From Dysidea avara (lineage: Eukaryota > Porifera > Demospongiae > Dictyoceratida > Dysideidae): 64,000 bases of DNA. Below are positions 1 through 64,000 of this stretch, piece by piece (positions within the stretch are counted from its first letter, which is position 1; each line of letters starts with the position of its first letter). Location: the NCBI RefSeq assembly GCF_963678975.1, contig NC_089275.1, positions 17,310,220 to 17,374,219 on the forward strand. Reading direction: 5' to 3'. The position numbers and the translations under genes were made by a program. The notes below the pieces were generated by a model, which made no database searches, was not told the origin of the DNA, and worked only from the letters and a program-made list of their open reading frames with translations.

Positions 1-80
1 CACCCTGTAGAGAGAGCAGCAAGAAGAAGTCACCTTGTAGAGTGTTCAGTTACAAAGAAACCACCATGGAGAGTTCTGTA
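1..80 (+). repeat. End of a 31-bp minisatellite (M element)
   Basis: About two and a half units of the 31-bp repeat with consensus core GAGAGTTCAGCTACAAAC followed by AAATCACCCTGTA. The array enters from outside the window. It is followed by the same AT-rich tail and palindrome that follow the arrays ending near 16.9, 39.0 and 57.0 kb. Confidence 0.85.
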
Positions 81-260
81 ATAAATATATGTATTATATA
101 TATATATATAATTTGTACATTTACTGATAAAATCAGAAATATTTAAAGTACATCAGTTTCATCTTTTCTTCTTCCTGTGGTAAAGAAAAAAAGACAGGTT
201 AAATAAGTCCCAAAGCCGCTATGGCTGGCTTTGGGGTATAGAAATACAAAAAGAAATGAA
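81..260 (+). mobile_element. M-element tail: AT microsatellite and GC hairpin
   Basis: An (AT)n tract (about 97-112), then a moderately conserved stretch and a hairpin at 209-235 (CCCAAAGCC...GGCTTTGGG), ending next to palindrome F1. The reverse complement of this order occurs at 33861-34065, and related tails follow the minisatellites near 39.0 and 57.1 kb. The tail is therefore part of one repeated unit. No coding potential is seen. Confidence 0.75.
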
Positions 261-589
261 ATCTAATCCAAAACAGCCAAGCTGTAAAAAAACAGTGCAG
301 CCCTCAAAAAGGCTATGGTGAAAAAAGATGTGAAATCCAAGGTGGCGGCCAAGAAATGGATGTGATGATAGATTAATGGTAAAAATTTTAATAACGGCAA
401 TTTAGGTGAATTTTTTTCCAAGACCAAGCGGCACAAAAATTCACCCGAATTGTTGTTATTAAAATTTTTACCATTAATCTACCATCACAGCCATTTCTTG
501 GCCGCCACCTTGGATTTCACATCTTTTTTCACCATAGCCTTTTTGAGGGACGCACTGTTTTTTTACAGCTTGGCTGTTTTGGATTAGAT
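261..589. mobile_element. Palindromic element F1, copy a
   Basis: A near-perfect inverted repeat of 329 bp with arms of about 155 bp. It starts ATCTAATCCAAAACAGCC, ends with the reverse complement, and has a loop near 415-435. No transposase is encoded, so it is a foldback/MITE-type element. Other copies are at 17109-17423, 33532-33860, 39209-39437 and 57256-57934, with a single arm at 32969-33138. It always forms the outer end of the M composite. Confidence 0.85.
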
Positions 590-969
590 AACCATATTGC
601 TAAGCACCTAACACAGCTATGTGGGAAAATCCCTACTGTGGCATGTTACCATCTATTCGATACCAAAATACAGCATTCAATTGTTAATGAATTCTACAAA
701 CACGAGGTGTGTATGCGATCTCATTAGCACAAGGACTTTTGGTGCACAACATCTGATTTTAGCTTAATTTGTATTCTTTTCGCCAATAAAGAAAACACAT
801 ATTTAATTGAATGAATCTGTAATTTTAGTGGCAAATAAAGGACTCCATGAGAATACTAAAAATAATATTTGGCAGTTTGTCTACATAACAATCTTGTTAA
901 GGAAACCCAAGGAGTACATGCAGACAATATACATAATAATTTCATTAATGTAAATAATTATTGCCTCAC

Positions 970-1068
970 TTTATCAGCAGCATTGACATCTGCTTCTGAC
1001 TTGATCAACATCTCCACTACTTCAGTATGACCATTAAGTGAAGCAAAAAATAGAGGAGTACATCCATT
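970..1068 (-). CDS. Ankyrin-repeat exon, unit 1
   Basis: This 99-bp exon encodes exactly 33 residues, the length of one ankyrin repeat, in phase 0-0. It is bounded by an acceptor (CACTATAG) and a donor (GTGAGG). The translation begins NGCTPLFFASLNGH and continues TEVVEMLI, matching the ankyrin consensus xGxTPLHxAxxxGHxxVVxxLL. Ankyrin repeats are protein-interaction scaffolds. Only two such exons are visible and no start, stop or partner exon is seen, so this is either a piece of a larger minus-strand gene or a relic. The usual His of the TPLH motif is replaced by Phe, unlike the sister exon. Confidence 0.82.
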
Positions 1069-1605
1069 CTATAGTGACAAAGTAATCAACAGTGACAGTT
1101 ATTATTTCATATTGATATAATTTGATACATCATGGATAACCTGTGTTCATCAGAAGATTCCATGGAAAGACATACAATATAAAGGACTTTATCACCATTA
1201 CAAAATTTAATAATTCCATAATAACCATATTGCTATGGACTTAACACGGTGATGCCATGGGAAAATACTTACTGTGGCATGTTACCATCTATTCAATACC
1301 AAAATACAGCATTCAATTGTTAATGTATTCCATAAACACGACTTGTGTATGTGATCTCAGTAGTACAAGGACTTTTGGTGTGCAACATCTAATTTTAGCT
1401 TAATTTGTGTTCTTTTCTCCAATAAAGAAAGCACGTGTTTTACTTGAATGAATGTGTAATTTTACTGGCAAATAAAGGACTTCATGGCTATACTAAAAGT
1501 AATATTTGACAGTTTGTCTACATAACAACCTTGTTAAGGAAAAACCAGGGTACAAGCAGACTATATACATAATAATTTCATTAATGTAAATAATTATTGT
1601 CTCAC

Positions 1606-1704
1606 TTCACCAGCAGCATTGACATCTGCTTCTGACTTAATCAACATCTCCACTACTTCAGTATGACCATTACATGCAGCAATATGTAAAGGAGTATCTC
1701 CATC
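1606..1704 (-). CDS. Ankyrin-repeat exon, unit 2
   Basis: This is a second 99-bp, 33-codon, phase 0-0 ankyrin exon, bounded by acceptor CACTATAG and donor GTGAGA. The translation begins [14 protein letters not shown] and continues TEVVEMLIK. It keeps the canonical TPLH. Its last 15 or so residues are nearly identical to the exon at 970-1068, and the flanking introns are also alike, so the two arose by tandem duplication of a ~636-bp genomic unit. On the minus strand this exon precedes the 970-1068 exon. Confidence 0.85.
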
Positions 1705-2108
1705 CTATAGTGACAAAGTAATCAACAGTGACAGTTATTATTTTACATTGATATTGTTTGATACATCATGGATAATCTGTGTACATAAGAAGATTCCATG
1801 GAATCACATGTATTATAAAGGACTTTAATACCATTACTGATGTATTTGAAAATTTATCAATTCTGTAATAACAATATTGCTAAGTGTCTAACACAACTAT
1901 GTGGGAAAATCCCTACTGTGGCATGTTACCATCTATTCAATACCAAAGTACAGCATTCAATTGTTAATGTATTCTATGAACATGAAGTGTGTATATGACC
2001 TCAGTATTACAAGGAGTTTTGGTGTACAACTTCTATTTTTAGCTAATTTGTGTTCTTTTCTCCAATAAAGAAAGCACATGTTTTACTTGAATCAATGTGT
2101 AATTGTAA

Positions 2109-2744
2109 CCCATCTATAAACAGTTAATACAGTGTAGCTCTAGAAAATGTTTGTGTGCAAGTAAAGCAGAGTTAACTGCAACAAAAAGTAATGATATCTT
2201 GATGTGGCCATGTGCGAGATGTGCAAGTTGTAAAATTAATATTAGCTAATCAGATAATACAATATTATTGTTAAAGTGTTAATGAGAACTACACGATGCT
2301 GCTAGTTTTTAAGTGTGTGAGCATCTTCATAAATGTCACATAAATTTGATTCTGAATAAAGCAATGTGTATAGATTCTCTGATAGTACTAAATAGTTTGA
2401 ATTTGGCCACCTTTCCTGTATACCGCAATGCTATAACAAACCAAAGGTAGCTAAGCTCAAACTGTTTATTGCTATCAAAGAATCTATACACATTGCTTTA
2501 TTAAGAATCAAATTTGTGTGGCATTTATGAAGATGCTCACACACTTAAAACTAGCAGTACCACATAGTTCTCATTAACACTTTAACAATAATATTGCATT
2601 ATTTGATTACTGTAGCTAATATTAATTTTACAACTTGCACACCTTGCACATGGTCACATTATGATATCATTACTTTTTGTCACAGTTAACTTTGCTTTAC
2701 TTATACGCGCACTTTTTTACAGCTGTAAGCTGTTTTTGGATGGG
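2109..2744. mobile_element. Palindromic element F2, copy 1
   Basis: An inverted repeat of about 636 bp with arms of about 300 bp meeting near 2430. The right end is intact (CAGCTGTAAGCTGTTTTTGG then ATGGG) and the left end is degraded. The element is 627 bp and better preserved at 17427-18053. No transposase is present. It interrupts the third ankyrin-exon unit. Confidence 0.8.
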
Positions 2745-4780
2745 ATCTCAATACTTTTTGTTAGAATAAGCATACACTGTTGAAAACAGTAGGTGAGTGT
2801 CCATGGTTTAGACAGAAACCCCAGATTACAGTGACAGAATATTAAAATACCACTGAAATTTTAGTGGCATGCAACTGAAGTCAACTAACACTCATTTTAA
2901 CTAGTGAACTCTTTGTAATAGTTTGCCTTTCATCTTGTACTGCATTAAAACGATTAAAATACTCTAATAGAGCAGTCACAAAAAGGCTCTAACACAGCAA
3001 TCAAAGTTACAGCATAATTGCCTAGCATTGCATTGTGTAGAGTTTAAATTGCTAGCTACTTACAGACTTTACAATATAAAAATGCAGCACTTGTAGAAAT
3101 GTGACTGTTCTATTAGAGCAATTGACTGCTCTAATAGAGTATCTTGATTACTTCAAGCATTGACTAATTCAAGTGGAGAACCACGCCCCTGCCCATATCA
3201 GTACGAGCTCTTGTGAAATGAAATGAGAATAGTAGAGAAATGGCAAGTATGTACAGTGATATTTGAGGGGCATGTAATTATGTACTGTTGTAAATAAACG
3301 TCATTAAAATTATATTACCGCACCAGAATAGGCTGTGACTTTGACGAGATTTGTTGTCTCATTGTTTGAGGGTTGTCTTTATGTGTTGAAGGGGATTTAG
3401 TGCCAGACACAATTAGTGAGTTTAACAATACATGCATTTGTGTTGTAAAACGTAATTGTAAAAGGCCATTAGTGAGGCATACGAGGCGATTAGCGTATAT
3501 GATAACATGTATTAGTTGGTGTTTGTACAGTAGAGTGTCTATCACCATTATTAGACATTGGACCAGGGTGAAAATTTTACTGCTATATTTGGAGGTTGTA
3601 GCGTATGTATATCTTGGTATCTTAACAAATACTCCTTCATGATCACTAATCACTAATAGTACAGTGAAAACTGGTCATTATTCAGGTAAGTACAAAATTT
3701 TCTGACCTAGCTTATTAAGAAGGTGGCTGCATTTTGCAGCCTTAAGCAATTGGTAAGAAGAATCTGCAATGCAGCTGTCCTAACTGGCTATAGAGATGGA
3801 TTTAGTGTGTGACAGTATATGAGACAGTGAGTGCTGGCAACAAGGAGGAAGCCAATCTGTTAGAGCACCAAAGGCACTGCTTCAGACATAGGCAGTTGGC
3901 TGTTAGCCCAAAATGTAAAAGTTTTCACTTTTGGTCCTTATAAGCTCCTGATGAAGAAAGTGATGAAGTCATTATCCATAGGACATATATTTTTCAGAAT
4001 ATCTATTAATTTTCAGTTCTACTATATAGTAGCCAAGCACAAGACGAACATAACACAGCATTCCAGTGGTTTAGTGGTGACCACAACACTGCCTGGTAAA
4101 CTGTAGTGAGATTTCAGACTACCAGAAGCCATGGAATGCTTTCAACACATGAAATACCAAATATCTAATGCCTGGCTTTCATCCACAATGGACCTGTCTT
4201 GGTGGCCACTTGTACAAAAGGCTGCCTCTCTAAGAAGGCCAACTTTTAAATTCTCCTGTGAGACATTTATATGGTTAAATCGGTCCCTTGCTAAAGCAGG
4301 TACCTTGTTATTATAAGCCAAGAAAATTTAAAGTAACCATCTTACTGCACCTACTTATCTGGTTTACTCAGGTACAGTACTGCTCAAGTGCACTGTCGCA
4401 CTCGCTCGCACATGCAAGTTTGTTAGAGATTTTTAAAATCACTAATTAAGGGGCGTGGCAACTATTTTGGCTGCAATTCTTGTGAGGGAAACAGTTGCCA
4501 CACAGGCTTGCAAGCAAAACAGTTACCATGCCCTTAATTATCATTTTTTTAAATCTTGAGCAAAATTGTGCATGTGAGCGAGTGCGGCATTGCACTTCAG
4601 CAGTGCCAATATAATTATGGTAGCCACATATACTGCCTAGCAGTGACACATCATGAGTATTTAAGTCACAATGCGTTATTTTATCATCCATCTAAATACA
4701 ATCCCTGAATGTGTCATTTTGTGTACAGGGCAATCTGCTACAAGATTGGCCATAAAGTGGCCTGAGTAAGGTTTCAGTGA
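2745..4780. repeat. ~2-kb dispersed repeat, copy 1
   Basis: Co-linear with 18054-19935 from just after F2 (starting TCAATACTTTTTGTTAGAAT) to a shared end near GGTTTCAGTG. The copies differ by indels. The hAT element at 18179-18369 is missing here, and here the MITE at 4378-4607 is complete. CTCTAATAGAG motifs occur at 2961-2979, 3101-3119 and 3123-3147. A stretch around 4120-4220 is open in both copies (ECLQHMKYQISNAWLSST-like) but has no start or splice context, so I do not call a gene. Confidence 0.8.
4378..4607. mobile_element. MITE F5, copy 1
   Basis: An inverted repeat of about 230 bp. The left end TACTGCTCAAGTGCACTG is mirrored by TGCACTTCAGCAGTGCC on the right. Inner arms carry GGGGCGTGGCAACT and its degraded complement. 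A second full copy is at 30377-30599 and a half copy at 19679-19790. It is non-coding. Confidence 0.75.
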
Positions 4781-5765
4781 CTCTCTACAGGGTGACTTAT
4801 TTCTACCTAATCTCTATACAGAGTGATTTGTTCTGAGATAACCTCTCTACAGGATGACTTGTTTCTAGCTGATTCTCTCTACAGGGTGATTTCTCCCTAG
4901 CTGAACTCTATACAGGGTTACTTTTTTCTACCTGATCTCTATACAGAGTGATTTGTTTCTAGCTGATCTCTCTACTGAGATTTGTTTGTAGCTGAACTCT
5001 CCTCAGGGTGACTTAATTCCAGCTTATCTCTCTACATGCATGGTGACTTGCTTATAGCTGAATGAACTCTCTCTACACAGTAACGTCTAGCTGATCTTTC
5101 TATATACAAGGCTGCTTGTTGCTACTGAATTCTCTACTGGATGTAGCTGAACTCTCTGCAGGGTGACTTAGATCTAGCTGATCTCTCTACATGGTGATTT
5201 GTTTCTAGCTGACCTCTCTACATGGTGATTTATTTCTAGCTGATCTCTCTAGAGTGTGATTTGTTTCTGGTGGATCTCTCTATGTAGCTGGACTCTCTTC
5301 AGAATGACTTGTTGCAGCTGAACTATCTACAAGGTGACTTTTTTGTAGCTGAATTCTCCACAGAGTGATTTGCTCATAGCTGAACTCTCTAAAGACTGAC
5401 TTTTTGTAGCTAAAATCTCTTCAGGTTGACTTGCTTAATAATGAATTCTCCTCATGTTTGTAGTTGAGCTTTCTACAGGATGACTTGTTTGTAGCTGAAC
5501 TCCCTAAAGTGTGACTTGTTTGTAGCTGAAATCTCTTCAGGGTGACTTGCTTAATACCAAATTCTCCACAGGTGATTGGTTTGTAGTTGAACTTTCTACA
5601 AAGTGATTTGTTGCAAGCTAAATGCTCTAATGGGTGATTTTTGTAGCTGAACTCTCCACACGGTGATTTGTTTATAGGGGTTATTTATTTGTAGGAGTGA
5701 CTTGTTTGTGGCTGATCCTTCCAAACAGAAATTTTTTAGCAGCTGAACATCTCTACAGCACAGCA
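4770..5765 (-). repeat. 31-bp minisatellite, reverse orientation
   Basis: About 1 kb of diverged units reading ...TACAGGGTGACTTGTTTGTAG..., the reverse complement of the M-element repeat. Unit length varies by indels. It is joined on the right to a different tandem array rich in GGAAATGTCA. No genes are present. Confidence 0.85.
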
Positions 5766-6260
5766 AAAAATACCACATTTCCGGTGGTTATATCGGTACA
5801 GGAAATGTCAAGGAAATTTTCTGTTTGAATTTCTGACACATTTCCTGTACTTGTACATATCACCTTTCCAAGTGATTTCCAGTTTTGCAGGAAATGCCAC
5901 TAACAAAAATGTCAAGGAATATTTTGTTCATATTTCTGGCACATTTCCTGCACTAATACATGCCACCTTTCCAGGCAATTTCCACTCATGCAGGAAATGT
6001 GACATTTCCTGGAACTAGAAATGTCAAGGAAATTTTTTGGTTTACATTTCTGACACATTTCCTGTACTTGTACATATCACTCTTCCATCTAATTTCCAGT
6101 TGTGCAGGAAATTCCACAACCAAATTTTGTCAAGGAGTTCTTTGTTCACATTTCTGGAACATTTCCTGTACTAGTACATACCACCTGTCCAGGTGATTTC
6201 CAGTTATGCAGAAATTTCAAGGTAATTTGTTTACATTTCTGGTGCATTTTCTGTATTAGT
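5766..6260. repeat. ~105-115-bp tandem repeat rich in GGAAATGTCAAGG
   Basis: About five degenerate units, each with ATGTCAAGGAAAT, ACATTTCCTG, TACATATCACC and GATTTCCAG segments. It abuts the end of the reverse minisatellite. A related array abuts the minisatellite at 12140-12660. It is non-coding. Confidence 0.8.
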
Positions 6261-6690
6261 ACATATCACCTGTTATGGTAGTTTGCAGTTAGGCATGTAA
6301 TATAGGTTTGACACATGCCACTTTTACTGTCATTGATTTGAAGTTACTATGGAATTTTAAATTGATATGGTTACACTTCAGCTCAAATTACTGTAGAATT
6401 TTGCAATAATTTTATTTTCAGTTTGTACTATGCAGTTTAACTGGTATAGCTAAAGGTAGAATTATTACATGAATATATCTGCATCCACTGAAAATTCTAT
6501 CACACACTTCACAGTTTTTGTTGTCTTGCAGAATATAGAAATTAACCCATGCACCAAACTTTAATCCTATGATCAATATACCTATATGTGTAATAACAAA
6601 TTATTACAGCTTGAAAAATGCTACATGCTGTTTGATATAATAGGTTTACCACAATTTATAATTGCTAGTAATAGTTAAACAAACAAATGG
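6261..6690. other. No recognisable feature
   Basis: AT-rich single-copy-looking DNA. I see no convincing exon, inverted repeat or tandem array. Confidence 0.5.
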
Positions 6691-6708
6691 ATGGCTTTCC
6701 AGACACTC

Positions 6709-6714
6709 TTTATT
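6709..6714 (-). terminator. Possible polyadenylation signal AATAAA
   Basis: AATAAA on the minus strand (TTTATT as written), about 290 bp downstream of the TGA of the candidate exon at 6998-7103. Confidence 0.3.
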
Positions 6715-6997
6715 GAGCCCCATTGGTAACCATGGCACAAAACAAAAACAAGCAACCTATGCATAATTGCGTCACTTTGTATTATGAATTACACAGGATC
6801 ACCATAAAACTAAATAATATTATAGGCTGTTATGTGTCATCTCACAATAAGCAAAAAATCATTCTATCGATGAGCTGGAACAATTTTCTATACACAGCGA
6901 ACTGGGAAACTCATCTCCCATACATTTTCTACAGTATCTGTTGGAGCTTCAGCACACACATTTCTACTCTTACCAGAGGAGTACCACTATAACCAGG

Positions 6998-7103
6998 TCA
7001 ACACATGATTATGTATACAAAACCAATGAAGCTACCATCCAGTATAGCCACTACTGCTACTGGATCATAGCAGTAGTGGCTAGGATCCATTGTGCCACTA
7101 CAA
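6998..7103 (-). CDS. Candidate last exon, unknown protein
   Basis: A minus-strand open stretch after a good acceptor (TTTTATTGCAG) runs about 35 codons (CSGTMDPSHYCYDP...) to TGA at 6998-7000. A polyadenylation signal AATAAA lies about 290 bp downstream (complement of 6709-6714). A possible upstream exon around 7220-7330 (YDKLCGNTTLNRH...) ends in its own stop, so the gene model cannot be completed. The protein is not recognised. The acceptor, open frame and poly(A) signal in order are the only support. Confidence 0.3.
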
Positions 7104-7760
7104 CTGCAATAAAATTTCTGGGATAAATGTATAAAATTCTCACCAGCATACGTATATGTAGCTAACTCAACTCAGATATTTTATTATCAGCAGCCACAAA
7201 CTATAGGGTGTTCCATTGAGAGATTATTGACAATGAGTCAATGAAGGGGACTGAATGCCATTAGGAGCTATATTGGCTACAAGAAGTACATGTCTATTTA
7301 AGGTAGTATTCCCACACAATTTATCATAGAAAAACGACTCTACATAATGTATGAGTTTGACACTACATCAAATGGGGTCGACATTGTGATGTGTGCTTTG
7401 CTTTGCATCTGATGCATAATTACTTACATAGAATGCACTTAAAAGATTTTGGTGTAGTTATTTGTCAATTTCCAGTTTGGCTCAGTGGGAATTGCACATG
7501 ATGTGTAGCCAAAGCTGATCATACATGCAAAATTCTGTATCTAATTATATAATCAACTCCTTCATTTATTACAGCAGCTACTACGTGTTTCAGCATGTCT
7601 CGGGCACTGAGCCAGATTGCCAGTTGCTCACAGCACTAATCACCCGTGGGCACTGAAACCATCTCTGCCTCTGGATCCAGATTGCACTACTTGTCCTGAA
7701 CAATTAAATTGATCAAACTGATAAGTGTGAACCAAAGTGTAACCGAACAAGACTACCAAG

Positions 7761-7880
7761 CAGGGCCGGCTCTGGCAAAATAGAGTCGGGTGGGCCACCA
7801 CAGTTGAGGGTATAGCAATTGTAGCGTATTTTCAAGGGGGTCTGGGGGCAGGCCCCCCTCCACCAGGAAAATTTTTAAAA
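7761..7880. mobile_element. hAT-like terminal fragment
   Basis: Begins CAGGGCCGGCTCTGGC, close to the CAGGGCCG ends of the hAT elements at 18179 and 58427, and is followed by a G/C-run segment (GGGGGCAGGCCCCCC). I find no matching right end, so it is probably a truncated copy. Confidence 0.4.
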
Positions 7881-8304
7881 TCATCACTCAAGAGATGCAG
7901 CAATCTGAAACGTAATTTAGTTGGGTGCTGACAGTTGCAGGCTGCTCAACAGAATCTTTGAAGTAAGTCTGAGTGTACTGAAGGGCTGAAATGATATTAA
8001 GTAGCAAACTCTTACGTGCAATTGTATGGCTTCTCGTACGTTAGTCTGTGCACTAGAGTTTAAATTGTAATAACCATAAGATTATAGCCCTCTATATAAT
8101 CTATAGTATAGCTACGTATAAAGCTTAGCTAGCTGTACATGAGGGAAGATACTCTCTTTCTCTTCTAGAGTAAAAGGTTGGGTGGTTCGCAAAGAGCAAG
8201 AATTTTAACCGATTGATTTTAACCTCGATTTTACTAAGCGCATAACTTAATATTTTTTCTGACAAAAGTTGAGGAGTTTGTTATGCTGCACGGGAACATT
8301 AAAA

Positions 8305-9299
8305 ATGGCGACGTTGGCAGGTGCTGGCAGAAAGTTGGAGAGAATCGAAGCGTTCTTCTGTGACATAGAGAAAGAGAAGACTCCGCAAGCAAGTAGTGAA
8401 ATTAAAAAATGCCAGTGAAGCGGCCGTCTCAACTCGAGGGGTTCTGGACTCAAGTCACTACTCGCCGAGCTACTCGCACATCACCCGCCTACCTTAACAG
8501 CTATAATTCCATATGCGTATGTGAAAAGGAATGGTATTATTGCCACTGCTTCTAATGTGAGGAAACAAACAAGCTCTTCTTACTACAACTCGGTGCAGGA
8601 AAACAAGGTAGGCATCATTTAGAGTCGCCTAGTCCATTACACAAATATTTTTTATATCCAGATTATCAAAATCGCACTCATCAATAGAGTATATAGTGTG
8701 TCTGGAGATAAATATAGTGTTACTCGTCAGCAGAATGTATCACCAGATGTATTAAGCTTTGCCAAGATGGTGAACATCATTAAGACTATAGCACCTGTTG
8801 AAAAAGTCACTCGGACCTCAGGATGCCAACCTACAATTGAGTTTGAGCTGTTACTGAATATGTCGTTGATGTGTCACCTGGTCTGTAGGTGAGGTTCTCT
8901 TTTGTGATTACAAGTCTTGTTTGTAATTATGTGTTTATTTGTTTGTAGTATGTGTTTATTCTGTGGTGTATCATTAAACAAGGCCACAAACAGACATCCT
9001 GTTCAAAATATGTGTAACCTTATATCCTACATCGCTCATATCTTGCCTACAGTAATTGTGCTAAGTAGTACCTTGAGTAGTATGTATGCATTCCCAGGTG
9101 CATTTGGATTGAACATAATACAACACAGTACTTTACCATTATTTGTAACTTGATTTTAGAAAGTGATCCAGATTATACACCAGGGGAAATTGAACGACCA
9201 CCTCTAGTCGGTAGCTACACTATCAAACTATCCGGCGATTTTGATGCTCAAAACTGGTTTCTTGAGGTTATGTTTTCTGGGTGTCCTGTCAGGCTCTAG
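8305..9299 (+). CDS. Four-exon gene, unknown function
   Basis: I place exons at 8305-8392, 8501-8607, 8662-8888 and 9164-9299. All borders are GT/AG (donors GTAGTG, GTAGGC, GTGAGG; acceptors CTTAACAG, TATATCCAG, TTAGAAAG). Phases agree at every junction and the total of 558 bp gives 185 residues plus TAG. The ATG has a good context (AAAAATGGCG). Introns are 108, 54 and 275 bp; the first contains an in-frame TGA that splicing removes. The predicted protein starts MATLAGAGRKLERIEAFF, has no recognised domain, signal peptide or membrane segment, and ends shortly before an inverted-repeat arm. The true 3' end may differ, since GAG|GTTATG at 9266 could be another donor. Confidence 0.5.
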
Positions 9300-9773
9300 T
9301 CACCTTTTCTGGCTTTGACACGAGGACCCGCTTCATGAGAATCAGTGGTGGATGGCCTTCAACAGTCAGCCAAAGATTTTGGTATTGATTCTGCTGTATT
9401 TCAGCCACTTAAGGAGCTAGTTTTCAAGAATAGCTGCCAACCTGCTACTAATAGGCCTAATGTATTTTGTGGAGTGGACTCACACTAAGCTAGAAACAGC
9501 TTCTTAACAATTATCCAGGCATTTTCTAGTTCTTGTACCACTGTAGACACTAATGTCAAGCTAAAACTACTGAAGCTGCTCTTCCTACAAAGTCACAAAT
9601 ATCGCATGTGCACTAATTTATTAGAATATTTACAAGACGTTATAATAGTGCATAAATAGTTTAGATATAGGCTACACGTAGCCTTTTCTACACAGTCTAT
9701 ATAGTGACAACATATTTGTAGATCGGTGTAAACTAGCTTAGCGGGCAGCATTAAGCGGATAGCGCAATACTAA

Positions 9774-11197
9774 GGGGTCATCCATAATTTTCAGCATTTT
9801 CACAAGAGTACAGAGAGTACTCTTTTCCATAACCCCCTCCCCCCACCTAAAAGCGTACTATTAAAAATGTTGATATCGATCGTGAATTGTTGTATGTATG
9901 TATGTGTGTATGTCACATATGAAATTGTTTTTAGGAGTTATTGTTGCTGTTTTTACACTGTAGGAAATGCAGACAGATCAATCACGCAAGAAGTTATTTA
10001 CATGTGTGAATTTGTGTGACAGTCATATACTTATTTCTTTTTAGGTCTTCCCTTTCCCATTTTGTAATTTTGCTCAGTCTGGTGTTTCTGAAGCTGGTAT
10101 TTGGTAGGATAAATTTCACCACAAACAAGACATTTTATCTCAACTTTGGACTTCTTTGACTGTGAAGTAGATTCTGATTCCTCTCGTGACCTAGTTCCAC
10201 TGTGTATCAGGCATGTGTGGCGCTCCTTGTCAGCTTCACTGGTAAAAACATAACGGAAATGTGCACATCACAGAAATGGCTATCTATTGGCTGTCTTCAA
10301 TATAATGCATCAAATTATCATCAGTACTACAGCTTGAAACACCTGTACCAACTTGCTGAGTTACAACACTTTGTACATTATCATGAGCTTCAGCACCACT
10401 ACTGACATCGTCTTCTACTGCTACAGTTTCTTCATTCACTGTGCTTGTCTGCAAAGAAAACAAGTTATAGGTAGCTGTCGTTCAATACATTGTGCAAGTC
10501 ACCTATTTGTAAACACTACTTCTATAAATTAAACCGGCTATCTGGCAAGCTACAATCCTGCATGTATGAAATAGTGCTAAACCTATCAATCTAGCCATTT
10601 AGTACTGTACAGCTACGTGCTTTTAGTACAGTGAAAACAGTTTTTTACTGAAAGCGATCCTGGCTATTACCTAACATGGCCTAGTCATGGCTACCTGCAT
10701 ACCTAATGTACAGCTAGCTACGTGGTTTTATAGCCTGTTTATATATTGTACCTTGAAAAATGAATCAATACGCCTTGTCCTGCTCCACTTCAAGTGTTGC
10801 GCAGCTTTTTTCAGTGCTGCCACATAGTGCTCTTTGCTGTAAACAACTCGCTCCTTCCACTCTATTTGCGAGCTTCACAGCATCTGCCCTCTTCATTTTC
10901 GTATCGTTCGTCACAACAAAGGCGTTCACGAAATGCTGGTAATGATTAGTTGGTGACTTGTGTACACTATCTGGATGCCTAGCGAGTTCAAGAAGAAACT
11001 GCCTTGCCTCGAGCTGCAACTCACATTTCGCCATCTTGATACTGAAATTGTATGCGCATGCTAAATTATTTAGAATTATTTTTATATAGCGCTACTAATA
11101 TCAACATTATTAAAAAGCGTACGCATTGGATTTACCCCCTCCCCCCCAGCGTACGCTCTGTACGCTTGCGAAAATGCTGAAAATTATGGATGACCCC
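9774..11197. mobile_element. Harbinger-like DNA transposon with zinc-finger passenger gene
   Basis: The terminal inverted repeats begin GGGGTCATCCATAATTTTCA on the left and end with the reverse complement on the right, about 30 bp with few mismatches. Each end is flanked by TAA (9771-9773 and 11198-11200), and the total length is 1424 bp. A 3-bp TAA target duplication with G-rich ends is typical of PIF/Harbinger; related superfamilies are not excluded. No DDE transposase is seen. The only gene inside is the minus-strand zinc-finger/AT-hook gene at 10031-11034, so the copy would need help from another element. Confidence 0.75.
10031..11034 (-). pseudogene. Three-exon zinc-finger/AT-hook protein, frameshifted
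   Basis: Minus-strand exons are 11034-10752, 10448-10343 and 10233-10031. Donors are CAAG|GTACAA and ACAG|GTGTTT; acceptors are TTTCTTTGCAG and GTGAAG. Phases agree at both junctions. Exon 1 starts MAKCELQLEARQFLLELA and must change frame near 10860, after VKLANR, to continue as WKERVVYSKEHYVAALKK and on to RRIDSFFK, so this copy carries a small indel. Exon 2 is acidic and Ser/Thr-rich. Exon 3 has a zinc-finger-like CLVCGEIYPTKYQLQKH (C-x2-C-x12-H), and the protein ends GKGRPKKK, an AT-hook-like GRP core. The likely role is DNA binding, by inference from these motifs. The whole gene lies inside the GGGGTCATCC transposon. The start ATG (AAGATGGCG) has a good context. Confidence 0.6.
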
Positions 11198-11510
11198 TAA
11201 CTACATCGCTAAGTATTTACTTCTGGCCATTCACAGTAGCCTATCCGCTAGTACTAAGCAGTAAAGCAGCAAAGGAATTAATCCTATGCAACTACAATAG
11301 CTTCCACCACTGCTAGTACGCACAAGTTCACATGTTTTGTAAACATTCTATTAAATTAGTACATTCGCGAACTCTGTGACTTTGTAGGAAGAGCAGCTTC
11401 AGCAGTTTTAGCTTGATAATGGTGTTTCCAGTGGTACAAGAGCTAGATAATGCTTGGATAACTGTTAAGAAGCTGTTTAGCTCAGTCTGCGAGTCCAGTC
11501 TGCGAGTCCA

Positions 11511-12139
11511 GTCTGCGAAATACAGTAGATCCTACTATTAATGTGTTTTGTATGCATAGTATTAATGTGTTCAGTTTTTCATATTTGTTGGCCCTGACCA
11601 CAAACATTTTTCATATGGCTACACTGGATCTGTTTTCAGTAATCTTGCATCGTTTAACTTTCTTAAATGTCCAAGAAAAACAAAACAAAATAGTTATATT
11701 GTAGTGTAGGTTGCATTTTTTTGTTAATGTGTATTATACCGTGAATTCATTTACATTATACAATTTGCAGAATCTTCAATAAAGTGGAGCAGCTGTAATA
11801 TGCCGAACTTAAGGGCAAGGTGGAAATAGCTATCAATCAAGAAGATATTAAGTGACATCAACACACCAAGAGAGCAGAGAGACATCTAGCAAGGAGTGAC
11901 ACGATGGGCTAATGAAAGTTAAAACTCAAGCTTAAGGAGCAAACATGCTGATATGATGATAAAGATGGTAGTCAATTAAACAGGTTCAGCCCAGGTGATC
12001 ACACTTTGTCCCAAGCAAAAGAAATTTTCCTGATGGGTCACAAAATCTGATATATGGTACTGTATTATGTGACTAACTTGTAGCTATACTATACCCTTGT
12101 AACTGTGTACATGTATTATAATGTAATACCAAGTAGATA
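11511..12139. other. No clear gene; short direct repeat at left edge
   Basis: Begins just after three copies of TCTGCGAGTCCAG-like sequence (about 11487-11520). The rest is AT-rich with no exon or element I can support. Confidence 0.45.
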
Positions 12140-12660
12140 TTATTGTTTACAGTTTTTACCACATGTAGAAGTTTTATTGATACTATACAAGAAATGTATT
12201 TGAAATTTCATTAATACTGTATATGAGAAATCTGTTGGAAATGTCATAGATATTGTATAAGGGAAATCTATAGGAAATTTCATAGATATTATATAGGGGA
12301 AATCTATAGGAAATTTCATAGATATTGTATAGGGGAAATCTATAGGAAATTTCATAGATATTGTATAGAGGAAATCTATAGGAAATTTCATAGATATTGT
12401 ATAGGGGAAATCTATAGGAAATTCCATAGATACTGTATAGGGGAAATGTATTGGAAATTTCATAAATACCTTATAGAAGAAATCTGTAGGAAATTTCATA
12501 TGTCCAGTGCAGGAAATCTGCAGGAAATTGTGCCCTATCATGTAGTAGGAAATGTACAGGAAATTTGCAAATTTCCTGTACATTTCCATCTCCCGGATAT
12601 GTGCTGGAAATGTCACCTGTCCTGTAAATTTCCTGCACATATCCTGCTACAGGAAATGCC
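12140..12660. repeat. 36-bp tandem repeat and GGAAATTTCC-rich DNA
   Basis: Around 12180-12500, about nine units of a 36-bp repeat (CATAGATATTGTATAGGG then GAAATCTATAGGAAATTT). Because 36 is a multiple of three, the array is open as a 12-residue repeat on the minus strand (KFPIDFPYTISM), which is an artefact of the repeat. The right part (12500-12660) resembles the GGAAAT array at 5766-6260. Both arrays adjoin reverse 31-bp minisatellites. Confidence 0.85.
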
Positions 12661-13023
12661 ACTTTTTTTCCTGTGCAGGGTAGCTTGTTTGTATCTAAAC
12701 TCTCCACCAGGTGACTTGTTTATAGCTATACTCTCTACAGGGCCAGCTGAACTCTTTACATGGTGATTTATTTCTTGACTGAACTTACCACAGGGTTATT
12801 TGTTTGTAGCTGAACTCTGCACCAAGTGACTTGTTCGTAGCTGAATACCCTGGGGATTAACTTTTTTACTAAACTCTCTACAGAGTTACTTGGTGAATTC
12901 TCCAAAGGTGATTTTTTTTGTAGCTGAACTCCACACAGGGTGATTTGTTTGTAACTGAACTCTCTTCAGGGTGACCTGTTTGTGTGAATTGTTTGTAGTT
13001 GAACTCTCTACCGAGTGACTTGT

Positions 13024-13163
13024 TTGTTTATTTTTTATTTATTAAGGCTTTACAGCACAAGTGCTGAAGGTCTGTAGGACACCTGGTCCTACAGCCTGAT
13101 TAAAGTTGTTACAGAAATTGTGTTTGAAAAGGTGGAAAAAGGAGAAAAAATCCATGACTGTGG
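13024..13163 (-). mobile_element. SINE or LINE 3'-end-like insertion
   Basis: It interrupts the minisatellite. On the minus strand it contains GGTGTCCTACAGACCTTCAG, a CACTTGTGCTG hairpin-like string and an A-rich tail AATAAATAAAAAATAA, as expected for a non-LTR element. No clear target duplication is visible. Confidence 0.5.
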
Positions 13164-13831
13164 CTGAACTCTCTACAGGATGACTTGTTTGTGGCTCAAC
13201 TCTCCACAGGGTGAAGCTGAAATTTCTACATTGTGACTTACTGACTCTTTACAGGGTGATTTGTTTGTAACTGAATACTCTACAGGGTGATTTGTTTGTT
13301 GTTGAACTAATGACTTGAATGGTTATAGTTGGACTTTCTTTTGGGTGATTTGTTGTTAACTGAACTCTCTATGCAGTGACTTGATTGTAGCTGAATGTTC
13401 TAATAGAGTGAGCTGAATGTTCTATTACGAGACTGCACTATTAGAGTATCTCAATCGTGCACTTGTTACACCTAGTTGACTTTTGTAGTGCAATTCAGTG
13501 GTTTTTTATCTGATTCCTTATAAACTACTGAAAGCTAGTTCTAAAACAATTAATCTACTTCTCTATCTACTTCAGTTGATTACGTAAACTAGTTTGCCTG
13601 GTAGGTGTGAAAAGTAATACTTTTTATTAACTCGACCATGCACTTTTTACACATAGTTGGCATTTTTGTTATAACTCCATGACTGTTAATGCGATTTCTA
13701 TCTAACCACAAAAGGTTTGCGCTACAATAGTCACTCCACATACAAATCGATTTTTAAATCATTCCTTTAAGCATTTACCCTGTTCCCTTGACAATAAATT
13801 GCTATTGCAATTTTGGAAAATCACACATAAC

Positions 13832-14375
13832 TAAGGCTCAAATGATTAGCCGAATATTCGGATTAATATTCGTTTGCTTTGTAGCCGAATAATAAAATTA
13901 ACAAACGATTATTCACACGTGATCATTTATGTGGTGACACGTGATTAGCTGTCAGTAATTAACGAAGCGGAATGGGATGCTAACGAAAGTAACAAAAAGA
14001 AAGGACTATGGTGATAAAGCAAAGAGTAGTAATAGAATTAGGCAACCACTAATTGGTGAAGATGTACTAATTCCACTGTAAATCACCATAAATGCAAGAC
14101 TTCATACGGATTTGTGGCTTACTCCAGGTACTTCTACTTTGTTACAATCACTTTCTATCACAGTATCGCTGTGATAATCCTTTCAGAAAGGGCATTATGG
14201 CATCTCTTTATTAGTAAAGTTATTCATACAAAGCCACAAAGTTGTTTGTGGTTATTTGTAGGCTTCTTGGTAGTGGCCATCTTAATTACTGAAACCTTAC
14301 CCCGATTATTCGACTAATTTCATTAGAGATGAGCGAATATTTGAATACAGTAAACCACTGTTCGTTTGAGCATTA
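13832..14375. mobile_element. hAT element, non-autonomous
   Basis: Ends TAAGGCTCAAATGA / TCGTTTGAGCATTA, 544 bp, flanked by the 8-bp repeats CACATAAC (13824-13831) and CACATATC (14376-14383), which differ at one base. An 8-bp duplication with TA-starting ends suits the hAT superfamily. The interior contains ATTCGGATTAATATTCG palindromes and no transposase frame. Confidence 0.75.
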
Positions 14376-14531
14376 CACATATCTCACTTGTTCTTTACCT
14401 GATGTGATTGAAAGTTGGACTGTAACTGTGCTGTATCATGTTCCTACTGCCCTCCAAATTTGAAGAAAATCAACTATAACATGTGCAAGTTATAGCGATT
14501 TTTCTAAGTGTTGCAAAAAGAAGAAGATAAT

Positions 14532-14962
14532 TAGGCATGAGTCTATTATGCCGGCATAATTTCAGGAATAATAGGTACTGAAAAGCATTGGGGAATATTC
14601 CGGAATAATCGAATGAATTCTAAGAATAATTGGTACAAAATTATAAGTTTTTGTTGTGATGTGGTGTAAAAATCTTTTTAGATTTACTACCAAAACAGTG
14701 CAAGCATAAAAACGGTGAAAACAATCAAGATACTCTAATAGAGCAGTCACTTACTCTAATAGAGCAGTAAACTTCGAGTCCATAATTCTAATAGAGCAGT
14801 CACTTGTTTAAAAACCCTAACAAAAATACTAATTTGGCACACATATTTGGGGATAATATAATAGGCAGACTCAGGAATAAATATGAGCATAATAGGTGAA
14901 TAAAAAAAGAAGTGCCAGAAAGAATAATAGGAAGATTTTGAAGCATAATAGACTTAAGCCTA
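14532..14962. mobile_element. hAT element with perfect 8-bp duplication
   Basis: Ends TAGGCATGAGTCTATTATGC and the matching right end GCATAATAGACTTAAGCCTA, 431 bp, with exact flanking AAGATAAT at 14524-14531 and 14963-14970. It is non-coding. It contains three copies of the CTCTAATAGAG motif at 14729-14803. Confidence 0.85.
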
Positions 14963-15284
14963 AAGATAATGTGGAGAAACTAAGACACACTTTGAAGACA
15001 TATATCTCAGTGATGGCTAGGCAGATTCAGCTCAAATTTGAAACAGGAGGTGTCCCACCATGAGGGCATTATCAACGTAAAAATGGTTAATTTCTGGTCA
15101 GGAACTATCGAACTACACATGCCCGAAAACAGCATTTTCTTGGTTCCTGTAAAATACACACTTGTCTGTTGCGTGCCCATACTTTGCCATATGACACATG
15201 ATAGTGTGTCTTGATAGTGCAGTCACCCTAATAGAACATTCAGCGGTGTAATAAGTCTCTCTATTAGACTGTTCAGGTCACCAT

Positions 15285-16925
15285 GTAAAGAGTTCAGCTA
15301 ACAGCAAGTTACCCAAAACAGAGTTCAACTACAATCAGGTCACTCTGTAGATAGTTCAACAACAAACTAATCGCCCTCTAGAGAGTTCAGCTACAAATAT
15401 GTCACCCTGTAGAGAGTTCAACTACACACAAGTCATCCTAAAGAGAGTTCAGTTGCAAAAAAAGTCACCCTATAGAGAGTTCAGCTGCAAACAAGTCACC
15501 CTGTGGAGAGTACAGCCACAAACAAATCACCCTGTACAGTGGCAGATCTAGAATTTTTAAAGGGGGTTTCTGAAAATTGATACAGCTGGAAAATAAGGTA
15601 TGCATCTCTAGACATTTACCCAGAAATTTTTGAGATTTTAGAAGCTGTGAGATTGCATTTTATACTAGTTTTAGTTAGCAATTACAATAAACCCAATGTT
15701 TTAAACTGTAGCTAAATACATATAGCTAACTATAGGGCAAAAATTGTGACTACATTATAAGCTGTAGTTTGACTGCTCTATTAGAGTAGTTACGTGACTG
15801 CTCTATTAGAGTATCTTGATCTTTTGCACTGTATTGGGAGGTGAAACGTGGAGGATTTAATAGCTATAAATGGAGTTACTTAAGTGTAATTGCATGCATG
15901 CTACCGAATGCAGTGGTTTGCTATGAATAATTGTAAATACAACAATAATGAAGCTAGTTAGACTGTCACAGAGCAAATTAATATTCAAAGGGGCTTCTGT
16001 CGAAACCACAGAAACCCATCTAGATCTGCCATTGCTGTAGAGAGTTCAGCCATCAATAATTAAGTCATGCTGTTGAAAGGTCAGCCACAAACAAGTCACT
16101 TGTCAAGGTGAACTTAAAAAGTCACCCAGTAGAGTTCCGCTACAAGCAAATCACCCTGTAAAGAGTTGTGTGGAAGGCTCAGCCACAAACAAGTTACCCT
16201 GTAGAGAATTCACCTACAAACAATTCACACAAACAGGTCACCCTGAAGAGAGTTTAGCTACAGACAAATCACCCTGTGGAGAGATCAGATACAAACAAGT
16301 AACCTGTGGAGAGTTCAACTACAAACAAATCACACTGTGGAGAGATCATATATAAAAAAAAGTAACCCTGCGTAGGGTTCAGCTACAAAGAAATCACCCT
16401 GTGGAGAATTAATTATATTCAGCCACAAACAAGTTACCCTGTAGAGAGTTTAATACACAAGTCACCTGCTACAGTATTCAGCTACTGTACCAACAAGTCA
16501 CCCTGTAGAAAGCACAACCTGTGGAGAATTCAGTGTTAAACAAGTCATCCTGAAGGCATTTCATCTATAATAAAATAACTCTGTAGAGAGTTCAGCTACA
16601 AATATGTCACTCTATAGAGAGTTCAGTTATAATAAATTACAAAGGATTCAGTTGCAAACAAGTCACTCTATGAAGAATTCAGCTATAAACAAGTTGCCCG
16701 GTAGAGAGTTTAGCTGCAAACAAATCACCCTGTGGAGAGTTCAGTTACAAACAAGTCACCCTGTAGAGAGTTCAGCTCAAACAAATCAGCTCATCTACAA
16801 ACAAGTCACCTTGCAAATAGTGCGGCTACAACAAGTCACTCTGAAGAGAGTCCAGCTACATTGGAAGTCACTGTGTATACAAACAAGTTGCTTGTAGAAA
16901 TTTTTATATGCTACAAACTAGCATA
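15285..16925 (+). repeat. 31-bp minisatellite, interrupted
   Basis: Units of GAGAGTTCAGCTACAAAC + AAGTCACCCTGTA, well recognisable but diverged, interrupted at 15537-16034 by a hAT-like element. Short frames on both strands through the array are not genes; 31 bp is not a multiple of three. Confidence 0.9.
15537..16034. mobile_element. hAT-like element with 5-bp duplication
   Basis: Ends CAGTGGCAGATCTAGA and TCTAGATCTGCCATTG, 498 bp. The target is the minisatellite, so the duplication CTGTA (15532-15536 and 16035-16039) can be read directly. It contains two CTCTATTAGAG motifs (15771-15790, 15795-15820). The same family at 43316-43929 also has a 5-bp duplication. No transposase is encoded. Confidence 0.85.
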
Positions 16926-17108
16926 CCTGTAGGGAAAGAGGACATGTGATAATTTTCATAAAATATTAGTTTTTGTAAATAACTAAAAAATATCCACAGA
17001 ACTCAGCTCTTGATATCTTCTCCCTTTCTGCAGTAAAGCAAAGACAAGTAAAAGAAACTGTAAGGTTGGCCACATGGCTTTGAAGTATACAATACAAAAG
17101 GAAGTGAT

Positions 17109-17423
17109 ATCTACACCAAAACAGGCAAGCTGTAAAAAAAGGATACAGCCCTCAAAAATCCAGGATGAAAAAATTTGAAATCAAAGGTGGCAGCCAAGTA
17201 ATGACTGTGATGGTAGGTTAATGGCAAAAATTTTAATGATGACAATTCAAATGAATTTGGTGCCAAATCCTAGAAAGCAACACAAATTCACCTCAATTGT
17301 CATTATTAAAATATTTGACCATCACAGTCATTTCTTGGCCACCATCTTTGATTTCACTTTTTTTTCATCATGGCTTTTTGGGGGCCATACCTTTCTTCCC
17401 ACCTTGGCTGTTTTGGTATAGAT
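17109..17423. mobile_element. Palindromic element F1, copy d
   Basis: Inverted repeat of 315 bp, ATCTACACCAAAACAGGC...GGCTGTTTTGGTATAGAT, with more mismatches than other copies. It directly abuts the left end of F2 copy 2 (17427). Confidence 0.75.
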
Positions 17424-17426
17424 ATA

Positions 17427-18053
17427 CCCATCCAAAAACAGCTTATAGCTGTAAAAAAAGTGCGCGTCCAAGTAAAGCAGAGTTAACTGCGACAAAAAGT
17501 AATGATATCATAATGCGGCCATGTGCGAGGGGTGCAAGTTGTAAAATTAATATTAGCTAATCAGATAATACAATGTTATTGTTAAAGTGTTAATGAGAAC
17601 TATGTGATGCTGCTAGTTTTTAAGTGTGTGAGCATCTTCATAAATGCCACATAAATTTAATTCTCAATAAAGCAATGTGTATAGATTTTCTGATAGCAAT
17701 AAATAGTTTGAGTTTGGCCGTCTTTCCTGTATGCGGCAATGCTACGAACAAAGGAAAGGCGGCCAAACTCAAACTATTTATTGCTATCAGAGAATCTATA
17801 CACATTGCTTTATTGAGAATTAAATTTATGTGGCATTTATGAAGATGCTCACACACTTAAAAACTAGCAGCATCACATAGTTCTCATTAACACTTTAACA
17901 ATAACATTGTATTATCTGATTAGCTAATATTAATTTTACAACTTGCACACCTCGCACATGGCCGCATTATGATATCATTACTTTTTGTCGCAGTTAACTC
18001 TGCTTTACTTGGACGCGCACTTTTTTTACAGCTATAAGCTGTTTTTGGATGGG
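17427..18053. mobile_element. Palindromic element F2, copy 2
   Basis: A near-perfect 627-bp palindrome with ends CCCATCCAAAAACAGCTT... and its reverse complement; centre near 17740. The same peptide is read on both strands (MCEHLHKCHINLILNKAM...), which shows the symmetry and not a gene. It is better preserved than the copy at 2109-2744. Confidence 0.9.
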
Positions 18054-18178
18054 ATTTCAATACTTTTTGTTAGAATAAGCAATGCACTGTTGATAACAGT
18101 AGGTGAGTTTCCATGGTTTTGACAGAAACCCCAGATTACAGTGACAGAATATTAAAATATAACTGTAATTTTAGTGGC

Positions 18179-18369
18179 CAGGGCCGCCCACATTGGGGGT
18201 AACTGGGGTATTTTGCCCCCTACCACAGCCCGAAAGGGGCCACTTGAATACCTGTTTAAAGAAAGATCGATATACTCTAATAGAGAAGTCAGGATCTAGA
18301 CCCTTCCTTGCCCTTGGGCCCCTCTTTAACTCTTTTCCCTGGACCCTCTAATTTCTCTGGACGGCCCTG
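18179..18369. mobile_element. hAT MITE with perfect 8-bp duplication
   Basis: Ends CAGGGCCGCCCA and TGGACGGCCCTG, 191 bp, flanked by TTAGTGGC at 18171-18178 and 18370-18377. The homologous position in the 2.7-4.8 kb repeat copy has a single TTAGTGGC and no insert, confirming a transposition event. Same family as 58427-58796. Confidence 0.92.
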
Positions 18370-19678
18370 TTAGTGGCATGCAACTGCAGTCAACTAACAC
18401 CCATTTTAACTAGTAAACCCTTAACAACACTTTGCCTTTCATCTTGTACTGCATTGAAACGATCAAGATACTCTATTAGAGCAGTCACAAAACAGCTGTA
18501 ACACAGCAATCAATAGTTACAACTTCTGCTTAGCATCGGATTGTATAGTTTAAATTACTAGCTACTTACAGATTTTACAATATAAAACTATGGCACTTGT
18601 AGAAATGTGACTGTTCTATTAGAGTATCTCGATCTACTTCAAGCATTGACTAATTCAAGTGAAGAAGCTATGCCCCTGCCAAGAGATCTTGTGAAATGAA
18701 ATGAGAATAGTAAAGAAAAGGCAAGTATGTACAGAGACAATAGAGGGGCGCGTAATTATGTCCTGTTGTAAATAAACGCCTTTAAAATTTATATTACTAC
18801 TAAATAAACGCACCAGAATAGGCTTGTGTGGCTGTTGTCTCCATAGTTGTCTGATTACTTGTCTTTTCGTGTTGAAGGGATTTAGTCGCAATTGGTGAGT
18901 TTAACTATACATGTATTTGTGTTGTAAAACTTAATTGTAAAAAGGCAATTAGCACATATCATGATAAACATGTATTTGTCACAGTAGAGTCTCTCACGAA
19001 GTCACGATTATTACGAGACATTGGACTAGGGTAAAAAATTTACTGCTATATTTAGAGGTTGTAGCATTTGTATATCTTAGTATCTTAATAAATAATCCCC
19101 CATGATCACTAATCACTAATAGTACAGTGAAAACTGGTCATTATTCAGGCCGTAGGGACAAAATTTTCTAACCTTGCCTTTTAAAGAGGTGGCTGCATTA
19201 TGCGGCCTTAAAAAAGGTAAGAAGCATGCTGTTCTAACTGGCTATAGAGATGGATTTAGTGTATGACAGCGTATGAAACAGTGAGTGCTGGCAGCAAGGG
19301 GGCAGCCAATCTGTTAGAGCACCAAAAGCACTGCTTCAGACATAGGCAGTTGACTGTCAGCCCCAAGTGTAAAAAGTTTCACTATTGGTCCTTATAAGCT
19401 CCTGATGAAGAAAGTGATGAAGTCATTATCCATAGGATATATTTTTCAGAGTATCCATTTCAGTTCTACAATATAGTAGCCAAGCATAAGATGAACATAA
19501 CACAGCATTCCAGTAGTTTAGTGGTGACCACAACACTGCCTGAGTTAAACTGTGGTGAGATTTGAGACTACCAGAAGCCCTGGAATGTCTTCAACACATG
19601 AAATACCAAATATCTAATGCCTGGCTTTCATCCACAGTGGACCTGTCTTGGTGGCCACTTGTACAGAAGGGAAACAGC

Positions 19679-19790
19679 TGCCACACAGTCTTGCGAGCGA
19701 AACAGCTAGTTGCCACACCCCTTAATTATCAATTTGTAAAATCTTTAGCAAAATTGTGTGTGCGAGCAAGTGCGATGTGGCAGTACCATG
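19679..19790. mobile_element. MITE F5, partial copy
   Basis: Only the right half of F5 remains, ending GTGCGATGTGGCAGTACC; the left arm is deleted relative to 4378-4607. Confidence 0.6.
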
Positions 19791-19982
19791 TATATGGTTG
19801 CTGCCTAGCAGTGACACATCACGAGTATTGAAGTCACAATGCGTTACTGTATCATCCATCTAAATACAATCTCTGAATGTGTCATTTTGTGTAGAGAGCA
19901 ATCTTCCACAAGAAGTGACCTGCAGGTTTCAGTGTATGTTGTTAACCATTAATATTGTTCACAATATTGTGAACTATATGTA

Positions 19983-20158
19983 CAGTGAAACCTCACTTAG
20001 TGGCCACCTCTTTAATAAGACCACCTCATTATATTGGCCACCTCTAGTAGGTCCCAAATATAGCTAAGCATTACTTATGACCTCATTAATAAGGCCACCT
20101 TGTTATTCAGGCCAAATTTTTTGGTCCCACAGCCTGCCATATTAATGAGGTTTCATTG
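19983..20158. mobile_element. pogo/mariner-like MITE
   Basis: Ends CAGTGAAACCTCA and GAGGTTTCATTG, 176 bp, flanked by TA (19981-19982, 20159-20160). TA duplication with CAGTGAAACCTC-type ends fits Tc1/mariner-pogo. It is non-coding. Confidence 0.8.
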
Positions 20159-20197
20159 TACTTATGTGAATTTTTATTTTTCGTAACTTTTCTTCAG

Positions 20198-20902
20198 GTT
20201 TACTGATGGGCACTATGAAGCATTGTTGACTGGTATGTGTATAATGTGGTGACTTGAAATGCTAAAACAGTACGTAGCATGTCTTGTATGTACATGTAAT
20301 ATGTTGTAATGTGTCCACACATCCACACATCTTAGAAATAAATATAATTGTATTCTCTATAAATAGTCAGTTCCATTGTGCCACTGGGTCATAAGTTGGT
20401 TGAGTATGGATCATCCAGGGCACATGAGTCACATTTTGTCCTGGCCAAGTGGATCTCATCCACTGACAGAATATACAGGATCAGACCACGTGTATAAATT
20501 ACGGTGGAACTTGTTTATTGCCACCTTCACTCACTCAGCAGGTAACAGTGTATAAATTCTCAATTGGAATTGGCTTTTCAAGAGTGGTTGTCTTTCTATA
20601 CTAGTGGCCATTAAGATAGGTTGTACTGATAGAGTGTACATACTAGAGATGCAACAATATCCTCCACTTAGTGTCGTTTGATAGTGATGCAATGGAGACT
20701 ATGTATTATTGCATTTAAATACTATACTATTATATTGCAACTCTAGGACGTATTTATAACAGGAATGTTTGTTAACTGTTTAGACATACTGGAGCCACAC
20801 CCACTCATCTGGATTCTACAAATGGAGTCGTACCAACTTGTTGTCATCATACTTACTCGTTACTCCCATTGTGTTTGGATGAATATACATGCTGTCATGT
20901 GA
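20198..20902 (+). CDS. Candidate 3' end of an unknown gene (two exons)
   Basis: Exon 20198-20232 has a strong acceptor (TTTTCTTCAG) and donor (GTATGTGT) and reads FTDGHYEALLT. Exon 20784-20902 follows TGTTTAG, matches in phase (1 then 2 bases) and reads DILEPHPLIWILQMESYQ... to TGA at 20900-20902. No domain is recognised and no start is seen. Upstream lies the pogo-like MITE and the 18-19.9 kb repeat. It may be a gene remnant, and part of the region could be transposon-derived. Confidence 0.3.
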
Positions 20903-21159
20903 GACTTGCTACCATGGCGGGCCACTGGAAAACATTTGCATAGCAGTTATATTACAGTCATTATTGTACAATTCTTACATTATTGTTGTGAAAAGTGTTT
21001 GGTATTCATGTGTCTCCTCTGTATGTTGTAATTACATGTGTAATTTTGTGTGGGGGTGCTATAAAATGCAATAATGCATGGTGACAATTGTATTAGGCGA
21101 TTTTGCACACTTCCTTTTAAGCTAGCTACATGTGCTAATTACTCACAGCTTGTGTCAAC

Positions 21160-21445
21160 AACTGGTAACCGCAGTTGTACTCTTGTGTTATTCTTTAAGC
21201 CGCGCCCTTAGAGGACAAATTATGTGGGGGCGACTAATTTCAAAACCAAGGATGGTATGCAGCACCATAGATTATATCTATGGATTATAATCTATGGCAG
21301 CACACTTCTTGGTGGCTATATGTACTGATTAACTACATAGAGCGCCAGTTCATCAATACCCAGTGACCGCAGTTGTGCTCTGCGTCATTCTTTAAATTCC
21401 GAGTAAAATTCTTAGACAGCAAATGACGTGGGGGCGACTAAATTC
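21160..21445 (+). repeat. Direct duplication (~80 bp) around a hairpin
   Basis: CCGCAGTTGTACTCTTGTG through GTGGGGGCGACTAA at about 21170-21237 is repeated at about 21367-21440 with minor changes. Between them lies a 32-bp hairpin at 21265-21296. Confidence 0.7.
21265..21296. mobile_element. 32-bp hairpin flanked by 6-bp repeats
   Basis: CCATAGATTATA and TATAATCTATG form an 11-12-bp stem with a short loop. The hairpin is bounded on both sides by GCAGCA (21259-21264 and 21297-21302), as if it had been inserted. Confidence 0.5.
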
Positions 21446-21881
21446 AAATTTCAAACTAGCCATTCTCGAAAACAAATGTTTCAATCTGAACGAAACTTTC
21501 AGAACAGTTTAAAGACACATTGCCCTACATGCCAAGCAAGTATTGCGGAAAACAACAATCTGGGATTTGTATTTGGCCTCTAGGTCGACTGAGGACAACT
21601 GAAACTTTGTTTGGTGCTGAAATCACGACTGTAGGGTAATCATGTATGGTGAAATCGATGATGTGAATCTTGAGGTGATTGAGTGAATACTGAGCGATAA
21701 CAGGGCGATCAATGTTCGGAATGCACAAAGGAACACAAGGCATACATCTGCGGTTGCGTCTAACCGCATGCGATAAAAATAAATAAAAAATGAAACTTCC
21801 CCTTTGATGTCGGCAACCTCGATCACGAAACAATCGGCAAGGATTTGCTTCACTGCTTGTGTGGTAGTTACTAGTGACACG

Positions 21882-21914
21882 ATGAGTTCAACTCCAGAGT
21901 TTCAGAGGGATAGC
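21882..21914 (+). CDS. Possible first exon, 11 codons
   Basis: ATG followed by STPEFQRDS and a consensus donor GTAAGTGAC. No second exon is found before the element terminus at 22056. It is recorded because the donor is strong, but a short ATG-to-donor stretch can arise by chance. Confidence 0.2.
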
Positions 21915-22056
21915 GTAAGTGACGGGTGGATTACAGGAAGGCCGAATTTGACAACGTTCGTTCTTGTAAAATCCTCACATAGTGGTCGCGTCATTTATTG
22001 TCTGCGGCGCACGTTTCTGCTTTACTGGCCGCGCGACTCACTACCGTGAGTCTTGA

Positions 22057-23224
22057 TTATATAACCAGACCAAGTGTTTTGATCTTTGGATATATGTATT
22101 AGTCATGTAAAGGAGTGCGTCAATTCTACAGTGACAAGGTAATCAGTAAACAACAACTATTTGATGATACTGTTGGGTACAACACTGCCTTTTCAAAATA
22201 GTGGTTTAACAAACCTGTTCACAAAATGATTATGCTAATCCACTCAATTTTAACTAAACATTTCTGCTTGTGTAATATCTCTTTAGAGATAGTTCAATAC
22301 GATAATCAAGTGCTACGTATATGTTAAAGCATAGCTGCGAGTGCTATATGGAAAAAAAAAGCACGAGGTGCCCGGCCAAGATGCTAATAAAGCAAGAAGC
22401 GAAGCCGAGTGCTTTATTAGCATTGAGGCCAAGCGCCAAGTGGTTTATTTTTCATATAGCATGAGCAAGGCTATGCTTTAAATGATTTATGGAACTTTCT
22501 AGTCATGTAGCTTCACCATACCGGGAACTAGGACTTGTAATTAGCTAACACGCATTGCACGAACTATTAGCAGCCTGAATGCACACAAACTAGTTTTAAA
22601 AAGCAACTCACGCGTATTTCACCATAGTTTGGCATCGTAGACGTTCATCGTGTAATTTGGCAGGTTTGGGTCGTAACCCACAATCGATTCTATTGTGACA
22701 CATGGTGAAGTATTTCCATGATATCTCCAGGACTTGTCCGTTTACATTAACAAACACAACTGTAATGTTACCTTCTCCCACCCATTATCAAACCATTTAT
22801 TTATGTCTATAAAAGCAATCCAGTCAATAGGCTGGGGAGATTGATCACTCAGAACGGTGAGGCTATCAGCCTTCACAAGCTTGGGTGATTAATCGTAATG
22901 GCGTGAGCCCTGTAGGCTGTTAGCCTGCACTAAGGCAAATGGAAAACTGTGCTCTATTTCCCACAAAGAGTGCTTTATTACACCACAAAGAGTGCTTTAT
23001 TTCAATAAAGCACTCTTTGTGGGCAATAAAGCACTGTTTGCCCTAAAGTGTACTTTATGAAATTTAAAGCACACTTTCTTTTGGTCTCGCCCATGCAAAG
23101 TTCTATAATAAAATATATTACACAAATGTTTCATTCATAGTACTGCAAAGAAAGACATTTCAAAGCAATGTTTACTGTTGAGCAACAAAGACCTAGCAAC
23201 TGTACACTATGGCACATCACATAA
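22057..23224. repeat. Core-1 repeat between two inverted hairpin termini, interrupted
   Basis: The ~390-bp 'core 1' (starting near TATATAACCAGACCAAGTG and ending TATGGCACATCACATAAT) is split by an insertion at about 22316-23107. It is bounded on the left by ...GAGTCTTGA and on the right by TCAAGACTC..., the hairpin-type termini facing outward in opposite orientation. At 33141-33531 an uninterrupted core 1 lies instead between two F1 arms. Confidence 0.7.
22316..23107. mobile_element. ~790-bp insertion with AAAGCAC-rich inverted repeats (F7)
   Basis: Absent from the core-1 copy at 33141-33531. Its left part is an inverted repeat (22324-22482; TTAAAGCATAGC...GCTATGCTTTAA). A second set of short inverted repeats, built on AAAGAGTGCTTTATT, lies at about 22970-23070. 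Related DNA in reverse orientation is at 45680-46010. Exact ends and target duplication are unclear. Confidence 0.6.
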
Positions 23225-23309
23225 TCAAGACTCATGGTAGTGAGTCACGCAGCCAAGAAACTACAAAGCGCACGCCCAATTAAAAGACGCGCGGCCACTA
23301 CTGTGAGTT

Positions 23310-24240
23310 ATTTACGTGTAGGGCCGGTTTCACAATATTAGTCCTAGATTATGCAACATCTCTCAATAGATTTGTATTGCATTACGTGATTAAAAAATCT
23401 TTAGGAGCTGTCATCATCATAGTTTTCTTGCGACTTCGCTAAAATAAAAAAGTAACCATCGCAAAATAAAAAATAGCCGTATTTCACTTTATTTCTCTAC
23501 CTTATGTTACAACTACTGTCATGTTATACCAGTCAACATAGCCGTGTTTGTATAGTCCATCTAGCACTGACATTATCCAATCCTGGTTTGCCTATACGCG
23601 TATTTTCTTCAATCAAACCTCTAATCCCTACAATAACTTTTAAAGACACGACGTGGACACAAACTCTAATGCCTGATAAACAAGTTGTGACAGAGTGCTG
23701 AACCGTAAGTTCCCTAGGGATGGCGTTTTAAGCAGAAATCTTTTAAATTCCATTTAGTGCCACACCCCATGCAAGCGTTTATAAATCGCCAGTTGTCTTA
23801 TGGTGTGAAGAACAAAATCACTAGCAAAGGTGCTTTAAGCATACTCTTCAATTCTCTATTTACATGTAATTTTTAATAGATTAACCACAAAGGCCGGTAA
23901 GGTGAATACAAAAGGTAACAAGCCTTTAGGGGTTACCACCTCTATGTAGTGTGTGTACCATGTAGCTTGTGTTGTGGCTTTCATTAAGTGTTATGCACAC
24001 ACAAATGGTGAACAAAATTTTGTAATGGATTGCTCGAATGTGGTTGGTGGTGTTGTGGCTCGAATGTGGTTCGTGGTTTGCCAGTGACCATGTATGAGTT
24101 GGGGTTGTTCCACACAACTTGCACAATATTCAAATTTCATGATGGCCATGAAAATTTCTTGCCATATGGTAAACATACAACAATGTGTAACAACGTTAAT
24201 CAAAATCACATCAAGACTTGACTAAAAATAGTTCCAACAA
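23310..24240. other. No gene supported
   Basis: It starts with AGGGCCGGTTTCACAATA, which resembles a MITE end but has no partner. The rest has short frames on both strands without splice or domain support. Confidence 0.45.
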
Positions 24241-25860
24241 TAGTGATGATTTCTTGTATGTCAGCATGACGATACTGAGACCTGTAAAAGAATAAGCAGG
24301 CACTGAAGTTAACCTTAAATTAAACACTCATGCAACTGACCTGGAACATCGGTCGCAGCACCAACAACACTTGTTTCGATATCTGATGACACAATCCAGC
24401 AGGCACTGAATTAAAAGAGAATGTACAAAAAATCAATATGCCGGGCTGTATCAATAATAGCATGGATAATCAAAATGAACAAAAATTATATCCCAAGCTA
24501 AGTGAATGAATAACATAACTGTTGGGTAAGCATGTCAAACCTGAACATTAGGACATTAGTCAAACAAAAGTACGCTATCACAACTTGGTCATAATACAAT
24601 GTTTGTACCACTGGACTTCACACTGGTTGCCCAAAAATTGTGCCATTCCAGGACAATAGTATAATTATCAAACAAATAGTTACTGCAACACAGAAGGCTT
24701 ACTGTTGCACTGTCTAAACTGATATACCATAATTTAAAAACATAACAGGTGGGCATTAAATACAACACACTTAACATCTGGGTACAAGGAAAAAATCACT
24801 AACATCACAACATGTAAACTGACCTGGAAATTAACACCCTTGATGCCACTACAGTCTACACTGCATATTTGTTTGAATCCATTAACACTATGCCCGATAC
24901 ATCTAAGTAGACTGACCTGCAATTCACATCACTAGTATACAGTGATAATTGATAACTACAAAAACAACAATTGCAATAATACAATTCTTCAGTACGTCAA
25001 CTGACCTGAAATTCATGACACTTGATACCAAGACCTGTAAAAGAATAAGCAGGCACTGAAGTCAACCTTAAGTTAAACACACATGCAAACTGACCTGGAA
25101 CATATCGGTCACAACACCAAAGACACCTGTTTCGATATCTAACGAAACAATCCAGCAGGCACTGAATAAAAAGAGAATGTGCAAAAAATCAATATGCCAG
25201 GCTGTACCAATAAAGGATGGATAATCAAAATGAACTAAAAAATATATATCCCATATGCAGGTTAAGTGAGTAACATAACTGTTGGGTAAGCATGTAAACC
25301 AGAACATTAGGTCATTAGTCAAACAAAAGTACGCTATCACAAACTGGTCACTGATAATTGATAACTACAAAAAGAACAATTGCAATAATACAATTCCTCT
25401 GAACGTTAACTGACCTGAAATTCATGACACCTGCATGTATCTTTGTTCTTGCATGGTCTCAACTTACATATGTATCGTGATCACATTCAACTGCTAGTGG
25501 ATAAACCAGTATGACCAGATGGCCTGCAAAAACCAACAAGCAGGTGTTAAATACAATACACCTAAAGCCTGGAATATGAAAAATATTATATAAGCATTAT
25601 TCCACACTGATATAGTAATAGATTATAGGATGTTGTGGAACTTGCCTAAATGTATAAACTTGAACATGAAGACAACTGCATAATCTGGACACTTGGAATT
25701 GTCCAATACCTGATGAACAAGTTGGTACTAATGACATTCACTTCAACATTTTATCCCAGCTGGGTGAATCTCTTGTAACTGAGTAAAAAGGTGTTTATTT
25801 TCCACCTGCAACCAAAGTTCTACATTCTGTGGTTGAGTGTACATAAACTGACCTGGAAAA
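24241..25860 (-). repeat. Duplicated cassettes with recurrent CAG|GTCAGT sites
   Basis: A block at about 24270-24590 is repeated at about 25028-25350, and 24940-25030 is repeated at 25349-25440. On the minus strand seven positions read CAG|GTCAGT(T/C) (exon ends at 24341, 24824, 24917, 25006, 25095, 25415, 25853), most preceded within 15-70 bp by a plausible acceptor. Best exon-like pieces are 24405-24341 (65 bp), 25161-25095 (67 bp), 24860-24824 (37 bp) and 25034-25006 (29 bp). The first two read ACWIVSSDIETSVVG-like and ACWIVSLDIETGVFG-like. This may be a many-small-exon gene or an exon/intron tandem relic; no domain is recognised. Confidence 0.5.
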
Positions 25861-25989
25861 TCAGTATGCCATACGGGTATGGAAATGGTTCCTTTCCCTC
25901 TGTTGTGACATTACTTACAGCTGACTGGTAAATGATCATCGATGTCCCCGTGGACCCCAACAATGAGTATATCAATAACTTCACAAGTT

Positions 25990-26070
25990 GGAATGAATTT
26001 CCTTTCAACATGTGGTGGAATGAATTTCCTTTCAACATGTGGTGGAATGAATTTCCTTTCAACATCTGGT
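25990..26070. repeat. 27-bp tandem repeat, three units
   Basis: Three near-identical 27-bp units (GGAATGAATTTCCTTTCAAC + ATGTGGT). Since 27 is a multiple of three, both strands remain open through it. No gene around it can be supported. Confidence 0.9.
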
Positions 26071-26438
26071 GGACAGGTCCAAAAACCCTATTGCACAAAC
26101 ACGGTGAATCAGTGTGTGGCGATGTGACACGTTGCACAAACTTCACTCCTCGTTTCGTTAGCATTCAAGACTGGCATATATCATAGAGTACCTCAGTATT
26201 CTTGACTCTTACTTCTTCGAGTGTTGCTCAAGCGATGTAGTTTCTCACGAGGGGCTCGAGTTTTTCATTAAAGTTGAGCCGATTAAAGTACGCCTTACCA
26301 TCCAGTTACATTCTTAAACCATTCAATTTAAAACCACGTATCACGAGTGTCCGCTTAAGGTAATTAGGGACTTTCCACGAGATTTCCCCTAAATAGATCA
26401 TGTGTTAGTTGTCAATCCGGTGGATTCTGGTGGTATAC

Positions 26439-26669
26439 ATGGTTCAACAATGCGGTAAGTGTACTTTAATGTAGTATAAGCTGTCAATAATTGTTTGTGC
26501 ACTGCTAAACTAAGTTATTTTTGTGTGATAAGCATGCTTGAGGAAGGGTCTGGGGGATGAGACTAATGTTTTGACAGCAGTTGATGATGGCCAGGCAAAG
26601 AACTGCGAGAAGAACTACTGTGATAGTGTGATAGTAGGGAAAAGTTCCCACCCCTATAGCTCTGCCTAG
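26439..26669 (+). CDS. Candidate two-exon small gene
   Basis: Exon 26439-26454 (ATG, 16 bp) ends at the strong donor GTAAGTG. Exon 26533-26669 starts after GTGATAAG and is in phase, reading CLRKGLGDETNVLTAVDD... to TAG, 50 residues in total. The sequence before the donor is also open in another frame (VNPVDSGGIHGSTMR), so the real start may differ. No domain is recognised. Confidence 0.28.
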
Positions 26670-26889
26670 GGGCATTAACTAGCATTATCTACAGCTACTG
26701 TATTATGTTGCTGATATGTACATCCGGGCCAAGAATAAAGGTGAAAGTGGTAGTAAGGCTCAATCCTATTATTCTGCTGAACAGGCAAGGGAGTCTGAGA
26801 CTCTGGGGGCATGCTCCCTCAGGAAAGTGTAAGTACTACAACTTTTTTGTTTTAATTGCTTCATCAAGTATAAAAATTTCAGTGAAAAG

Positions 26890-27245
26890 GTGATGATTGA
26901 GGCTCTGGTCTTATGCACTGGTTGGAGTGGTTGTATCGATACTGCACTGTGACATCCTTGAGGGGTTAGTGCTGGCATTGTCCATGGCAATACTATTCCA
27001 TCTCCCCGAGTCTTGATGATTGAGTCCTCCACTCCTTTCTCTGCTGCTCCAATCCTGAAGTTGTGACCACAGTCAAAAGGTGATGATCGAGGCTCTGGTC
27101 TTGCATCTATACTGTACTGCAACACCCTTGAGGGGTTAGTACCGGCATTGTCCATCGCAATACTGGTCCATCTCCCATATACAAGTCTTGATGGTTGAGT
27201 CCTCTATTCCTTTCTCTGCTGCTCTAATCCTGAAGTTGTGACCAA
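26890..27245 (-). repeat. Tandem duplication (~180 bp), exon-like on minus strand
   Basis: Two copies (about 26890-27075 and 27078-27245) share GAGGCTCTGGTCTT, CCTTGAGGGGTTAGT, GGCATTGTCCATGGCAATAC and CCTGAAGTTGTGACCA. On the minus strand the stretch RIGAAEKGVEDSIIKTR and its relative IRAAEKGIEDSTIKT are open, following GTCACAACTTCAG, a possible acceptor. Frames shift between copies; I cannot name a product. Confidence 0.55.
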
Positions 27246-27448
27246 AATATTAAAAAATGGTTATAACATGATAAATGATTATGATGATAACAATTACAAA
27301 TGTATTTATAGCTGTGTAGCAACTGTGAACTAATTAGGCACTTGCAAGTTTAATTAGGTGTCTGAAGCATTTAACATGCACAGATATGAGATATATTCGT
27401 CACATGCAGGCAGTAAAGATAGATTTACTCTAATAGAACAGTCATACT

Positions 27449-27482
27449 ACACCGTAAATTCATACTTCCGAATTTACGGTGT
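27449..27482. repeat. 34-bp perfect-stem hairpin
   Basis: ACACCGTAAATTC and GAATTTACGGTGT form a 13-bp perfect stem around an 8-base loop, just downstream of a CTCTAATAGAA motif (27426-27444). Confidence 0.8.
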
Positions 27483-27620
27483 TATGAAACAATCATTATT
27501 ATGTATGGACTTTACTGACTCTCCAAGATAATATTCTGCAATAATGTTAATTGCTCATTTCCAAAAAAAAATTACCTTTTAAACCAAATGTAGAATCTAT
27601 CACTGACAAAAATGAGTGAT

Positions 27621-28432
27621 ATCCACCCCAAAAAACCTTCGCTGTAAAAAAGGCGCACCCAAGAAACTACAAGTACCTGGAACCCAATGTAAAAAACAAA
27701 AAGAAAAAACAGCTCAGCTGAAGTGAAAAGTAACTGGTAACTTAAAGAGCTGATATCTGAAGCGGCCAAGAATACAATTACTAAAGTTTAATCCATGCAA
27801 GAACACCTTGGCTATAAAATAGGTGTGTACATGAAAGTAACTGGCAACTGAAATGGCTGATATCTGAAGCAGCCAAGAATGAATGGTCATATACAACTAA
27901 TTCAAAAATTTAACAATGAACCTTTATAATTCAGCTGTGTTCTATATTCACTCTTGCTGCATCGCAAAGTAATTTCTTTTAACTCTAATTGGCTGGTAAT
28001 TTGGCCGCCTTTTTTTTGCTCTATTACACTGACTATTAAAAAAGGCAGCCAAATTACCAGCCAATTAGAGTTAAAAGAAATTACTTTACGATGCAGCAAC
28101 AGTGAATATAGAACACAGCTGAATTATAAAGGATCAGTGTTAAATTTTTGAATTAGTTGCATATGACCATTCATTCTTGGCCGCTTCAGATATCAGCCAT
28201 TTCAGTTGCCAGTTACTGTCATGTACACACCTGTTTTATAGCCAAGGTGTTCTTGCATGGATTAAACTTTAGTAATTGTATTCTTGGCCGCTTCAGATAT
28301 CAGCTCTTTAAGTTACCAGTTACTTTTCACTTCAGCTGAACTGTTTTCTCTTTTTGTTTTTACATTGGATTCCAGGTACTTGTAGTTTCTTGGGAGCGCC
28401 TTTTTTACAGCGAAGGTGTTTTTGGGGTGGAT
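27621..28432. mobile_element. Palindromic element F3
   Basis: A palindrome of 812 bp. Ends ATCCACCCCAAAAAACCTTC and its near complement, then GCTGTAAAAAAGGCGC on both sides. Arms of about 390 bp meet near 28025. Matching frames on the two strands (MLHRKVISFNSNWLVIWLPF type) come from the symmetry. There is no transposase. The ends resemble F1 and F2. Confidence 0.9.
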
Positions 28433-28436
28433 TATT

Positions 28437-28905
28437 ATTACCAACTTCAACCTAAGGTTTGAATACTAAGTGTACCACAGTAAGGTACACATGAAACTTG
28501 ATTTAGTTATCGAAACAACCGGCCCCACTATTTGCTAGTTTTATAATGTAACTACTGAGGCTCATGTGAAATATCAATAATTTATGATAAAATTACAGTA
28601 TTATCCAATATTACGTAGATGACTCCATTTTTGGATTGAAAATACTTGCTAGTGAAAATCTTTCAAAAGTGGATGAAAATAGGTCCACAGTTTCCTTCCA
28701 TTGTTGGAACTGAAACATATATGGAAATATCATGCAAAGCTATATAATATGTAATTTAAGCAATAATTTTATATATGAAGCAAATGAAACATGTCCACCC
28801 CTCTTATAGTATGTACACTTTGAGCTGGATTCTCAAAATCTTAATAGAATCATTCATTCAATTACACAAGAACTTGAAATTTGACTCATGTAAACATAAT
28901 TCAAA
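28437..28905 (+). repeat. Core-2 repeat, copy 1
   Basis: Starts TACCAACTTCAACCTAAGG and ends near GAACTTGAAATTTGACTC. Matches 35291-35805 at high identity with small indels. It directly follows F3 here, but lies between two hairpin termini at 35 kb. Non-coding. Confidence 0.85.
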
Positions 28906-28911
28906 CAAGTA

Positions 28912-29100
28912 TAAGAAAAAATTTGGAATTTTAAATTAGATTATTTGTAGCACAGTAGGGATATTCACTTCTTATTGTTTTACAGTATTTGGACATTATG
29001 TACCACTCCGATCCAGCTTGTTTCAGTACTTTTTACAGCAGTATTATACACTGTCCCTAATCTAATTTAAAATTCCAAATTTTTTTCTTATACTTGTTTG
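28912..29100. mobile_element. MITE F4, copy 1
   Basis: Inverted ends CAAACAAGTATAAGAAAAA / TTTCTTATACTTGTTTG, continuing through TTTGGAATTTTAAATTAGAT on both sides. The interior contains TAGGGATAT and CTTCTTATTGTTTTAC shared with the copies at 47091, 54271 and 59171. Confidence 0.8.
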
Positions 29101-29192
29101 TGAAGTTGTTTTGCAAGCTCATGCATGACCACTAAATATCTGCAGAGTTACTCACAGCACTATTATACTAGATTATGACATATACAATAACA

Positions 29193-29400
29193 ACTGATCA
29201 GTGGGCGTGGCTCTGCATAAGCCTGCAGACAATAATGGACGTGGATTCGTGCATACCTACAGACTGATGAATGGGCATGTCTACCATATGTCTACAGATA
29301 GTAATTTACGTAAGTGGGCGTGGATTCATGCATACCTACACACTGATGAATGGACGTGGCTACCATGTCTACAGACTGTAATTTACGTAAGGGGGCGTGG
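29193..29400 (+). repeat. ~105-bp tandem repeat, about two units
   Basis: Repeated segments GGCGTGGATTC, TGCATACCTACA, CTGATGAATGG and GTAATTTACGTAAG. The plus-strand frame through it is a by-product. Confidence 0.7.
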
Positions 29401-29809
29401 TTCATGAAACAAGCAGAGCTATGCTATGACGTGTAGTAACACATCCACTTTTAATTTAGCACGTGGGGTCATACCTGAATAATCTGTAAAGCAGGACCTG
29501 GACAACCCGACTCGGTTTAACATTGTTACTAAACAAAGACTTACACATTGCTATATAGTTTGCCATGAGTTGCTCTCTCTGATCGATATCAACAGCAAGT
29601 CACGTACGCGTGTGTGTTTTGGTGCAACCGGCGACCACATATATTCGAATAGTTTGATGCAATATACACTGGTATAGAAGTCGTACTGTAGTCTATTAAC
29701 AGTCAGCGGTAGAACCTTGACTGATGGCCATGGTAAAGAAGGATAAAAGGTAAGACAATAGCACAAGCATTGTATGCTTATCAATATACCAAAGGTTTTT
29801 TTCTTAAGC
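29401..29809. other. No recognisable feature
   Basis: Mixed-composition DNA without a supported exon, tandem array or inverted repeat. Confidence 0.45.
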
Positions 29810-29859
29810 GAACTAGAAACGTTTCTGTGAAAAAATTTGGGCTGTAGCTGTAGCCACTT

Positions 29860-30130
29860 TTCCGCTACGCTTGACTGAAGGAGTCAGGCAGGCAGGCAGG
29901 CAGGCAGGCATAGAAAATTCTGTTGAATAATTTTTTTTTCAAAATTCTGTAGCAACTTGACACAAACATTTCGGGTAGATCTGAAGACACTTTTGGGCTT
30001 GGTTTTACCCAACCAATACTGTCATGTCATCGTGAGGAAAAATCGTGGCAGGTTTTTGGGTTATATTACATCATGGATCGCTCCTACACCTTCGATATCC
30101 CTAATATACAGTACGATAGTACCGTATGAT
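29860..30130 (+). repeat. Dispersed repeat R with (CAGG)n, copy 1
   Basis: A (CAGG)6 tract near 29886-29910, then TAGAAAATTCTGTTGAATAA, TAGCAACTTG, TTTCGGGTAGATCTGA and CCAACCAATACTG. The same order follows (CAGT)n at 48430-48670 and 58310-58410. Confidence 0.75.
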
Positions 30131-30310
30131 ATTTTCGTTCAAATTCGTGATGCAATATTTATGGCCAATCAAAATTTTCAGTATACCTAAGAAAGCCATA
30201 ATAGTGCAGTTTCTATTACAATCTGTTCCCAAACTTGTGATGGAGCTGAACCACACATGTCTGTTGTTGATATTTTTACTGTCACCACTAATCACCTGGT
30301 TAGCTGAAAT
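30131..30310 (+). repeat. ~185-bp dispersed repeat, copy 1
   Basis: TTTCGTTCAAATTCGTGATG through CACTAATCACCTGGTT is repeated at 39986-40170 with about a dozen changes. Non-coding. Confidence 0.85.
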
Positions 30311-30376
30311 GTTAATTCTCTTCAGAAAAACCCACTTTTTGTTTTTAGTTGTTTTTCAGAAACCAGCTCAACATTG

Positions 30377-30599
30377 GTACTGCCCAAGCTAACGTTGCAC
30401 TCATGCAACTTTGCTTGACATTTAAAAGGTCGCTAATAAAGGGGCATGGCAACTGTTTCACTGGCAAGACAATGTGGAAGCTGCTTCGTTCACAAGAATC
30501 ACGAGTGAAACAGTTGCCCCACCCCTTAATTAGCATTTTTTTAAATCTTGAGCAAAGTTACATGTGCGAGCGAGTGCAACATTGTGCTTGGGCAGTACC
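30377..30599. mobile_element. MITE F5, copy 2
   Basis: GTACTGCCCAAGCTAACGTT is mirrored by TGTGCTTGGGCAGTAC; internal arms GGGGCATGGCAACTGTTTC and GAAACAGTTGCCCCACCCC. A second copy is at 4378-4607. Confidence 0.8.
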
Positions 30600-30819
30600 G
30601 TACCTCTACTAAAATTTGAAGAAACTTCACACTTCATTAATACGCTTTACTGCATAGGCTTACCTTAAACATCATTATGCCATCTTCTCAATACAGTTGG
30701 GTGATGTACTGGTATAACAGTAAAAAGGTAATAGTACAGCTGGCAATGACTGATACTGCCTTGTTTTTTTTTAAAAATCTCCATTATGATACTGGCACAA
30801 ATGATTATTGCAATATCAC

Positions 30820-31790
30820 AGTGGCAATACAGCTACTTCTTGTGACAACTATGCAATTACACATGTTAACAACACCACATTGTACTTGTCAATCGGTATT
30901 TCAGCCTCCTTGTACTAGCAAACAAGCCTAAATAATGCACTACTATGCAAAGCGATGCACTAATTATTAGAATGCACATCAAGCATGTGTGTACTGGATG
31001 CAGCACTACTGTGATTGTGGTATAAAAATTCTGTTCTTACACTTATAGTAACCCTTAGTAAATTATTTGCTAGCTATGTATAGGATCTATGCCTCCTTCA
31101 ACATTTATATGCACTATGGCATCTTCATAAGTGATAAGTTAGCTGGTTTTTCCAAACTCCTTGCAGTTATGGTAAGTGGTAGTAAAGAAACTCCACCCAT
31201 ATCAATGTAATGTGTAAAGTGGTTTGGTTTACTTGCTATAGCACTGTGATATTTGCAGTAAACATGATAATATGCTACACAATAACCACAGAAGGAAATT
31301 TTCTATGTCGCCCAACCCTACTGCTCAATGCCAAAGTAGGAATTATTCCTCTTATGGCTATGTTGTAAAAGCTACCATAATTCATACTTCTTGTTTCACT
31401 AGTTTATATTGTTGGAATGCTACTTCACCTTTAAAATAAAAGCTTTACTAGCACTTATCATTAATTACGGTAGTACTTAATAAGTAGGAATCGGTAAGAA
31501 ATCATACGGCTTTGTAATTTTTTTGTCACTTTAAAAAAACAACCTTGCAACACATTTTACCCAAAAAAACCACCTGGAATGCATTAGTACTGCTGTAATG
31601 ATACTGTACCTTGGTTAAACAAAGCAAAAAGTTTAAAAATTTTGAAATTCACCTGCATTTCATTTGCCTGCTGTAAGACCTGGTAGTGCTAGGTGTACGA
31701 TTCTAGAAATTTCAGACAGCCAAGGTAAAGACAGTAGATTCATGAACCTGTTGTTTCGATTATGTTTCGTCCACTGCACCATACTGTTCA
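30820..31790 (+). repeat. Segmental repeat, inverted partner at 44670-45460
   Basis: Long near-co-linear matching in reverse orientation: for example CAAACAAGCCTAAA, TAGCTATGTATAGGATC, CAAACTCCTTGCAGTT and GCTCAATGCCAAAGTAGG appear as complements at 44.9-45.4 kb. The segment 31510-31670 has no counterpart and is probably an insertion or a deletion in the partner. Non-coding. Confidence 0.85.
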
Positions 31791-32240
31791 TCATTCAAAC
31801 CTCTCTTGTTCTTCATGAAGGATAATTGATAGTTGCAGTGCTTGATAGTTGCGGTGTGTATCACTTCCTGAACATGTGATTTTAACAAAGTGTGCCGTAA
31901 GACCAGTTAGTAGTCAAGGAGTCATCCCTAGCATTTATTAATGCTGCATGGTCATTTTATAGTCTTACTTGTTTAGGTATTTGCGAGGTAAACGTGTCTT
32001 TCAGGGATGGATACAGTCTTCTAAAAGGGGTTCCATTCTTAATGGTAAACTCTCCAGCAATGTTTCACTGTTTAATCGTACCATTTAGGCTCTTAGCAAT
32101 GTAGTTGAAGCTTTTAACTGCAGCTGTGATAATTTTAAAAACAAAGACAATAATTATTATCATTAGAGGAGCTTATCACGTATGAAAATGAGTGATATTT
32201 GTACTATGTAGGAGTGTAATGTATAGCTAGCTAGTTAGCT
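31791..32240. other. No recognisable feature
   Basis: No exon or repeat that I can support. Confidence 0.4.
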
Positions 32241-32244
32241 GGAC

Positions 32245-32645
32245 ATAAAAAGTAAGCAAACCAGTAATTTAAAAGTTTAAAACATTTAAAAGGAAATAGG
32301 GATCATAAGGAAACAAGGTCAAAAATGTTACAGTCGGGATGAGAAACAATCCACGTAACAAAAAGTAAGGAAACAAGATTAGATCGCTACTTGCTAAACT
32401 GAGACACATTTTAATCTCTACTTTTTGCTAATTTGATAGTCTCGTTTCAAGATGTTCACCAAAAGTAGGTAATGAAATGTGTCTCGTTTAGCAAGTAGCC
32501 ATCTAATCTTATTTCTTTACTTTTTGTTATGTGGATCGTTTCTCATCTCAGCTGTAACATTATTGACCTTGTTTCCTTATGATCCCTACTTCATTTTAAT
32601 TTTTAAAAAGTTTTAAAATAGCTAGTTTGTTAACTTTTCTGTTAT
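32245..32645. mobile_element. Palindromic MITE F6
   Basis: Inverted arms GGGATCATAAGGAAACAAGG ... CCTTGTTTCCTTATGATCCC, with GAGAAACAATCCAC, AAAAGTAAGGAAACAAGATT and AGCAAGTAGC mirrored inside. The outer part continues as a diverged AT-rich inverted repeat to about 32250 and 32640. Only copy in the window. Confidence 0.8.
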
Positions 32646-32968
32646 GTGTGGCTGTGACTGCTTTATTAGAGTGTCTAAACCTCACTGTTTATCAAGAGTG
32701 AGCTGCACATAAGATAAAAAGGCATGGTTACCATGTCCTGTTTTCTACTGTTAGACAATTAAGGGGTGTGGTGATGCAATTCTGTACATTAAGGGTGTGG
32801 TGGTGTGTTCTGATTGTTTAAGCACCATGTCAAGCCATCTCAAAAGTACCAGAAGTTTTAGTGCACAACTTCTAATTTATTCCAATTGTCCAATAAAGAA
32901 TGTTTGACAATTCACAAAAACAATAATGATATAGACTATACTTTATGGTGCTACAAGTGAATTTTGGA

Positions 32969-33138
32969 CTAAGACCAAGTGGCACCAAATTCACCTGAAT
33001 TGTTGCTATTAAAAATTTTACCATTAAGCTACCATCACAGCCATTTCTTGGCCACCACCTTGGATTTCACATCTTTTTTCACCATGGCCTTTTTGGGGGC
33101 CGTACCCTTTTTTACAGCTTGGCTGTTTTGGATTAGAT
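32969..33138. mobile_element. Single arm of palindromic element F1
   Basis: Right-hand arm only (CACCAAATTCACCTGAATTG ... GGATTAGAT). It faces F1 copy b across core 1, giving an inverted pair of arms with a 390-bp spacer. The plus-strand frame through it is a repeat by-product. Confidence 0.8.
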
Positions 33139-33140
33139 AC

Positions 33141-33531
33141 TATATAACAAGACCAAGTGTTTTGATTTTTGGATATATGTATTAGTCATGTAAAGGAGTG
33201 TGTCAATTCTACAGTGACAGGGTAATCAGTAAACAACAACTATTTGATGATACTGTTTGGTACAACACTGACTTTTCAAAATGGCGATTCTACAAATCTG
33301 TTCACAAAATGATTATGATAATGCATTCAATTTTAACTAAACATTTCTGCTTGTGTAATATCTCTTTAGAGATAGGTCAATACAATTCAAGTGCTACTAA
33401 AATATATTGCACAAATGTTCATTCATATGTAGAATTACAATATTACAAAGAAAGATATTTGAAAGCAATGTTTATTGTTGAACAACGAAAAGCTAGAGCA
33501 ATTGTACACTATGGCACATCACATAATTATT
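33141..33531 (+). repeat. Core-1 repeat, uninterrupted copy
   Basis: Matches the two halves of 22057-23224 that flank the F7-containing insertion. The plus-strand frame MCQFYSDRVISKQQLFDD... runs from here into F1, but the 22-kb copy is stop- and frame-disrupted and the frame ends in palindromic DNA, so I treat it as fortuitous or a dead remnant. Confidence 0.75.
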
Positions 33532-34000
33532 ATCTAATCCAAAACAGCCAAGCTGTAAAAAAAGTGTGCGGCCCTCAAAAAGGCTATGGTGAAAAAAGAT
33601 GTGAAATCCAAGGTGGCGGCCAAGAAATGGCTGTGATGGTAGGTTAATGGTAAAAATTTTAATAACGACAATTCAGGTGAATTTTTGTGCCGCTTGGTCT
33701 TGGCACAAAATTCACCTGAATTGTCATTATTAAAATTTTTACCATTAACCTACCATCACAGCCATTTCTTGGCCGCCACCTTCAATTTCACATCTTTTTT
33801 CACCATAGCCTTTTTGAGGGCCGCACACTTTTTATACAGCTTGGCTGTTTTGGATTAGATTTCATTTTTTTTTGTATTTGTATACCCCAAAGCCGGCCAT
33901 AGGCCGGCTTTGGGACTTTTAAACCTATCTTTTTTTCTTTACCACAGGAAGAAGAAAAGATGAAGTAGATGTACTTTAAATATTTTATCAGTAAATGTAC

Positions 34001-34035
<35 letters not shown>

Positions 34036-35288
34036 CATATATTGATTACAGAAATCTCCATGGTGGTTTCTTTGTAACTGAACACTCTACAAGGTGACTT
34101 CTTCTAGATGCTCTCTCTACAGGTGATTTGTTTGCAGCTGAACTCTCTACATGATGGTTTCTTTGTAGCTGAAGTCTCTACAAGGTAACTTCTTCTAGCT
34201 GATCTCTCTACAGGGAGATTTGTTTGTAGCTAAACTCTCTACATGGTGGTTTCTTTGTAGCTGAACTCTACAAGGTGATTTCTTCTAGCTGAACTATCTC
34301 TTTCCATAGTTGCATGAACTCCCTACAAGGTAACTTCTTCTATCTGATCTCTCTACAGGGTGAATTGTTTGTAGCTGATCTCTCTACAGGGTGACTTGAT
34401 TGTAGCTGATCTCTATACAGGTTACTTGTTTTTAGCTGATCTCTTGAATTCTCTTCGGGTGACTGCTCTATTAGGATGACTGCTCTATTAGAGTATCTCG
34501 ATCTCGCACTTGCTGCACCAAGTTGGATTTCGTGTTATAACTCCGTGGCTTTAAGTCTGATTCTTCTTCACCATTGATGATCCTTTCTAAGATGATTACT
34601 CCATCTGTACAACGATTTTCAAAGCATCACCCCAAGCGGTTTATCTGGTAGGCGTGGCAAGCAGTCGTTTTTTTATTAGCTAATCTCGATTGCATAATTG
34701 TTACACACTGTTGGTTTTTTCGTTGTATCGTCCTGGTTTTAGCTCGATTTCTTTCAAACCACAAAAGGTTTGAGGTTCAAAGTTAACCTATTCACCCACC
34801 GATTTTCAGCTTCTTCCCTTACGCGGTTTACCCTGTAGGCGTGCCAACATATTGGTGTTAATTTTCGTGAATAATCACTCATATCTCTTTGCCTGTTTAT
34901 CGTATTCCAGCCAAAGTTGGTACTGAGATGCACCTTTATACCCCCCTTCTGTGTGCCAAATTCAAGGCAATCAGATATGGCGTTCGTGTTTTATAGCAGT
35001 TTTTGTAAGTGTGCGACAAGAAGAAGAAAATAAGAAGAAAAAAAAACCAAGAAACTAAGCCAATTTTTGAAGTCGCATATCTCGGGAACGCCTGAAGCGA
35101 TTTCGCTCAAATTTGGAATGTGGAGTACTGAAGTGGTAGGGAGTGTCCACAGCAAACATCGTCTTGTTTCGTCAAGGCAGCACAGAGCTACGGAGGTGCG
35201 AAAATTGCATTTTCTTTCTTCCTGTCAACTCACGGATGTTGTGCACGCCGGCTTCTTGGGCCACACGACACATTACCGTGTGTCTTGA
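33532..35288 (-). mobile_element. M element, copy b (reverse, compact)
   Basis: Minus-strand order: terminus TCAAGACACACGGTAATGTG (complement of 35269-35288), ~900 bp of degenerate direct repeats (GGTTTATCTGGTAGGCGTG, GGTTTACCCTGTAGGCGTG and similar in the plus direction), CTCTATTAGAG motifs (34461-34503), short minisatellite (34065-34445), (AT)n, GC hairpin 33886-33914, palindrome F1 33532-33860. A frame at 35067-35288 is not a gene; it lies in the conserved non-coding terminus. Confidence 0.8.
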
Positions 35289-35290
35289 TT

Positions 35291-35830
35291 ACCACCTTCA
35301 ACTTAAGGTTTGAAAACTAAGTGCACCACAGTAAGGTATACATGAAGCTTGATTTAATTATTGAAACAACTGGCCCCACTATTTGCTTATTTTGTAATGT
35401 AACTACTGAGGCTCACATGAAATATCAATTTATGATAAAATTACAGTATCATCCAATATTGGATGACTAGAAGAATCCTCATTTAGATGATTATTACTCA
35501 TTTTGGTCACTATACACACTGTAGCTAGAAGAAATGTGTCATTTCCATCCATTTTTGAATTGAAATTACATACTAGTGAAAATCTTTAAAAGTGGATGAA
35601 AACAGGACCACAATGTCCTTCCATTATTGGAACCAAAACATATATGGAAATATCATGTAAAGCTATGTAATTTAAGCAATAATTTTATGAAGCACATGAA
35701 ACATGTCCACCCCTCATATAGAATGTACACTTTGAGCTGGATCCTCAAAAACATTAATAAATCATTCATTCAATTATGCAAGAACTTGAAATTTGACTCA
35801 TGTGTAGCACTGCTTGACCCACTAAACATA
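35291..35830 (+). repeat. Core-2 repeat, copy 2
   Basis: Same sequence as 28437-28905 with an extra segment (about 35467-35540: GGATGACTAGAAGAATCC...). It forms the spacer between two M elements in head-to-head (terminus-to-terminus) orientation. Confidence 0.85.
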
Positions 35831-35835
35831 TATTT

Positions 35836-38800
35836 AAACACATGGTAGTGTGCCGTGCTGCCCAAGAAGCCGGCGCGCCACACCGTGAGTATATTAACAG
35901 GAAGAAAGAAAACGTCATTTTCACACTTTTGTATCTCGATGATACCTTATCCGATTGAAACCAAAATTTCAGCAGAGTTGCCTGCCAGCTAGGTGAGTCT
36001 ACATGCCAAATTTGAAATAAATCACTTAAGCCATTTCCGAGATGTAAGCGGCCAAAGTTTCTTTTTTCTTCGTTTTTTTTTTCTTCTTTATCTTTTTGCA
36101 CACTTGCAAAAATTGCTATAAAACGCAAAAGCGTGCTCCGATCGCCTTGAAATTTGGCACACAGAAAGGAATTCCAAAGGCGAATCCTAGCATCAAATAT
36201 GGTGCAAATCCGATGAATGGTCCAGGAGTTATGACCGATTATTCGCGTAAAATAAGATGGATTTGTTGTCAAGCCTACAGGTAAACCGCTTCATGGAATG
36301 AGTTGAAAATTGCTATGTAGATGGAGTAACCATCGTAGGAGTGCCTTTTGGTGGTTTGAAAGGAATCAAGATTAAGACTACGGAGATATGACACAAAATC
36401 CAACCTGTGCCACAATTACGCGATCGATTTTTAGCAATAAAAAAGTATTAGTTTTTACGCCTACTAGGCAAACCGCTAAAAGCAATGAGCTGACAATCGG
36501 TGTATAGCTGGAATAATCTTCATAGAAAGTCCTTGCAGTGGTATAGAAGAATTGGATTACAAACCACTGAGTTATGATTCGAAACCCAACTCCGTGTAGC
36601 AAATGCGAGATCGAGATACTCTAATAGAACAGTCACCCTAATAGAGCATTCAGCTAATTTATTTACTCCATTATAGAATTATATTACATTACAAGTTATT
36701 CTGTAGGGACTTCAGCTGCAAACAGTTAATCTTATAGACAGTTCAGCAAGAAGCAAGTCACCCTGTGGAGAGTTAAGCTACAAATATATCACTGTAGAGA
36801 TTCAGAACATTACAAGTCACACTGAAGAGAGTTCAGCTATAAACAAGTCATGCACCCTGTAGAAAGTTCACCTACAATTAAATCACTCTCTAGAGAATTC
36901 AGCTACACACAAGTCACTGTGGAGAGAGTTCAGCTACAAACAAATTACAATATAGAGAGATCAGCTACAAACAAAACACTTTGCAGAGAGTTCAGCTACA
37001 AACAAATCAACCTTTAGAGTGATCAGCAACAAACAAATCAACGTATAGAGAGATCAGCTAGAAACAAATCAACCTGCAGAGAGATCAGCTACAAACAAAT
37101 CAGCTTGTAGAGAGATCAGTTACACACAATTCAACCTGTACAGAGATAAGCTAAAACAAATCAACCTGCAGAGAGATCAGCTACAAACAAATCACCTTAT
37201 AGACAGTTCAGCTACAAACAAATTACCCTGTAGAGAGATTGACTACAAACAAATCAAGTTGCAGATAGATCAGCTACACACAAATCAACTTGTAGAGAGA
37301 TTAGCTAGAAACAAATCACCCTGTAGAGAGTTCAGCTGCAAACAAATCAATGTGCAGAGAGATCAACTACAAACAAATCACCCGGTAGAGAGATCAGCTA
37401 GAAACTGGACACAATGTAAGGAGTTCAGCTACAAGCAATACACCCTGTTGAGATTTCAGCTACAAACAAATCAACCTGTAGAGCGTTCAACTAGAAACAA
37501 ATCACCCTGAAGAGAGGTCAGCTACAAAAATCACCCTGTAGAGAAGATCAGCTAGAAACAAATCACCCTGTAGAGAGTTCAGCTACAAACAAATCAACCT
37601 GCAGAGAGATCAGCTAGAAACTAGACACAATGTAAGGAGTTCAGCTACAATCAAATCACCCTTTAGAGAGTTCAGTTACAAACAAATCAACCTGCAGAGA
37701 GATCAAATCACCTTATAGAGAGTTCAGCTACAAACAAATTGCCCTGTAGGGAGATCAGTTACAAACAAATCAACCTGCAGAGAGATCAGCTACACACAAA
37801 TCAACTTGTAGAGAGATCAGCTACAAACAAATCACCCTGTGGAGATCAGCTAGAAACTAGACACAATGTAAGGAGTTCAGCTATGAGCAAATCACCCTGT
37901 AGAGAGTTCAGCTAAAACAAATCAACCTGCAGAGAGATCAGGTACAAACAAATCACCTTATAGATAGTTCAGCTACAAACAAATTACCCTGTAGAGAGAT
38001 CGGCTACAAACAAATTAACCTGCAGAGAGATCAGCTACACACAAATCAACTTGTAGAGAGATCAGCTACATACAAATCATCCTGTAAAGAGATCAGCTAG
38101 AAACTAGACACAATGTAAGGAGTTCAGCTACAAACAAGTCACCCTGTAGAGAGATCAGCTAAAAACTAGACACAATGTAAGGAGTTCAGCTAGAAGAGGT
38201 CACCTTACAGTGAGTTCAGCTACAAAGAAACCATCATGTAGAGAGTTCAGCTGCAAACAAATCACTCTGTAGAGAGTTCAGCTAGAAAAAGTCACCTTGT
38301 AGAGAGTTCAGCTACAAAGAAACCGCCATGAAGAGAGTTCAGCCTCAAACAAATTACCATGTAGAGAATTCAACTACAAACAAATCGCCCTGCAGAGGGA
38401 TCAGCTAGAAGAAGTTACCTTGTAGAGAGTTCAGCTACAAAGAAACCATCATGTAGAGAGTTCAGCTACAAAGAAAGCACCATGTAGAGAGTTTAGCTGC
38501 AAACAAATCACCTGTAGAGAGTTCAGCTAGAAACAAATCACCCTATAGAGAGATCAGCTAGAAGAGGTTACCTTGGAGAGAGTTCAGCTACAAAGAAATC
38601 ACCACGTAAAGAATTCAGCTGCAAACAAATCACCCTGTAGAGGGATCAGCTAAAAGAAGTCACCTTGTAGAAAGTTCAGCTACAAAGAAACCATCATGTA
38701 GAGAGTTCAACTACAAAGAAATCACCCTGTAGAGAGTTCAGCTGGAAGAAGTCACCTTGTAGAGAGTTCAGCTACAAAGAAACCATCATGTAGAGAGTTC

Positions 38801-39437
38801 AGCTACAAAGAAACCACCATGGATGTAGAGAGTTTAGCTGCAAACAAATAACCTGTAGAGAGTTCAGCTAGAAACAAATCACCCTGTAGAGAAATCAGCT
38901 AGAAGAGGTCACCTTGTAGAGAGTTCAGCTACAAAGAAACCATCCTGTATATAGTTCAGCTATATTTTAAGTCACCCAGTAGAGAGATCAGCTACTAAAA
39001 AATATCCTGTGGGGAATAATGGGCATGTAATAAATATATGTATATAATTTGTATAATTACTAATAAAATCAAAACTAATTGAAGTATTAAAAGTCTTCTG
39101 TAAGTTATTTTCTTCTTCCTGTGGTAACTAAAAAAACACATGGGTTAAAAAAGCCCCAAAGCCAGCCATAGGCTGGCTTTGCAATATACAAATACAAAAA
39201 TAAGTGATATCTAATCAAAAACAGCCAAGCTGTAAAAAAAGGTGCGGCACCCCAAAAGGCCATAGTGAAAAAAGATGTTGGCACCAAATTCACCTGAATT
39301 GTCGTTATTAAAATTTTTACCATTAACCTACCATCACAGCCATTTCTTGGCCGCCACCTTGGATTTCACATCTTTTTTCACCATGGCCTTTTAAGGGGCC
39401 GCACCTTTTTTTACAGCTTGGCTGTTTTTGATTAGAT
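35836..39437 (+). mobile_element. M element, copy c (largest)
   Basis: Order: terminus CACATGGTAGTGTG and GCCCAAGAAGCCGG, ~750 bp with repeats sharing GTAAACCGCTTCATGG and GGCAAACCGCTAAAAGC, CTCTAATAGAA motif (36608-36636), 31-bp minisatellite (36640-39000), tail with GC hairpin (39153-39181), F1 (39209-39437; left arm shortened). Arms of copies b and c are inverted relative to each other around core 2, making a ~5.9-kb inverted structure. Non-coding. Confidence 0.85.
36640..39000 (+). repeat. Largest 31-bp minisatellite array
   Basis: About 2.36 kb, roughly 75 units. Variants alternate between AAATCAACCTGCAGAGAGATC and AAATCACCCTGTAGAGAGTTC, and higher-order blocks recur, for example GAAACTAGACACAATGTAAG appears at least five times. 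The second half is dominated by AAGAAGTCACCTTGTAGAG / AAAGAAACCATCATGTAGAG pairs. Confidence 0.95.
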
Positions 39438-39470
39438 AATAGTTACACAACAAGACCAAGGGAACTAAGC

Positions 39471-39564
39471 AATTTAGTAACCCCGATGGCCTGAGGCTGT
39501 AGCATCCCGAGTGCAGAGAGGGCACTACTAAGGGCCAGAGGGGTTACTAAATCGCTTAGTTTCC
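39471..39564. mobile_element. 94-bp inverted-repeat element
   Basis: GGAACTAAGCAATTTAGTAA mirrored by TTACTAAATCGCTTAGTTTCC, following a short core-1-like string (ACAACAAGACCAAG). Possible MITE; no duplication verified. Confidence 0.55.
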
Positions 39565-39985
39565 ATTGGGTGCGGTGTCTAACTTATTTAGACTATGGTT
39601 TAAAGTACATACCTTTTATAGCTAGAACATTAGGATGGGGTGAAAGAACAATGCAGAACGTTTCTTCCTGAAATCTTTACACCACCCACAAAAATGATTA
39701 TTCAACCAGTAACCAGAGTAACAGCTAGAGCTACAGTAGGTACACCACTTAGTCTACTACTTGTCCAGAATTATTTGCAGAACATGGAGAAGAATTGTAT
39801 TACAGTATTATCAAATACTCCAGTGTACCTTTCATGTTATAATTAATTATTTATCATGTACAAAATTGCTTGAGGGTGGGTTACTAAATGAACATGTGTA
39901 GATGACTAAATGAGCATGTCAATTGACTAAGTGATTTACTATAGTAACCATGTAAATAAGCTGTACCATAGTCTAATTCAAAATA

Positions 39986-40170
39986 GTTTCGTTCAAATTC
40001 GTGATGCAATATTTATGGCCATTCAAAATTTTCACTATACATAAGAAAGCCATAATAGTGCAATTTCTATTACAACCTGTTCCCATACTTGTGATGGAGC
40101 TGAACCACACATGTCTGTTGTTGACACTATTACTGTCACCACTAATCACCTGGTTGAATGAAATGTTAAT
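39986..40170 (+). repeat. ~185-bp dispersed repeat, copy 2
   Basis: Direct copy of 30131-30310; identical over long stretches. Confidence 0.85.
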
Positions 40171-40450
40171 GTCGGCCGTTTAATAGAGAACCCCAAACAA
40201 TCAGCCTTTTGTTCCAAGCTGATATTGTTCACTTGTCAACCGCCATCCAATGATGGTGGTTGTTTTGGTAGTTGTGCAGGGTTCCATGGTTCTCCTATAC
40301 AATTTTTCAATAGGACCATTGATATGATCAGCCACAAATTGTGGCTCCCAATTGCATGAGGCTTGGGGGCCAAATACCTGGGGGTTCCCAACTTTGAAGC
40401 CACAGGGATTTCTAAGGCCATCCTAACAATCCTAATGAAACCCTGCACTA
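40171..40450 (-). repeat. Direct repeat (~250 bp), copy 1, open on minus strand
   Basis: GTCGGCCGTTTAATAGAGAA through CACAGGGATTTCTAAGGCCA recurs at 40958-41207. Two minus-strand frames are open across most of it; one reads NPQVFGPQASCNWEPQF and the other ASKLGTPRYLAPKPHAIG. The former looks more protein-like by composition but I recognise no family, and it is closed by a stop in copy 2. Confidence 0.6.
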
Positions 40451-40957
40451 TCACACCCCAAGCTAGTCTTGGGATGGAAAAGCTACTCTTGGAATGTGGG
40501 AACACTGGACTTGAGTCTACCACACAAGACTCCCTTCAATAACTGAGTCTACCACACAAGACTCCCTTTTAATGTCTGTGCATTTCCTCCCCTATTAGAA
40601 TAATCCAATACCATAATGTTAATCCCCTCTTCTTAATCCTTTTATTTAACAACAGTGGATGTTTATGTACTAATTTCTGATATAGTTTCCTAGTCCTAAG
40701 GGTGGGCTATGGGAGGGGACTTTTTGTTCCACCTGCTTACACATTTGAAGTGACCCATACACACGGTATTTTCCTGCGCATGCGTTCGTAGTGTTTTCCA
40801 ATTAATACCTACTGTTCCATACTACATCTAGCATTGTGATGCAGGTGTGCTACACACCTATCTAACGCTGGCTAGCTGCAATGTGTTGCTACACCGCCAA
40901 TACAAACACAAATTATCTCCCTCCATTAACTTTGTTTAACAAGTTAAACTTCATTTA

Positions 40958-41207
40958 ATGTCGGTCATTTAATAGAGAACCCCAAACAATCAGCCTTTTG
41001 TTCCAAGCTGATATTGTTCACTTGTCAACTACCGTCCAATGATGGTGGTTATTTTGGCAGTTGTGCAGGGTTCCATGGTTCTCCTATACAATTTTTCAAT
41101 AGGACCATTGATATGATCAGCCACAAATTGTGGCTCCCAATTGCATGAGGTTTTGGGGCAAAATACCTGGGGGTTCCCAACTTTGAAGCCACAGGGATTT
41201 CTAAGGC
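40958..41207 (-). repeat. Direct repeat (~250 bp), copy 2
   Basis: About 787 bp downstream of copy 1 with few differences. On the minus strand the frame reading RNPCGFKVGNPQVFCPK... is open for about 60 codons then hits TAG. Sequence upstream of the repeat (41208-41430, minus) differs between copies. Possibly a decayed mobile-element ORF. Confidence 0.6.
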
Positions 41208-41430
41208 CATAGAAAGGCTATAGCCTTTCCCTCCAAGCCACACATACATAGGAACCCCACACTGCACCACTAGCCAGAACACTGATCCCTGCATTGATAA
41301 CAAGGCAGAGATGGGATGTAACCTATAAGAATGAATGATTGTGCAAGATGATGTGATAGAGGATTCAAGAACCTGAGTTACAGGTAGTAAACGTCCATTC
41401 TTCACTAGGCCACCAAGAGTAGGCAATGAA

Positions 41431-41895
41431 GTATCGATCCTTATTAAGGAGGCGTCATGAACTAGTTAGGCCACAAACAGAAAACAATAGATGGGAGTGT
41501 TGCAACTATTCATTTACTGTACATTTTGGGGGGTAAATAAGATTAATGACAGAGTTAATGAAATGAAGATAGGAAGTCCATGTAATCGTGTGCAATGTGT
41601 TGTAAGCACTGCACAATGGTGGCCAATATATATTATGTTTAATGCAAGAATAAATATAACTTGCTGCATGTTTTTTTTATTTTTATATTATTACATTTTT
41701 TTTTACTAAAATACTAATATGAACCCTCTTAACCATACCACTTGAAGGCTATGATAATAAAAGTCCATCCAGCTAGCTGAGGCCAAATTCAGCACTGCCA
41801 ACTAACTGACAGTGTGCACTATAACCACCAAAAGTGCCATAACAGAGTTCCAGCCTATGGAGTACTAACAATCCCAATGGTGGACAGTCTTTACT
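41431..41895. other. No recognisable feature
   Basis: AT-rich, with a T-rich run near 41670-41705. No supported exon or repeat. Confidence 0.4.
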
Positions 41896-41903
41896 GCACA
41901 AAC

Positions 41904-42307
41904 TAGGGCCGAGCGGTATTATCATTTTAACAATATATCGTGATATTTTGAAAGTATTGATTTCGAAATATTTTGCAACCAACCATCATGATACCATGTC
42001 TGCACACCACTGTTACTAAAATCCATTTGTTATGCAGTACTAGGTCCAGAATCCTTGTAAGTCATAACCCGCAGAGAGGTGTGAACACCATAACACAACC
42101 TCAAAAATGCTTTACAACAACTGCTACCGTAAACAAGGATGATAGTGATGTTACCTTTAAAAACTTCCTGCAGGAATGCCGAGCAACACCCTACGTAGCA
42201 CCAGCTATGATTGACCCACCCGCAAGTATCATGAACTATTTAGCATCATGAACAGTGGCCCCAGTATCGATCGCGACACTAAAAAATGGCAGTATCGCTC
42301 AGCCCTA
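41904..42307. mobile_element. hAT-like element
   Basis: Ends TAGGGCCGAGCGGTATTATC and GCAGTATCGCTCAGCCCTA-type right end, 404 bp, flanked by GCACAAAC (41896-41903) and GCACATAC (42308-42315), 7 of 8 identical. A plus-strand frame of 92 codons inside has no recognised domain; it is likely fortuitous. Confidence 0.7.
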
Positions 42308-42315
42308 GCACATAC

Positions 42316-43310
42316 TGCATGTGCCTGCATCCCTGTCAATAATCTCTAAAACAAAGACAGGTATAGTTCAGTCCTTAAATATGTCGTGTGTCTTTGCATC
42401 AATGTGGTACACCCATTAGAACAATATAGTAGCAATGTACACTGACTGCTGAGATAATATCGGTAGAGGTATAAACCCAGCATTTAGTAGCATTATTTAG
42501 AGGTATAGTAAGCAGCCAGTTACAGAAAATATATATGCAGTGGTTACTGTCAACTGAGTTTGTCTGAATAATAATGGAAACTTAAACAATTACACAATAC
42601 TCATTAACAATAACTATGTGCAGCAGTGTTATAACCTATTCCTGTTGGTATTGCATAGTGTTAAACAATAGTGTATAATGTGTCAATTGTTGACCAAATA
42701 TACTTTACATACTCAATTGCCACCAGAACATTGAGTGTACACACACCAGCTGGAGTGCTTGTCAGTGACACAGATTGGTAATGGTGACAATTATTGAGCA
42801 TGTATCTGTACTTAAACAGTGTATGTATGTGCATTGTTTGGAGAACATGTTGGACAGTTCCTACCAGTGTCGGATTGCAGGTATCAACATACAGTGTTAG
42901 GTATTTATGTAGGTACATATGAAGTGACCTTCATGCATTGATTATGGTAGTCACACTTTGCATGTGCATGCATCCCCTCTGGGTATGCAATGTATGTGTC
43001 ACACGCGTACAAAGTGTAACCTGTGTTTGAAAGAGAATGCTCACTGACACCAATAGCCAAGTGGGACTTTGAGTGATTGCCTTCATTTCTGAGACATAAT
43101 AATGGTTGTAGCTGTGCCTCCAGAATTTTTTATAGTAATCCTACAAGGCAGCTCCTTATTTTACCTAGGTGGTACTAACATTGATAACCACAAACGTGAG
43201 AGCTTTCTTCAAGTGTGTATGTGTTTGGGACACAGAGAGAAAGAAGGGTGGGTAAGATAGCACTAATTCATAATCCGTGTCCCTGGCAGTGTTAGCTGAC
43301 CAAGTATGAA
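42316..43310. other. No gene supported
   Basis: Short minus-strand frames (for example 42661-42918) lack start context, splice sites or recognisable domains. No inverted or tandem repeat is seen. Confidence 0.4.
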
Positions 43311-43315
43311 TAGTA

Positions 43316-43929
43316 CAGGGGCGGATCCAGACTTTTAAAAAGGAGGGTTCCACTTTGGAATTGCAACTTCAGCCTAACTGTAAGGGGGCATCTCCAAACT
43401 GATTTTGGTACACTTAACGTCATAATGACGTTAAGGGGGGAAGGGGGTTCAGCCCATGACGTTATTAATTTTTATTAAAGCAGTTATAGTGTACAAAAGA
43501 GAAAGTGATGGGATTAAACAGCTATGCTGTTTGTAAACTATGTTTTCAGGTAAAGAATATAACGTTTTGTGCTTCTATTGCCAATGAATTGTTTTCATAG
43601 TGTGACGTTAAGGAGGGGGGGGGGGGGGGTCTGAAGTCAGCATCATTATGACGTTAAGCGTAACAAAATCAGTTTGGAGATGCCCCCTAAGTTGAAGACC
43701 AAAAAAAAAAAAAGGTCATCACCTGCTGACAATAGTTGCCCCTCACCAACTACATTTCCTTATTTATAACTGTATACATAGCTTGCTACACTGCTCCTCA
43801 AAAGACTACTGTGACTGCTCTATTAGAGTATCTCGATTTGACTGCTTTATTAGAGTATCTCGAGTAAGAGAGGCTCTTTCAATAGGGGGGTTCCATGGAA
43901 CCCTTTGAACCCCCATGGATCCGCCCCTG
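43316..43929. mobile_element. hAT-like element with 5-bp duplication, hosting a nested element
   Basis: Ends CAGGGGCGGATCCAGAC and CATGGATCCGCCCCTG, flanked by TAGTA (43311-43315, 43930-43934). It contains a Harbinger-like insertion (43384-43687) and two CTCTATTAGAG/CTTTATTAGAG motifs (43811-43864). Without the insertion it is about 307 bp. Same family as 15537-16034. Non-coding. Confidence 0.85.
43384..43687. mobile_element. Harbinger-like MITE nested in a hAT
   Basis: Ends GGGGGCATCTCCAAACTGAT and its perfect complement, 304 bp, flanked by TAA (43381-43383, 43688-43690). Subterminal CGTCATAATGACGTTAA strings are also mirrored. Contains a run of about 15 G (43615-43629). Confidence 0.88.
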
Positions 43930-44036
43930 TAGTATGCAATAAGATGATAGTGGATAATGTCATACAGCAGTTGTACGTACCCAGTGTTAAGCGATACCTG
44001 CAATACTGTAATATTGAGTGATAACTACAGATACTG

Positions 44037-44037
<1 letters not shown>

Positions 44038-44070
<33 letters not shown>
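44038..44070. repeat. (TA)n microsatellite
   Basis: About 16 TA units; length could be affected by assembly. Confidence 0.95.
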
Positions 44071-44074
<4 letters not shown>

Positions 44075-44180
44075 TTTTTATTTATTTCTTTTTTTTATTG
44101 GCTCACCTGGGCCTTCTAAGTACTACTAGTACTTTTACACTGTCATTATGTCCTTGCAATAATACATGTGTTGTATTATG

Positions 44181-44557
44181 TAGTGCTGGGTGGTATCACG
44201 TTTTTGCTCCCTGTATCCGGTATTGAGAAAATAATACCCTGATATCCTGGTAGTCAACTAATGCACATTTTAAATCAAGCTGATAATGTTTATTCGTGTT
44301 TAAAACAGTCAGCAATTAATCTGTAGTTGAAAGTTACCACAAGTGAAAGTTATTTGGTTATAAATGTATTTTGCTAACTGCTATAGTAGGCTAGTGCTAC
44401 ATTGTAATCAGTTCACTTTTTGGCAGGGCTTGTGGTCATCAACACATAATTAATTAAATGCCAAAGACCTGATGTCTGGCTTCCCTCATAGTATAATATA
44501 CCTTTGACCAGTTCAGTGATAATATCATAGTATCCTGGTATGTATCATCCAGCACTA
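44181..44557. mobile_element. hAT-like element, degraded duplication
   Basis: Ends TAGTGCTGGGTGGTATCA and GATACATACCAGGATACTA-type right arm ending CCAGCACTA. Flanking 8-mers GTATTATG and GTGCAATG match at only 5 of 8 positions, so the duplication is uncertain. Interior AT-rich, non-coding. Confidence 0.55.
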
Positions 44558-44669
44558 GTGCAATGCACTGTTTTGTGCATAATTGTTGTCCACTCTTATG
44601 GCCTCTACACTGGATATGAGTTATTCAAATATAGTTGACCTACAAACTAGGGAACCGTCAAACTGAAAA

Positions 44670-45460
44670 TGGACAAACTGGATGAAACGTAATCGAAACA
44701 GCAGATCCATGCATCCACTGTCATTACCTTGGCAGTCTGAAATTTTTGGAGCCATACACCTAGCGCTACCAGGTCTGAGCCATATGATTTCTTACCAATC
44801 TCTACTTATTAAGTACTACTGTACTTACTGATAAGTGAAATTAAAACTTCTATTTTAAAATGAAGTAGCATGCCAGCAATATAAACTAGTGAAACAAGAA
44901 ATATGAATTATGGTAGCTTTTACAACATAGCCATAAGAGGAATAATTCCTACTTTGGCATTGAGCAGTAGGGTTAGGCGACATTGAAAATTTTCTTCTGT
45001 GGTTATTGTGTAGCCTATTATCATGATTAGTACAAATATCATGGTACTGAAATGCACTATAGCAAGTACACCAAACCACTTTACAAATTATATTGGTATG
45101 GACAAAGTTTCTCTACTACTACATACCACAACTGCAAGGAGTTTGGAATAACCAGCAAACTTATCGCTTATTATGGAGATGGCATGAGTGCATATAAATG
45201 TTGAAGGAAGCATAGATCCTATACATAGCTAGCAGATAATTTACTAAAGGTTACTATAAATGTAAGGCCAGAATTTTTATACTACAATCACAGTAGTGCT
45301 GCATCCGATACACACATGCCTCATGTGTAGTCTAATAATTAGTGCATCGCTTTGCATAGTAGTGCATTGTTTAGGCTTGTTTGCTAGCACAAGGAGGCTG
45401 AAATACTGATTGACAATTAGTTGTTAACATGTTTAAGTGTGCTGCATTGCCACTATCAGA
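44670..45460 (-). repeat. Segmental repeat, inverted partner of 30820-31790
   Basis: Reverse-complement match of the 31-kb segment over about 0.8 kb, covering the strings TAGCAAGTACACCAAACCAC and TAGGAGGAATAATTCC-like segments. Lacks the 31510-31670 portion. Confidence 0.85.
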
Positions 45461-45464
45461 GTTG

Positions 45465-45640
45465 GGGGTAACTAGTTACTTTTGTAACTAAGTTACGTAA
45501 CTGATTGCTTTTAAAGTAACTAGTAATATAACTAGTTACTTGCTTTGTAACTAGTAACTTGTAACTAGGAGTAATTGTCTGAAAAGTAACTAAGTTACAA
45601 TAGTAACTAATTACAATAGTTACATTGTAACTATAACTAA
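45465..45640. repeat. GTAACTAGTTAC simple-sequence cluster
   Basis: Many overlapping GTAACTAGTTAC/AAGTTAC units on both strands, beginning AGTTGGGGGTAACTAGTTAC. Palindromic low-complexity DNA, non-coding. Confidence 0.85.
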
Positions 45641-45841
45641 TTATGCTTTAAAAGCAAGCAAAACTTGCCAAAATACACAATGAACGTTTTCCATGCCAAA
45701 CTATGGTAAACTATGGTGAACTTTGAGTTATTTTGTTAAACTAGTTTGCATGCATTCAGGCAGCTAATAGTTCATGCAACAGTGTTAATTACGACTCCTA
45801 GTGTACGGTGAAGCTACACGACTAGAAAGTTCCATAAATCA

Positions 45842-45999
45842 TTTAAAGCATAGCCTTGCTCATGCTATACGAAAAATAAAGCACTCGACGCTTGGCCTTA
45901 ATGCTAATAAAGCACTCGACTTTGCCTTGTGCTTTATTAGCATCTCGGTCGCACGCCTCGTGCTTTATTTTTCATATAGCACTCACGGCTATGCTTTAA
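45842..45999. mobile_element. F7 inverted repeat, copy 2
   Basis: TTTAAAGCATAGCC ... GGCTATGCTTTAA with AATAAAGCACTCG strings inside. The flank 45680-45840 is also the reverse complement of 22483-22650, so the shared element is longer than the inverted repeat. It lies 30 bp downstream of the ankyrin exon (minus strand). Confidence 0.75.
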
Positions 46000-46029
46000 C
46001 ATATACATAAAATATGCATAGCTACTAAC

Positions 46030-46137
46030 CAATGGATCACTTGTATTCACATTGACATATCTGATGTGTAGTAATCTCTCAACAGTGACAGTATCACCTG
46101 TTCTTGCAGCTGATAACAGTTGTTGACATTCTTCTTC
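46030..46137 (-). CDS. Ankyrin-repeat exon (N-terminal-cap-like)
   Basis: A 108-bp minus-strand exon (36 codons), acceptor ATTCCTGTAG and donor GTTAGT. Reads EEECQQLLSAARTGDTVTVE and continues RLLHIRYVNVN, matching the ankyrin pattern LLxAARxGDxxxVxxLLxxxxxVNVN. The acidic/Gln-rich lead suggests the start of an ankyrin domain. No neighbouring ankyrin exon is seen within several kb on the minus strand, and an F7 element lies directly in the following intron. It is 2.6 kb downstream of the stop of the death-domain gene, so it belongs to a separate gene or is a remnant. Confidence 0.6.
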
Positions 46138-46379
46138 CTACAGGAATTATTATCAGCCATAAACAACATGAGCACCACATCTGCAGTAGCAATTGAAGTT
46201 CTCTTAACACATTATAGCAGTCACTGCATTGATAAGAGTCTGTTTGTGTTATATAGTTGTTCAACACATAATGAGAAAAAGATGGATATGTGTAATGTAG
46301 CACTCACTGAATATAAGATAGTTTGCACAATCAGAATATCATGGCACGATCAATTAACAATACACTAGTATATCATTGT

Positions 46380-47090
46380 AAAATAGTGGCACTGAACTGA
46401 TCAAATAAGCTCACTGAGCTTCATGTCACTTGTTTATTTATGTGTTACAGTATAATACGTATGTAATTGTCTCGGCAAAACAATACACACTGTTTGTAGC
46501 ATTTTTGATTTCCTTTTAATAAGTTAGTGTTATCTACAGTACTATGTACTCAAATACATAACCTAGTCTGGGAAATCCAGCCTATTTAATTTAAAAGCAT
46601 CACGAAATTCCGCTTTTAGGTATTTGGTGTGTTGTAACTTGCTAATGATTGAAGCTATGTGTGTGTACCAAATTTTCACATGTTTTACATCATATGGATG
46701 CAATAGTTAACAAAGTTAATTAAACTAAAGGGTATCTTGCTTGTAACTTTAAATATTATTTCAAAAAAAAACATTACCAAACACTAGTTAGACCAAACAC
46801 TGTAGAGTTTGCCTTGATAGTCTGGTCTCCATATACGTTGACACTTATAAATAAAATTGAGACAGTTCAGCACCAGTTTATCTGTAATGATAAAATGCTT
46901 AAAGATCTTACCGAACTGTACATGTTACGATGTTTTAGATCGCCAATAAAATAGTGAGCATATACTTGTTGAACCACCCATATCTACGTATTTATGTTGA
47001 GCAGTATGCCAACTTGTAGACATAACCTAAGGTTGAAAGTTAAAACTTCTCTTTATCAAGTCATTATTCCAGATACATACCATTAAACTA
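46380..47090. other. No recognisable feature
   Basis: AT-rich; no supported exon or repeat, apart from similarity of the last bases to F4 flanks. Confidence 0.4.
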
Positions 47091-47240
47091 CAAGTGCATA
47101 AAAAATTTGGAATTTTCAAGACCATAGCAAATCGATAAAAAGTACTGAAACAAACTGTAGTGCATGATATTAAATCACAGTAAAACAATAAGAAGGGTTA
47201 TATACCTACTGCACAAAAATTCAAATTTTTTGTGTACTTG
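47091..47240. mobile_element. MITE F4, short copy
   Basis: CAAGTGCATAAAAAATTTGG ... AAATTTTTTGTGTACTTG with the internal TTAAATCACAGTAAAACAAT stretch. One arm of the inner palindrome is missing relative to 54271-54550. Confidence 0.75.
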
Positions 47241-47280
47241 TTTGTTAACTTTTTTTGTAAATAATTATTATGACTGGTGA

Positions 47281-48670
47281 ATCCATGCATACTGCATCTG
47301 AAATTGCACCATTCTCCACAGCTATATTGATTATCATCTGAAAAATACAGCATCCATTATGCTTCGTTGTCAGCTACGTATATTCAACCCGTTACACAGC
47401 ATTTCGAATCAAGAACTGTTTAAAAAGCACCTCTGAAATCCACACATACCAAAAGAAATAAATGGTGCCGCACGCCCCAGTTATACCAATTATTGTCTAA
47501 AAAGTCAAGTATCCATTACGCTTCATTGTAGGCTATGTTCAACCCATTACACAGCAGTACAAATCATGAACTGATGGAAAAGCACCTCTTTAATCAAAAT
47601 AGCCACTATGAAAAATACGGAGGATTTCTATTATAATGGAAAGCTATCATGTGCTATCGTCAAATCAGTACTTTTCATTGCCAGCAACAATAAATGAGAC
47701 ACAAAGGAGGACACTTGTAAGTGCATATACGTATGACCCTATTTTGGAAAACCATACATTTCCTTTTTATAGTTACAATGAGGCACTAAGTGGTTATCTA
47801 GATTGTGTGAAAAAACTTTGTGATGATGTATTGAAGCATTCCAATGATAGGTATAGTGATCAAACGTGACATATTGATGACAAATCACTTTTTTGATAAG
47901 ATCTCTATTCTTACAATCTAAAATTGATGAAATGAGATCCTTGATAGTTTAATCATGTGTTCTTTGTGCTTTCCCAAATTAAATTGCCTGTATTATTGTC
48001 TAAAGACAAGAAAATGTTTGGTTTTGAGAATGAATAATTCACCCAAATTGTAATTTAATTGCTGTCCCATGCATTGTGAAACTACTACATGGTCTGATAT
48101 AATTGAGCACATCTCCTAGAATAAAGAAACTATGGGTGTGAAATTTTACAGCAAGAAGGCTTAATCATTGCCTTATCAAAATATGCAAAAAAAAGTTAAT
48201 TTTAGAAAAACTGCTGAAATTTTAAATTGTACATTCCCACAAATTTTGCATATGCTCAAATGTATGTTTTTCCAAAATATGGTCACATTTAGAATGCATT
48301 GCATGTACTGCGGTATGCCAAAAGGCACCTCTCAGGCTGAAGCGGCATCAAAGAATGAAAAAATCGAGCCCATAATCTTAGCCATTGTTAAGTTATGCTT
48401 GTCTGAAGGCATCAGTTACTCAATCAGTCAGTCAGTAAAAAATTCCATTAAATAATTTTTTTATTATTTAAATTCCATAGCAACTTGTTGAAAGCATTTC
48501 AGGTCGATCTGAAAGCTTGTTTGGGTTTAGTTTTGCCTAACCAATACTGCCTCATCGTTGTCAAGGAAAATTGAGGGTGGATTTTGGGTGATGTTACGTT
48601 GTAGACCATGCCTACTCCTTTGTGGTCCCTACTATACAGTACTATTATAGAACAATTGTTGATTGTATGA
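47281..48670 (+). repeat. Dispersed repeat R, copy 2, interrupted
   Basis: Matches 54600-54786 joined to 57935-58410 (ATCCATTACGCTTC, CATTACACAGCAGTACAAAT, ATGAAAAATACGGAGGATTT, GACACAAAGGAGGACAC, TATGCCAAAAGGCACCTCTC, CAGTCAGTCAGTA + AAAATTCCATTAA). It carries about 560 bp (47722-48290) not present in the 58-kb copy. The ATG frame MKNTEDFYYNGKLSCAI (from 47610) stops at TGA here, but in the 58-kb copy it runs to a GTAAGT donor. Confidence 0.75.
47773..47850 (+). CDS. Candidate 78-bp exon, unknown
   Basis: Acceptor TTTCCTTTTTATAG and donor GTATAG enclose an open reading YNEALSGYLDCVKKLCDD and a few more residues. It lies in the part of repeat R copy 2 that is absent from the 58-kb copy. No domain is recognised. 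Confidence 0.3.
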
Positions 48671-48705
48671 CTTGATTACACTTAAATGTATCCAACTATA
48701 CAATT

Positions 48706-50369
48706 TTATGATGTAAGGTTATTCAGAGTTTTTATACTTAACCAATAGCTTACATTACTCCTGTGATCAAATATCACTGTTGATGATATTTTTAAGAATA
48801 CAAATGCTGCATTGGTAAAATTAACCACATTTCTCTTGGAAATTTCCACCATATATTGCACTGCATTTGAAGAAATAAACCATTCAAGTAGTAGGGAGTT
48901 AAACGGTGATACATTAGATAGAGACATCACACAAGGATATACTCCACAGTATTCAGCAGTAAACTGTCTCAAATCATCATACTCCTCCTTTGTGATGGTT
49001 GAGAATACTTTGTTGCTAATAATTGCCACCATCTTATGGTATTCTTCAGGAGGGGTCAAGTCTTCCTTTTTATAATGCTCATAGATATGTTCAAGCTTCA
49101 TCCTAGCATCAATCTTATTTTCATACTGATCAATTAGCTCCATACATTTGTCTGAGTCTAATGACTGAATAATCATTTTTAAAGTAGTAATATTATTCCA
49201 TTTCCAACAGTGACGAAATGCATTTCTAAAGAGTGTTTTAAGTTCTTTACATGCTTCTATTGCTTTATGTTGATCATCATTAAACAATGGCTTGTCTGAA
49301 TTTCTACCAATGGTTAGAAAAGAGCAAATAGATTTTATGTCCTCCAAGTTTTCATGCTCATTGTGTTGTAATTCTTTAATAAGTTTGGCCATCAGTATAG
49401 CAAACTCAGTAGCAGCTTGACCAGGTGTCATGATCACAGATGAAGTATTAGTAATAGCCACCGATACAGTAAGTGCAGAATCTACAAGAAAAGATTGTAT
49501 GGTTTTAGAAAAGTTGGATAATCTACTCTGTCTTGCATAAGTAATAATGGACATGAGAGAGTATCTATAATGCATGAGTTCCCAAGCGGCAAAACTGTCA
49601 TACTTTACATACAACTTGGCAAACTATTTAATAATTTTGTGCCATACTGTGTAGCTACACAGTACAGTGGTAAACATGTTTCTGTACATCTATGAGAATC
49701 TCAGTGCTGAAAATTAGTGGTGCTGCTTTGGGCACTTGTAATCACAGTGGTGATAAAGTATCCAGTACAAAATTTGCTGGCTTCTAATAGGAAGTTGTGG
49801 TCTAGCCCATGGCTGTTTATCAAAAGAAAGATGGCAAAGCCAAAAACAAAAATTAATGTCTTTACAGTTAGCTTACTTTACAGACAAAACAGGCATCATT
49901 GTGTTTGCCTATATAGATATGGCATATAAAAATTGAGAGTAGCAACCCTAGCACCACATTCTCTAACTTGTATGTAGTATGAACACAACCCAGTGATAAA
50001 TAACATACACATACACTAAATCACAAATCAATTGAAATCTTGAGGTGCTTAAATACGTACATACAGCACATGCAGTAATACCTTGGTGTAACACAGTTTT
50101 GACTTGATCTGCTACAACATTCATATCAACATTACCAAGCGCTAGCACCAGCTGGTCCCAACTAGCATTTGGCTGTCTCCTTAACCATTCCTTTAACATA
50201 TCTCTACAACAAGCTTCAGTGTCCTGGGGATTATTTTGTTTGATAACATCCAGTACTCCAACATCACTATCCAGGAGCTGTATGCCAATATCATACCATC
50301 GAGTTGCTACTCCACTGGTAGTAGGTTTTAATACATTTACTAACTGTTTTAAATCAGGGTACTCTTTAT
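48706..50369 (-). CDS. Death-domain protein, 3' two exons (5' incomplete)
   Basis: Exon 50369-50065 (305 bp) follows TTTATATAG and ends at a strong GTATGT donor. Exon 49623-48706 (918 bp) follows ATTAAATAG and ends in TAG. Phases agree (2 bases, then 0), joined by a 441-bp intron. Exon 1 encodes a death domain of about 90 residues: DLKQLVNVLKP, VATRWYDIGIQLL, CCRDMLKEWL and ASWDQLVLAL mark the helices and the conserved W/L core. Death domains mediate homotypic signalling contacts. Exon 2 encodes about 305 residues, largely helical by composition, with WKWNNITTLKMIIQSL, ARMKLEHIYEHY, YCGVYPCVMSLS and SSLLLEWFI-type segments. I do not know a named domain for it, though its style recalls C-terminal regions of sponge death/ankyrin proteins. 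No transmembrane segment is evident. A donor at 50082 is an alternative but shifts phase. 5' exons lie beyond 50370 and were not found. Confidence 0.75.
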
Positions 50370-51539
50370 CTATATAAATAAACAATACACTTGAAAAATA
50401 TTCATATATACATACGTGCTTAGGTCTTTTATTAAGTGTAGTTACAGCTTAGACATGCACAATTGTATCCCAACATAAATAAATGTTTACAGTAACTGTT
50501 TTATTAGTTTATGTACGTATACATTTGATACTGTTACAGATTTAGTTTTCTGTAGATACATTGTTAGAATACACACATAAGTCATTACAGTGTAATTGAC
50601 TCTCAACCTACATCTATTATAGGCTAAAATCCCAGGTTAATACAACATAATAATTATTGTCTCATAGAATCTGGATTTAAACATGGCACTTTAGCTAGTA
50701 CCAATAGTAAAACATGGAATATCTAATATATCACCAGATTTGTCCTTTCAGAATACTTTTGTTTCATTTCGGTACCACAAAGTGAAAGTGAGTTTTGTGC
50801 ATTGGTATGTATTTGTTGCCCTAAAATATTAAGACACAGTATCGTGTACTGAATTAAGAAAGCTGGCACACCACATTGTGCAGGAAGAAAGAAAATGCAT
50901 TTTTCATGCATGTATAGTCCCATTGGTCCCTTCTCAAAAGCGCACAATTATTTTCTGCCATATAGCTGATGGCCATCTTCAGTATCTCACAATCCAAATT
51001 TCTGCAAAGTAATAATGCACAAGCCCTCAAAGTTAAACCTAATTTCTTTTTTCTGGAGGGGGGAGGGGAGAGGGAAAATGAAGTAAATTTTACTTCTTTT
51101 TCATGCACCTTACAAAATCCAATATAAAATGCAAATGTGCAAATTAATTTAGAGTAGTTAAACTTAGAGTCTTAGACAGAGTGTTATAACCACCTACTGA
51201 GCAGATCATGGCTGTCAGATATCCAGTTACCTTAATTGAACAAAGTTTTTCTACAATATTTCATATAGTGGCCAAAGAAACAGGCACTAAGTGATTATAC
51301 CTATAACACAAGCCTATTATATACAAGTGTGATATCAATGTTAAAGCATGAAAAGAGTACATAATTATGTAGAAAATATTCTGTCATGAGATATCTCTCA
51401 TGTGATAGTGTGCAATAAAACAAGATTCAATCATTACATGTGCAATGCATGGTAGTATTACAGTGCAAGAGTACATGTGAAGTGCTATATAATAGTTTAT
51501 ATAGTTAATGTTCTTACACCACCCCACCCCTCACCCCTA
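50370..51539. other. No exon identified; GA-rich patch
   Basis: This stretch should contain the upstream intron of the death-domain gene. A purine-rich patch (GGAGGGGGGAGGGGAGAGGG) lies at about 51053-51075. Nothing else can be supported. Confidence 0.4.
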
Positions 51540-52760
51540 CCAAGCATGGTGCAATCTAAAGGCTGATCTCATGACCAAGTGAGATCATCTGTCAGCCGTT
51601 AGTGTAGTCTACAGGCTCACTCTGTTCTATGGAGTTCTTGTGGTGGGGTCTGGGGTTGCTGTGATAGAGTCTGGGAGGACATTGTTTTGTGCTCAAATCC
51701 TCATTGGATGGCAAATTCATTGAAATGCTTGAAGGTAACTCACCATTGGACCAGACTATGCCAAGGACTGTGTGATGAGTCAACGAATGGACTAAGTGTT
51801 GTGTGCAAGTGTTTTTGCATGTGGATGATGTCTAGCTAGTCTGTGTAGCACTTAGTTGCTGTGGCATGATGGGCTCTTTGCAGTTGGATGGGAGCTGGTC
51901 CTGGCTAGCTGCATGTGGTGTGAACCCTGACGGTAAGAAATTTTCCTTGTATTTGTTGAGTCACGACAAGATGTCCTCACCAGCACCTGATATATCTGCC
52001 CCTGAATTTAGGAGTACTTAGGGCCCGTGATGTATTTGTGTACCAGCACAGTTGGTGCTGGATCATATTATTGTGGACACTTGCTTGGTGGATAGTCCAG
52101 GTGGTGTTTCAATAAGCTCCTGGTCTGTGTCTTTTGTGTCACAAATGGCTCTAGAACCTGGAAAATTTCTTCTGCTGTTAATGACTATGGAAATCCCTAG
52201 CAAAAGGTCAACTTTGAGGCAATACATGTAACTGCTTAAAAGCTGAGCATTGTACTCTAAATCTTTGATAGGAATGCAAGTCACATCCTAGGTAGGGCTT
52301 TGGAATTATCTGGCTGGTAAGTGGTTTGCAGGCTGCCTGATGGATAGGACCAAGTAGTCAGCTATATATTTGAGTTGCCTTTTAGCGGTTTGTTATACAC
52401 AGCACATAGTAATGGTTGCATCAAGGGTTAGATTCTGTAGCCCCAGTAGGTGATCAATAGTGTCACCATCCACAAGCCCTTCAACAATTGGGTCATGGAT
52501 ATTCTTTTAGGCACACGCTATAAAGCAGAAGTTTTGCATGTTTTGGCAAGCTCCATCAGTGATACTACATGTAGATATATAGTCATCAAAGCTCTCTCCT
52601 GGTTGCTGTACTCAGTGTCACAATTGACAATGTTCCATAGACTCATTTATGTTTCCGTCAACATAACATTTAATTGCTGAAGTAATAGCATCAGCATTAT
52701 TTCTATATATCCTCCTTGCTATGACCAAGGTTATTAACTATTGTAAGTGCTTTTCGAGAC
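51540..52760 (-). pseudogene. Decayed Ty3/Gypsy gag-protease fragment
   Basis: Minus-strand translations across three frames show gag-like ESFDDYISTCSITDGACQN and HDPIVEGLVDGDTIDHLL followed by LTLDATITMCCV, the usual order of retrotransposon gag/spacer sequence. Further on comes NSGADISGAGEDIL, matching the aspartic protease pattern D-S-G-A-D-I-S with the catalytic Asp replaced by Asn. Several stops and frameshifts interrupt it, including a stop directly after the gag core. No LTR is recognised. Because the RT fragment at 61.7-63.2 kb is also minus but lies upstream, the two are remnants of different insertions. Confidence 0.6.
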
Positions 52761-54270
52761 AAACAAAGAGTTAGTGCTTGTACTTTAGAAGCACCTGACT
52801 CACCACTCAGGATTGAGTACAATGTTCACTGGGATTTCTATACCTCAAAGTCTGTGCCTCAGTCTAGTTGGAGGTCTAGCTTGTGTAGATCACTTAGCTG
52901 GAACACATAAGGTATCTTTGCTGACACTAAAGGGGAGCAATGGAAAGAAAATGAATGCTATGATGTCACCATCACAGGTGCCTCACACTAGTACCAGGGA
53001 TTAACCCCAGTGTTATTAGACAAACGATGATTGTCTTGACTGTTCAATGGTCAATTCGCCATGCTAGACTGTAACTGCTCACAGTGCCACGTAGGAAACA
53101 TTCTGTCACGAGGTAACCAATTATCTCTCATGTGATAATATGCTATAAAACAAAGTATAGTACAACCATCACACATTATAATGCATAGTATAGCGTTACA
53201 ATCATGAGTGCAAGAGTGTATGTATGTGCAGTGCTTTATATTTTATGTTCTTACAGAATACCAAAAATGTCCAGTTTGTGTGAATATCTTCAGAGATTGG
53301 TTAACTGGATATGCAAAAAAATGATAACTGGCCAGATAATTGGTTTAACTGGTAAGGTTTCACAGCTTTATCTTGATTGCTATGAAATTTGACATACATG
53401 AAGGACATATTCACATATCAAGTTTGGTGTGAATGTGTTCTTTTCATAGATTATTTTTGTTGAACAGATCATTTTTTATCACATCGGCAGGGTAAACCAC
53501 CGTAAAAATCAGTCTGTGCATAGGTAAACCACCACAGCTCAAGTGGTTAAAAAAGAAATCACAGTGACACCTACATAGTCACAAACATTACATAACATCA
53601 CGAGGTCAATATTCTAATAGAATAGTCACCAAGTAGCAAAAGTGCACAAATATGTTAATTGGAAAAAATTGTCAAAGCTCAAACCAGGAACCTCCATACT
53701 ACACTCTCTTAACCACTGTTGTCAGCTACTCGGCTCATTTAATTTGCTACAAAACTTCTAGTTTAAATTTACACAATACGAATAATTTGTAATATGTGAT
53801 AAACACGGCAAAAACCAGTCTTTTAGCACATTCCTTAAATCTACTTCTCTGATGTCTACAGTAACAAAAGAGTCAACAGTCAAAGTTGCAGCCTTTTATG
53901 ATAAATAGTCTTGGAGTTAGAGTGCTAGACTGTTTGAACAGCAATAAATTCAATTTGTATACGTAGCAACAATATGACAAATATTACAGGCACTTAATTA
54001 ATCAATCATTACTCACAACCAAAACTAGCTACAAAAACAGGGTTTGGTCTGCCAGCTTGAACACAGCTGCAAATTTAGAGGCCAAATGAAGTAGCAAATA
54101 ATCACCAATACATGCAGCAATAACAAACTCATGGGTAGGATGTGACCTTTGATTCCAACCTTCTGCACTTTGCCTTTCCCTTTATCTTCAAATACATGAC
54201 TGTCTTCTTCAACATGCAAGGAAACCATACCAAAGCATTAATTTCTGTATCAACACTTTCCTTAGAATAG
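52761..54270. other. No gene supported
   Basis: Short frames only. A CTCTAATAGAA-like motif (ATTCTAATAGAATAGTCACC) is at 53611-53630. GTAAACCACC strings near 53492 and 53525 are too short to assign. Confidence 0.4.
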
Positions 54271-54550
54271 TGTAAATACACAGGAATTTTCAACTAGAGT
54301 AGGGACCATAGTACATCAATAAAAGTACTGAAACAAGCTGGAGTAGTACTCAATATTATATCACAGTAAAACAATAAGAAGTGTTATATCCCTACTGTGC
54401 ATTTTTATTATGGTATCTTGAGCACAGTAGGGATATAACACTTCTTATTGTTTTAATATCATGCACTACTCCAGCTTGTATCAGTATTATTCATCTATGT
54501 GCTATGGTCCCTAGTCTAGTTGAAAATTTCAAATTTTTCTGTGTACCTGT
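54271..54550. mobile_element. MITE F4, longest copy
   Basis: Inverted arms include TTTTCAACTAGAGTAGGGACC / GGTCCCTAGTCTAGTTGAAAA and CAATAAGAAGTGTTATATCCC on both strands around a central GGTATCTTGAGCACAG. About 280 bp; right outer end TGTGTACCTGTTTGTTAAC resembles other copies. Confidence 0.85.
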
Positions 54551-54599
54551 TTGTTAACTTATTTGTAAACATTATTACTATGACTGGTGAACCCACGCA

Positions 54600-54785
54600 T
54601 ACTACATCTGAAATGGTGCCGCATGCCCTAGCTACATCAATTATCGTCTGAAAAGTGAAGTATCCATTACACTTCGCTGTCAGCTATGTTTGACCTGATA
54701 CACATCATTTCAGATCTAGAACCATTTGAAAAGCACTTCAGCAATCCATGCATACTGAAAGAAATGGTGCCGCACACCCCAGTTA
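54600..54785 (+). repeat. Repeat R left part, flanking the M insertion
   Basis: CCGCATGCCCTAGCTACATC, then GTATCCATTACACTTCGCTG and a second unit ending GCCGCACACCCCAGTTA, where the M element starts. The repeat resumes at 57935 with TCAATTATCATCTGA. Confidence 0.75.
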
Positions 54786-55984
54786 TCAAGACACACGATA
54801 GTGTGTCGTAAGGCCCAAGAAGCCAGCGCCACACCGTGGGTATATTGACAGGAAGAATGAAGACGTCATTTTCACACTTTTGTGTCTCGGTGATCCCTTA
54901 TCCGATTGGAACCAAATTTGCTACAGAGTTGTCCGCCAGCTAGGGGAGTCTACATATCAAATTTGAAGAAAATCGCACCAGCCATTTCCGAGATGCGAGC
55001 TGCTAAAATTTCGATTTTTTTTCTTCGTTTTTTTTTCTTTGTGTTTTCACACACTTGCAAAAATTGCTATAAAACGCAAACAGGCACTCCAATCGCCTTG
55101 ACATTTGGCACACAGAAAGGGAGTCCAAAGGTAAATCCTAGCTTAGGCGGTGGAAAGGGGGGGTCTAAGGGGCTGAAGCCCCCCCTCAGAATGATATCAC
55201 ACCGAAATTATCTTTCTTGGAGTGGGACTGAAAACCGTGATAAAGATAAAGATACTCTAATAGAGCAGTCACTCTAATAAAGTAGTCACTGTGTAGCGAG
55301 CTATGTAAGGATTTTTATGTAGTTTATCAGCTAGAAATGGTAGCTGGTGAGGTGGAAAGCTATTGTTAGTTGGTTGTGACCTTTTTTTGGGTCTCACCTT
55401 ATCAAACTAGAGATAAGCCTGGGTCAGTCCAGCCCCCCCCCCTCATATCAACTACTTCCTCCGCCCCTGAATACTAGCATCAACTTTGGTGCAAATCCGA
55501 TGAATGGTTCGAGAGTTATGACCGACTATTCACGTAAAACAAGATAGATTGTTGTCACGCCTACAGGGTAAACCGCTTCATGGAATGAGTTGAAAATTGC
55601 TATGTAGATGGGTAACCATCGTAGGAGTGCCTTTTGGTGATTTGAAAGGAATCGAGATAAAGACCATGGAGATATGACACAAAACCCAACCTGTGTCACA
55701 ATTACGTTATCGATTTTTATAAATAAAAAAGTATTAGTTTTTACGCCTATTAGGCAAACCGCTTAGAACAATGAGCTGAAAATCGGTGTATAGCTGGAAT
55801 AATCTTCATAGAAAGTCCTTGCAGTAGTACAGAAGAATCGGATTACAAACCACTGAGTTGTGATTTGAAAGCCAACTACACGTAGCAAATTGAGATCGAG
55901 ATACTCTAATAGAACAGTCACCAGAGCATTCAGCTACATTTATAACTTATTCCAGTATAGAATTCTATTGCATTACAAGTTATT

Positions 55985-57045
55985 CTGTAGGGAGTTCAGC
56001 TGCAAACAGTTAATCTTATAGACAGTTCAGCAAGAAGCAAGTCACCTTGTAGAGAGTTCAGCTACAACCACATCACCGTGCATAGAGTTTGGCTACAAAG
56101 AAACCATCATGTAGAGAGTTCAGCTGCAAACAAATCACCCTGTAGAGAATTCATCTACAAACAAATCGCCCTGTTGAGAGATCAGCTAGAAGAAGTCACC
56201 TTGTAGAGAGTTCAGCTACAAAAACCACCCTGTAGAGAGTTCAGCTGCAAACAAATCACCTTGTAGAGAGTTCAGCTATAAATAAGTCACCTTGTAGAGA
56301 GATCAGCTACAAAGAAACCATCCTGTAGAAAGTTCAGCAACAAACAAGTTACCCTATAGAGAGATCAGCTAGAAACAAATCATAGTGTAGAGAGTTCAGC
56401 TACAAACAAATCACCCTGTAGAGAGTTCAGCCACAGAAAGATCACTGTGTAGATAGTTCAGCTAAAAGAAGTCACCTTGTAGAGAGTTCAGCTACAAAGA
56501 AACCACCATGTAGACAGTTCAGCTGCAAACAAACCACCCTGTAGAGAATTCAGCTACAAATAAATCGCCCTGTAGAAAGATCAGATAGAAGAAGTTACCT
56601 TGTAGAGAGTTCAGCTACAAAGAAACCATCATGTTAGAAAGTTTGACTACAAACAAATCACCCTGCAGAGAGATCAGCTAGAAGAAGTTACCTTGTAGAG
56701 AATTCAGCTACAAAGAAACCATCATGTATAGAGAGTTCAGCTGCAAACAAGTCACCCTGTAGAAAGATCAGCTAGAAGAAGTTACCTTGTAGAGAGTTCA
56801 GCTACAAAGAAACCATCATGTAGAGAGTTCAGCTACAAACAAATCACCCTGTAGAGAGATCAGCTACAAACAAGTCACCCTGTAGAGATATCAGCTAGAT
56901 ACATGTTACCTTATAGGGATCAGCTACAAACAAATCACCCTGTAGAAATATGTGTTGGAAACAAATCACCATGTAGAGAATTCAGCTAGAAACAAGTCAC
57001 TCTAAAGAGTTTAACTACAAACAATGGGAGATTCAGCTACAGTTC
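55985..57045 (+). repeat. 31-bp minisatellite array
   Basis: About 34 units, mostly GAGAGTTCAGCTACAAAG/C with AAACCATCATGTA or AAATCACCCTGTA spacers. Same variant types as the second half of the 36.6-39.0 kb array. Confidence 0.93.
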
Positions 57046-57255
57046 AGGTATGTATAAGAAGTGACCTTATTACCTACAGTATGATTATCTTTCATTCTTT
57101 AATATACAAATATTTTTAATCACACAAAAAACTGTACACAACATTTCTTCCTTTGTTCCACAATTCCTACAGAAAAGAAAAAAAAACAAGTTAGAAGGAA
57201 GCACCAAAACCAGTTAATGGCTGGCTTTGTGGCTTGCAATACAAAAAGAAGTAAT

Positions 57256-57934
57256 ATCTAAGCCAAAACAGCCAAGCTGTAAAAAAAGAGTGCAGCCCCC
57301 AAAAAGGCCAGGATGAAAAAAGATGTGAAATCCAAGGTGGCGGCCAAGAAATGGCTGTGATGGTAGGTTAATGGCAAAAAATTTAATTACGACAATTCAG
57401 ATGAATTTGGTGCCGTTTCCTAGTGGAGGAGGCAACGCAAATTTTCACCTGAATTGTCGTACACTGTGAAAAAAGAGGGATATAAGATGGTATTTCCAGT
57501 GGCTTATTGAATACAAAAAAGCTTGATATAACCTGTATTATACTAACAATCTCATGTAAGGCTTTAATTAATGTGTTAAACATACTGAAACCATATATGT
57601 GATGGTATAGTGTGGACATTATATTTGATATAAGCTATTTTAGGTAATGTGGTAAATAAACTGAAACCATATATGTAATAGTATAGTATGCATTATACTA
57701 AAGTATAACATGAGTATAATACAGGGTTTATATTAAGGCTTATTTGTATTCAATAAGCCACTGGAAATACCATCTTATATCCCACCTTTTTCACAGTGGT
57801 AATTAAAGTTTTTGCCATTAACCTACCATCACAGCCATTTCTTGGCCGCCACCTTGGATTCCACATCTTTTTTCATCCTGGCCTTTTTTGGGGCCGTACT
57901 CTTTTTTTTACAGCTTGGCTGTTTTGGCTTAGAT
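57256..57934. mobile_element. Palindromic element F1, copy e, split by insertion
   Basis: Arms 57256-57461 and 57799-57934 form the usual F1 palindrome (ATCTAAGCCAAAACAGCC ... GGCTTAGAT) when the insert at 57462-57798 is removed. Confidence 0.85.
57462..57798. mobile_element. CACTA-like MITE nested in F1
   Basis: Ends CACTGTGAAAAAAGAGGGAT and the complement ATCCCACCTTTTTCACAGTG, inverted arms of about 60 bp, 337 bp in all, flanked by GTA (57459-57461, 57799-57801). CACTG ends and a 3-bp duplication fit EnSpm/CACTA. The target sequence is known from other F1 copies. Non-coding. Confidence 0.88.
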
Positions 57935-58410
57935 ATCAATTATCATCTGAATAGTGAAGTATCCATTACGCTTTGTTGTCAGCTGTGTTCAATCCATTAC
58001 ACAGCAGTACAAATGGAGAACTGTTTGAAAAGCACTTCTGCAATCAAAACAGCCACTATGAAAAATATGGATGATTTCCGTTATGAAGGAAAGCCATCAC
58101 ATGCTATCGCCAAATTAATACTTTTCACTGTTAGCAAAGATGAATGGGACACAAAGGAGGACACTGGTAAGTCCATGAAGAATGTATTGTATATACTGTG
58201 GTATGCCAAAAGGCAACTCTCGGGCCAAAGCAACATCAAACAGTGAAAAACTCAAGCCCGTAGCCTTAGCCATTATCGAGTTATGCTTGTCTGAAGGAAT
58301 CAGTCAGTAAGTTAGGCAGTCAGTCAGTCAGTCAGTAGAAAATTCCATTAAGTAAATTATTTTTAAAATTCTATAGCAACTTGTTGAAAGCGTTTCGGGT
58401 CGATCAAGAC
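57935..58410 (+). repeat. Dispersed repeat R, copy 3
   Basis: Continues 54600-54785 after the M insertion. Contains a plus-strand ATG frame from about 58048 (MKNMDDFRYEGKPSHAIA, then TVSKDEWDTKEDTG) ending at a consensus donor GTAAGTCC, so it may derive from a coding first exon. Then ATGCCAAAAGGCAACTCTCG, (CAGT)n at 58315-58335 and TAGAAAATTCCATTAAG. Confidence 0.7.
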
Positions 58411-58426
58411 CATGTGCTAATGTAGC

Positions 58427-58796
58427 CAGGGCCGCCCACAGGGGGCAACTGGGGAATTTTGCCCTGGGCCCCAGGAGGCCCCATCAAAGGCCCCTTGAAT
58501 ACCTGTTTAAAAGATCGATATACTCTAATAGAGCAGTCAGATCTAGATACTCTAATAGAGCAGTCACAGTATTCTTCAGAAGAGAAGTTTAGTAAGCTTA
58601 TAAATAAGGAAATATGGTTGGTGAGGGGCAGCTATTGTCATTGTCAGGATGTAAGGACCTTCTTTTTTTTTCTTTGTTTTTTGATCTTTGACTTACAGCT
58701 TGGGTGAAGTTGTGATTTACAGTGGAAACCTCCTTGCCCCTAGGGCCCCACTTTAATTCTTTGTCCTGGGCCCCCTAATTTCTCTGGGTGGTCCTG
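58427..58796. mobile_element. hAT element with perfect 8-bp duplication
   Basis: Ends CAGGGCCGCCCACAGGG and CTCTGGGTGGTCCTG, 370 bp, flanked by AATGTAGC (58419-58426, 58797-58804). It carries two CTCTAATAGAGCAGTCA motifs (58513-58567). Longer relative of 18179-18369. Confidence 0.9.
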
Positions 58797-58804
58797 AATG
58801 TAGC

Positions 58805-59170
58805 ATGCATGGTGACATCTTTGCAACCTTATTACACCATCACACAAGCCTAATAGTTAAAGTGATGTGAACATGAAGTTAACTAAACAACAGAATTGCA
58901 TGTAAGCTAAACCATCAAGACATGTGCAAATTATGCAGACACTGTAATAATGTGGTCAGTTGTAGCTATACTGCAAGCAAAGGTTTGAGCAAAATTAACT
59001 TAATACACAGGTATACACTTCCCGACTATAATTTAGGCAAGTAGTCAACATCACAAAGAATTGGAGTTAGGCACTTCAAGTTGCCAAAGAATTGGAGTTA
59101 CAAAAGAGAAGGCACTTGCCCTATACCAATCAAATGTGCTACTATATGCAGTGAAGCAATACCAGGATGC
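58805..59170. other. No recognisable feature
   Basis: Contains GCAAGCAAAGGTTTGAGCAAAATTA, repeated at about 59393-59420 on the far side of the F4 copy. No gene. Confidence 0.45.
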
Positions 59171-59370
59171 TAGTGCATGATATTAAATCACAGTAAAACA
59201 ATAAGAAGTGTTATATCCCTACTATGATCTTGAGTACAGTGTAGGGATATAACACTTCTTATTGTTTTACTGTGATTTAATATCGTGCACTACTCCAGCT
59301 TGTTTCAGTACTTTGTATTAATGTGCTATGGTCCCTACTCTAGTTGAAAATTCCACATTTTTTGCGTACT
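59171..59370. mobile_element. MITE F4, copy 4
   Basis: AGTGCATGATATTAAATCAC + AGTAAAACAATAAGAAGTG mirrored around TGATCTTGAGTACAG; only the right outer arm (GGTCCCTACTCTAGTTG) is kept. Confidence 0.8.
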
Positions 59371-59639
59371 TATTATTTATAGCTATTATAATACTGCAAG
59401 TAAAGGTTTGAGCAAAATTAGTTTAACAAACAGGTGTACACTTCCAGGCTAATTGTTTTCTAATTTAGGCTAGTAGTTAACATCTCAGAGACTTGGAGTT
59501 ACACTAATAGAGCACACGGGACAAAGACACAGACAAACGAACATGTATCCAATTGTACTGCCCATGCCTGCCCTATAATATCAAGTATACTATTCCAACA
59601 GTCTATATGCTTTGAAGCAATACCAGGATGCTATGAACT

Positions 59640-59960
59640 TCTATGAGAAAAAAAAGTTGAGTTAGAAAAAAGTATGCACCACAAAGGTATATATCACGAA
59701 AAAAAGTTTTGTCACTAGCAGGATTCGAACCCACACCCAACACAGCAGTAACCGCAACAACTGCAAGGAGGTGCTTTACTAGCTGAGTTTTTATTATGTG
59801 GTTAGCAATGGAATGCAGCTGAAGTTTTCTCAATAATCACGGCCTTCAACATGCGGTAGCGGACAAAGGAACGCATGTAGAAGTTTGCAATAAACTTTGT
59901 GACATAACCAGATGGTGAGCGTTTTTTTTTTCACATGTGAATCATGTCGATACGTGCACA
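59640..59960 (-). mobile_element. tRNA-derived SINE, copy 1
   Basis: On the minus strand, CTCAGCTAGTAAAGCACC (A-box-like) and GGGTTCGAATCCTGCTAG (B box, complement of about 59719-59736) are spaced as in a tRNA head. The body (complement of 59790-59960) matches the body of the second copy. A standard tRNA fold is not complete, so it is a SINE and not a tRNA gene. Confidence 0.65.
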
Positions 59961-59999
59961 GATTACCAAGCAATAGTTAATAGCTGACATATGAATAAG

Positions 60000-60340
60000 T
60001 GTGTCACGAAAAGGTGGCATTGAAAAGGAAAAAAGTTGTCATGGGTAGAAATTAAACCCTGGACCTTTGGGTTAACAGTTCTATGTGCTAACACTTTGGC
60101 TGGTTTTGACAGGAATGCAGCTCAAGTTTTCCTTTACACCAATGTCTTCAATGCTTTATAGAGAATAAACAGAAGCACATAGCAATTTGTAACAACAAAC
60201 ATGGAGTTGCCAGATGATGAGCGCTTAATTTCGTTTAAGTCCTGTATTGATACGTGCTTTGGTTGTCGAGTTAGTGGCATCACTAAGCAGACAGACGGGT
60301 AGACAGACAGCTTTTCAGCTTTATATATAGATATGTCTAT
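60000..60340 (-). mobile_element. tRNA-derived SINE, copy 2
   Basis: Same layout as copy 1, with a decayed B box (GGGTTTAATTTCTACCC on the minus strand) and shared body strings GGAATGCAGCTCAAGTTTTC, CCAGATGATGAGCG and TTGATACGTGC. Its left-hand tail as written ends AGACAGACGGGTAGACAGACA + GCTTTTCAGCTTTATATATAG. Confidence 0.55.
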
Positions 60341-61679
60341 TCAAGGCTCACAACTGGCTACAAGTGGAAGGAAATTTACAGCATATGCAGGTATTTATCC
60401 CATACCACAAGTATTTATCCCACACCGCAAGAACTTGTACAGCCACATACAGCCATTCCCATGCAGGTTGGTCACAAGGCACCTAATCTGCCACTGGGCT
60501 TGGTAAAGGCAGCCCGAAAAACAGACCGCATAACCCTGGCTGATTTAGACAATAGTTTGAAAGTGTAGTAATCAAACTTGCTTTCATTGGCAATAAAACC
60601 GTGAGCAGTTTACCAGAGCCAGTCACAAAATAAATAGCAGCTTTAGCTATTAGATGCACACACAATACATGTTACTGCTTAGCAGTGCATTGTGTATGCA
60701 TTATTCTGCTCCCAAACATTAGCAATCATATACACTTCGTGGTCAGTTATTGCTGCATGCTTGAAACATCAAGGGAAGGATTTTATGGTGGGAGTTGAGT
60801 TGTATGCAGCAGATTGGAAGGGTCAGAATAAAATAAAGTACTCTGAAAATGCAAATCAAAACATTTGCCAACTTAATTGTATGCTATAAAAATCCATAAA
60901 GTAACAATACACAAAAATGACACAGTATATTAAACACAGCACCATAACCTCCACATATTTAAATTATAATATGGCTCACCAGGAATAGCAATTTGAATGA
61001 TATAGGAGTTTTTGAAATGACCGATAAAAAAGGTAGGTGTCATTTCATATTATTTTGGCTTGTACAATACATGCACACGCATGGTTTTAATACTTTAAGA
61101 CAGACTATAGTAAGTACACATTTTGTAGCTTTCATCAGCACTCGTGTTTTATGAGTGACCTACCACCATACTTCATAGTAGGATAGAGCCTTGTACCTCC
61201 TGCAGATTACATGTTTAGGTATGCACAATAATACAGATGAAAACCCCCTATGTTTCACAGCATAATTCTGTATAATAACCAGTTTAGCACTTAGTTTGGG
61301 CAGATTATTAATCAGCAAGTGTTGACACATAGAATGATAGCAAGATTAGTTGAGGGAAGCTGACTAACTGTTACGACACCGAAATACACAAATTGGAGAG
61401 GACATGAGGTACCAACCGAATTCCCATTTTAGCACACTCTAATTAATATTATGCATGCGCACATAAGTGCAACACCTAGTAACACACCCCTCCTACAAAT
61501 AGAAAGTCAGCCATGGCTTTCTACCTGAAATAATGTACGTAGAAAAAACATAGGGGTGAATAAAATCAATAATTAATAATAGAACAAATGTCAGTCATAC
61601 AAGTTCAAAGAAAGGGATCATCCAGTTCTCAACAAGGCATCTGCAATTATACTGTCTCAGCCCCTTATATGTTATATAT
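60341..61679. other. No gene supported
   Basis: Short frames only. The LTR of the degraded Ty3/Gypsy copy could lie in the low-coordinate part of the 61.3-61.7 kb region, but no direct repeat is visible. Confidence 0.4.
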
Positions 61680-63160
61680 TTAAGCAGTACTGCTGTAAAA
61701 GAAAACTCCACCACATAAGCTGTTGATTTTTATTTTTGAGTTTATGTACGGGTTGTGGTCAGTGAAAATAACAATGGGCCCTTCAGCTGCAATGACATAA
61801 TTATATGTTGAAACATTGCAGAGCCAATACCAAAGCTAGCAGTTCTTTCTCAGTTGTACAAAACCTCCTCTGGGTGTTAGTAAACGTCTTGGAAAAGTAA
61901 CACAATGGATGATCAATCCTTCTATCATCATCTTCTTGAAGTAGCTGCCCCTGCTCCAACATCACCAGCGTCTGCAGCTACAGTAGCTTGAATTCCTTAG
62001 TGAAATTTTGTGCTACTCAGACTGGACAACTCAGACTGGACAGTGAGTAAATACACCTTTAACTTTCTCAAACGTAGTTTGGCACTCTTCAGACCATGTG
62101 AATTCTCTTCATTGGTGCAGTAGGTTAGTCAGTAGTTCAGTAATAACTGCGAAGTTCTTGCAAAAATGACGATACTAGCCAGCCATCCCTAGAAATCACA
62201 TTAGCTCTTTCTTATTCTTTAGAATGGGAAACTTTGATATTGCTTCAACCTTGGCATCTATTGGCTTCACTTCTGCTTGTCTCACAATATGGCCTAAATA
62301 ACTGACTTGTGCACAACCAAATTCACTCTTCACAATATTAACAGTCAACTTTGCTTCCTTAAGTTGATCAAAAAAAGGTTCTCAGTTGTTTAACGTGGTC
62401 ACTCCAATTATTACTGTAAATAATTGCATTGTCACTTCACATCCCTCTACCTCAGCTGTCACTTGATTAATGAAACACTGAAATGTCGCAGGTGCATTTC
62501 TTATGCCAAATGACATCACCTTATATTGGAATAGCCCATAAGGTGTTACGAATGCTGATATCTCCATTGCTAAGCCAATAGCCTTTCAGCATATCGAATT
62601 TGCTGACATACTTAGACTGACCAATTCAATCAATACAATTCTCGATCCGAGGAAGGGGTATAAATCTGGCTTAGTTAGCGCATTGACTTTACGAAAGTCA
62701 GTACAGAATCTAAATGTCTTGTCAGTCTTTGATACCAAAATGCGTGGAGAACTCCAAGCACTGTGACTCTGTTCAATTAAATTGTTCTTCAGCAATGTAC
62801 TCTACCTCCTGTTTGAGTAGTCTTCACTTCTCAGGGTTTACTCTATAAGGATGTTGTTTAACTGGGCCAGCACTTCCCACATCTACGTCATGACATACAA
62901 CATCTGTTCTTGAAGGGACATCTGGGAACAGCACAAGGTTACTCTGTATCAAATCTCTAGTTCAGCAGCTTGTGAATGACTGAGATGACCCAACTTGGAC
63001 TTGAGATTGGAAATAATTTGTGAGTTGATCAATCCAATCCCACATAATCAAACAGGTTATCCTCATCCTCCTTCAATCTTACACTCTTATCAGTTGTTAA
63101 TAAGGCAACTGGGGCTACTGACTTACCAGCAGAACTATCATCTTTCGCATGATATTCCTT
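61680..63160 (-). pseudogene. Decayed Ty3/Gypsy pol: RT and RNase H
   Basis: Minus-strand translations in several frames give, in order: PSRTDVVCHDVDVGSAG and VKQHPYRVNPEK upstream; RT segments ILVSKTDKTFRFCTDFRKVN and FVTPYGLFQYKVMSFG with NAPATFQ; then SYLGHIV, FLGMAG and FTWSEECQTTFEKVK; RNase H-like ADAGDVGAGA, LCYFSKTF, TTEKELLALVLAL and the DHNP region. This is the canonical RT-to-RNase H order of Ty3/Gypsy. Stops and frameshifts are frequent: the YxDD region is not intact (the frame is lost after GCEV), and a TGA follows NKKELM. Integrase and LTRs are not seen. Not functional. Confidence 0.85.
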
Positions 63161-64000
63161 AAGTATAAATTTAAAAATAAAGTAGGAATCCAAGCAATAA
63201 AAGTAGTGAAACAAGAGAAGAACGATGGTAGTTATTACAGCATACAGTAGCTCTTTGATGAAATCATTCTATGTCACCGTGGGATTGGGGGTGGTAAGCC
63301 AAAGATCTGTGCTGAGTAATATCAATTCGTGCATCACCTGTTGAGAAGTTGTCGACATAAAATTTAGACCCTTGGTTGGATTGAATGTGTTTAGGCAGAC
63401 AAGAGCTTTTTTATAGTACGAGCTTTAATATTCCGAAGGGGAATAGCCTCAGGAAATCTGGTGGTAACACACATAATAGTAAACAGGTAATAGGCCAATT
63501 TCATGTAAAGGAAAGTATTTTAATTGATTTTTTTAAATTGTGGTTGTGCAACCACTGGATGCTATGGTTAGCCTTAAAAACATACAGAAACTATTGGGAA
63601 ACGGACAACCATGGACACAAAATCGATTGTCACATAGAATCTTATGGAAATATCCGAGTGTTTAAAGCAGTACTGTAAACTACATTGATTTCTACACCCT
63701 GTAGTGTTTGTCTGCTGCAAATACGCTAAGCCACTAGCAAGTTATGAGCCAATAAACGTTAGAATGCTTAAAATGCATGATGAAAATGTTTCCTGGAGAC
63801 AAAACACATAAGCAGCTGCTTGTTATCCTTGCTTACCAGACAACCAGTACAAGAGCAAGCTTTACTATCACCTGGATGATGTATCTTCGTGAACACGCTG
63901 TTAATTTATTAGCTGTCATGAATGCCTGCAAAGTGATTCGTAACAAAGACTATTGCTAAGACTTGTTGAAGTTCCTGCGTTATTTTCTGACTTCGAACTT
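63161..64000. other. No gene supported at right edge
   Basis: Plus-strand frames at 63385-63678 and 63777-63959 (the latter reading HKQLLVILAYQTTSTRAS) have no recognised domain or splice support. Region truncated by the window end. Confidence 0.4.

Follow-up and report, generated by a model that had tools for sequence, protein, structure and literature searches.

A numerous coding-free repeat of the sponge Dysidea avara with hairpin ends and a long 3' palindrome, Helitron-like in its probable mode of movement

Among the closest described counterparts of the repeats reported here are Helitron2-type elements, whose end plans, as given in the relevant parts of two papers (PMC3627910, PMC5148889), are similar to those of three repeat families, M, N and P, present in a window of 64,000 nucleotides (the whole stretch of DNA analysed) from the sponge Dysidea avara. 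As described by Bao and Jurka (2013; PMC3627910), Helitron2 has hairpins at both ends and a T at the 5' end, as do M, N and P, and a short asymmetric inverted repeat whose 3' copy lies just inside the 3' hairpin, an arrangement shared by P and N2 (a copy of N) and found more weakly in M; the Helitron-1N1_CRe family of the same account also inserts without duplication, as the three sponge families do apart from a possible 2-bp AT. M, N and P differ from Helitron2, however, in that their 5' repeat lies at positions 19-42, internal to the hairpin, rather than 0-2 nt from the end as part of it, that they insert at A^T and not at TTTT^T/C, that their 3' palindrome measures 0.3-0.8 kb and that no RepHel gene is linked to them. 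FoHeli1 and FoHeli2 of Fusarium (PMC5148889) likewise begin with TC followed directly by a small hairpin, and their insertion at TNAT^A involves the same ambiguity over a T, while a FoHeli4 inserted 2 bp from another recalls neighbouring M and N insertions; in contrast to M, N and P, the 3' end of FoHeli1/2 is ATTTT, coding copies are known, and the passages on these elements mention no long palindrome. The non-autonomous Helentrons HINE/Cg_HINE and DINE-1 are, in the sections of PMC4067079 and PMC7492417 that describe them, similarly coding-free; they carry inverted repeats in subterminal position and a stem-loop at the 3' end, and frequently an array of tandem repeats in the centre, such central repeats being found also in family M. 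Their preference, however, is for T-rich or TT sites, and their 3' palindromes are short, whereas M, N and P insert at A^T, not at the T^T of Helentrons, and end in a giant palindrome. Canonical Helitron1, as outlined in PMC5148889, shares with M, N and P the 5' TC, A^T insertion and a 3' hairpin 10-12 nt from the end (12-13 here), but ends in CTRR and not in TRGR or GGGA.

Outside the rolling-circle elements, the IS607 serine transposons (PMC4058570) resemble M, N and P in having the same dinucleotide at both junctions (window copies N1 and N2 excepted), but they are bacterial, their dinucleotide is GG, and the parts of that paper dealing with them mention no such hairpins. The terminal inverted repeats and fixed duplication of DDE transposons are absent from M, N and P, in which the two extreme ends have just TC...GA in common and no duplication beyond AT is shared. 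Among the rolling-circle groups, M, N and P depart from each in one defining feature: from Helitron1 in having no CTRR, from Helitron2 in the position of the 5' repeat and from Helentrons in not inserting at T^T. D. avara holds a very numerous repeat whose end plan falls between the rolling-circle groups compared. No paper on the M repeat was found in the open-licence PMC literature, and the words transposable, Helitron, rolling and minisatellite are absent from the main text of the genome paper on D. avara (PMC12909245).

Within the window, family M is represented by the complete copies A, B and C and by partial copies (Table 1). Self-alignment of A, B and C gives a common order of hairpin end, ~190-bp direct repeats, CTCTAATAGAG, 31-bp minisatellite, GC hairpin and palindrome. 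The existence and order of three complete copies, as proposed in the preliminary description, were thereby recovered, with two coordinates corrected: B starts at 35833 rather than 35836, and C ends at 57933 rather than 57934, a position that comes from site reconstruction and carries a one-base ambiguity. The partial copies D, E and F appear in the self-alignment at the places where they had been listed. From the end alignment and printed flanks, A, B and C start with TC (TT in B) preceded by A, and end in GA followed by T. The 5'-TC is present at five of the six left ends in the window, B being the exception; copies outside the window were found via TCAAG and provide no independent test of it. 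In element C the outer arm of the palindrome, F1, terminates in the hairpin ACAGC-TTG-GCTGT plus 12 nt (TTTTGGCTTAGA), and F1, which had been regarded as one module among others, is indeed part of M but constitutes its 3' terminus itself.

Table 1. Coordinates of elements, element parts and related sites in the window
Feature	Position	Strand	Remarks
Element C, family M	54786..57933	+	full length 3148 bp, A^T insertion; termini and joined-flank alignment
Element B, family M	35833..39436	+	3604 bp, minisatellite ~75 copies
Element A, family M	33533..35288	-	1756 bp
Element D, family M	1..588	+	right end only, window edge cuts the rest
Element E, family M	12676..15214	-	left end present (15214), right end missing
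Element F, family M	15277..17422	+	right end present (17422), left end missing
Element G	32924..33137	+	just the right-end half of F1
Left-end hairpin of C, TCAA-GACACAC-GATA-GTGTGTC	54786..54807	+	-7.1 kcal/mol, 0/200 shuffles as good
Left subterminal inverted repeat of C, weak	54808..54826	+	not significant in C (100/300 shuffles); cf. less diverged M copies
~190-bp direct repeats D1, D2 of C	55540..55930	+	self-alignment
31-bp minisatellite of C	55985..57024	+	~34 copies
Right-end palindrome F1 of C	57255..57933	+	arms 94.9% over 138 bp
Uninterrupted relative of C's site	47254..47726	+	alignment of joined C flanks
Host spacer S1, paralog of 22057-23224	33138..33532	+	right edge: A in one paralog, reversed P in the other
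Element P, sister family	23225..28431	+	5207 bp; palindrome 27621-28431, arms 96.2% over 395 bp
Element N2, sister family N	17427..22056	-	4630 bp; palindrome 17427-18053, arms 99.0% over 302 bp
Element N1, second N copy	2109..4745	-	right end at 2109; other end not found

The proposal that this composite moves as one unit, as an insertion without coding capacity, is borne out by exact termini, by four reconstructions of pre-insertion sites and by the pairing of left and right ends. An empty site for C had been placed near 47470-47510, and the joined flanks of C do align through the uninterrupted relative there, reading CCCCAGTTA^TATCAATTATC against the uninterrupted CCCCAGTTATACCAATTATT. Another reconstruction comes from the spacers S1 and S2, each of which occurs twice in the window; between them lies A in one paralog and, 6 bp away and in the opposite orientation, P in the other. 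Oppositely oriented at this one paralogous site, A and P each rebuild CACATCACATAATTATTATTACCAMCTTC, and the two pre-insertion sites agree over CACATCACATAATTATTATTACCA onward with one substitution (CCACCTTC/CCAACTTC), which independently supports the end positions and the lack of any duplication beyond the AT step. When the joined flanks of three insertions were searched genome-wide, two N insertions, both among nine paired full-length copies, gave uninterrupted sites, and for an M copy (L069) the matches listed were to a common repeat. The flanks of one N insertion match an uninterrupted place 170 kb away on contig C1 over 60 of 60 bases to the left and the first 19 to the right of the junction; the second N insertion lies within a common repeat, two other copies of which match 13 bases to the left and 27 to the right, unbroken. 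All four comparisons (C, A/P and the two N insertions elsewhere) point to A^T insertion with no longer duplication. The right flank of element D, whose left flank lies outside the window, repeats in tandem units at 1222 and 1869, which is half a test of the same kind.

Flanking bases agree with this target. In the window, A precedes the left end in 6/6 cases and T follows the right end in 9/9. Among N copies elsewhere, A and T are found in 9/9 full copies each, and of 20 further left flanks 19 carry A and one carries G; among seven M copies examined elsewhere, A precedes the left end in all four in which it was located. AT stands at both junctions in the nine full N copies elsewhere and in A, B, C and P, while the full AT is missing at the right end of window N1 and N2 and in one of the 20 further N left flanks. 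A TA target duplication was ruled out, since the two flanks have no TA in common in A, P and N2. As A[TC...GA]T can equally be written AT[C...G]AT, an AT-exchanging recombinase or a 2-bp duplication would fit these junctions too. In the former case, a serine (IS607-like) or tyrosine recombinase would exchange AT through a circular intermediate, and the hairpins and inverted repeats would be its binding sites. M, N and P are all readable as C...G between AT steps, the self-complementary AT leads one to expect either orientation, as in A and P, and IS607 elements are, in the portions of the papers concerned, proposed to use a matching dinucleotide via a circle (PMC4058570) and described as having no terminal inverted repeats or target duplications (PMC6188088). 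Nonetheless, we regard such a recombinase as unlikely in view of the N junctions without a full AT and of two features that the account of Helitron2 ascribes to rolling-circle elements (PMC3627910), namely a hairpin at either end and a 3' repeat immediately internal to the 3' hairpin.

The sister elements P and N2 were found by following relatives of M flanks. Their left ends read TCAAGACTCAYGGTAGTGAGTC, and their right ends are palindromes of 811 bp in P and 627 bp in N2. The plan common to M, P and N consists of a 5'-TC, a terminal hairpin, a subterminal inverted repeat, the body, the inverted repeat again and a hairpin 12-13 nt from the 3' end. Family N is highly uniform: 40 of 40 scored left-end matches (among 1,183 first-look candidates) are 98-100% identical to the window copy, 40 of 40 scored right ends (among 1,374) are 99-100% identical, and nine paired full-length copies all read A|TCAAGACTCACGG...GGATGGGA|T. 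The likeness of the left ends to the window copy indicates that N moved recently and that its enzyme can be hunted.

At the left end, TCAA is followed by a 7-bp stem, a 4-base loop and the inverted repeat; at the right end, the same inverted repeat is followed by the hairpin ACAGC...GCTGT, with an imperfect stem in P and F, and by 12-13 bases. The left-end hairpin folds in five of the six window left ends, where 0-8 of 200 shuffles fold as well, that of B being poor (66/200). Covariation in the left stem amounts to one compensatory change (A-T to T-A, in P and N2 versus M), which is not above shuffles (60/500). The 5' inverted repeat lies inside of the hairpin and does not form it. In P it is CCAAGAAACTACAA (14/14 bases) and in N GCGCGKCC-AGTAAAGCAGA (~22 bp in N2), with no shuffle of 300 reaching either, and in P and N2 it occupies positions 19-42 of the left end and 33-55 of the right end. 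These repeats are family-specific: that of P scores 28 on its own right end and 19-20 on those of other families (reached by 20-33 of 300 shuffles), and that of N scores 29 on its own and 13-14 on the others. The corresponding repeat of M, GTGCGGCCC, was recovered at left-end positions 22-36 and right-end positions 33-48 in 27 of 32 comparisons (four left ends against eight chosen right ends), most of them not significant (2-5 of 200 shuffles as good for one right end, 10-70 for the others), and in the window's own M copies it is not significant against shuffles.

The terminal 3' bases are TAGA in M, TGGA in P and GGGA in N (9/9 full copies), and a CTRR end was not seen in any of the three. 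The loose resemblance to Helitrons initially noted, from a TC start and insertion at an A/T step with no CTRR, thus matches the data, and is further supported by the hairpins at both ends and by the subterminal inverted repeats, which stand out in P and N but less so in M. The 2-bp reading of the junctions, in which M, N and P would be cut-and-paste (DDE) elements with an AT duplication, would account for AT on both sides of the nine full N copies and of A, B, C and P. It appears quite improbable, however, given that the extreme ends carry no terminal inverted repeats, TC...GA being their sole commonality, and that the subterminal repeats lie at unequal distances, starting at 19-29 on the left and 33-39 on the right; moreover, none of the DDE superfamilies is known to duplicate a 2-bp AT.

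All three families end in the 3' palindrome, whose inner arm adjoins ~ACAAAAARRARTGATA. That of element A folds at -188.5 kcal/mol, compared with a shuffle mean of -37.2. In A, C, D, N2 and P the two arms of a palindrome agree at 94.8-99.0%, and in F (77.5%) and N1 (83.9%) they have drifted, while the outer arms of F1, F2 and F3 align between families over just 12-44 bp. With arms alike within a copy and dissimilar between families, the palindromic layout seems to predate the families, and the two arms appear to change in concert. What speaks for a homogenisation of the arms, as judged from such comparisons, is that dissimilarity of F1, F2 and F3 together with the N2 arms, which are 99.0% alike to each other versus 88.5% to N1; the tree of M arms gave no starred branches and no resolved grouping by copy. 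Such arms, divergent across families but matching inside each copy, could serve as a natural test of palindrome homogenisation. Element B retains about half of its inner arm, and in an M copy elsewhere (L070, C1:36536100-36541100) the palindrome stops near the loop, with the inner arm there and the outer arm gone.

The palindromes F1, F2 and F3 could be taken for stand-alone foldback elements inserted near the ends of unrelated repeats, with M as a nested composite. The palindrome has A|TC at its own start and GA|T at its own end, the half copy G stands alone, and at 18 distinct F1 loci (derived from 30 of 9,947 right-end matches in the genome) minisatellite words were absent on the body side within ~1.5 kb in three; the partner arm was not found within 420 bp in 3/18. 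Yet those words are present at the other 15 loci; the inner junction, ~ACAAAAARRARTGATA|TC with variants, is common to M, N and P; left and right ends pair; and the four site reconstructions require the palindrome to lie within the unit. We hold this alternative to be very improbable, and a stand-alone F1 was rejected as the main reading on the basis of the 15 loci and the end pairing. Neither the minisatellite nor CTCTAATAGAG is confined to M: CTCTAATAGAG is found elsewhere in the window too, and an array of 31-bp units at 4781-5758 is situated within or next to an N copy. We also observed CTCTAATAGAG or a near form in short 25-27-bp tandem pairs outside M, for example at 2956, 43812 and 58512.

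Genome-wide, the 25-base M left end occurs exactly at 5,821 places (2,968 + 2,853) in 551 Mb, and the 28-base right end, including the following T, has 9,947 exact matches (4,970 + 4,977), mostly two per palindrome; both patterns read backwards gave 0 matches. At ~3 kb per copy, M would make up ~3% of the genome. A one-sided excess of 3' ends was not seen, as the right-end matches, at about two per palindrome, compare with 5,821 left ends. Among the matches listed in the first 4.85 Mb of C1, an exact right end lies ahead within 7 kb for 22 of 47 exact left ends, only behind for 3 and in neither direction for 22; with flipped orientation it lies ahead for 7, and 500 random placements give a mean of 4.2 and a maximum of 12.

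Overall, we favour, with modest confidence, the view that M, N and P belong, as non-autonomous families, to a single DNA transposon group, and that their elements are each mobilised as one whole through a rolling-circle-like (HUH, Helitron-type) mechanism. M is accordingly described as Helitron-like in how it works, and is left outside Helitron1, Helitron2 and Helentron because AT at both junctions fits an AT-exchanging recombinase equally well. In such a mechanism, a transposase would nick at the A^T-flanked 5' TC end and one strand would be displaced as far as the 3' hairpin, where the long palindrome could fold into a large stem on that strand; the displaced strand, or a circle made from it, would then join an AT step. 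Within-copy conversion or template switching may keep the palindrome arms alike, and the minisatellite would be passive cargo that expands and contracts. It is also possible, if doubtful, that these families represent a distinct eukaryotic transposon group outside Helitron1, Helitron2 and Helentron, marked by AT exchange, a hairpin at the 5' end and, at the 3' end, a giant palindrome that homogenises itself; its enzyme may be a non-Helitron recombinase.

Potential partners for a Helitron-type mechanism are present in the genome: 150 scored Helitron_like_N matches among 230 candidates mark rolling-circle transposase genes, with open frames of up to 2798 aa, and one RepHel gene has DUF6570, PIF1 and OTU domains. 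The longer autonomous copy with a Rep/helicase gene that the preliminary description suggested seeking did not emerge, no RepHel gene being tied to M, N or P ends in the loci examined. Among the matches listed, none of 40 scored M left ends, 40 scored N left ends and 100 further M left ends on C1 lies less than 77 kb from the 150 Helitron_like_N matches, which tells against a nearby RepHel partner. An M/N-type left end was likewise not found in 30 Rep loci with 1.5-kb flanks (one TCAAG hairpin, in L033, lies inside the reading frame), in two 10-kb RepHel loci, at the edges of an OTU-bearing RepHel family (one imperfect TCAAG hairpin lies inside the shared stretch) or up to 3 kb upstream of two other RepHel genes. 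One locus (L073), read by eye, resembles canonical Helitron1, its RepHel frame being followed by a GCGC hairpin and CTAG|T, and two others (L071, L072) hold RepHel copies of Helitron type that include DUF6570 and OTU domains as well as ~100-bp tandem repeats of their own.

Several insertions lie close to others. F and N2 stand end to end, 4 bp apart; at C1:52623419-52623679 (L085) an N left end, belonging to one of the nine full N copies, faces an M left end head to head at a distance of 2 bp; and at C1:4248223-4248282 an M left end follows an M right end by 8 bp in the same direction. Insertion beside existing ends may be commoner than chance.

The window was also searched for genes and other repeats. 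Rfam gave no match at gathering cut-offs, no tRNA was found, and collections of viral contigs and genome contigs gave no matches. Pfam gave one match on 10 window ORFs, to Death: 49963-50448 (-) and 48706-49620 (-) are pieces of a Death-domain gene, for which 104 related proteins were found, and the latter ORF, over 80% of its length, matches a D. avara protein at 100% identity. At 591-2107 there are ~2.4 tandem copies of a ~633-bp unit, whose interior resembles S1 and at one boundary of which lies the right end of D. A 36-bp tandem array beside element E (12191-12500) is weakly related to an array at 5803-6215. Small palindromes at 22324-22481 and 45843-45999, with ends TTAAAGCATAGCC, are probably another short inverted-repeat element. 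Finally, 30854-31511 and 44778-45439 form an 87% duplicate with a TC-plus-hairpin (TCAGTAAGTACAGTAGTACTTA at 44831, minus strand) that resembles another left end.
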